From assembly GCA_947179295.1 (NCBI GenBank), contig CAMXAZ010000025.1:1-38233 (forward strand): a DNA stretch of 38,233 nucleotides, written 5' to 3'. The notes under the pieces were generated by a model. It was given only the letters and a program-made list of their open reading frames with translations, was not told the origin of the DNA and did no database searches. This DNA is from an uncultured Muribaculaceae bacterium. Lineage in GTDB: Bacteria > Bacteroidota > Bacteroidia > Bacteroidales > Muribaculaceae. This document shows positions 1 to 38,233 of the stretch, piece by piece (positions within the stretch are counted from its first letter, which is position 1; the number at the start of each line of letters is the position of its first letter). A program made the position numbers and the translations under genes.

Positions 1-672
1 CCAGTAGCAGTTCTTGCCGTTGGGTTCCTTGTAGGGGGGCACGAAGTCCTTGTCGCGCCACCAGAGACCTTCTTTTTCGTTGAAAAGACCGCCGGCAAGA
101 GTGTTGCGACTCCAGCAGTACATGTCCCAGGCTTTTTCGTTGTAGCGCTGGTCACCGGTCAGCTTGCTCATTTTTGCAAGTACGGGCATACCCATCTGGA
201 TAGCGTCGATCCAGGTCCAGTCTTCTACCTGAGGAGTGTTGACGAGCATGTTCATGCAGGCCTTGGTCTTGGTGAGCATGCGGGGTTCGGGGGTCAGATT
301 ATAGAGGTCGATGTAGGTCTGGGCGGCGCAGTAGTTGTCGGCGTTGCGGGTGGTGGTGTCGTCGCGGCGCATGCCCCAGTCGAAACCGTCGGCCCAATTG
401 TAGGCGTAGTCATAGTAACGGTTGTCGGGGTAGATCGAATGGAGAGCCATCAGGCCTTCGAAGTAGACGGCGCGGGTCCATATGTTGGCTTCGTAGACTT
501 TCTTGCGCGAGTAGTAGGGGATTCCGAGCAGCGGATCGGGATGGTTTTTGAGATAGAGATCGTTGACCTTGATGAGGGTCTTGAGTGTCTGTTCGCGGGG
601 AGGGAGCTGTTCGGCCGCCATGCAGGGGAGTCCGAGCAGGATTGCAAGTGCGATGATGATGGTTTTCTTCAT
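1..672 (-). CDS. GH105 unsaturated rhamnogalacturonyl hydrolase (5' part only)
   Basis: This is the N-terminal 224 codons of a gene that runs off the left edge. I translated it by hand from the ATG at 672. It begins with a signal peptide (MKKTIIIALAILLGLPCMAA), so the product is exported. The (alpha/alpha)6-barrel features of the GH105 (YteR/YesR) family follow: W-T-R-A-V-Y-F-E-G near residues 65-73, N-A-D-N-Y-C-A-A-Q-T-Y-I-D-L-Y near 110-124, and W-T-W-I-D-A-I-Q-M-G-M-P, where D156 sits at the usual catalytic Asp. The visible end (N-G-K-N-C-Y-W) is the lead-in to the family's S-R-G-N-G-W motif. GH105 enzymes remove the unsaturated uronic acid left on pectin oligosaccharides by lyases. The gene starts 28 nt after the GH106 gene on the same strand, so the two are probably co-transcribed. 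The main alternative is GH88, a related family. Confidence 0.85.
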   Translation of the reverse strand, partial: MKKTIIIALAILLGLPCMAAEQLPPREQTLKTLIKVNDLYLKNHPDPLLGIPYYSRKKVYEANIWTRAVYFEGLMALHSIYPDNRYYDYAYNWADGFDWGMRRDDTTTRNADNYCAAQTYIDLYNLTPEPRMLTKTKACMNMLVNTPQVEDWTWIDAIQMGMPVLAKMSKLTGDQRYNEKAWDMYCWSRNTLAGGLFNEKEGLWWRDKDFVPPYKEPNGKNCYW

Positions 673-700
673 GGAATTGCAGTGATTGGATTGTTATTGT

Positions 701-3505
701 TTATTTGTTGATTTTTACGGGTATGAGACTCACTGTGGAGTTGAGTCCGGCGGGGACTTCCTCCCAGTCGCCGAACGAGAATGACTTGGCATTGGTTACC
801 GATGCGATGTTGGCGTCTTTGAAGATGCGCCAGTTGACGCCGCGGCGCTCGAAGTCGGCTATGCGGTTGGCCTGGTTGTTGGTCACGCGGACTTCGAGGC
901 GGTTCAGCCCCGGCTTGAGCAGAGAGCCCACGCGGAGGGTGAAGGGGGCTGACCAGGCTTTGCCTGCGTCCTGTCCGTTGACGGTGACTTCGGCGCTGTG
1001 GCGCACGTCACCGAGATCGAGTATCCAGTCAGAGGCCTCGGCAGGATTGTCGAGGCTGAACTCTGCGCTGTAGACAGCGGTGCCGAAGTTCACTTTGGCT
1101 TCCTCGGCGGGCAGTCTGGTCCATGCCGTGAGGGTGTCAGTGGCGAAGGTGCCGCTGATGGCCGGCTGACTGTTTTCAAAGGCTATGCTCCAGCCGCGGT
1201 CGATATTGACAGGCTTGCCGGCAGGCTCTATGTAGCCCCACGGAGCCATTTCAGGCTTCTCGGCGAAAGTTTTCAGCATTATCGATTGGCCGGGCTGCAA
1301 CTGCAGGCGCAGGCTTGTGGAGCCCGGTTCAGACTCATAGGTCTGAGCCAGTCCAGACTCTCCGGTGAGCGGATCGAAGATGCCCACAGCGGCGGCGGGA
1401 GTTGCAAGGGTGACTTTGCCGTCGATGGCATCGCCTTTGAGGTTGGCGAGGAAGTAGTTGAAACCTCCGGCCTCGTTGCGGCGGCGTATCATGGAGATGT
1501 TGCGGTCGGAGCGGAGGGTTTCGGGGCGAAGTCCGGATGCCGTCAGTCCTGACGCGATGTCAGGGGCTGTGATGATGCGGCCTTTGCCTTCGGAGTGGAC
1601 GCATGGCACGGAGCCCATCACCGGAGCGGCCTGCAGAAGGGTCCGGAGTGAATCGAGCCGCTGGTCGTGGCGGCTGAGACCGGGCACTTCAGCGGGCAGA
1701 GAACCGGTTACGATTACCGTTGCACCTTCCTGGGCGAGTGACAGCAGTTTTTTCAGCGTGGCCGGGTGCATGAAGCGCACGGCGGACACGATGATGGCTC
1801 CGTAAGTGGCATCGCCTGTGCCTTTCAGACGTCCGTCTGTGCTGACGGTGAGGGTCTCGGACAGAGCATCGGAAATATAGTCGGGGTCATAGCCGGCGGC
1901 CATGATGTCGGTGACGTGCTGCTTGATGTCGGGCATGCGCTGCTGCATCTTGTGGATGTCAAACATCAGATAGGGATTGCCGCCCTGACGGTGCCAGACA
2001 TCTTCAAGCGGGAAGTAGAGAAGCACGTCATTGTCAGGTGTTCCTGCCGAGAGGAAGGCCTGGCAACGGGCTATGTAGGTGAACAGAGCGTCGGCGTCGC
2101 GCCAGATGCTGTTGGTCGGCGACATGTTGATCGAGGCGTAGAACATCCAGCCGGGGAAGGCCGCGTCCTTGGGCGAATACGGGGCGCCGTGGAAATAGAC
2201 GTGGTTCACGCCTGAACAGAACATCTGGTCGAGTTCGGGCTTGCAGCGGGCCAGAGTGGTGCGGAAATGTTCGGTGAGCCAGGTGAGAGTTTCGGCCGAG
2301 GTGAGTCTCTTGCCGGTGACATGGGCTGCCGAGGAGGCGAATTTCAGCACGGCGGGGTCGGAATCGCTCGGACGCGAGGGACCGTCCTGCACCAGGCCGG
2401 GTATGGAGAAGTCGGTCTGGCCGAATGATTCGCATTCGGGTATGTCGACCGCGGCGTAGAGGTCGATGATATTGGCCGGCGATCCGTGGCTCTGGTTGCG
2501 CACCCGTGCGCCGTGGCGGTGGGAGCGGGCCATCCATACGTCGGTGAAGTTCTCGCGGAGCATTCGGGCGAGGGTGGCGCGGTAGTCGCGCACCACTCGG
2601 CTGCGGAGGCTGTCGTGGTTCTCCTGGTCGAGGAATTCGGGCAGGTAGAGTTCGAGCTTGTAGCCGTGGTCGCGTTCGAATTCCTCGAAGATATTGTCGG
2701 CCCAGTCGGAGCCGTAGACTTCATAGGAGTCGTTGAAGAAGCTGTCGGGGTATGGAGTGCCTGATGAGGCAAACGCGCGGTCGAAGCGGTCGAGATAGCT
2801 GTTGACCGCGGTGCTGTCATAGTGGTTCACCACCAGGCCTTCGCCTCCGGGGGCGGCGCGTTTCACCTTCTGGAAGGTGCGTCCGCTGAAAATGGCATAG
2901 ACTTTCCAGTCGTCTTTGGCCTTGGGGGCTTTCCAGTCGAGCACGGAGTCACGGCGCAGGCGCGAGGTGATGTCGATGCGGCGGTCGCCGTTGACTGCTA
3001 TGATGCGTTGGAGGGTGGCCACTCCCTGCTGCTTCCTGTCAGAGGGACGGACGGTGATTTTGAGCTTCTTGCCGGGGCTTACGGTCCAGCTTTCGGCCAC
3101 ACGCTTGCGTGCGCTTTGTGCGGCGGTCACTTCCGGGCCTCCGAAGGGCCAGCCGGTGCCGTTGTTCATGTCGATCTGCAGGCCGAGGCGCTTGCCTTCG
3201 GCTATGGTGTGGCCGAGCATGTCCATCCACTTCGGCGACAGATAGGATATGTCATTGGCTTCGTTGCCCTTGACTCCGTAGATAGGGGTGATCTCGACTC
3301 CTCCGAGTCCCTGGCGGGCAAACTCTTCGAGGTTGTAGGTAAGACCTTCGGGGTCAACGGCGCTTCCGAGCCACCACCAGCGCACAAAGGGGCGGTTTTC
3401 GGTGGTGACCGGATACCAGTCGGTCACTTCTGCGGCGCTCAGGCATCCGGTGCCTGCGCCGAGCAGAAGGCCGAGTGTAAGGAGGGTTTTATTCTTCAGA
3501 TTCAT
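701..3505 (-). CDS. GH106-type alpha-L-rhamnosidase
   Basis: This 934-residue exported glycoside hydrolase resembles the GH106 (Glyco_hydro_106) family, which removes alpha-L-rhamnose from pectic rhamnogalacturonans. After the signal region come R-W-W-W-L-G-S-A-V near residues 43-50, the G-G-V-E-I-T-P-I-Y-G-V segment near 68-79 and D-M-N-N-G-T-G-W-P-F-G-G-P near 112-124, all typical of the catalytic barrel. A beta-sandwich resembling a sugar-binding domain lies near residues 795-895 (D-L-G-D-V-R-H-S-A-E-V-T-V-N-G). The signal sequence has a Cys at 21 but a poor lipobox (G-T-G-C), so a lipoprotein or a type I signal are both possible. It lies 19 nt downstream of the DUF4450 gene and 28 nt upstream of the GH105 gene. 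The family is fairly secure, the exact linkage cleaved is not. Confidence 0.82.
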   Translation of the reverse strand: MNLKNKTLLTLGLLLGAGTGCLSAAEVTDWYPVTTENRPFVRWWWLGSAVDPEGLTYNLEEFARQGLGGVEITPIYGVKGNEANDISYLSPKWMDMLGHTIAEGKRLGLQIDMNNGTGWPFGGPEVTAAQSARKRVAESWTVSPGKKLKITVRPSDRKQQGVATLQRIIAVNGDRRIDITSRLRRDSVLDWKAPKAKDDWKVYAIFSGRTFQKVKRAAPGGEGLVVNHYDSTAVNSYLDRFDRAFASSGTPYPDSFFNDSYEVYGSDWADNIFEEFERDHGYKLELYLPEFLDQENHDSLRSRVVRDYRATLARMLRENFTDVWMARSHRHGARVRNQSHGSPANIIDLYAAVDIPECESFGQTDFSIPGLVQDGPSRPSDSDPAVLKFASSAAHVTGKRLTSAETLTWLTEHFRTTLARCKPELDQMFCSGVNHVYFHGAPYSPKDAAFPGWMFYASINMSPTNSIWRDADALFTYIARCQAFLSAGTPDNDVLLYFPLEDVWHRQGGNPYLMFDIHKMQQRMPDIKQHVTDIMAAGYDPDYISDALSETLTVSTDGRLKGTGDATYGAIIVSAVRFMHPATLKKLLSLAQEGATVIVTGSLPAEVPGLSRHDQRLDSLRTLLQAAPVMGSVPCVHSEGKGRIITAPDIASGLTASGLRPETLRSDRNISMIRRRNEAGGFNYFLANLKGDAIDGKVTLATPAAAVGIFDPLTGESGLAQTYESEPGSTSLRLQLQPGQSIMLKTFAEKPEMAPWGYIEPAGKPVNIDRGWSIAFENSQPAISGTFATDTLTAWTRLPAEEAKVNFGTAVYSAEFSLDNPAEASDWILDLGDVRHSAEVTVNGQDAGKAWSAPFTLRVGSLLKPGLNRLEVRVTNNQANRIADFERRGVNWRIFKDANIASVTNAKSFSFGDWEEVPAGLNSTVSLIPVKINK

Positions 3506-3524
3506 GTGTGGTCAGCTTAGAGGT

Positions 3525-6500
3525 TCAGGGGCGCTGGAGGGTTATGCCCATCAGGCCGATGACTACGTCGCCTGAAAGTGTCTCGATTTCCAGTGATTCG
3601 AGCTTGCGCTTCGGATCGGCGGGGATGTCAAGCACCACGGCGGCTCCGCCGGGAATTGTGCCTACGATGTCGCCGTCGGCTCCGGTGCTTTCAAGTTCCT
3701 GGCGCTTGCCTACCTCGCGGGCCAGATCGCGTGCCACGTGGCCGGTCTGCAGGTGCATACGGTAGAGCGGCTTGGTGCCGGGAGCGAGGGCGAAGGCATG
3801 GTTGTCGTTATAGAAATCCTGTTCGATCGGCGCCCAGTTGTGGGGATTGACCAGAGGGGTGACGCTCTCGCTGCCGTCTTTGTAGCGGATGCGGATTTTG
3901 CCGTTCTCGATGCCTGACTGCATGTGGTTTGTCGAGCCGGCCATTACGAGATAGAGGTGTGAGGCTTTGCCGCTGAGTTTCACTGAGGCGCGGTCGGGAT
4001 AGTTGTCCCAGAGAGAGGTGTAGATCACGTTGGAGCCTTTGGCCGGAAGGGCGAAGGGGATGCCGAGTTCGGTGACGAGGCGTCCTTTCTCCCGGTCGAG
4101 ACGGCTGCGGAGTCCGGAGTCGTCGATCTCGGCGGTGAGTTTCGGGTGACACCATTCGCCGATGCCCTGCGCGGGGATCTGAAGGGTGGTAACCTGCGGA
4201 CGCGGCGAGAGGTAGCGGTTGCGGAAGATGTCGGTGACAGAGGCGTTGTAGGCCTTGCGCAGGTCTACGGTCTCGCAGCGGGCGGGGTCGATGTCGTCGA
4301 ATCCGGGTGCGGCTACGGCGGTGAAGGGTCTGTGGGCTGAGATTTCGGCGGTCCACCATTTCAGCACACCGTCAGCCATTTCGGTGAATTTCACCGGGCC
4401 TTCCTCACGCACACGGCCTGTGGGGATGGCGGTCAGTTCGCCGGCGGTCTCGATAACCACTTCAAGACGGGGCTCGTTGCCTGCGTTGATGCACAGACGC
4501 GGGGTGCCTATCGAGCTGTCGACATTTTCCCAGGCTACGGTGCGGCCGTTGACTTTGACTGAGCGCACGCCGTGGACGGGCACTGTGAGCAGCACCTGCG
4601 GGGCGAGGCGGTAGCGGTTGTCGATGGTGTAGACCAGACGGTCGCCGTCGCGGCGGAAGCTGTAGGCTATGTCGGGGAGATTAATGGAGGCCGAGTTCCA
4701 GTCGGCGGGGAAACCGGGGATGATCTCCACGCGGGGAGTGGCGGCTGTCATGTCGGGGCGGATGCCGAAGAGGCCTTCGGTGAGGGCGCGGCTCCAGACT
4801 CCGATGGGGTCGGCGAAGTCGCGGTAAGACTCGCCGCGCACGGCGTCATAGTGGCTGATCTGGCCGAAGTTGAGGGGCGATGCGCCCAGATACATGTTGT
4901 CCATCACCACGGCTTTCATCAGCCGGCATGCTTCCTCGCTGCGTCCGGCCTGCCAGTAGGCGAGGGCGGTGTGCATCACTTCGGCGATGGCCACGTTGTT
5001 GATGCTCCAGGAGTAGGGTTTCCAGTTGGTGGTGGAAATGGTGGAGATGTTGTCTACTCCGCTGTCGGAGAGCACGGGGATGTGGGGGATCACGCTGTCG
5101 ACATAGCAGGTGGCGGCGTAGGCCTGGAAGGGGTCGGCGATCTCGGAGTCGATGGCGTGGTAGATGGTCCAGACTGCGGCCGAGGGGTGGAGACGCTGTT
5201 TGCCTCCGGCATCCTTGAATTCGGCCCAGTGGCCGCGTTCGGGCATCCAGAGGGTGGCGTCGATGGCTTTGCCGATGGCTTCGGCTTCATCGAGATAGGG
5301 GGTGGGGTCTTCGCCTATTATCTGAGCCACGCGGGCGGCCATGAGGTTGGCGAAGCGGTTGTAGGCCGAGGAGTGGGTGACGGCGCCGCCGCTGTAGTAG
5401 AGGGCATCACTGGCCCAGATGCAGCAGTAGGCGTCATAGAGGTGGTCGCCGTCAGGGTCGAAGTTTAGTTTTTCCCAGGCGAGATGGCGTTTGATCACCG
5501 GGAAGAAGCGGCGCATGGCTGCGGTGTCGCCTGTGTGGCGGAAGTGGCGCATGAGGGCGTCGATGTAGACGAGATTCATGTCGTAGTGCGACATTTCGTC
5601 TTTCTTTCCCGGACGGCGGCAGATGTAGCCGTTGCTGTACATGGGTGTTCCCCAGCGCTTTTCGGCCCGCGCGAGGTTGAGGGTGCTGTCCTGACAGGGA
5701 TGCTGCAGGGTGGCGGGGATGTCGGTCACCTGATTGTCGGCATAGGTGGTGAAATGGGTGAGGGCGCGGTCGTGGCGGCCTATGGCGTTGCCTACGTAGG
5801 CTCCGCGCCATCCGAGGTGGGGAGTGCGCCAGCCTATCGAGCCGTGGAGCCATGCCTGTCCGCTCCAGATGCCGTCAGCGGCCACTGACATGGCGCTGCC
5901 TATTGGGTTGAGCCAGGGATCGGGGGTGGAGATGGAGACGGCCGATGCCAGAGCGGCTCTTTCGCTCTCGGCCTGCTTCATCATGGCGGGGATGGAGAAG
6001 CCGGCGGGGATCACGGGCGAGGGGATCAGGGCTATGTATTTGCTTTCGCCGGGGGCGAGGACTATCTCGCCTTCGTAGACCGGGAGCTCGCTGATGCGTG
6101 AGCCGGCGGCGGGTATGAGCAGCGAGAGCTGTGCGCGCTGCTTGTTGCCGTATTCCACTCTGACGGTGTCGCCGTTGACGGTGAAAATGTTGCCCTTGCA
6201 GTATTCGGGCTTGAGGTCGAAGCAGGTGGGATCATCGACACCGAGGTCGCCCTCGCGGAAGAATTTCTTGTCGGCCACGCCTCCGAAGCGCACGGGCACT
6301 GTGACGGCCGATGCCGTTGTATTGGTCAGGCGCCAGAGTGCCATGTCGGTGCTGCGCATCACCTGGGCTTCAACCTCGATGCCGCCCTGGGAGTAGTCCA
6401 TGCGGCCGGGGGTGTAGCGCGCGGTGCATGAGCCCTGCGGGAGGGTCAGATGGAGGTTGCCGCCCATGCGGGGAAGGTAGATGCCGAATTCGGGCATGTC

Positions 6501-6701
6501 GCTGCACTCCATGCGGAAACCTGAGTGGGCGCCGTAGAGGGCGCGGTTGAATTTGGTCTGTCCGTCGGTGCAGACGGCCGAGATACCGTCGGGGCGGTAG
6601 TGGGTCTTGCGGATCTCTGTATTAGATGCCGCGCCTGCCCTGAGAGGGGCAAGCGTGGCTGAGAGGGCCATGCACAGCATGGCGGCTTTTGTCAACTTCA
6701 T
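3525..6701 (-). CDS. DUF4450-like exported protein, probable (alpha/alpha)6-barrel glycoside hydrolase
   Basis: This 1058-residue protein starts with a signal peptide of about 25 residues ending A-G-A-A. Residues about 30-250 form a beta-rich N-terminal domain. The middle is helical and reads like an (alpha/alpha)6 barrel: G-S-I-G-W-R-T-P-H-L-G-W-R-G near 287-300, then Y-D-A-Y-C-C-I-W-A-S-D-A near 425-440. A C-terminal beta domain follows. I associate this architecture with Bacteroidetes DUF4450 proteins, which have no activity that I can name. Its place between a GH-L-like gene and GH106/GH105 genes argues for a role in pectin or glycoprotein side-chain removal. Start: the ATG directly preceding the signal peptide. 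A strong hairpin lies just upstream (6721-6746). The enzyme class is an inference from fold and context. Confidence 0.6.
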   Translation of the reverse strand: MKLTKAAMLCMALSATLAPLRAGAASNTEIRKTHYRPDGISAVCTDGQTKFNRALYGAHSGFRMECSDMPEFGIYLPRMGGNLHLTLPQGSCTARYTPGRMDYSQGGIEVEAQVMRSTDMALWRLTNTTASAVTVPVRFGGVADKKFFREGDLGVDDPTCFDLKPEYCKGNIFTVNGDTVRVEYGNKQRAQLSLLIPAAGSRISELPVYEGEIVLAPGESKYIALIPSPVIPAGFSIPAMMKQAESERAALASAVSISTPDPWLNPIGSAMSVAADGIWSGQAWLHGSIGWRTPHLGWRGAYVGNAIGRHDRALTHFTTYADNQVTDIPATLQHPCQDSTLNLARAEKRWGTPMYSNGYICRRPGKKDEMSHYDMNLVYIDALMRHFRHTGDTAAMRRFFPVIKRHLAWEKLNFDPDGDHLYDAYCCIWASDALYYSGGAVTHSSAYNRFANLMAARVAQIIGEDPTPYLDEAEAIGKAIDATLWMPERGHWAEFKDAGGKQRLHPSAAVWTIYHAIDSEIADPFQAYAATCYVDSVIPHIPVLSDSGVDNISTISTTNWKPYSWSINNVAIAEVMHTALAYWQAGRSEEACRLMKAVVMDNMYLGASPLNFGQISHYDAVRGESYRDFADPIGVWSRALTEGLFGIRPDMTAATPRVEIIPGFPADWNSASINLPDIAYSFRRDGDRLVYTIDNRYRLAPQVLLTVPVHGVRSVKVNGRTVAWENVDSSIGTPRLCINAGNEPRLEVVIETAGELTAIPTGRVREEGPVKFTEMADGVLKWWTAEISAHRPFTAVAAPGFDDIDPARCETVDLRKAYNASVTDIFRNRYLSPRPQVTTLQIPAQGIGEWCHPKLTAEIDDSGLRSRLDREKGRLVTELGIPFALPAKGSNVIYTSLWDNYPDRASVKLSGKASHLYLVMAGSTNHMQSGIENGKIRIRYKDGSESVTPLVNPHNWAPIEQDFYNDNHAFALAPGTKPLYRMHLQTGHVARDLAREVGKRQELESTGADGDIVGTIPGGAAVVLDIPADPKRKLESLEIETLSGDVVIGLMGITLQRP

Positions 6702-6720
6702 TTACAAAAGTGATGGTTTT

Positions 6721-6746
6721 GGAGGGTGCTGTCAGAAGCACCCTCC
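6721..6746 (-). other. Intercistronic hairpin before the DUF4450 gene
   Basis: A perfect 10-bp stem (ggagggtgct / agcaccctcc) closes a 6-nt loop. It lies 19 nt upstream of the start codon at 6701 and 86 nt after the stop codon of the preceding gene. No T-run follows on the minus strand, so it is not a standard intrinsic terminator. It may stabilise a processed mRNA end or lower read-through into the distal genes. Confidence 0.7.
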
Positions 6747-6832
6747 GATTGTGGATTCAAGATAATTCCTTATTGACGCGCTGAGGCGGTGCGGGGCGCT
6801 TTCACGCGCCTGATCCGGCTCTCGAACGGCTC

Positions 6833-8938
6833 TTAGGGGAGGGGCTTGATGCCTTCCCAGCGCACGTCCCAGGTGCCGTCTTTCGGGAAACCGGGATTTT
6901 CGGTCTCGCAGCCGTCCCAGCCGGCACACATGAGGGCCACTGCGGTGAGCAGACCGCCGTTGCCGGGCAGATAGCAGCGCAGACGGTTGTCCTGATAGTT
7001 GTGGCCGTTGGGGAGATAGGTGTTGGTGCGCTTATCCATGAGCAGGGCGTTGACAGCCTTTTCGGGATGGCCGAGGCGCACGGCGTTCATTGCTGTGGTG
7101 GGGTAGTCCCAGCCCCAGGTCTTGTCCCAGTTCCAGTTGTCATAGACCCAGTCAAAGGTGTTGTCCATGATGTCGGCTTTCACCAGGGGTGAGTTGGGGA
7201 GGATGCCTACGGCGGCGAGCACGGCCATGTGGTCGGAGGTCAGGCGGATGTCGCTGTAGGTCTCAGGAGCTGTCTCGGCGGCGAGATAGAGGCTGTCTTT
7301 TGCGGCGAGGGGCGAGAGCGATGCTATGATTTCGTCCCATTTCTCCACGCGGGGTTCACCCTTGCGCTCGCGCCACTGCTGGGCGGTGTTGAGGGCGAAG
7401 TGCCAGTAGGCCAGTTCGAAGGGCGGATTGACGGTTTCGGCAGCGCGGAGGGTTTCCTGTGCGGGGATGATGCCGCGGAGTATGTAGCGGCCGGTTGAAT
7501 CCTGTTCGGCGAAGTCGGCCATGAATTCGGCTGTGCCCTGGATGAGGGGATAGTAGCGGTTGACCATCGCGCTGTCGGGGTTGGCGCGGTAGAGGAGCTC
7601 GGCCAGATAGATCAGGTGGGGCTGCTGCCAGATGAGGAAGGAGCCTACCTTTGAGGGGGCTTCCATGCCTGAGGGGTCGGTCATCTTCATCCAGCGGAGG
7701 CCTTTGAAGCCCTGGCGCTCGGCAATCTCGCGGGCCACTCCCTGGGAGCTTTCATACCAGGGGAGGGTGCGGTTGAGCAGGTCTTCGTGGCCGTAGAGGG
7801 CAAACTGTGCCTGGTGCCACCAGATCATTTCCATGTGGAATTTTCCGAACCATGAGTTGTAGGTGAGGCCGGTTTCCTGGGGAGGGGTGGAGCCTGCACA
7901 CTGGATGGCGAGGAGGTACTGCGAGAGCACCACGCGGCGTTCGAGTTCCTTGGCGCGCGGGTCGGTGCAGTGGCTGAAGTCAACCACTCCGCCCTTGGTC
8001 CAGAAGTCTTTCCAGTAGGCCGACGAGGCGTCGCGGGTCTGGGCCACGGTGGGGGCTGCGTCCTGCGGCACGTCGGGGAGGAAGGTTGCGGTCACGGTCC
8101 ACTCGTTGTCGGCCGGGGTGAGCGTGAGCAGGTTGCGGCCGTCCTGGCGGAGTGAAGCGTTGCCGCTCCAGGCGAGGTCTATATAATAGGTGGTTGAGTC
8201 GAGGCTGTGGCGCAGGAGGGCGCTGTTGGCGTCGGCGCGGACAATGTCTGTCGCGTGGAGTGAGTCGGCGGTCCAGTTGCAGGCATCGTCACAGTGTCCG
8301 CCGGTCGGATAGGGGAGGCGGATTGCCAGGGGCAGATGCTTTTCGTCTTTGATCGAGGCGGCGAGCATGTCTTTTTCGGGGTGGACGTAGGTGCGGACAG
8401 CCACGGGCGAGCCATCGACCTTGAAGTCAGAGCGGATTTCGCCGGTCCACATGTCGAGTGTCTGGTCGATGTCGGTGATGCGTTCGGGCTGGAGTCCGGC
8501 AAAGCCTATTGCTCCGAGGTGGAGACGGTGGGGATTGACGCGATACCAGTTTGCTGCGTCGTGAGGACGTCCGGCTTCATTGAACTGCACTGCGTAGGGC
8601 TCTTTGCGGCCACGGCCGAAGTCATAGTCCTTGAGGGCTTCTTCGGGACGGAGATTGTCAGGGTTGGCGAAACTGTGCCATCCCCACTGTGCCTGAGTGC
8701 CGAGGGGCACACCCTTACTGTAGAGTTCGGGGAATGTCTGGAGGCCGGTGACATCGACTGTCACGGCGAACTCACCGTTGCCTACTGAGAGTGAGGCGAG
8801 GGTGTCGATGGCGGTGATGTGGGGGTTGTTTCTTTCCACTAAAGCCTGACGGTCAATGGCTGATGCAGATCCGCAGGAGTAAAGAGCCGAGAGCGGCAAC
8901 GTGAGAGCCGCTGCATAGAATAAGTTTTTGAAAGTCAT
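6833..8938 (-). CDS. Surface lipoprotein, clan GH-L-like (GH65/GH95-type) putative glycoside hydrolase
   Basis: This 701-residue lipoprotein has an SPII signal with Cys at residue 22 (L-Y-S-C), followed by a long beta-rich N-terminal domain (L-A-S-L-S-V-G-N-G-E-F-A) and an (alpha/alpha)6-barrel-like region. The barrel segment S-W-F-G-K-F-H-M-E-M-I-W-W-H-Q-A-Q-F recalls the W-H-x-E-M motifs of six-hairpin hydrolases and phosphorylases such as GH65 and GH95. Later motifs include W-G-W-D-Y-P-T-T-A-M-N-A and Y-L-P-G-N-G-G-L-L. I cannot assign a CAZy family with certainty. It is the first gene of the operon that continues with the DUF4450, GH106 and GH105 genes, so it probably acts on the same pectic substrate at the cell surface. 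The promoter lies in the repeat element just upstream. Confidence 0.6.
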   Translation of the reverse strand: MTFKNLFYAAALTLPLSALYSCGSASAIDRQALVERNNPHITAIDTLASLSVGNGEFAVTVDVTGLQTFPELYSKGVPLGTQAQWGWHSFANPDNLRPEEALKDYDFGRGRKEPYAVQFNEAGRPHDAANWYRVNPHRLHLGAIGFAGLQPERITDIDQTLDMWTGEIRSDFKVDGSPVAVRTYVHPEKDMLAASIKDEKHLPLAIRLPYPTGGHCDDACNWTADSLHATDIVRADANSALLRHSLDSTTYYIDLAWSGNASLRQDGRNLLTLTPADNEWTVTATFLPDVPQDAAPTVAQTRDASSAYWKDFWTKGGVVDFSHCTDPRAKELERRVVLSQYLLAIQCAGSTPPQETGLTYNSWFGKFHMEMIWWHQAQFALYGHEDLLNRTLPWYESSQGVAREIAERQGFKGLRWMKMTDPSGMEAPSKVGSFLIWQQPHLIYLAELLYRANPDSAMVNRYYPLIQGTAEFMADFAEQDSTGRYILRGIIPAQETLRAAETVNPPFELAYWHFALNTAQQWRERKGEPRVEKWDEIIASLSPLAAKDSLYLAAETAPETYSDIRLTSDHMAVLAAVGILPNSPLVKADIMDNTFDWVYDNWNWDKTWGWDYPTTAMNAVRLGHPEKAVNALLMDKRTNTYLPNGHNYQDNRLRCYLPGNGGLLTAVALMCAGWDGCETENPGFPKDGTWDVRWEGIKPLP

Positions 8939-8979
8939 CGGTTCCGATACTGTTATGGTAAATTTTAAGGTATTTGGCG

Positions 8980-9010
8980 CAAAGTTACAAATTTACCCGC
9001 AGACTGCAAA
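8980..9010 (-). promoter_or_regulatory. Promoter of the glycoside hydrolase operon
   Basis: On the minus strand there is a -33 TTTG (9007-9010) and a -7 TAACTTTG (8980-8987) with a 19-nt spacer, matching the Bacteroidetes consensus. A second -7 candidate, TAAATTTG (8988-8995), overlaps it. The start codon at 8938 would lie about 35 nt from the transcription start. The same promoter with identical spacing occurs in copy B. Confidence 0.7.
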
Positions 9011-9112
9011 ATTTGGGTTTAAGGGGGGGATTTGGGAGATTTGGGAGCTTTGGGAGATTTGGGAGGTTTGGGAGATTTGGGAGCTTTGAGAAATTTGGGA
9101 GTTTTGGGGTTG

Positions 9113-9133
9113 GGCCAATTGGGGCAATTGGCC
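9113..9133. other. Perfect 9-3-9 hairpin of repeat copy A
   Basis: ggccaattg and caattggcc are exact reverse complements separated by ggg. It lies 31 nt downstream of the hepT stop codon. There is no T-run, so terminator function is uncertain. The equivalent hairpin in copy B differs by a compensatory base pair. Confidence 0.85.
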
Positions 9134-9164
9134 TGATAAGTCTAATTGGAGAGCCTAAGTATGT

Positions 9165-9515
9165 TTAGTCGGTAAAGGTTTTTAGAATTTCGATCAAGCT
9201 TGATCTCAGTGGCAGAAGGTCTGTTTCAATAGTGGCGAGTATTCTTTCGGCTTTGATCTGATAATAACCGTGCACAAGAACGTGCCTCATGCCGATGACT
9301 GCTGACCAAGGTATTTCAGGGTGACGGCTGCGGGTTGATTCTGTCAGCTTATAGGCAGCCTCTCCGATAATTTCCAGACATTTCACCATCCCATAAAACA
9401 GAATCGGATCGGAAGTCAGAGCTTCTTCCGGATAGCGTGACTGTGCGGAGTCAATTTTGTCAATGGCTTCAATCATGTGTAGAAGCCGTTCGCGGTCACG
9501 GATTTTCTCTCTCAT
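9165..9515 (-). CDS. hepT: HepT-like HEPN (DUF86) toxin
   Basis: This 116-residue all-helical protein belongs to the HEPN/DUF86 family. It carries the R-X4-H-X-Y ribonuclease motif as R77, H82 and Y84 (G-M-R-H-V-L-V-H-G-Y). In characterised systems the HEPN protein is an RNase toxin and the partner nucleotidyltransferase AMPylates the motif tyrosine to silence it. Its start overlaps the last 20 nt of mntA, which is typical translational coupling. All three motif residues are intact, so the toxin is probably functional. Flanking repeats suggest that the pair is a discrete cassette. Confidence 0.9.
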   Translation of the reverse strand: MREKIRDRERLLHMIEAIDKIDSAQSRYPEEALTSDPILFYGMVKCLEIIGEAAYKLTESTRSRHPEIPWSAVIGMRHVLVHGYYQIKAERILATIETDLLPLRSSLIEILKTFTD

Positions 9516-9807
9516 AGATCAGGATTTTGTCGCGGTTGACTGACGGGAGGGCATAGGGCATGAGGGTGTCAAGTTCAACAAGGTCTACTGCCCGGTGGAG
9601 CATCTTGGTTAGTGCGGAATACATCTGCCCCATTGTGAAAAGTGTTATATTCTGGCTTTTGTCGAATTCAAGCAGTATGTCGACATCGCTTTTATCAGAT
9701 TCTTCTCCACGGGAGAATGATCCGAATAGCCATACGCGGCTGACCGGCTGTGTCGAGAAAAAGTCTTTCAGTCGCGGAATCAGTGTTGATGCGGTCTCTT
9801 TGGTCAT
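9496..9807 (-). CDS. mntA: MntA-like minimal nucleotidyltransferase antitoxin
   Basis: This 103-residue protein has the complete minimal nucleotidyltransferase signature: G29-S30 followed after ten residues by D41-V-D43 (GSX10DXD), and a third acidic residue likely at D75 (A-V-D-L-V-E). In studied MntA-HepT pairs it transfers AMP groups to the HEPN toxin and so neutralises it. It precedes hepT, with a 20-nt overlap. The likely promoter lies in repeat copy B, giving a leader of about 20 nt. Confidence 0.9.
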   Translation of the reverse strand: MTKETASTLIPRLKDFFSTQPVSRVWLFGSFSRGEESDKSDVDILLEFDKSQNITLFTMGQMYSALTKMLHRAVDLVELDTLMPYALPSVNRDKILIYERENP

Positions 9808-9832
9808 AACTGCAAGAGTTTGGCGGTTTTCG

Positions 9833-9863
9833 CAAAGTTACAAAATTGCCCGCAGACTGCAAA
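9833..9863 (-). promoter_or_regulatory. Promoter of mntA-hepT
   Basis: A minus-strand -33 TTTG (9860-9863) and -7 TAACTTTG (9833-9840) are separated by 19 nt. The arrangement is the same as in copy A. Confidence 0.7.
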
Positions 9864-9938
9864 ATTTGGATTTAAGGTGGGGGTTGGGAGTTTTGGGAGT
9901 TTTGGGAGTTTTTGGGAGATTTGGGAACTTTGGGGTTG

Positions 9939-9959
9939 GGCTAATTGGCCCAATTAGCC
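9939..9959. other. Perfect 9-3-9 hairpin of repeat copy B
   Basis: ggctaattg and caattagcc are exact reverse complements separated by gcc. Compared with copy A, one stem pair changes from C-G to T-A on both sides, so pairing is preserved. Confidence 0.85.
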
Positions 9960-9991
9960 TAATAAGAAGTCCATTAAGGGCTCTCAATGAT

Positions 9992-10033
9992 AAAAAGGCA
10001 GCCCCGCCATAACCGGTCGGTCGGGGCGGGGCT
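9992..10033 (-). terminator. Intrinsic terminator of the SusC/D operon
   Basis: On the minus strand, agccccgcc pairs with ggcggggct (10025-10033 with 10000-10008), followed by GCC and a T5 run. It lies 78 nt after the stop codon of the BACON gene. Confidence 0.8.
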
Positions 10034-10111
10034 TGGGTCAGGTATGGTTGCTGTTTGTCTGTATTGTTGTCAGATTAGCGGACCATTTTTTGTCCGGTTG
10101 CCGAGATTGTC

Positions 10112-11566
10112 TCAGCGGGCAAGCATGGTGTCGGAATTAAGTATTGTTCCGAGTGCGGGTTTTGCTGAAGCTATTTTTGCTGCAGCCGTCTTCTTGAGGG
10201 GTGTTGCAGCTGTGGTTTCTTCGGTATTTCCGCCTTCTTCCGGAAGAGTCTGCATTCTCATCAGCATAGGTTCTTCCATTTGCTGAATGTATCCGGCGTT
10301 TGAATCTTTTGATGCGGGCTGAGTCCTAAACGCCTGGATCTGCATGGCTGACAGGGCGTAGTCAAATGTTTTTGCATCAACAAATGCAGCTGCTGTGATG
10401 CCCTTGCCTTGTGATTCAAAGTAGGTGAACGAAGCATTCATGCTCGGCTTGGTATCCCAAGTATAGAATATTGCATCTTCTTCAGGATCATAGAATGTAT
10501 AACACATATAAGCGAAATATGAGCTCCATTTGCCAAGATAGGCTCCTCCGGCAAGATTAAGGGTCTTGGTTGCGTCATTCCATTTCAACGGTGCTGACAA
10601 TTTATATGCGCCTACGGTGAAATCAAGAGTGTAATTGCTGCCATCGCGTTTCATTGTGGCCGGGAAATAGTAGTTTTTGCCGTCAGTGGGATCAGTGAAT
10701 ATCCACTGGTATTCGCCTGCAATATCCTTGTCAAAATCATACTGAGAAACGGTCAATGATCCTTCAGTGCCTTCAAGACTGTAGGAGAGTGAGCCTGAGC
10801 GCATGTGGCCGGAGTTGTTTTCATCAACTGTGATGGTCACTGTCTCGTTGGCGAAGGTTGCGTGGATCCAAGATGACTCTGTTTCGAACTGAACAGGGAT
10901 GTCAGAGGGGAAGTCATAGGTATAGGTTTTGGCATCATCATTCTGGCTGATTTCAGTAACCTTTACCAAGGGGAAGATGAGGGGTCCTTGATTGACTGTA
11001 ATGTCATAGGTGAGATTGCCGACAGAGATTGTGACAATGCCGGTGCGTGCCTGCAGTTTGGTGTTGCGGTCAGCCTCAATTGTCAAGATGCCGTCAGTCA
11101 AAGAGGCTTTGAGCCATTCAGAATCGGAAGTTACCGACATCGGGATTGAAGCATTGGCTTCATAGCTATTAGTCCATGCCTTAGATTCGATGTCGATTTC
11201 ACTTACATCAGCGAATTTGAAGATAATGCCTGACTGGATAATGGAGATTTCATCTGTTGCATTGCCGCATTTTACGATGATTGTTCCGGTTCGCCCGGTT
11301 AAGGCGTTGTTCTGGTCAACGGCGATGTCAATGCGGTTGCCGTCAACTGTGGCTGTGATCCATTCGTTGTCAGTGGTCACAGTCACCGGGCCTTTTGCTT
11401 CGAAGGTGATCGAGCCGGTAGAAGCCGAGGCGGGGAAAGATGTCTCATGGCCTGTGATTGTGATGGCCGATTCAGTTGTGATATCCGGTGCTTCATAATC
11501 GTTGCATGCGGTAAATCCGGTTGCCGCGATCAAAGCAAACAGGATTGATCTATATGTCTTTTTCAT
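10112..11566 (-). CDS. BACON-domain surface lipoprotein
   Basis: This 484-residue lipoprotein (Cys at 21, F-T-A-C) carries three BACON-like repeats at about residues 32-112, 115-194 and 198-277. Each has the pattern E-W/S-W-I-x-A-x followed by a paired beta strand and R-x-G-x-I/L. A separate C-terminal beta domain (about 280-420) ends with a Ser/Thr/Ala-rich tail. BACON modules are carbohydrate- or mucin-associated spacer domains in Bacteroidetes surface proteins. It is the last gene of the SusC/D operon, 85 nt after the DUF4302 gene with a hairpin in the gap, so it probably acts as an accessory surface binding protein. No catalytic motif is visible. Confidence 0.75.
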   Translation of the reverse strand: MKKTYRSILFALIAATGFTACNDYEAPDITTESAITITGHETSFPASASTGSITFEAKGPVTVTTDNEWITATVDGNRIDIAVDQNNALTGRTGTIIVKCGNATDEISIIQSGIIFKFADVSEIDIESKAWTNSYEANASIPMSVTSDSEWLKASLTDGILTIEADRNTKLQARTGIVTISVGNLTYDITVNQGPLIFPLVKVTEISQNDDAKTYTYDFPSDIPVQFETESSWIHATFANETVTITVDENNSGHMRSGSLSYSLEGTEGSLTVSQYDFDKDIAGEYQWIFTDPTDGKNYYFPATMKRDGSNYTLDFTVGAYKLSAPLKWNDATKTLNLAGGAYLGKWSSYFAYMCYTFYDPEEDAIFYTWDTKPSMNASFTYFESQGKGITAAAFVDAKTFDYALSAMQIQAFRTQPASKDSNAGYIQQMEEPMLMRMQTLPEEGGNTEETTAATPLKKTAAAKIASAKPALGTILNSDTMLAR

Positions 11567-11602
11567 TTTCGTTACAATTTTAAAATTTGATGATTCTCTG
11601 CG

Positions 11603-11635
11603 GAATCCGTTCCCTCTTGCTGAGGGATCGGATTC
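11603..11635 (-). other. Intercistronic hairpin between DUF4302 and BACON genes
   Basis: A 14-bp stem with one mismatch (gaatccgttccctc / gagggatcggattc) closes a 5-nt loop. No T-run follows on the minus strand. It occupies most of the only long gap in this operon. Confidence 0.75.
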
Positions 11636-11651
11636 AACAGACAGTCATTTA

Positions 11652-12962
11652 TTATTTTTTCTGGAGATACTGGACATAGGTGATCTGGCCGGTGTTGTTG
11701 AGTCTCCAAGGTGCGGGAGCGATGTAATAGGTGTCATCTCCAGGATAAGTCGCGATGAAATAGAATGAGTTGACATTTGACGGCGATGCCGCGTTGGGTT
11801 CCGCAACGAATCTCTTGGGGTTTGATTCGCTCTTGACAAAGTCCATGCCGGCCTGAGTGGATGCATAGAAGCTACCGCCTGTTCCGCCTGCGTAGAAGAA
11901 CACGTTCATGTCGCTGCCGGAGTACAGCTGCTGGCCTGTGAGGCTCAGGCAACCTTTGGATTTGTTATACTTGGCCACGAGATCGAAACCGTTCGGAGTT
12001 GTCATTGTGATCAGGCCGGTTGCGGGATCCGGGGTGAGGGTGACATTTGAAGTGTAGATACCAAAGAAGAAGGCAAAAGTGAATTCACCGGAGAATTCCT
12101 CGATAAATGAATATGTTGCGGGGAGGATTCCGGTTATGCTGACTTGGTTGCCGTTTGAATCAGTACCAGAGAAGAGATATCCGTCAGGGTTGAAAGAGAG
12201 TTCGCTGATGGTTGCTCCATTGACAGTGATGGGAGTCACGAAACGTATGCCGGTTGCAGTAGGCAGATAAAATGCTTCGTCAGAGAAAGCTTCCGCTCCT
12301 TCTTCTGTTCCGCCCCAGAAGATAGTCATAGAGCGGACGCCAAGATCTATGCTCATGGTTATCGGGAGTTCGCCGATTGTTCCGGAGCCTTCTGCCACAT
12401 AGATATTGTCATTCATTGCGCAGATAGCATTGAGCGTGGTTGCAGGATCTTCGTTCAGACGGCGGAGATACATGGTGTTGCCGGTGCGTTTGCCTTGCAG
12501 AGTGATGAGATCTTCGGTCACATCCATGATCATGAATTCAAAATCGCCGTCCATAGCCTGATAGCCATCAGAGTCACCCCAGGGAGTAGCGAAGTAGTGC
12601 ATGAGTGTGTTGTAGGAGTCGAATGTAAGAACCGGACCGTTGTCATTTGTCAGCTTATAGAGGCTTTTTTCAAATTGGCCGGGTGCGATTTCAGAACCGA
12701 CATTTACCTGGGAATCATCAAACTGGAGGGTATATATATAGCTGCCGTAGGATTGGTATTTATCAGGAGTGTAGTCAAATAACCATCCGTTAGGGGCGCT
12801 TGTCAGGACGGCCTTGGCGTTGTCAAGAGTGGCCTGAAGTCTTGTTGAAGATGATTCATCGAATATATCTTCCTGATCTTTCAGACAGGACTGGAAGACC
12901 AGTGTCGAGAATGCAAGCAGAGTTGCTATGAATAATTTATTGAGTCGCATGGTTTGAATCAT
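11652..12962 (-). CDS. DUF4302 lipoprotein
   Basis: This 436-residue lipoprotein (Cys at 26, F-Q-S-C) resembles the Bacteroidetes DUF4302 family. The N-terminal part A-T-L-D-N-A-K-A-V-L-T-S-A-P-N-G-W-L-F-D-Y is characteristic of that family. The function of the family is not known to me. Members tend to lie next to SusC/SusD pairs with the zinc metallohydrolase lipoprotein, as here. An alternative start is the Met at residue 5 (12950), which gives a more usual signal peptide. It starts 12 nt after the metallohydrolase gene, which indicates co-transcription. The rest is beta-rich and without recognisable catalytic residues. Confidence 0.75.
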   Translation of the reverse strand: MIQTMRLNKLFIATLLAFSTLVFQSCLKDQEDIFDESSSTRLQATLDNAKAVLTSAPNGWLFDYTPDKYQSYGSYIYTLQFDDSQVNVGSEIAPGQFEKSLYKLTNDNGPVLTFDSYNTLMHYFATPWGDSDGYQAMDGDFEFMIMDVTEDLITLQGKRTGNTMYLRRLNEDPATTLNAICAMNDNIYVAEGSGTIGELPITMSIDLGVRSMTIFWGGTEEGAEAFSDEAFYLPTATGIRFVTPITVNGATISELSFNPDGYLFSGTDSNGNQVSITGILPATYSFIEEFSGEFTFAFFFGIYTSNVTLTPDPATGLITMTTPNGFDLVAKYNKSKGCLSLTGQQLYSGSDMNVFFYAGGTGGSFYASTQAGMDFVKSESNPKRFVAEPNAASPSNVNSFYFIATYPGDDTYYIAPAPWRLNNTGQITYVQYLQKK

Positions 12963-12974
12963 TTAGAAGATAGA

Positions 12975-13880
12975 TTATTTTACAGTGAGATCAGTGAGAT
13001 CCACTTTGCCTGACATTACTTCTTTCTGACGACGCTGGATGACGCTGCGCAGGTCATCAATGTCGATATTGAAAGTAGTGTACAGATATTCTTTCACGAG
13101 GTCGAGTTTCTGATTGATGAGATCTGCACCTGAAGCGCCGGCGGTTGTGATCAGGTCATTCCAAGAAGCTTCATCGTAAGTAATATAGATAGACATTACT
13201 TCGGCAAAGTCTTCTGTGTAGGAATGCTGTGCGTAAGAAGAAACATAGCCACGTGCTTCAAAACCGGAGTTGTAAGGTGGCTCGCTCCAAAGGTCTGCCA
13301 CATATGAATCATAAGTGACTGTCTGGAATGCGGAGGGCATCGGACGAGTCTGATTGAGGATGTGGGTGAATTCGTGGTGGATTGTCTTGAAGTAATAATA
13401 GTTCATTGCATCCGCTCCCATTTCAAGGCACTGTGGGAGGTAGTTAAGACCTGCAAGGAAGATCTTACGTCCACCTTCAGCGGTGCCGAGAATGAATGTA
13501 CCGTTGTTCTTGTATTCCCATTCACCGACGGTGTAGAACATCTTGGGGAAGTACTGACGGGTGAAGTCAACACCGGCTACTTCGTTGTAGGTCTCGACGC
13601 AAAGATATTTTACAAGGTGTGCCATAGTAATGGCATCTTCGTAGCGAGCAGGTACGAGATAATAATCAAAGTCACCTTCGATGTCCTCGTAGCGGTATTT
13701 GAAGTCAATATTGTAGGGCTTGTTGTAGTTTGCTTCGAGCCACTTGTCGAAATCGTTTTTGACGGTATTGCCGGTAACGATGACTGATTTTCCGGTGTCC
13801 GGATCGTCAGATTCGCAAGCGGTAAAGGCTATAGCCGAAACAGCCATCAAAGCAAAGCTTAATATTTTGTTGAATTTCAT
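12975..13880 (-). CDS. Substrate import-associated zinc metallohydrolase lipoprotein
   Basis: This 301-residue lipoprotein (Cys at 22, F-T-A-C) has a zinc-binding HExxH motif at 169-173 (H-E-F-T-H) and a likely third ligand in Y-T-E-D-F-A-E near 221-227. This fits the SusC/D-associated HExxH lipoproteins (putative zinc-binding metallopeptidases). The natural substrate is unknown: it may be a peptide bond in a host or dietary glycoprotein, or it may process the locus's own cargo. It lies 44 nt after susD and 12 nt before the DUF4302 gene. Both histidines and the first glutamate are present, so it is probably active. The family is secure, the substrate is inferred only. Confidence 0.85.
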   Translation of the reverse strand: MKFNKILSFALMAVSAIAFTACESDDPDTGKSVIVTGNTVKNDFDKWLEANYNKPYNIDFKYRYEDIEGDFDYYLVPARYEDAITMAHLVKYLCVETYNEVAGVDFTRQYFPKMFYTVGEWEYKNNGTFILGTAEGGRKIFLAGLNYLPQCLEMGADAMNYYYFKTIHHEFTHILNQTRPMPSAFQTVTYDSYVADLWSEPPYNSGFEARGYVSSYAQHSYTEDFAEVMSIYITYDEASWNDLITTAGASGADLINQKLDLVKEYLYTTFNIDIDDLRSVIQRRQKEVMSGKVDLTDLTVK

Positions 13881-13924
13881 TGTTTTTGTCTTTTTGATGG
13901 TTAACAGTAATGATCAACTGTGTC

Positions 13925-15508
13925 TTAGCGTTCATTAGGCTGAATTCCGGCATCGCGGACTTTCAGAGGAATCTGGAAAATACGACGCTTGTCATCTTTC
14001 GAAAGGAAGTCAGTGATGTGGTCAGGCTTGCCGGCTGCATTCATGTAGCGGCGGGGAATCTCGATGCCATAGCGCTTGATGTCGAACCAGCGGAGGCCGT
14101 CCTGAAGAGTTTCTATTCGACGGAAGGCGAGCACACACTGGAGCATGCATTCTTGAGTAGAGCCTTCGGCATCAATGGTAAATTCAGGATTGAGATGCTT
14201 TTTCATTCCGGATGCCATGCGGGCATCATCATCATAGCAGTATGTCTTTCCATTGTAGAAAGTTGTGATCATGTCTGGTGTCAGAACTCTGTTTGTTCCT
14301 GCAATATTCTTGGCCCAGATGGTAAGGTCTGCAGCTGCTTCGTCAAAGCGATGGAGCATTATGTAGGCTTCAGCTCTCGAAAGAAGGGCTTCATCAGCAG
14401 TGAAGATTGCAAGCACGGTATGAGGATAGCCAATATTCTGTACAGGATCTGTGTATTCAAACAGGTAGGGAGTCTTACGGAAAAGAAGTTTATCGAGACC
14501 TCCGGTGTATTTGCTTGTTATCGAGCTTCTTACTGTAGAGCCCCAGACGTTGGTGGCACGAGCATCTTCATTTTCAGATGTGTAGTTGCTGTGTGTGTAA
14601 CGTGAATAAGCTCCGTAGGGACCAAATGCAACGCCAATCTGAGACTGTGCAGTCTGCAGGAGCAGGTTGCAGTTGGCGGTGGCACCGATATAGAAATTCT
14701 CGCGGGCTTTTGAACCGTTGACAGGAAGAGTGCCGAATGTCACCCAGTCGCGGAGCATGTTATTTGGTGCGGATCCGAGTACTTTGTTGGCTGCATCAAT
14801 CACTTTTTCCCATTGTTCAGTATAGAGATAGAAGCGTGTGGCGAATGCGTAGGCCGCTTTCTGGTTGAAATGGTATTTGGGTACAGAATAATATGAATCG
14901 CTTACGCGTTCCAGCCCTTCAGTGAGGTCTTTTTCGATCTGAATGTAGAAGTCGGCGAGATTTCCGCGTTCATACTTGGGCAGCAGCTCGGTTTCGGGAT
15001 GTGTCATGTACGGAAGACCGAGGTCTTCTGCTGCATTTTGTGTCCAGTGCTTGCAGAAGAGGTTTGCAAGCATAAAATGGTTATAAGCACGGCAGAGGAG
15101 AGCTTCACCGCGAAGTGCGGAAAGTGTTATGCTTGCATCCGGACCGCCAAGCTGGTCGATGGCGTCAATGGCCTGATTTGCAGATGCGATTGCTATGTAG
15201 GAGGAAGCCCAATACTCATTGAGTGATTCGTCAGACTCCTCAAGTTCGTCTTTCCAGGCGTAAGCATCGTCTATCCAACGGTCTGTGTCAGGACTTTGGA
15301 GCTCAACGTCATCAACGTTGTCAGATGACAGTTCAGTTACGAACGCGCATTGGGTTGAGGGATAGGCAGAGACAAGAATGCTCTTGATTTTTTCCTCGTC
15401 ACTGAGAGTCGCGCGGTTGTCGGGCATGGTGTCGAGGTAGTCGTCGCATGATGAGAGGGCTACGGTCGGCAGAGCAAGCGCGAATGCGTATTTTATATAT
15501 TTGTTCAT
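13925..15508 (-). CDS. SusD/RagB family nutrient-binding lipoprotein
   Basis: This 527-residue lipoprotein (Cys at 21, L-S-S-C, then D-D-Y-L-D-T) shows the start typical of SusD/RagB proteins, a helical TPR-like body (A-S-A-N-Q-A-I-D-A-I-D, L-R-G-E-A-L-L-C-R-A-Y-N-H-F) and a C-terminal R-R-I-E-T-L-Q-D-G-L-R-W-F-D-I-K-R-Y-G. SusD forms the lid over the SusC barrel and presents ligand for TonB-driven import. It starts 22 nt after the susC gene. The ligand cannot be predicted from sequence. Neighbouring metallohydrolase and BACON genes favour a protein or glycoprotein cargo, which is weak inference. Confidence 0.95.
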   Translation of the reverse strand: MNKYIKYAFALALPTVALSSCDDYLDTMPDNRATLSDEEKIKSILVSAYPSTQCAFVTELSSDNVDDVELQSPDTDRWIDDAYAWKDELEESDESLNEYWASSYIAIASANQAIDAIDQLGGPDASITLSALRGEALLCRAYNHFMLANLFCKHWTQNAAEDLGLPYMTHPETELLPKYERGNLADFYIQIEKDLTEGLERVSDSYYSVPKYHFNQKAAYAFATRFYLYTEQWEKVIDAANKVLGSAPNNMLRDWVTFGTLPVNGSKARENFYIGATANCNLLLQTAQSQIGVAFGPYGAYSRYTHSNYTSENEDARATNVWGSTVRSSITSKYTGGLDKLLFRKTPYLFEYTDPVQNIGYPHTVLAIFTADEALLSRAEAYIMLHRFDEAAADLTIWAKNIAGTNRVLTPDMITTFYNGKTYCYDDDARMASGMKKHLNPEFTIDAEGSTQECMLQCVLAFRRIETLQDGLRWFDIKRYGIEIPRRYMNAAGKPDHITDFLSKDDKRRIFQIPLKVRDAGIQPNER

Positions 15509-15530
15509 TTTACTGATTCTTTAGAGTGGA

Positions 15531-18500
15531 TTAGAAACCGAGGTTGACTGTCAGAGTGAACTGCTTGGGGGTCGGAGCTGCCACACCGCCGGTGTTGAAG
15601 AACTCAGGGTCCTGACCGTTGAGTTTCTTATCGGCATAGATAAGGAAGAGGTTGGTGGCCTGGAGTTTGAACATGGCGTTGGAGAGACGCAGTGCGTTTG
15701 TCACCTTGGCGGGTACCTGATAGGCCAGTGAAATTTCCTTCATGCGGATGAAGTCGCCCTTGGCGATGCGTACATCCGAGTAGTTGTAGGCGTTGTAGGC
15801 GTAGCTCAGGTGAGAATCATTCTTGTTCTGACGCTTTGAGGCGATGACAGGGATGTTGGTGCGGTTTTCGTCACCGGGCACTGTCCAGCGGTTGTTGAAT
15901 TCCTTCGGGGTCGAGGTCAGGTCGGAGTATTCTTTTCTGAATACGGGGTCGAGACGGATGACGTTGCCGAAAGAGTAGGTGATGTAGACGTTGAGCGTGA
16001 AATCCTTGTAGCGGAAGATGTTGCCGAAAGAGCCAACGTCAGTGGGGTCGATGCTGCCGGAATACTTCAGGAAGCCGAGTTTTTCGGGATCGGAGGTCTG
16101 GAAGTAGATGCCGGTGGTCGAGATATTGCCGTCCTGGTCAAGGAAGGTGGGGAGACCTTCTTCGTTCAGGCCCATGAAGGGGATGGAGAAGAGCGAGCGC
16201 ACGGGGTAGCCTTCCTGGGCGAAACCGCTGCCGGAAACGAGGTCGATCACACGCTTGGAGGTCTTGAGAGATGTAACCTTGTTCTTATTGTATGAATAGA
16301 TGAAGTTGGTGGTCCAGGAGAAGTCCTTGGTGAGGATGTTTTTGGTAGTGAGCGAGAGTTCGACACCATGAGAGCGCATTGAGGCAATATTTCCTAACTT
16401 TTGTATCTGACCTCCGATGCCCTGTGAGTTTGCAAGACCGATGAGGTCGAAGTTGTTGCGACGATACCAGTCGAATTCTACATTGATGCGGTTGTCGATG
16501 AAACCGGTTGAGAGACCGAGGTTGAGCTCGTGTTTCTTTTCGTATGTCAGATCTTGATTGGCGAGGTCTTTTACATAAAGAGAGCTTTCGGACACACCTG
16601 CAGTAGGACGCCAGGGATTTTTGGCGCCGATAATGGCGTAGGCGTTGCTGACAGAGGGACGGTCGCCGGTCAGAGAGTAGGAGGCCTTGAGGGTGAGGTG
16701 GCTCCAAGTTGGGTTGAAGTTGTGGAACCATTCTTCTTCATGGGCGTTCCATGATCCGGAGATGTTCCAGGTGGGGAGCCAGCGTGAAGAGCGGCTCTTG
16801 CCGAGCGAGTTGGTGCCTTCGTAGCGGAGGGTGCCGTTGAGGTTGTATTTTCCCTTATAAGAATAGGTGGCGTTGCCGAAGAAGGCGACTGAACGTTCAC
16901 GGGTGTTGGTCAGAGTGTAGTAGTCGGAGTTTTCTTCCTTACCGCGTTTGAATGCTTCATAGGCATAGTTGGCAACTTCACCCATGCTGTACTGCATGCC
17001 CCAGCCACGGAACCAGGTCGAGTGGCGGTCAACGGAGTTGGTTTCCATACCGGCGTAGAGGTTGACGATGTGGTTTTCAGCGAATACGTCGTTGTAGCGG
17101 GCTGCGGCGCGCATGTCCCACTTGAACATGCTGCGGTCAGCGCGTTCGTAGATACCGCCGTTGGGGAGGATCGAAATGGGGAGCGCAAACATGTCATCAG
17201 GATCGGTGTAGAGGAAGGGGTTCTTATCGCGGATGGCCGAAGTCGGCATTGCGCGGTAGGCCTGGGCCTGGTTGGAGTCATCAAGGATGAAGTGTTCCTG
17301 CGAGGTTGAGGTGTTCTGCATACCGCCGAGGATCGAGAGCTCTACTTTACGGATGGGCTTGTAGGTGAGTACACCGGTGAGGCGGAAGTCGCTTACACCG
17401 AGCTTCATGTAGTTGTTCTTGAGCTCGTGGAGAATGTTGAAGGGTGCATATGAACGGGTGTAGAACTCATTGGCATCGAGTGTGCGCGAGGTGTTCATCG
17501 AGTAGGAGTAGGGGTTGATGTCGAAGTCGCGCTTAACTTCGCCTGAAACCACGTCAGTTTCGCTGCCGAGTGTGCCGGGAGCTTTCTGCTTACGGTAAGA
17601 GGCGTTGGAGATGAGGTTGAAAGAAACCTTGTCAGAGATGTTGAAGTTTGAGTTGAGGTTGGCAGTGTAGCGCTGTACGTCGCTCTGCTTGTACCATCCC
17701 GGATCATACATTACTGATGCCGACACGTAGTGCTGGGCCTTCTCAGTACCTGAAGAGAGGCTGATGGAGTGGGTTGACATCACAGAGTTTGAGAAGAGCT
17801 CGTCAAACCAGTCGGTGTTGCGGTATTCGGCAGCGCGGAGATATGCTGCACGGGCTTCGGGCGTATTTTCAAGACCGAAGCGGCCTGAAGTTGCATCGTA
17901 TTCGGAAAGGAGCTGATACATCTTGCCGTAGACACCGCTTGACGATGCGTTGGCGATTTCAGCGTAGTTGAGGTAGCCTTTCTGGGCGAGTTCCTGATAG
18001 ACGCTCATCTGGTCCTGCGAGTTCATGATGTTGAAGTCGCGGTAGTTGGGCTTGAGGCGCATGGTGAATTCGCCGGTATAGTTGATGGAGTTGCGTCCGG
18101 CTTTACCTTTCTTGGTAGTCACTACGATCACACCTGCCATAGCGCGCGCACCGTAGATTGAGGTTGCGGAACCGTCCTTGAGAATGTCGAAGCTTTCGAT
18201 GTCGTCGGCGTTGAGGCCTGCGATAGCAGAAGAGATAAGGGTTTCGGCGTTACCTGAGGAGAGGTCGTCGGCAGAAACATTCATCACGTCTTCCATGATC
18301 ACACCGTCGACCACCCAGAGGGGCTTGGAGCTACCGTAGATAGATGTTGCACCGCGGACGCGGATCTTGGGGGCGGTACCGAAAGTACCTGACACATTCT
18401 GGACAGAGACACCGGCAGCGCGGCCTTCGAGGCTTCGGCTGATGTCGGCCATACCGCTGATGCGTGCATCCTGGGCGTCAATCTTGGTGGCAGCACCGGT

Positions 18501-18869
18501 GAAGAGGCGTTTGTCCATCTTCTGCATACCGGTCACCACTACTTCCTGGAGCTGCTCGGCGTCAGATTCGAGAGAGATTTTCATCTCGGTGCCTTTCTGG
18601 ATGGGCACCTGTTTTGTTTTCATGCCGATGTAGCTCACCACGAGCGTTTTTGCACCGGCCGGGAGCTTTCCGATTGTGAACTTGCCGTCGATGTCGGTCG
18701 AGGTTCCAACTTTGGTGCCCTTGACCATGACGCTTGCGCCCACAACGGGCTCATCGTCATCCGCAGAGATGACAACGCCCGTAACCCCCCCTATACCAGG
18801 GGTTTGCGCGTTTGTCAGCCCGAATCCAACAAGGACCATGACTAACAGCATTAATAGACTTTTCCTCAT
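15531..18869 (-). CDS. SusC/RagA family TonB-linked outer membrane transporter
   Basis: The gene encodes 1112 residues from the ATG at 18869. The open frame extends upstream to 18953, but those 28 residues are not signal-like, whereas M-R-K-S-L-L-M-L-L-V begins a good signal peptide ending T-N-A-Q. A carboxypeptidase-regulatory-like domain follows (G-V-T-G-V-V-I-S..., then Y-I-G-M-K-T), next a TonB-box-like E-V-V-V-T-G, the plug with V-R-G-A-T-S-I-Y-G and W-V-V-D-G-V-I, and a 22-strand-type barrel ending L-T-V-N-L-G-F. It imports bulky ligands using the proton motive force with SusD as partner. No N-terminal STN domain is seen, so it does not signal directly to an anti-sigma factor. Confidence 0.95.
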   Translation of the reverse strand: MRKSLLMLLVMVLVGFGLTNAQTPGIGGVTGVVISADDDEPVVGASVMVKGTKVGTSTDIDGKFTIGKLPAGAKTLVVSYIGMKTKQVPIQKGTEMKISLESDAEQLQEVVVTGMQKMDKRLFTGAATKIDAQDARISGMADISRSLEGRAAGVSVQNVSGTFGTAPKIRVRGATSIYGSSKPLWVVDGVIMEDVMNVSADDLSSGNAETLISSAIAGLNADDIESFDILKDGSATSIYGARAMAGVIVVTTKKGKAGRNSINYTGEFTMRLKPNYRDFNIMNSQDQMSVYQELAQKGYLNYAEIANASSSGVYGKMYQLLSEYDATSGRFGLENTPEARAAYLRAAEYRNTDWFDELFSNSVMSTHSISLSSGTEKAQHYVSASVMYDPGWYKQSDVQRYTANLNSNFNISDKVSFNLISNASYRKQKAPGTLGSETDVVSGEVKRDFDINPYSYSMNTSRTLDANEFYTRSYAPFNILHELKNNYMKLGVSDFRLTGVLTYKPIRKVELSILGGMQNTSTSQEHFILDDSNQAQAYRAMPTSAIRDKNPFLYTDPDDMFALPISILPNGGIYERADRSMFKWDMRAAARYNDVFAENHIVNLYAGMETNSVDRHSTWFRGWGMQYSMGEVANYAYEAFKRGKEENSDYYTLTNTRERSVAFFGNATYSYKGKYNLNGTLRYEGTNSLGKSRSSRWLPTWNISGSWNAHEEEWFHNFNPTWSHLTLKASYSLTGDRPSVSNAYAIIGAKNPWRPTAGVSESSLYVKDLANQDLTYEKKHELNLGLSTGFIDNRINVEFDWYRRNNFDLIGLANSQGIGGQIQKLGNIASMRSHGVELSLTTKNILTKDFSWTTNFIYSYNKNKVTSLKTSKRVIDLVSGSGFAQEGYPVRSLFSIPFMGLNEEGLPTFLDQDGNISTTGIYFQTSDPEKLGFLKYSGSIDPTDVGSFGNIFRYKDFTLNVYITYSFGNVIRLDPVFRKEYSDLTSTPKEFNNRWTVPGDENRTNIPVIASKRQNKNDSHLSYAYNAYNYSDVRIAKGDFIRMKEISLAYQVPAKVTNALRLSNAMFKLQATNLFLIYADKKLNGQDPEFFNTGGVAAPTPKQFTLTVNLGF

Positions 18870-18989
18870 AATAAGACAGATATAAATGATAATGATAGAT
18901 ATATTGGTAGTGATAGATTGTGCCGGATTGGAAGAAGTCTGCGATTGGAACATTTTTTAACCAATCGCCCTAATTTAGCTTTGGAGTTG

Positions 18990-19021
18990 CAAAAGTATGA
19001 AATTGAAATGTAATAAACAAA
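18990..19021 (-). promoter_or_regulatory. Promoter of the SusC/D operon
   Basis: A minus-strand -33 TTTG (caaa at 19018-19021) and -7 TACTTTTG (18990-18997) are separated by 20 nt. Confidence 0.65.
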
Positions 19022-19351
19022 TTTTATGTCAATTTTTGTTTAAAAAGGGTTTGTAAATGGAAAAAGTAAGAAAAATAAACCCAAAAACATTGAAAAAAGT
19101 GACCTCGAAAATGGCAAATTGTTAAAATCAGAAGCCGGAATTAGCCTAAATATAGTTAAAATCTACCCTCGCCGGCAGCCGGCAAGACCCCTGTAAACCC
19201 GTCTGTGCACCCATCTGCAAACCCACCGCAAGCTACCTCCGCCCCTTCCCGCATCTCCTCCACCCCCCAATCTGATAAACCGACACCGAAATTTCAGCCC
19301 GATCAGAGGTGAGTTCGAGGCTGCGGTGGTTAAAAGCAAGTGACAGGCTGC

Positions 19352-19381
19352 TTGAATTTTCCTGAAAATAGGCTAACTTTG
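19352..19381 (+). promoter_or_regulatory. Promoter of the CE12 acetylesterase gene
   Basis: A TTG at 19352-19354 and a TAACTTTG at 19374-19381 are separated by 19 nt. The start codon is 53 nt downstream. Confidence 0.7.
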
Positions 19382-19434
19382 CGGTGTGTTTTACTACGGA
19401 ACCAAAAAATCAATCAAATCATACCTAAATTATC

Positions 19435-20283
19435 ATGAAACTTATTTCATCACTGTTTATCGCATTAGCTCTTCCGGTGCTTGCCTGGGCGCAGGCTCCG
19501 TCTGACACTATCACCGTGTTTATGATCGGTGACTCGACAATGGCCAACAAGCCTCTCGACAAGGAAAATCAGGAACGCGGCTGGGGCCAGATGCTGCCTA
19601 TCTATCTCGAAGGCGCCATCAAGGTAGACAATCACGCCGTCAACGGCCGCAGCTCCAAGAGCTTCATCGATGAAGGCCGTTGGGACAAGGTGCGCGAGAA
19701 GATCCGCCCCGGTGACTATGTGATCATCCAGTTCGGCCACAATGACGAGAAGGCCAAGAGTCCCGACCGCTACACTGTGCCCGGCGGAAGCTTCGATGCC
19801 AACCTTAAGAAATTTGTGAGCGAGGCCCGCGAAAAGGGTGCCACCCCGATTCTGATGAACTCGATAGTGCGCCGCAACTTCCCGGCCAACGGTATTGCCG
19901 CCGCTCAGACCGATGACCGCCAGAAGACCTGGAAGAAGGGTCTGGAAAACTATCCCGCCGAGGGCGACACGCTGGTTGACACTCACGGTGACTACCGCAT
20001 AGCTCCGCGCAATGTGGCCGAGGAGATGGGCGTGGTGTTCATCGACATGAATTCTCTGACCCATGAGCTCGTGCAGGGCCTCGGCCGTGACAATTCGCGC
20101 TCGCTGTTCATGTGGATGCCTGTGGGCGGCTATGAGTTCGCTCCTGACGGACGTATCGACAACACTCACCTGAACGTGCTTGGCGGAATCATCGTTTCGC
20201 GTCTCGCTGTCAACGCTCTTGCCGAGAAGGTGCCGGCGCTCAAGCCCTATATCCGCCGCACGGTCTACAACCTCAACAAGTAA
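19435..20283 (+). CDS. Rhamnogalacturonan acetylesterase-like SGNH/GDSL hydrolase (CE12)
   Basis: This 282-residue secreted protein (signal peptide ending W-A-Q-A near 20) has the SGNH blocks of CE12 esterases: G-D-S-T with nucleophile S34, V-N-G-R-S-S near 69-74, G-H-N-D near 101-104 and D-x-x-H near the C-terminus (D242, H245 in D-N-T-H-L-N). All four catalytic or oxyanion residues are present. CE12 enzymes remove acetyl groups from rhamnogalacturonan I or related pectins. It is a single gene with its own promoter and terminator, separate from the glycoside hydrolase operon, yet its activity matches that operon's pectin theme. The broad SGNH call is secure, the pectic substrate is likely. 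Confidence 0.85.
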   Translation: MKLISSLFIALALPVLAWAQAPSDTITVFMIGDSTMANKPLDKENQERGWGQMLPIYLEGAIKVDNHAVNGRSSKSFIDEGRWDKVREKIRPGDYVIIQFGHNDEKAKSPDRYTVPGGSFDANLKKFVSEAREKGATPILMNSIVRRNFPANGIAAAQTDDRQKTWKKGLENYPAEGDTLVDTHGDYRIAPRNVAEEMGVVFIDMNSLTHELVQGLGRDNSRSLFMWMPVGGYEFAPDGRIDNTHLNVLGGIIVSRLAVNALAEKVPALKPYIRRTVYNLNK

Positions 20284-20346
20284 TCTCCCCAAATCGCCCC
20301 GACGGGTGAAGTGATATTCGCCGTAGGGGGTGACATTCAGTGAATA

Positions 20347-20402
20347 AAACAAGCCGGGAGGGCAGTCATGGCAGAATCCATGCTTGCCCTCCCGGTTTGT
20401 TT
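20347..20402. terminator. Bidirectional intrinsic terminator between convergent genes
   Basis: An 18-bp stem with one G-T wobble (20347-20364 with 20385-20402) contains a perfect ccgggagggca/tgccctcccgg core. An A-rich stretch lies on its left side and T-rich tttgttttt on its right, so it can work on both strands. An inner catgg/ccatg pairing fills the loop. Confidence 0.85.
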
Positions 20403-20460
20403 TTGTACCTATATATAATATAGGTGTAGTGGAGTTTGGTATGTGTGCTTGGGATATGTG

Positions 20461-21336
20461 TCAGATGCGTTCGAGGACGGTGGCCACGAGGTCCTGGACG
20501 GCGGTCTTGTAGTTGGGGTTGGCGTCGTTGTTCATGCGGTTGGCTATGATCGAGCAGACGGTCATGGCTCTGTGGCCCATGAGACGGCCGAGGCCCTGGA
20601 GGGGGGCTGATTCCATTTCATAGTTGGTCACCTTGCGGCCGTTGTGGCGGAACTCTTCGATGCGGCGGTTGAGATCGGGGTTGGCCAGGGGCAGACGGAG
20701 CTCGCGGCCCTGCGGACCGTAGAATCCGACAGCCGAGATGGTGTTGCCGCGGACCATGTCGTCACGGCCTATCTGGTTGACAAGCTCTTCATCGGCATTG
20801 ACCACGTAGGGTTTCGCCCAAAGCGGATTCCAGCCCACTGATTCACAGAAAGCGTGTTCGAAGTCGAGATCTGCCACTTCATTGCGTCCGGCGTAGTAGT
20901 TGAGCACACCGTCGAAACCGATGGCTTTTTCGGCGATCACAGGGGTGCCGAGCTTGAGTTCGGGCTGAAGGGCGCCTGAAGTGCCGATGCGGACCAGTGT
21001 CAGGCGGCGTTTCTCATCCTTGACCTCGCGGGTCTTGAAGTCTACGTTGGCGAGGGCGTCGAGCTCGTTGATCACAATGTCGATGTTGTCAGGGCCGATG
21101 CCGTGGGAGAGACACATGATGGGCTTGCCGTTGTAGGTGCCGCCTATGGTGTGGAATTCGCGTGAGGAGACTTCAAAGTCTGTGGTGTCAAAGAACGAAG
21201 CCACCATATTGACGCGGGCGGGGTCGCCTACGAGGATTACGCGGTCGGTCAGCTGTTCGGGACGCAGATGCAGGTGAAACACTGAGCCGTCGGGGTTGAT
21301 GATCAGCTCTGAAGGGGCTATGATTTTCTTTTCCAT
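20461..21336 (-). CDS. Uridine phosphorylase family nucleoside phosphorylase
   Basis: This 291-residue protein matches the Udp/PNP (NP-I) family. It has the phosphate-binding G-D-P-A-R near residues 37-41, R-I-G-T-S-G-A-L-Q, and the Y-E-M-E-S-A-P segment that holds the ribose-binding glutamate. It splits uridine or a related nucleoside with phosphate into base and ribose-1-phosphate for salvage. It is cytoplasmic. The gene lies 85 nt downstream of dprA on the same strand and may share its transcript. It ends at the bidirectional terminator. Specificity for uridine is the likely choice for this lineage, but purine specificity is not excluded. Confidence 0.85.
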   Translation of the reverse strand: MEKKIIAPSELIINPDGSVFHLHLRPEQLTDRVILVGDPARVNMVASFFDTTDFEVSSREFHTIGGTYNGKPIMCLSHGIGPDNIDIVINELDALANVDFKTREVKDEKRRLTLVRIGTSGALQPELKLGTPVIAEKAIGFDGVLNYYAGRNEVADLDFEHAFCESVGWNPLWAKPYVVNADEELVNQIGRDDMVRGNTISAVGFYGPQGRELRLPLANPDLNRRIEEFRHNGRKVTNYEMESAPLQGLGRLMGHRAMTVCSIIANRMNNDANPNYKTAVQDLVATVLERI

Positions 21337-21421
21337 GATAGATGAAGTTGTTTTTAGGTGTGGGGAAAGAGGTGGTTGATGATTATAAGGTATAAACGTT
21401 TGCCGGGCAGGAGTGGTTTGG

Positions 21422-22525
21422 TCAGCGGAGGCGGTAGCGTCCGCCGGGGATGGCCAGGATGAGCGATCGGAATTCGAGATCTATCAGCATGGCCATGAGT
21501 CTTGGGGTCGGGATGTCGATGCGGGCCGTCAGGTCATTGAGAGTGGCCTCGCCGCGGTCGGTCAGCAGGTCGATGACGGCCTGCTCTTCAGGGGCGAGTT
21601 CCTGGAAGAGCGATGGCTGTATGGGGGTGGTTTCGGCTGTGGGCCATCGCATCTGCGTTGCAAAGTCGGCGGCGGAGCTTACGAGTCCGGCTACATGATC
21701 GGCGATCAGAGCGTTGCATCCTGCCGAATAGCGGTCGGAGGTGCGGCCTGGGAGGGCGAAGACATCGCGGTTGTAGCCGGCGGCAAGCCGGGCTGTCACC
21801 AGCGCGCCTCCTTTTGATGCCGATTCTGCCACCACGAGGGCGTCGGCCAGACCCGCCACAATGCGGTTGCGGGCAAGAAAATTGCCTTTGTGGATTGAGG
21901 CCGACGAGGGGTAGTCGGTCAGCATTCCGCCACCGCTGCGTATCATCTCTACGGCTACAGGCCGATGTGCCGGTGGATAGATAGTGTTGAGTCCGTGGGC
22001 CACCACGGCAATGGTCGGCAGTCCGGCTTTCAGGGCCGCACGGTGGGCCGCAATGTCTATCCCGTAGGCCAGGCCGCTCACAATCACGGGCTTTTCAGCC
22101 ATGATTCCGGAGAGTTCCCTGACGAAGCGCTCGGTGAAGTCGCAGCCGTAGGCTGTGGCGTGGCGGGTGCCGACAATCGAGACCATGCGCCAGCTGTTGA
22201 GGTCGCAGTCGCCCAGCATGTAGAGCATCAGCGGAGCGTCGTCGCACTGGAGAAGGCGTTGCGGATAGTCCGGGTTGCGGAAATAGATGGCGCGGATGGA
22301 ATTCGACTCTACAAAATCGGCCTCGCTGCGGGCTTTTTCGAGAGCCTCGTCTCTGACTTTCCGGCTGAAGAGGCGGTTGGCGAACCCCATGACAGCCGAT
22401 AGCTGCGACTCAGACAGCCGGAAGAATGCTTCTTCCGAGCCTGTGCGGTCGAGTATCGCGCCGGCGAGTTCCGGCGAGAGTGAGCGCAGTGACGAGAATG
22501 CTATTTGGCTTACAAGAGCTTCCAT
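21422..22525 (-). CDS. dprA: DNA-processing protein DprA (Smf)
   Basis: This 367-residue protein has the DprA Rossmann fold with S-I-V-G-T-R-H-A-T-A-Y-G near 116-127, V-S-G-L-A-Y-G-I-D near 149-157, and N-F-L-A-R-N-R-I-V-A-G followed by A-S-K-G-G-A-L-V-T-A near 215-245. A SAM-like helical N-terminus and a C-terminal winged-helix domain (about 305-367) complete the usual architecture. DprA loads RecA on incoming single-stranded DNA in transformation and is widely conserved even in species not known to be competent. It begins 63 nt after the thioesterase gene. Confidence 0.93.
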   Translation of the reverse strand: MEALVSQIAFSSLRSLSPELAGAILDRTGSEEAFFRLSESQLSAVMGFANRLFSRKVRDEALEKARSEADFVESNSIRAIYFRNPDYPQRLLQCDDAPLMLYMLGDCDLNSWRMVSIVGTRHATAYGCDFTERFVRELSGIMAEKPVIVSGLAYGIDIAAHRAALKAGLPTIAVVAHGLNTIYPPAHRPVAVEMIRSGGGMLTDYPSSASIHKGNFLARNRIVAGLADALVVAESASKGGALVTARLAAGYNRDVFALPGRTSDRYSAGCNALIADHVAGLVSSAADFATQMRWPTAETTPIQPSLFQELAPEEQAVIDLLTDRGEATLNDLTARIDIPTPRLMAMLIDLEFRSLILAIPGGRYRLR

Positions 22526-22588
22526 CGGGTGAGAAATGTGAGTGAGGGTGAGAGATTTTAGTTTTGGGGAACGGAGGTGGTGCGATTT

Positions 22589-22987
22589 TTACGCGAGATA
22601 TTCGCGGAAAGCCTCGGCGAGAAGATCGCCGCGCGAGAGGCGTCCGTTTTCGAGGCAGACAATCGTCACGAGCGCATGGGCCACATGGGCGCCGGTGGCA
22701 GCGTTGTAGATGTCCTGTGTGAATACAAACCGGGCGCCCTTACGCTCCATGCTCAGACGCGAGATCATGGTCTCGCCCAGGGTGAGCGATGAGAGATATT
22801 CGATCTCTATTTTCCTGACCACCGGGTCGAGGCCCTGCTCCTGCATGGCGCGGAAGGTCGTGCCTGCGTGTTCGCAGAAATCGTGGCGGGTTAATTCGAG
22901 ATAGTGCAGATAGTTTGCGTTGTTGACTATGCCCTGCGAGTCTACTTCGTAGTCGCGGACTTTTATGGTCTGTTCGTAACTCTTCAT
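22589..22987 (-). CDS. Acyl-CoA thioesterase (hotdog fold, YbgC/4HBT type)
   Basis: This 132-residue single hotdog-domain protein has the 4HBT/YbgC active-site signature: D16 with S-Q-G-I-V-N-N-A-N-Y-L-H-Y-L-E, where the aspartate activates water for thioester hydrolysis. Substrates are probably acyl-CoA or acyl-ACP. It starts 31 nt after the acyl-CoA synthetase gene, so activation and release of fatty acids are encoded side by side. No membrane segment or signal peptide is seen. Confidence 0.85.
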   Translation of the reverse strand: MKSYEQTIKVRDYEVDSQGIVNNANYLHYLELTRHDFCEHAGTTFRAMQEQGLDPVVRKIEIEYLSSLTLGETMISRLSMERKGARFVFTQDIYNAATGAHVAHALVTIVCLENGRLSRGDLLAEAFREYLA

Positions 22988-23018
22988 GATTGGTTTTTTG
23001 GTAGCGGGCGCGGGTTGT

Positions 23019-24686
23019 CTATGCGTTGTAGAGATAGCGCTTTATGGATCGTTTGGGCGTTTTTTCGAATTCGTTGGCAATGAGCTGTATGCGGTCTATC
23101 CGCTCATAGGGGGCCACTATGCGGTTCAGGTCGGTTCTGACCTGCTCCATGAGAGCCGGCAGCTGTTCGTTGTGGATTTTGTCGCGGTCCATAGCCTCAT
23201 AGTCGGGATAGACGAGGGCCACAAGGTGTTTGCCGCGCTCCACCACAAGGCTTTCCGACACGTAGGGCATGTTGTTCAGCTTGGCCTCGATCTCTTCGGG
23301 ATAGATGTTCTGCCCGCTTGCTCCGAGAATCATTGTCTTGTAGCGTCCGCGGATGAAGATGGTGCCGCGGTCAGAGATGGTGCCCATGTCGCCGGTGTGG
23401 AGCCAGCCTTCGGCATCGATCACGGCCTCGGTGGCTTCGGGATTTTTGAAGTAGCCCTTCATCACGTTTTCGCCGCGCACGCAGATTTCACCCGGCTCCG
23501 TTTCCGGATTGCGGCTGCCTGCTATTTTGCTCTCCATAGTCGGCAGTGTGCGTCCCGATGATGAGACGATGAAATTGCGCCAGGGGGTATAGCTGATGAG
23601 CGGGCCGCATTCGGTCATGCCGTAGCCCACGGTGAAGGGGAATTTTATTTTGTGGAGAAAGGCTTCTACTTCATGGTTGAGAGGCGCTCCGCCTACTATC
23701 ACTTCCTCGAACTCACCGCCGAGAGCCTCGACAAGGCTGTTGCGGATCTTGCGGTAGACGAGAGTCTTGAGTCCCGGCAGTTTCAGCGCGCGGCGCACCG
23801 AGGGCTTCTCGATGATCGGGCGCAGTTTGTTGCGGTAGATCTTTTCGAGTATAAGCGGGACGCAGATGATCAGATTTGGCCTGACCTCGGCAAAGGCCTT
23901 GAGCAGAAGTTTGGGAGTTGGGAGTTTGCCGAGAATGGTGATGTGGGTGCCGACGGCAAGAGGGGTCAGCATATCGAAGGCACATCCGTAGGCATGGGCG
24001 AGAGGCAGAAACGACAGAGCCCTTGATCCGCGGTAGTGCAGCCGTGAGGCCACACCGAAGCGGACGTTGCCCCCAAGGTTTCCGAGAGTGAGCATCACGC
24101 CTTTGGAGAAGCCGGTGGTTCCTGAGGTGTAGTTGATCTCGGCGAGGGTGCTCTCGTCGATTTCCGGGTAATCAACATCGGCCGTGGTGAAGCCGTGGGG
24201 ATAGCGCCGGCGCATTTTCTGCGGCAGGCGGGCAAGAAATTTTTCGATCACGTGGTTTGTGACAGGGTGCTCGGCGAGCACGGCGCGGCGGTCGAGCGAC
24301 AGGACGGCTTTCACGGCCGGAATCTTTTCAAATTCCATTGAGTCGAAAATGCTTTCATTGATGAAAAGCATGACGCTCTCGGAGTGGTTGATGATATGCT
24401 GCGCATCCTGGACGTTGAAATCATGCAACACGGGCACAATGACGGCTCCGTAGGTGAGAGTAGCCATGTAGACCACCACCCAGGCAAACGAATTCTTGCC
24501 CATGACGGCAATTTTGTCGCCGCGCTTGATGCCTGCCTCTTCATAGAGCAGATGCAGGGCGGCGATGCGCCTTGCCAGGTCGGCATAGGTCATTGTCTGG
24601 TCAGAACCGAATTCCGTAAGAGCCGGCAGTTCCCAGTTTTTACGGAAACCGGAGGCGTATATCTGCAAAAGATTCTCCTTGTTCAT
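23019..24686 (-). CDS. Long-chain acyl-CoA synthetase (AMP-binding)
   Basis: From the ATG at 24686 the gene encodes 555 residues. The frame stays open to 24935, but the extra 83 residues are Pro/Arg-rich and unlike the family, so the inner start M-N-K-E-N-L-L is preferred. The P-loop Y-T-S-G-T-T-G-F-S-K-G (about 186-196), the Y-G-M-T-E-C-G-P motif and the G-W-L-H-T-G-D / R-G-R-Y-K-T-M-I-L-G / N-I-Y-P-E-E-I-E region are those of ANL-family acyl-CoA synthetases, which form acyl-AMP and then acyl-CoA. It heads a likely operon with the thioesterase. A clear promoter was not found upstream. Confidence 0.9.
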   Translation of the reverse strand: MNKENLLQIYASGFRKNWELPALTEFGSDQTMTYADLARRIAALHLLYEEAGIKRGDKIAVMGKNSFAWVVVYMATLTYGAVIVPVLHDFNVQDAQHIINHSESVMLFINESIFDSMEFEKIPAVKAVLSLDRRAVLAEHPVTNHVIEKFLARLPQKMRRRYPHGFTTADVDYPEIDESTLAEINYTSGTTGFSKGVMLTLGNLGGNVRFGVASRLHYRGSRALSFLPLAHAYGCAFDMLTPLAVGTHITILGKLPTPKLLLKAFAEVRPNLIICVPLILEKIYRNKLRPIIEKPSVRRALKLPGLKTLVYRKIRNSLVEALGGEFEEVIVGGAPLNHEVEAFLHKIKFPFTVGYGMTECGPLISYTPWRNFIVSSSGRTLPTMESKIAGSRNPETEPGEICVRGENVMKGYFKNPEATEAVIDAEGWLHTGDMGTISDRGTIFIRGRYKTMILGASGQNIYPEEIEAKLNNMPYVSESLVVERGKHLVALVYPDYEAMDRDKIHNEQLPALMEQVRTDLNRIVAPYERIDRIQLIANEFEKTPKRSIKRYLYNA

Positions 24687-25000
24687 AAATAAGTTGGCTG
24701 TGAAAGAGATGTCAATCATATAACGCTGACAGACAATCCTTTGTTTTTCCCTCTTTGCTCCCTTTGGATATTCCGGTGTGCGGAAGCGGGGCAATCTATT
24801 CACAAAGTAACTAAAAATCACCCGAATATGCAAATTATGGGTCGAAGCTGAATCCGGAGCCGGGATCAGCGCCGCATATGTCGTCGGGATGTCCGGAGCC
24901 GATGGCAGCCGGCATGGAAAAGGCGCATAGTGCACACAGGCCCCGCGGGACCGGCATACGCTATGCGCCTTATGTTTTTATTTTTCAGTGTCAGTCCGGA
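24687..25000. other. Intergenic region upstream of the acyl-CoA synthetase gene
   Basis: It holds the terminator of the TPR gene (24920-24971) and an AT-rich stretch near 24700-24840 that should carry the acyl-CoA synthetase promoter. No full TAnnTTTG match was found. The open frame across it is unlikely to be coding. Confidence 0.5.
24920..24971 (-). terminator. Terminator of the TPR gene
   Basis: An 11-bp perfect stem (aaggcgcatag / ctatgcgcctt, 24920-24930 with 24961-24971) has a GC-rich loop. A short T4 tract follows on the minus strand, and a T-rich stretch lies on the plus side. It is 30 nt after the stop codon at 25001. Confidence 0.75.
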
Positions 25001-26626
25001 TTACATCTTCTTGAGATATTCGCGGAGAGCTTCGTTTTCGGGATCGATTTCAAGGAACTTTTCGAAGTAAGCGCGGGCCTGCTCCTTGTCACCTGCCTTC
25101 AGATAGTAGTTGGCGAGGTTGTTGTAGGCGCTCTTGTAAGCGTCGCGGTATTTTTCCTTGTTTTCGGGGTTTTCGTCGTAGGCGGCGAGCATCTGCTGAT
25201 AGGTCTCGACGAGAGCGGGAGTGATCTCGGCACCGTCACGGACCATCATGAGAGTGGCTTTGTTGCGGTAGAGCGGGCCTTTGTTGGCGGCTGACTCGAT
25301 AGCCATGTCGACATACTTGATACCGTTGTTGGCGGCTTCGATACGTTCGGGTGAGCCTTCGGGAAGCGATACGCCGAGGTTCTTGTAGCGGTTCGAGAGA
25401 ATGAAGTAGTCGTTGAGAGAGGCTTCGCCTGCGTCAACATATTTCTGCATGTATTCAGCGGCCTTCTGATAGTCTTCGAGGTCGGTGTACATTGAAGAGA
25501 TGTTGGCGAGGATCTGCTTGTTCTTCTCAGGGTTGAGCTCATAGGCCTTGGTGTAGGCGGCTACAGCTTCTTCGGGGCGCTTGAGTTCACCGAGGATGTC
25601 ACCGTAGGTGGTATAGTCAGTGGCGGTGAACTTAGCGTCGGCGTGAGAGAAGAGCTTCTTAGCGGCTTCTTCAGCACCGGCGAAGTCTTTGAGGGCGGCC
25701 TTGTTGAGCATCACCATGCGCTGCATGTATTCGTTGTTGGGGTCTTTAGCAAGCACCTGGTTGGCCACGTCGAGAGATTCCTGATACTTCTTGCCGAAGT
25801 AGAGGAGGCCTGAGTAGCGCTGTTCGTCACCCTGGAAGTGGTTGGGGTTCTGGATGTATTTGCCATACTGTTCGGCAGCTTTTGTGAACTGGTTGCCGTC
25901 ATAGTATTTTTCAGCGAGCTCGCTCTGGGCGAGAGCCGAGTTGGGGAGCTTTTCGTTGAGTTCGACGAGCTTGGCGATAGCGAAGTCAGGGTTTGCCTTG
26001 TTGTAGAGGTTGGCATACTTCACGTAGGCTTCGGGGTTGATGTTGCCGGCTTCTTCGTCATAGACCATAGCCTGTTCGTAGCGGCCGGCTGCGGCACCTA
26101 CGTCAGAGGTCTTGAGCATGTCGCCCTGAAGAACGTAGATCTGAGCTTCCTTGTTTTTGGAAACTTTCATTGCGTTTGCGATCTGCTTGTCGATTTCCTT
26201 AGCGTAGAGAGTGGGGTCTACATTAAAATATGCGCGGGCCACGGCTGCCATGAGCGCGGCATCTTTCTTGTTGGTCTCAAGAGCTTTCTTGAAGAGGTCA
26301 GAGGCTTCTGATTTATTGCCGTTCTTGAGGGCGATCTCACCGAGGCCTACATAGTTGTAGCCATAGTTGGGGTTTGCTTCCTTGCCTTTGTTGAAGTTGG
26401 CGGCCGCAGCGGCGGTGTTGCCTTCACGCATGTCAAGTGAGCCGAGATAGAAGTAAGACACGGCTTTGTCGGTAGAAGGATCGTTGAGAGTTTTCTCAAG
26501 GATGGTCTTTGCCTTCTCGAAACGGTCGGCATTGTAGTAGTCAACGCCATCCTGATAGCCGCCCTGGGCGAATGCCGTGAGGGCAAACCCTCCAAGAACG
26601 AGGGAAAAGATAGTACGGAATTTCAT
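25001..26626 (-). CDS. Exported tetratricopeptide-repeat protein
   Basis: This 541-residue protein has a signal peptide of about 20 residues (F-A-L-T-A-F-A-Q) and then consists almost wholly of helical TPR units (for example Y-F-Y-L-G-S-L-D-M-R-E-G-N-T-A-A, Y-V-G-L-G-E-I-A-L-K-N-G-N, and a last unit L-A-N-Y-Y-L-K-A-G-D-K-E-Q-A-R-A-Y-F-E-K). It probably acts as a periplasmic protein-protein scaffold. In many Bacteroidales a similar TPR gene follows a PstS-like lipoprotein and ExbB/ExbD/TonB genes, so a link to TonB energy transduction is plausible. It is 192 nt downstream of the PstS-like gene. No enzymatic motif is seen. Confidence 0.8.
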   Translation of the reverse strand: MKFRTIFSLVLGGFALTAFAQGGYQDGVDYYNADRFEKAKTILEKTLNDPSTDKAVSYFYLGSLDMREGNTAAAAANFNKGKEANPNYGYNYVGLGEIALKNGNKSEASDLFKKALETNKKDAALMAAVARAYFNVDPTLYAKEIDKQIANAMKVSKNKEAQIYVLQGDMLKTSDVGAAAGRYEQAMVYDEEAGNINPEAYVKYANLYNKANPDFAIAKLVELNEKLPNSALAQSELAEKYYDGNQFTKAAEQYGKYIQNPNHFQGDEQRYSGLLYFGKKYQESLDVANQVLAKDPNNEYMQRMVMLNKAALKDFAGAEEAAKKLFSHADAKFTATDYTTYGDILGELKRPEEAVAAYTKAYELNPEKNKQILANISSMYTDLEDYQKAAEYMQKYVDAGEASLNDYFILSNRYKNLGVSLPEGSPERIEAANNGIKYVDMAIESAANKGPLYRNKATLMMVRDGAEITPALVETYQQMLAAYDENPENKEKYRDAYKSAYNNLANYYLKAGDKEQARAYFEKFLEIDPENEALREYLKKM

Positions 26627-26818
26627 TTTTTGGTTTACTATAGATGTTTAATTTTTTTTGATTGATGTTCGATGTCGTTTGGAGGTCGCTTTTAAACAAC
26701 CTTTACATCCGGTTCCTGCAGACTGGATAATGAGTTTTTCAGTTTGAAAGACCGTCAGGCGGATTCGGTGTGTGTGATGTCATTGATAGACTAACGCAGA
26801 AGCCACCTTATTATTGTT

Positions 26819-27793
26819 TTATTCGAGAGCAACCATGCGCGGGCGCACTGTGGCGGGCAGAATGCCGGTCATCTGTATGAGCTTCTGGCCCTGGAAGCCG
26901 GTGACGAAGCTGAAGAAGCGGTGGGCAATGGTGCCGCCGGGGGCTGTGCTGATCATGTAGACCGAGCGGTAGAGCGGGTAGGAGCCGTCGAAAATGTAGG
27001 CCTGATAGGGCTTGTAGGCTGCCACCACGTCATTTCCGCGGATTTTCAGCACTTTGACTTCAGAGTTGAAAGCGAGCTGGGTGGTGTCGCTTTTCTCTAC
27101 TGCCTGGGCGAGTTCCTCGACGGATTTTTCGCGTCCCTGCATGTCGCTCGAAACCCAGCTGACACCGATGACGCCCATAGCGTTCTTGTTTTCAGCGACG
27201 GCTTTGAACACATCGGGGTTTGTCTTCACGGCTGATACATTAGGGCCGAATGCCTTGCCGTTGAGAATCGAGTCGCGCATGAATTTGACGGTTGACGATC
27301 CCTGGTGGTCGAAGATGACATCGATCTCGCCGAGCTTGCACGGCTCCACCTGGTCCCAGCGGCTGACTTCGCCTGAGAGGATCTCTGCGATTTCCTTTTT
27401 CGAAAGGATCTCAACAGGGTTTTCCGGGTTTACGATTATGGCGAGGGCGTCAACGGCGATCTTTTTCTGGTTGACAATTTTTTTCTTGCTGCGGAGGAAG
27501 CTGACTTCCTTTTCGGTCAGGGGGCGGGTTGTGACGGCGCATTTCACACCCTGCATGGCCATGATGGAGTCGATGCAGGCGTTTTCAGGGAGGTAGTAGG
27601 CGAGCACATCTTCTTTCGGGTAGATGTATTCGTAGACGTTGATCTCCTGTTCGAGGATGTTTTCGAATGACTCGTCACATGCAACCTTGGCCATAGGGTC
27701 AGGCTGCATGGATGCTTTCTTGCCGCATCCGCTGAGAGCGGCGAGAAGGCTCAGGGCCGCAATAGCGGCCACGCATTTGCTTGATTTGATCAT
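26819..27793 (-). CDS. PstS-like phosphate-binding superfamily lipoprotein
   Basis: This 324-residue lipoprotein has a good lipobox (L-S-G-C, Cys 23) and a PBP-II phosphate-binding-like fold: V-N-P-E-N-P-V-E-I-L-S-K-K-E-I-A-E-I-L followed by S-R-W-D-Q-V, then D-H-Q-G-S-S-T-V-K-F-M-R-D, which parallels the ligand loop of PstS. No pstCAB transporter genes follow, so it need not be a classical ABC transporter partner. It starts 17 nt after the small membrane protein gene and is followed by the TPR gene. Confidence 0.8.
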   Translation of the reverse strand: MIKSSKCVAAIAALSLLAALSGCGKKASMQPDPMAKVACDESFENILEQEINVYEYIYPKEDVLAYYLPENACIDSIMAMQGVKCAVTTRPLTEKEVSFLRSKKKIVNQKKIAVDALAIIVNPENPVEILSKKEIAEILSGEVSRWDQVEPCKLGEIDVIFDHQGSSTVKFMRDSILNGKAFGPNVSAVKTNPDVFKAVAENKNAMGVIGVSWVSSDMQGREKSVEELAQAVEKSDTTQLAFNSEVKVLKIRGNDVVAAYKPYQAYIFDGSYPLYRSVYMISTAPGGTIAHRFFSFVTGFQGQKLIQMTGILPATVRPRMVALE

Positions 27794-27810
27794 AGGCTGA
27801 CAAACAGTTT

Positions 27811-28059
27811 TTATTGATCGTCACGGTCGTTGCCGTAGCCGGGGTCTATGCCCTTGAACTGGCGGTAGGCGCGCCACAGGCCGTAGACGGTGAACAAGGC
27901 GCCGCCGACCCAGCGAACCCATTTCCATGTGGGGAAGAGTATGTCGAAATAGCCGCAGAAGAAGAGAATACCTACGCCTACGTAGATGATAATCATTATG
28001 ATGCCGAAGATGTTGCGCATAGCGGCAGGAGTTCCGGTCGGAGTTCGTTGAGCACTCAT
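27811..28059 (-). CDS. Small two-TM membrane protein
   Basis: This 82-residue protein has two hydrophobic segments (about residues 15-37, F-G-I-I-M-I-I-I-Y-V-G-V-G, and 45-63) and a charged C-terminus (G-N-D-R-D-D-Q). A shorter start at Met 14 is possible. It matches no family that I can name. It lies 17 nt upstream of the PstS-like gene, so it is probably part of the same membrane-associated unit. In other Bacteroidales small membrane proteins often sit next to ExbB/ExbD genes in this cluster. That comparison is an inference. Confidence 0.65.
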   Translation of the reverse strand: MSAQRTPTGTPAAMRNIFGIIMIIIYVGVGILFFCGYFDILFPTWKWVRWVGGALFTVYGLWRAYRQFKGIDPGYGNDRDDQ

Positions 28060-28311
28060 AGCTTTATAGTTTTAACGTTAATTCATTCAGTTTCCGTTCT
28101 TAAAGATGAGGACGGATATTAAATTAACAATTGTTGTGTGTGAAAGTTCGAGTGACCCGGAGCGGCGTTGCATGGGTGTCGGTGTGGGACGGCTGCAAAC
28201 TCACGGTGTAAAATTAATGAAAAAATATTAATTCGCATAGGCTGAGAGGGAATTTTAAAACCTTTAACATTATTATAATAGGTGTAGGCGTGTGGCGGAT
28301 GCGGGTGGAGG

Positions 28312-28343
28312 TTGCGATATATGGCGGATAATTATTAATTTTG
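28312..28343 (+). promoter_or_regulatory. Promoter of rarA, probably giving a leaderless or near-leaderless mRNA
   Basis: A TTG at 28312-28314 and a TAATTTTG at 28336-28343 are 21 nt apart. The start codon at 28351 lies only 7 nt after the -7 element, so transcription would start at or within a few bases of the ATG. Confidence 0.6.
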
Positions 28344-28350
28344 CATTATC

Positions 28351-29652
28351 ATGAACCAGCCACTTGCCGAGCGCCTGCGTCCGCGCTCTTTAGATGATTA
28401 TATAGGCCAGCTCCACCTCGTGGGTGAGGGAGGAGTGGTCCGCCGCATGATTGAATCGGGCAAAGTCTCGTCTTTTATCCTCTGGGGACCTCCCGGAGTG
28501 GGCAAGACCACGCTTGCGAGAATCATTGCCAACTCTGTCAATGTGCCGTTCTATACGTTGTCGGCCGTCAGCGCCGGTGTCAAGGAGGTGCGTGAGGTGA
28601 TAGAGCGCTGTAAAGGCGATGCCATGAACATGTTTACGGGCGGGCGTCCGATTCTGTTCATCGATGAAATCCACCGTTTCAGCAAGGCGCAGCAGGACAG
28701 TCTGCTGGGGGCGGTGGAGAGCGGTGTGGTGACTCTGATCGGGGCCACTACGGAAAATCCGTCGTTCGAGGTGATCAGGCCGCTTCTCTCACGCGCGCAG
28801 GTCTATACTCTGCGCCCGCTGGAGGAGGCCGATCTGCGCCGTCTGCTTGACCGGGCGGTGGAGGGTGACAGTTCCCTGCAGCTCCACGGTGTGAGCATTG
28901 AGGAAACTACGGCCCTGTTCCGTTTTGCCGGAGGCGATGCCCGCAAGCTGCTCAATATATTGGATCTGCTCGAACAGTCAACTCCGCAGGGAGAGCCGGT
29001 GGTGATCAATGACAAGGTGGTGACCGAAAGGCTCCAGGAAAATCCGTCGGCCTATGATAAGAACGGAGAGATGCACTACGATATCATCTCGGCCTTCATC
29101 AAGAGCATCCGCGGTTCAGACCCGGATGCCGCCCTCTACTGGCTCGCCCGCATGATACGCGGCGGGGAGGACCCGGAGTTCATAGCGCGCCGGCTGCTGA
29201 TTCTTGCCGCCGAGGATATAAGTCTGGCCAATCCGAATGCGCTTCTGCTGGCCAATGCCACGTTTGAGGCTGTGCATAAGCTCGGTTTTCCCGAAGGGCA
29301 GATTCCGCTGGCGGAGTGCACGGTCTATCTGGCTCTGTCAGCCAAGAGCAATTCCACATATACAGGGCTTCACAATGCCATGAAGCTCGTAGAGGAGACC
29401 GGCGATCTGCCGGTGCCGCTGCATCTGCGCAACGCGCCGACATCACTGATGAAGGATATGGGCTACGGACGCGACTACAAGTATGCCCATAACTATCCGG
29501 GCAACTTTGTGGTGCAGCAGTTCATGCCTGACGAACTTGGCCACAGGCCTTTGTGGCAGCCGTGCGACAATCCGGCCGAGATGCGGTCAGCCGCTTTACA
29601 GAATCAGCGCTGGCAGCAGGGTGCCGGCGCTGATCAGGAAGTGAAGCAGTGA
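28351..29652 (+). CDS. rarA: Replication-associated recombination protein A (RarA/MgsA)
   Basis: This 433-residue AAA+ ATPase has Walker [10 protein letters not shown] (46-54), Walker [10 protein letters not shown] with D105-E106, and a sensor segment [10 protein letters not shown]. The later [19 protein letters not shown] motif and C-terminal domain are diagnostic of the RarA/MgsA/WRNIP1 family, which acts at stalled replication forks with RecA and SSB. It is cytoplasmic and monocistronic. It converges with the efflux operon, with only 41 nt between the two stop codons and no clear terminator there. Confidence 0.95.
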
Positions 29653-29693
29653 CAAGGAGCTTCGTTTTCCGGTGTGTGTTTCTTTCAACGGGT

Positions 29694-31085
29694 TCAGATA
29701 GCGGCTGAGTCATCAGTGGACCATCCGCCTCCGAGCACTTTATAGAGATTTATGAGCGCGAGATATTCGTCGCGGATGGCGTTGCTCACGCCTATCTGTG
29801 CGTCGAAGTAGCGGCGCTGTGCGTCAAGCACGTCAATATAGTTGAGAGTGCCGCCGCGATATTGCAGATGTGCGAGCTGAACGTATTTGACCGCCGCGTC
29901 GCGGAGCTCTACTTTAAGAGTGCGGGCCTGCTGCACGTGGTGGTAGGTGGCCAGAGCGGTGTTGACTTCGGTGAATGCCTGGATGACGGCTTTTTCATAG
30001 TCGTAGCGCGACTGGTCATAGACGGCTATGGCGGCCTGGTATTTGCGCTTTTTGCGTCCGAAGTCAAAAATGGAGCCGGTGATGGAGCCTACAGTGTAGG
30101 TGAAGGGCGATTTGAAGAAGTCTGAGAGGCTTTCGTTTTCGAAGCCGGGGGTGAATCCGAGGCGCAGGCGCGGGAAACGGTCGGCGTAGCTGACACCTAC
30201 ATCGGCCATCGCCGCTTTCAGTCTCTGCTCGGCGGCCCGCAGGTCGGGACGGCGCTGAAGCAGAGTGGAAGGCACTCCGGCTGGAAGTTTTTCGGGGAGA
30301 GAGACGTTGAGGGCAAGGTCGCCGCGCTCGGAGATCTCACGCGGATATTCTCCTAAAAGGAGTGTGAGCGCATTGCGTGCCACGGCTACCTGGCGTTCGA
30401 GGTTCGGGACGAGCGAGGCGGCTGTGGAGTATTCCACTTTGGCCTGCTGATAGACGGTCTCGGAGGTGAGACCGCCGTCAAAACGTATTTTAGCCTGTTC
30501 GAGCGACTGCTTGCGTGTGGCCATTGTCTGGCGCACGATGGAGAGTTCGTTGTCAAGGGCTATGAGCTTGTAATAGGCCATAGCGACATCGGCAATGATG
30601 GTCATGCGCATTGCGCGGTAGTCTTCCACCGATGCTTTGAAGCGGGCGGCTCCGGCGCGTTTGGCCTGCGAGAGTGAGCCCCAGAGGTTGATTTCCCAGC
30701 TGACGGGCAGTTTCAGGTCATATTCCGGATCTTTGGTGGTGCCGGCGCCGTTGTAGTTGTTCGTTTCATAGCTTGCGCCGACCATGCCTCCGATTTCGGG
30801 GTAGAAGTTGGCTTTGTCTATGCCGTAGAGCTGCCGCATCTGTTCGACGCGGGCTGCGGCTTTGAGCAGGTCGCGGTTGTTGTCAAGCGCGAGGCGCATC
30901 AGGCGGGTCAGAGTGGAATCGGCATAGAATTCCCACCAGGTCAGATCGGCAATGGATGCGGTGTCTGACTCAAGCCCCGGCATGTAGGCCTCCGGCATGT
31001 CGACGTCGGCCGGCACGAGATTTTTAGTCCCTGAGCAGCTTGCCAGGGCGAGGATGGAGAGTATTATCGGGATCAGTCGTTTCAT
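29694..31085 (-). CDS. RND efflux outer membrane factor lipoprotein (NodT/OprM type)
   Basis: This 463-residue lipoprotein (Cys at 17, L-A-S-C) is a TolC/OprM-type outer membrane factor, with paired helical repeats (W-W-E-F-Y-A-D-S-T-L-T-R-L near residues 50-63 and R-R-P-D-L-R-A-A-E-Q-R-L). It provides the trimeric outer-membrane channel of the RND pump. Its start codon overlaps the stop of the RND transporter gene by 4 nt (ATGA), indicating coupled translation. It ends the three-gene operon. Confidence 0.92.
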   Translation of the reverse strand: MKRLIPIILSILALASCSGTKNLVPADVDMPEAYMPGLESDTASIADLTWWEFYADSTLTRLMRLALDNNRDLLKAAARVEQMRQLYGIDKANFYPEIGGMVGASYETNNYNGAGTTKDPEYDLKLPVSWEINLWGSLSQAKRAGAARFKASVEDYRAMRMTIIADVAMAYYKLIALDNELSIVRQTMATRKQSLEQAKIRFDGGLTSETVYQQAKVEYSTAASLVPNLERQVAVARNALTLLLGEYPREISERGDLALNVSLPEKLPAGVPSTLLQRRPDLRAAEQRLKAAMADVGVSYADRFPRLRLGFTPGFENESLSDFFKSPFTYTVGSITGSIFDFGRKKRKYQAAIAVYDQSRYDYEKAVIQAFTEVNTALATYHHVQQARTLKVELRDAAVKYVQLAHLQYRGGTLNYIDVLDAQRRYFDAQIGVSNAIRDEYLALINLYKVLGGGWSTDDSAAI

Positions 31086-34000
31086 TTTTTGAGAGAGCGT
31101 TTGCGGTTTGTGAATTTGTTGATTGCAACAAAGAAGAACGGAACGAAGACAATGCCGACGGTGATGGCTACAAGCATTCCGAAGAATACACCGGTGCCGA
31201 TGTCGCGTCTGGCGGCCGAGCCCGGTCCTGAGGCGAACAGGAGCGGGAGCAGGCCGAGCATGAAGGCAAGAGAGGTCATGACTATAGGGCGGAAACGGAG
31301 ACGGGCGGCTGTGAGGGCGGCGTGGACTGCATCGACGCCTTTGTCAACTTCCTCTTTAGCGAATTCGACGATGAGGATGGCGTTTTTGGCCACGAGGCCT
31401 ACGAGCATCACCAGACCGATCTGGAAGTAGATGTTGTTTTCCAGTCCGCAGATCCAGATTCCCAGGTAGGCTCCCACTCCGGCTATCGGGAGGGAGAGGA
31501 TGACGGCGAGCGGGACAGACCAGCTTTCATACTGGGCGGCCAGGAAGAGGAACACGAAGAGCAGGGCGAGTCCGAGCACAAGGCCTGTGTTGCCGCTTTC
31601 GTGGCGTTCCTGATATGAGAGGCCGCTCCATTCCACTCCGATGTTGTCAGGGAGTTTCTCGCTGACTATTTTTTCGAGAGCGTCCATAGCCTCGCCGGTG
31701 CTGTAGCCGTGGGCGGCTTCGCCTGAGATGGTGGCGGAGTTGAACATGTTGAAGCGTCCGATGGTGCCGGGGCCGGTGGTGAAGTGCGAGGTTCCGAGCG
31801 ATGAAATGGGCACCATTGTATTGTCGGCGCTCTTCACGAAGAAGAGATTCATGTTGTCGCGGCGTGAGCGGTAGGGGGCCTCGGCCTGGATATAGACACG
31901 GTAGATGCGGTTAAACATGTTGAAGTCGTTGACGTATATCGAGCCGGTGAAGGCTTTCATTGTGGAGAATATGTCGCTGACGGGGATGCCCTGCATCTTG
32001 GCTCTGTCACGGTCTACATCGAAATAGAGCTGAGGAATGTCGGCCTGCATTGATGTGGAGAGGTCGGCGATGGCAGGTGACATGGCGGCATATTGTCTGA
32101 GAGTGTCGACGGCATGTTGCAGGTCGGTGTATGTGGCGTCGCCTCTTGCCTCAAGCACCATCTCGAAACCGCCTGAACTTCCCAGACCGGGGATGATCGA
32201 GGGCGAGAAGATGTAGACTTTGCTTTCGGGATACTGCGATAGGCGCTCGTGGATGCGGCTGCGGACTTCGGCTATGTCAGATGACGAGCGTTCGCCCCAG
32301 GGCTTGAGGATTACTGTGAGCTGCGAATGGGCCGGGTTGGTGCCTACGCGTGGTGAAGATCCGGTCACGTTGAGCACATATTGCACGTCGGGGTCCTGCA
32401 TCAGATAGTCCATAGCTCTTTCGGTTACTTCGCGGCTGCGCTCTATGGTGGAGCCTTCGGGGAGTTCCAGCTCGACGGTGAAGTAGCCCTGGTCTTCCTG
32501 CGACATGAAGCTGCGGGGCATCAGGGCGTTCATCATGTAGATGAACACGAGTGCGAGGCCGAAGGCGGCATACATGCGTTTCGGATGGGAGAGCACGCGG
32601 GAGATGGTGCGGCCATATGATTTGTTGCCACGGTTCAGCCAGATGTTGATCAGACGGAATATCCTTGCCTTGCGGCGGCGGGTATCTGTGGGCTTGAGCA
32701 GTTTGGCACACATCACGGGCGAGAGGGTGAGCGCCACGATGGTCGAGATGATCACCGATACGGCGATCGTGATGGTGAACTGGCGGTAGAGCTGGCCTGT
32801 GATGCCGGGCAGGAAGCTCACGGGGACGAAGACGGCGCAGAGCACCAGCGACATGGCTATCAGTGCGCCTCCGAGGTTGCTCATGGCTTTGGCTGTGGCC
32901 TCATAGGGCGACAGGCGCTCGGTGTTCATGATGCGGTCAACGTTTTCAACGACTACAATCGCGTCGTCGACCACGATGCCGATAGCGAGGATCAGGCCCA
33001 GGAGAGTCAGCATGTTGAGTGAGAAGCCGAACATCAGCATCACACCGAAGGTGCCGACAAGCGAGATCGGCACGGCGATGACCGGAATCAGTGTGGTGCG
33101 CCAGTTCTGCAGAGAGAGGAACACCACGAGGATCACCAGCACCAGCGCTTCGAAGAATGTGCGGTAGACATGGTGGATGGATTCCTTTATATATGTGGTC
33201 ATGTCAAACGGAATGTCGTAGCTGATGCCTTCCGGAAAGTTTTTGGATATGATTTCCATTTCTTTCTTTACGGCTTCGGCCACTTCCATCGCGTTGGAGC
33301 CGGGGAGCATGTTGATGTTGAGCACGGCGGCGTTTCCGCCGTTGATTCCGCTCTCGGTCGAGTAGCTTGAGGCTTCGAGCGACACGCGGGCCACGTCTTT
33401 CAGTCTGATCAGCGAGCCGTTGGCTCCGGCGCGCAGAACGATGTCTTCAAATTCCGAGACCGACGAGAGGCGTCCGCGGGCAATGATAGGCATGGTGATG
33501 TCTATGTCGGTTGCCGGAGCCTGTCCGAGGGCGCCGGCGGCTGATTCGCGGTTCTGGTCTTTCAGCGCGTTCTGGATGTCCTTTACGGTGAGGCCGAGGT
33601 CGGCGAGCTTGTCAGGCGCCACCCATATCTGCATGGCGTAGTAGCGGCTGCCAACGTTGCTGACACTGCCGACACCGGGAATTCGGCGCAGGGGGTCGAG
33701 AATGTTGAGGGTGGTGTAGTTGCTGAGGTAGATTTCGTCGAATTTAGGGTCGTCAGACTGGATGGTTATGGTCATCAGTCGACTTGCGGTCTCTTTTGAG
33801 ACGGAGATGCCGTTCTGGACCACTTCGGCCGGCAGGCGTGACTCGGCTTTTTTTACGCGGTTCTGTATATCGACGGCGGCGAGTTCGGGGTCGGTGTCGA
33901 TGTCAAATGTCACCAGAGCGGTGAAGCCTCCGGAGTTGGAGCTTGATGATGACATGTAGATCATGCCCGGAGTTCCGTTGAGTTCCTGCTCGATAGGGGT

Positions 34001-34189
34001 TGCCACGGCCTGGGTCACGGTCTGGGCGTCGGCACCCGGATAGGAGGCGGTGATTTTCACCACCGGGGGGACTATCTGAGGGTATTGGTCGACAGGAAGC
34101 AGGGTGAGACCGATGGCTCCCACGATGAAAATGACGATCGAGATTACGATCGAGAAGACCGGGTGGTCGAGGAAGAAATTTTTTTTCAT
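31082..34189 (-). CDS. RND efflux transporter, AcrB/HAE1 type
   Basis: This 1035-residue inner membrane protein matches AcrB in length and features: TM1 near residues 11-30, an L-P-V-D-Q-Y-P-Q-I segment, two large periplasmic loops, and the proton-relay pair D408-D409 in TM4 (G-I-V-V-D-D-A-I-V-V-V-E-N). The length is close to the usual 1030-1050. It exports hydrophobic compounds, bile salts or drugs. It lies 4 nt after the adaptor gene and overlaps the outer-membrane factor gene by 4 nt. The substrate range cannot be read from the sequence. Confidence 0.95.
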   Translation of the reverse strand: MKKNFFLDHPVFSIVISIVIFIVGAIGLTLLPVDQYPQIVPPVVKITASYPGADAQTVTQAVATPIEQELNGTPGMIYMSSSSSNSGGFTALVTFDIDTDPELAAVDIQNRVKKAESRLPAEVVQNGISVSKETASRLMTITIQSDDPKFDEIYLSNYTTLNILDPLRRIPGVGSVSNVGSRYYAMQIWVAPDKLADLGLTVKDIQNALKDQNRESAAGALGQAPATDIDITMPIIARGRLSSVSEFEDIVLRAGANGSLIRLKDVARVSLEASSYSTESGINGGNAAVLNINMLPGSNAMEVAEAVKKEMEIISKNFPEGISYDIPFDMTTYIKESIHHVYRTFFEALVLVILVVFLSLQNWRTTLIPVIAVPISLVGTFGVMLMFGFSLNMLTLLGLILAIGIVVDDAIVVVENVDRIMNTERLSPYEATAKAMSNLGGALIAMSLVLCAVFVPVSFLPGITGQLYRQFTITIAVSVIISTIVALTLSPVMCAKLLKPTDTRRRKARIFRLINIWLNRGNKSYGRTISRVLSHPKRMYAAFGLALVFIYMMNALMPRSFMSQEDQGYFTVELELPEGSTIERSREVTERAMDYLMQDPDVQYVLNVTGSSPRVGTNPAHSQLTVILKPWGERSSSDIAEVRSRIHERLSQYPESKVYIFSPSIIPGLGSSGGFEMVLEARGDATYTDLQHAVDTLRQYAAMSPAIADLSTSMQADIPQLYFDVDRDRAKMQGIPVSDIFSTMKAFTGSIYVNDFNMFNRIYRVYIQAEAPYRSRRDNMNLFFVKSADNTMVPISSLGTSHFTTGPGTIGRFNMFNSATISGEAAHGYSTGEAMDALEKIVSEKLPDNIGVEWSGLSYQERHESGNTGLVLGLALLFVFLFLAAQYESWSVPLAVILSLPIAGVGAYLGIWICGLENNIYFQIGLVMLVGLVAKNAILIVEFAKEEVDKGVDAVHAALTAARLRFRPIVMTSLAFMLGLLPLLFASGPGSAARRDIGTGVFFGMLVAITVGIVFVPFFFVAINKFTNRKRSLKK

Positions 34190-34193
34190 CGGC

Positions 34194-35474
34194 TTACTCC
34201 TCCTTTCCAGCTGCTATGGTTTCTGATTTTTTGTCGGTGGTTTCGTTTTTGTCTTTTTCATCCGGCGGAACGGCCACGGGATTTACTTTGGTGTTGTGGG
34301 AGAGTTTGTGATAGCCTTCCACCACTATTTTCTCACCCTTGGCCAGGCCGCGTTCCACTATGGTGTTGTTGCCCACTTCCGGACCGGTCTCGATGAAGCG
34401 TTTCTCGGCTACACTGTCGGGGCGGACCACATATACATAAGCTCCGCCTTTCTCGATGATGAGGGCTTTGGATGGGATTTCGATCGCTTCCTCACGCACG
34501 TCGAGGAGAACACGCACTTTGGTGAATTCGCCCGGCAGGAGGCTGTGGTCGGGGTTGGGCATCTCGGCGCGGACGGAGAAGGTGCCGGTCTTGGGGTCGA
34601 CCTGCGGATCGGCGAAATCCACGAGTCCTTTGTGGGGATATTCCGAGCCGTCGGCAAGGGTGATGGTCACGAAGGAGTTCCATTTGCGGGTGGAGTCGGA
34701 GACTCCGAGATTTACGTTGCGGTCTTTGCTGCGGAGATAGTCGAGCGCGGTCATGGAGAAGTCTACTCTGACGGTGTCGCTCTTGACCACTGTGGCCAGA
34801 AGTGATTTGCCTCCTGAGGGACCGACCCAGGTGCCGATGTCGGCCACACGTTCAGAGATGTAGCCTGAGATGGGCGACGACACGCGGGTGTAGCCCAAGG
34901 TCAGTTCTGCCTGGGTGAGGTCGGCCTCGCTGACGGTGACTTCGGCGTTGGCGCTTTCATAGGCGGCTGTGGCGTTGTCGAGGTCGAGCTGTGAAGCGGC
35001 GTTCTGGGCGTAGAGCGGTTTGATTCGCTCGTAGTCGCGTTTGGCTTTCTGGGCCTGCGCGCGGGCTTTGTTGAGCTGCGCGCGGGCTTTGTTGGCATTG
35101 GCCCGGTAGAGACGCGGGTCGATGATGAACAGTGTCTGTCCTTTTTCTATATAGGAGCCTTCTTTGAAGAGCATGCTTTCGAGGTAGCCTTCCACACGGG
35201 CGTGGATCTCGACGAACTGCTGGGCGCGGATGCGGCCTACGTATTCGCCGTAGATATTCACGTTGCCGGTCTTGACAGTCTCAACTTCAACTATGGGCAG
35301 AGGCGATGCCTGATGCTTCGGGCGCATGAGGAAGTAGAGTCCTGCGGCTATGATGAGGACTGCCAGGGCTATGACCAGCCAGGCTTTCTTGCTGTGGGGG
35401 CTATGTCTTTTGGCTGATTTGAATCCTGAGTTTACTTTCGAACCGATTGATTCGCCGATGTGATGGAGATTCAT
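34194..35474 (-). CDS. RND efflux periplasmic adaptor (MFP) subunit
   Basis: This 426-residue adaptor has an N-terminal basic stretch, one TM segment at about residues 31-50, then lipoyl-like and coiled-coil regions (Q-L-N-K-A-R-A-Q-A-Q-K-A-K-R-D-Y) and beta-barrel and membrane-proximal domains. It lacks a lipobox, so it is membrane-anchored and not a lipoprotein, which is a minor departure from many AcrA homologues. The tail is charged (K-D-K-N-E-T-T-D-K-K). It is the first gene of the operon. The promoter is not obvious. Confidence 0.92.
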   Translation of the reverse strand: MNLHHIGESIGSKVNSGFKSAKRHSPHSKKAWLVIALAVLIIAAGLYFLMRPKHQASPLPIVEVETVKTGNVNIYGEYVGRIRAQQFVEIHARVEGYLESMLFKEGSYIEKGQTLFIIDPRLYRANANKARAQLNKARAQAQKAKRDYERIKPLYAQNAASQLDLDNATAAYESANAEVTVSEADLTQAELTLGYTRVSSPISGYISERVADIGTWVGPSGGKSLLATVVKSDTVRVDFSMTALDYLRSKDRNVNLGVSDSTRKWNSFVTITLADGSEYPHKGLVDFADPQVDPKTGTFSVRAEMPNPDHSLLPGEFTKVRVLLDVREEAIEIPSKALIIEKGGAYVYVVRPDSVAEKRFIETGPEVGNNTIVERGLAKGEKIVVEGYHKLSHNTKVNPVAVPPDEKDKNETTDKKSETIAAGKEE

Positions 35475-35644
35475 TTTACCTACTCTGTGTTGAATTAAAA
35501 TTGCACTGGATGAAAACTAAAACAATGTATTAACATTCGCATCTTAAAAAAAGTTCGAAATGTTAAAAGATCAGAGCCCGTGATTTTTCGTATCGGGCTG
35601 ATGTTAGTAAAATTAGTCAATCTCCGGCAGACGGCAAACAGAGT

Positions 35645-35678
35645 GTTAATAGACGGCATGAATATGTTAATGGACGGC
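35645..35678. repeat. Paired 13-nt direct repeats, possible operator
   Basis: gttaatagacggc and gttaatggacggc start 21 bp apart, about two helical turns, which suits a regulator dimer or two adjacent protein sites. The region lies between the divergent efflux and serine genes. A link to either is inferred. Confidence 0.45.
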
Positions 35679-35791
35679 GTCAGGCGTTGTCGGATTGCAG
35701 CCGGAGCCGCGTGAATTTCTGTTAAATCAGACGTGAGCAGCGAAAAATAGTGTAATTACGGAAAAATTTCTATATTTTCATGCTCTTAATG

Positions 35792-35821
35792 TTTGGAGGA
35801 TTGAAAAATTCACTATATTTG
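35792..35821 (+). promoter_or_regulatory. Promoter of serC-serA
   Basis: A TTTG at 35792-35795 and a TATATTTG at 35814-35821 are 18 nt apart. The leader would be about 75 nt. Confidence 0.65.
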
Positions 35822-35902
35822 CGGGGTCTAAGATTGTGAACGCGCAGCATAGACACCACCAATCACGCCAACTTTCATTTAATCCCCCCACTTTTTTCAG
35901 TT

Positions 35903-36973
35903 ATGAAGAAGCATAATTTCTCCGCAGGCCCCTCTATTCTGAGTGAATACACTATCAAGAATACTGCCGATGCGATTCTCAACTTTGCCAACACCGGTCT
36001 TTCACTCCTTGAAGTGTCACATCGCGGCAAGGAATTCGTCGCTGTGATGGATGAAGCCCAGCAGCTTGTCAAGGAGCTCCTTGATGTTCCTGAAGGTTAT
36101 CATGTACTTTATCTCGGCGGTGGCGCCAGTCTGCAGTTCTGTATGGCTCCGTATAACTTCCTGCGCTCAAAGGCCGGCTATCTCGACACCGGCACATGGG
36201 CTGCCAATGCCATCAAAGAGGCCCGTCTTTTCGGCGAGGTAGAAGTGCTCGCTTCTTCAAAAGAGGCTAATTACACCTATTATCCCAAGGGCTATGAAGT
36301 GCCTGAGGATCTGGACTATTTCCATATCACTACAAACAACACCATCTATGGCACCGAACTGCGCACCGATCCCGATGTGAAAGTGCCTCTGATCGCCGAT
36401 ATGTCGTCGGATATTTTCTCTCGTCCGGTTGACGTGTCCAAATATGATCTCATCTATGCGGGCGCGCAGAAAAACCTCGGCCCGGCCGGTGCTACTCTCG
36501 TGATTGTCAAGGAAGACGCTCTCGGTAAGGTAGACCGTCAGATTCCTACCATGCTTGACTATCGCACCCATATCAAGAAGGGTTCGATGTTCAACACTCC
36601 TCCGGTGCTTCCCGTCTTCTCTTCGCTCCAGACTCTGCGCTACTACAAGGAACTCGGCGGCGTCAAGGAAATGGAAAAACGCGACCTTGCAAAGGCTGCG
36701 CTCCTTTATGACGCTATCGACTCAAGCAAGATGTTTGTCGGCACTGTGACAGATCCCGATTCGCGCTCGATCATGAACGTCACCTTCGTGATGACTCCCG
36801 AATATAAGGAACTCGAAAAAGATTTCGTTGACTTCTGCGCCGCACGTGGCATTGTCGGCATCAAGGGCCACCGCTCAGTCGGCGGATTCCGCGCTTCGCT
36901 CTACAATGCTCTTCCCATCGAAAGCGTGCAGGCTCTTGTCGACGCAATGAAAGAATTTGAAAAGTCTCACTGA
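35903..36973 (+). CDS. serC: Phosphoserine aminotransferase
   Basis: This 356-residue class V aminotransferase has the start [10 protein letters not shown] and the PLP lysine K190 in [12 protein letters not shown]. The C-terminal [14 protein letters not shown] motif is diagnostic of SerC. It converts 3-phosphohydroxypyruvate and glutamate to phosphoserine, the second step of serine synthesis, and also acts in pyridoxal phosphate synthesis in many bacteria. serA follows after 20 nt. Confidence 0.96.
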
Positions 36974-36993
36974 TAATTCCCCTGTCTCAGACT

Positions 36994-37914
36994 ATGAAAG
37001 TTCTTATTGCAACTGAGAAGCCCTTTGCAGCAGTGGCTGTAGACGGCATGAGAAAAGTTATCGAAGAGGCCGGAGCAGAACTTGTGCTTCTTGAAAAATA
37101 TGCGTCAAAGCAGGAACTGCTTGACGCCGTGGCTACTGCCGAGGCTCTGATTATCCGCAGTGACAAGGTTGATGCTGAAGTGCTTGCTGCGGCTCCCGCT
37201 CTTAAAGTTGTGGTCCGTGCAGGCGCCGGTTATGACAATGTCGACCTTGAGGCGGCTACCGCCCGTGGCGTGTGTGTGCAGAATACCCCCGGCCAGAATT
37301 CCAATGCCGTGGCCGAACTCGTGTTCGGCATGGCTGTCATGATGAGTCGCAATATGTTCAACGGCACATCAGGCACTGAGCTTAAGGATAAGACTCTCGG
37401 TATCCAGGCCTTCGGCCAGGTAGGCCGCAATGTGGCCCGTATTGCCCGCGGATTCGAGATGAATGTCTCCGCTCTTGACCCGTATTGCCCTGACAATGTC
37501 ATGGAGGATGCCGGAGTGACTCCCGTCCACTCGGTAGAGGAACTCTATCGCCTGAACAAGGTGGTTTCGATTCATATCCCCGCTACTCCTGAGACCCGCA
37601 AGTCGATCGGCTATGATCTGATCGCGTCAATGCCTAAGGGTGGTCTTCTGATCAACACTGCCCGCAAGGAGGTGATCGATGAGGAAGGCCTTATCCGTGC
37701 TCTTGACGAACGTGCCGATCTCAAGTATGCCGCCGATGTGGCTCCAGAACGCGCTGCCGAGATCAAGGAGCGCTTTGGCGACCGAGTGTTCTTCACTCCG
37801 AAAAAAATGGGAGCGCAGACCTCAGAAGCCAATATTAACGCCGGTATTGCGGCCGCACGTCAGGTGATCAGTTTCCTGACCACCGGTGAAGAGCGTTTCC
37901 GCGTGAATAAATAA
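36994..37914 (+). CDS. serA: Short D-3-phosphoglycerate dehydrogenase
   Basis: This 306-residue D-2-hydroxyacid dehydrogenase has a Rossmann motif at about 139-144 (A-F-G-Q-V-G) and the catalytic arginine R224 in N-T-A-R-K-E-V-I. It lacks the C-terminal ACT domain, so serine feedback through that domain is absent. The position that holds the catalytic histidine in most family members (T-P-H) reads T-P-K at K270, followed by K-M-G-A-Q-T. It is the first enzyme of serine synthesis, and its pairing with serC supports the assignment. I recall similar short SerA proteins in Bacteroidales and Entamoeba with a Lys at this place. Confidence 0.92.
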   Translation: MKVLIATEKPFAAVAVDGMRKVIEEAGAELVLLEKYASKQELLDAVATAEALIIRSDKVDAEVLAAAPALKVVVRAGAGYDNVDLEAATARGVCVQNTPGQNSNAVAELVFGMAVMMSRNMFNGTSGTELKDKTLGIQAFGQVGRNVARIARGFEMNVSALDPYCPDNVMEDAGVTPVHSVEELYRLNKVVSIHIPATPETRKSIGYDLIASMPKGGLLINTARKEVIDEEGLIRALDERADLKYAADVAPERAAEIKERFGDRVFFTPKKMGAQTSEANINAGIAAARQVISFLTTGEERFRVNK

Positions 37915-37940
37915 GCACTCGATAAATAAAAATTAGAAAT

Positions 37941-37992
37941 CCCCTTGATGTGGTTTGCCATCCGGCAGGCTGCTTCAAGGGGGAATTTTTTT
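37941..37992 (+). terminator. Intrinsic terminator of serC-serA
   Basis: An 8-bp stem (ccccttga / tcaagggg, 37941-37948 with 37975-37982) is followed by a T7 run (37986-37992). An inner tgcc/ggca pairing fills the loop. It lies 26 nt after the serA stop codon. Confidence 0.85.
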
Positions 37993-38184
37993 GATATAGG
38001 AACTCATTTTTTTTAGATCGGTTCTTGATTTTTTTTGTGCTGAGCCGGATTCGCCGTGAGGTATTGTGGACATTACGGGGAGTGCCGTTTTGTCCCTTAT
38101 TATATATATTAATAGGTGTAAAACGGCTTTTGGAGGGGTGAAATGAATTTAAGTGTTAAAATTCTGTTAAAACACTGTGAAATA

Positions 38185-38216
38185 TTTGGAGGGAATTGGG
38201 GAAATGTCTACCTTTG
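38185..38216 (+). promoter_or_regulatory. Orphan promoter at right edge
   Basis: A TTTG at 38185-38188 and a TACCTTTG at 38209-38216 are 20 nt apart. The transcribed gene would lie beyond the window. Its nature is unknown. Confidence 0.55.
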
Positions 38217-38233
38217 CACTCGCTTTTGAGAAG

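Follow-up and report, generated by a model that had tools for sequence, protein, structure and literature searches.

The window, that is, the whole 38,233-nucleotide stretch of DNA analysed here, comes from a genome of the genus Duncaniella and lies on one contig (C25) of a 116-contig assembly. Read along the minus strand, the locus runs from a BACON gene through spacer B, mntA, hepT and spacer A to a GH95-like gene (Table 1). The mntA-hepT pair is complete in the list of open reading frames (ORFs), with the two genes overlapping by 20 bp, and Pfam matches were obtained to NTP_transf_2/Polbeta for mntA and to HepT-like for hepT. The adjacent HEPN (PF01934) and MNT (PF01909) domains score 73.9 and 41.9 bits, both above the Pfam cut-offs, and when read against the published definitions the GSX10DXD motif of MntA and the RX4HXY motif of HepT are both intact. 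From its genes, the cassette is predicted to be a toxin-antitoxin pair of the ordinary MntA-HepT kind (type VII). The GH95-like protein shows 99% amino-acid identity to its counterpart in Duncaniella muris. An operon of ~9 kb parts the GDSL-like gene from the cassette in the window and from the GH95-like gene in D. muris.

Table 1. Features of the cassette locus and its surroundings, in window coordinates.
Feature	Position	Strand	Remarks
GH95-like gene	6833-8938	-	Downstream of cassette; GH95 match below Pfam cut-off
Spacer A	8939-9164		226 bp, from hepT stop to GH95-like start
Copy A promoter	8980-9010	-	TTTG 9007-9010, 19-nt gap, TAACTTTG 8980-8987; faces GH95-like gene
Copy A 9-bp array	9025-9108		TTTGGGAGN on plus strand, CTCCCAAAN in transcript; 9.3 units
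Copy A hairpin	9113-9133	-	Inside 9-bp-period tract; -12.7 kcal/mol, z -3.7
hepT	9165-9515	-	HEPN toxin; ORF, Pfam, RX4HXY motif (RHVLVHGY)
mntA	9496-9807	-	Antitoxin, minimal nucleotidyltransferase; ORF, Pfam, GSX10DXD motif
Spacer B	9808-10111		304 bp, from BACON gene stop to mntA start
Copy B promoter	9833-9863	-	TTTG 9860-9863, 19-nt gap, TAACTTTG 9833-9840; faces mntA
Copy B 9-bp array	9884-9934		5.6 units
Copy B hairpin	9939-9959	-	-10.7 kcal/mol, z -1.8
Intrinsic-terminator-like hairpin with U-rich tail	~10000-10033		In spacer B
Operon: TonB-plug, SusD-like, Mx1 peptidase, DUF4302, BACON	10112-18953	-	Pfam, genome comparison
GDSL-like gene	19435-20283	+	Elsewhere in Duncaniella directly adjoins cassette or GH95-like gene

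Spacers A and B are direct copies lying 853 bp apart, with the cassette between them. Over 104 nt (8978-9081 and 9831-9934), the copies are 78% identical in an ungapped comparison and 88% identical by BLAST (E 2.8e-29). The local alignment of the two spacers scores 142, against a maximum of 32 in 200 shuffles. When the window was cut into 375 further pieces of 300 bp and these were compared with spacer A, only four, all overlapping spacer B, scored above 29. The longest exact match between the two is 21 bp. Both copies present the same order of promoter block, 9-bp array, linker and hairpin, and they share a 35-bp promoter core with two differing positions, the CTCCCAAAN array, the CCCAACCCC linker and the hairpin, which lies within a second tract of 9-bp period, apart from the TTTGGGAGN array. 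The likeness does not depend on the arrays alone; a score of 57, with a shuffle mean of 14.6, is reached by the 33 nt that precede the -7 box. The preliminary description of the locus, a complete mntA-hepT pair between two direct copies of a composite element, is confirmed by the ORFs, the Pfam matches, the 88% BLAST match and the shared order of parts. The hairpin was rejected as a conserved part of the element, the corresponding D. muris spacer folding otherwise and no better than its shuffles (z -0.95).

The promoter block, read on the minus strand, is likely to be the promoter of the next minus-strand gene at lower coordinates. Measured from the start of the -7 box, and with the initial bases of the start-codon region counted in, the core precedes mntA by 36 nt and the GH95-like gene by 52 nt. 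Copy A may be the ancestral promoter of the GH95-like gene, with copying from A to B; its spacer is not clearly closer to the GH95-like promoters of other species than to unrelated promoters.

To find an empty site, positions 8700-10400 of the window were searched against 27 Duncaniella genomes, and a match was observed in D. muris DSM 103720 (contig NZ_PUEC01000015.1; G004:C7). The comparison of occupied and empty sites is one of a single genome of the present species with a single genome of D. muris. Window positions 8700-9081 match the D. muris contig at 94% and 9833-10124 at 87%, the two matches overlapping on one 100-bp element. The outer flanks are kept in D. muris, with a single spacer and no cassette, and window positions 1-9081 are 95.2% identical to the D. 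muris sequence. The D. muris spacer is 324 bp long, and its positions 18-324 are covered by B on the left (243/280 identical) and A on the right (130/143), leaving nothing unexplained. No match to MntA or HepT was found in the D. muris genome at E ≤ 0.001. A strain with one element left and no cassette, which had been sought from the outset, is therefore represented by D. muris, with the same flanks. The structure of the site fits the product of recombination between A and B and, equally, a site before insertion.

Beyond the element, window positions ~9999-10111, the 113 bp after the BACON gene that include the terminator-like hairpin, are identical in D. muris. This identical stretch borders BACON proteins of 47% identity on one side and DNA of 95% identity on the GH95-like side. 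Across 10112-13880, the BACON, DUF4302 and Mx1 proteins are 47-60% identical to those of D. muris, with flanks at 94-95%; from these identities, this end of the operon may either have diverged fast or have been exchanged relative to D. muris.

The cassette is also found at this locus in two other Duncaniella species (G026 and G016), where the order is a divergent GDSL gene, mntA-hepT and the GH95-like gene. Their cassettes have mntA promoters of their own, unrelated to those described here, and no flanking spacer elements. Identities to the proteins of G016 and G026 are 74% and 69% for MntA, 73% and 62% for HepT, and 85% and 81% for the GH95-like protein, and thus fall in the same order. Four further genomes (G010, G001, G006 and G009) have no cassette, and the gap between the GDSL and GH95-like genes is just 158-358 bp. 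On the tree of the GH95-like gene, in which 11 of 20 rows were unscored, the three cassette carriers are scattered and at least three changes are needed, so that repeated gain and a single gain followed by several losses are equally parsimonious. Vertical descent of the cassette agrees with the way the identities rank, whereas the three or more changes on the tree speak against it. A further locus (L049; G007:C11:64500-69500, cassette near 2437-2745, minus strand) has a cassette upstream of a GH3 gene, with mntA intact and, behind it, a hepT of which just the two ends are left, fused in frame; the toxin has apparently lost its middle while the antitoxin remains.

The presence of one spacer and the absence of the pair in D. 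muris make it probable that the pair is gained and lost through recombination of one copy with the other. The reading that we prefer, at a probability of roughly 60%, is that an ordinary MntA-HepT cassette lies between paralogous spacers, that recombination between these spacers adds or removes it, and that it has been deleted in D. muris. Copy B would supply the promoter of mntA-hepT, and copy A that of the GH95-like gene. Judging from the literature, HepT would be an RNase toxin held inactive by MntA through AMPylation. Recombination between A and B would delete 853 bp, amounting to one spacer and both cassette genes at once, and would leave behind a hybrid spacer. The loss would be clean because the hybrid spacer retains a promoter for the GH95-like gene. 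D. muris is taken as the deletion product because two other Duncaniella species have the cassette at this position; as the position between the GDSL and GH95-like genes looks ancestral, loss in D. muris is slightly favoured, the direction of the change being unproven. The longest exact match between A and B, given above, suggests that the present rate of recombination should be low. One possible origin of the second copy would be an exchange between cassette-bearing and cassette-free sister lineages.

The reverse course, in which the ancestor resembled D. muris and the present lineage acquired the cassette with a second spacer, for example from incoming DNA or a circle carrying both, is possible at odds well short of even. 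The single-spacer state of D. muris makes a simple starting point, and the cassette is absent from the same gap in four other Duncaniella. In the promoter core, A diverges from B about as much as from D. muris, which means that the copying of the spacer does not clearly predate the divergence of the two species, and this near-equal likeness also speaks for gain. Against it, the cassettes of G016 and G026 stand in the corresponding position and have identities that fall as for the GH95-like gene, and no donor with such a spacer was found in the 27 Duncaniella genomes.

The shared spacer might instead be a transcription insulator, in which the hairpin and a C-rich, G-poor transcript would act as a Rho-dependent terminator separating operons and which gene conversion would have kept or copied at both sites. 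Among all 80-nt windows of the 38 kb, C exceeds G most strongly in the transcript through array A; spacer B comes third when separate places are ranked. A consensus scan found no intrinsic terminators, including 3′ of hepT, and the same scan also misses the strong hairpin at 10000-10033. We consider this account unlikely, as its support is purely compositional and the length and sequence of the array differ strongly among A, B and D. muris. Such arrays are also present within a D. muris open reading frame (contig C5). Rfam gave only sub-threshold matches (E ≤ 5) and no family at gathering level, and a known RNA was rejected for the spacer on these matches.

Separate parts of the element do recur elsewhere. 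A pattern of three TTTGGGAGN units with ≤2 mismatches was found in 12 of 297 Muribaculaceae genomes (4 of 30 genera), with 3 genomes for the reversed control, and the linker pattern with ≤2 mismatches in 4 of 27 Duncaniella genomes, with 1 hit for the control. These arrays and linkers lie away from the cassette and lack the promoter core, whether in the present genome, D. muris or other Muribaculaceae, and apart from the open reading frame mentioned above they occupy various intergenic gaps. The array is most readily interpreted as a 9-bp minisatellite that belongs to this bacterial family and is separate from the promoter core. A search of the literature gave nothing relevant on Muribaculaceae minisatellites, and none was found on tandem repeats of D. 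muris or on Duncaniella toxin-antitoxin systems. Arrays of the CTCCCAAAN type also occur as inverted pairs, tens of bases apart (L062, G000:C47:19673-19891; L190, G256:C53). The length of an intergenic array of CCAATTAGN and linker differs between the two species (L178, D. muris G004:C25; L180, G000:C21), at sites that appear to correspond and that have the same convergent genes on either side.

The 35-bp core, at ≤3 mismatches, is present in two copies here, in one copy in D. muris and in 0 of the 25 other Duncaniella genomes, and the BLAST matches of spacer A elsewhere in its own genome are to the array or linker only. This confinement of the core to one locus indicates that the composite is not a dispersed family. 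A REP- or MITE-like family was rejected for the same reason: many copies of the whole element would be required, and both copies of the core lie at the cassette locus. No transposase or terminal inverted repeat was seen next to the cassette among the Pfam-annotated neighbours and the window repeats, and the flanking repeats are long and unequal, in contrast to the short and exact target duplications of transposons. That the composite is a landing or recombination site belonging to a dispersed repeat family or mobile element, as the array and linker at further intergenic sites might suggest, is very improbable given the locus-confined core and the cassettes of G016 and G026, which have no such repeats around them at the same locus (scores 22 and 22).

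The preliminary description had offered both a duplicated intergenic element framing the pair and a family of repeats serving as a landing or recombination site. The first is supported, as the copies are locus-specific and the sister species has a single copy and no cassette, and the second falls with the absence of the core elsewhere in the 27 Duncaniella genomes and from the recurring parts. Elements occurring nowhere else and a cassette fixed in all relatives had been named as arguing against any mobile or repeat-family reading; the former holds for the core, and the latter does not, the cassette being absent from D. muris and four others.

To ascertain whether direct repeats are common around such cassettes, the 400 bp upstream and downstream of each Muribaculaceae cassette were compared. 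At first look, 5 of 23 cassettes exceeded the 99th percentile of 484 mismatched pairs. The extended set comprised 58 cassettes, which remained from 89 loci with an MntA match after removal of 25 in which no HepT was found, 2 with a short flank and 4 duplicates. At a cut-off of 36, set after the first look, direct repeats were observed at 7 of the 58, at 1 of 164 ordinary gene units and at 7 of 187 neighbouring units, or 5 of 185 when L183 and L211, which are cassette genes themselves, are left out. The excess gives a Fisher p of 0.009 against neighbours and 0.0004 against ordinary units. It comes largely from the first 22 cassettes (5); the later 36 contributed 2, and this follow-up alone is not significant (p 0.17 against pooled controls).

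In the clearest further cases, a 21-bp exact repeat that includes the -7 box flanks the cassette of G008, and a 40-bp terminator-like hairpin flanks that of G248; three relatives of G248 with the hairpin at that boundary (G338, G339 and G340) show a single hairpin, and the stretch that was read contains no cassette. Two of the seven are doubtful as landing-site duplications: L089/L278, whose repeats have further copies in the same genome, and L255, whose repeats are internally repetitive; the gene beside L255 was rejected as a recombinase, having no Pfam match. The cassette at L278 (G149:C111) is framed by a 263-bp repeat that carries a promoter; two additional copies of the initial part of this repeat lie ~2 kb away, surrounding a masked stretch. 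Searches for empty sites of the G008 and G149 cassettes gave no decisive single-copy site. It is decidedly doubtful that Muribaculaceae MntA-HepT cassettes in general come and go in a transposase-free manner, through recombination between landing-site duplications that often include the promoter or terminator of a neighbour. If true, the cassette and the displaced gene would both keep a control region, since the duplication includes it. The wider pattern is a hint and is not established.

MntA-HepT is the most abundant predicted toxin-antitoxin family, and a clean natural pair of occupied and empty sites is now available for it in D. muris, a cultured gut species, and the sister of that species. 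This pair allows a direct test of whether toxin and antitoxin can disappear together harmlessly when the toxin is neutralised by stable chemical modification. The locus also calls for caution, as low-complexity arrays and promoter copies near a cassette can mimic a mobile element even though they arise by local duplication.

Deletion of a gene block between direct repeats belongs to general bacterial recombination, and the present case resembles it in having two direct copies with the block and one copy without it; it differs in that the Duncaniella copies are just ~88% identical. Tn3-family transposons carry toxin-antitoxin pairs (PMC7157771), and the Duncaniella pair would share with these a mobile history; no transposase-like gene or terminal inverted repeat such as a transposon would have was seen among the neighbours of the cassette. 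The Bacteroides sigma-ABfr promoter is described as TTTG at about -33 and TAnnTTTG at -7 (PMC7366714). Both spacers show TTTG, 19 nt and TAACTTTG, with no notable departure from that description, the Duncaniella promoters being predicted by consensus match. The experimentally studied MntA-HepT pair is SO_3165/SO_3166 of Shewanella oneidensis, with the GSX10DXD and RX4HXY motifs (PMC7641770). Compared with the pair as characterised in that source, the Duncaniella cassette, known here from its genes alone, has the same domain families, gene adjacency and both motifs but is flanked by duplicated promoter spacers.
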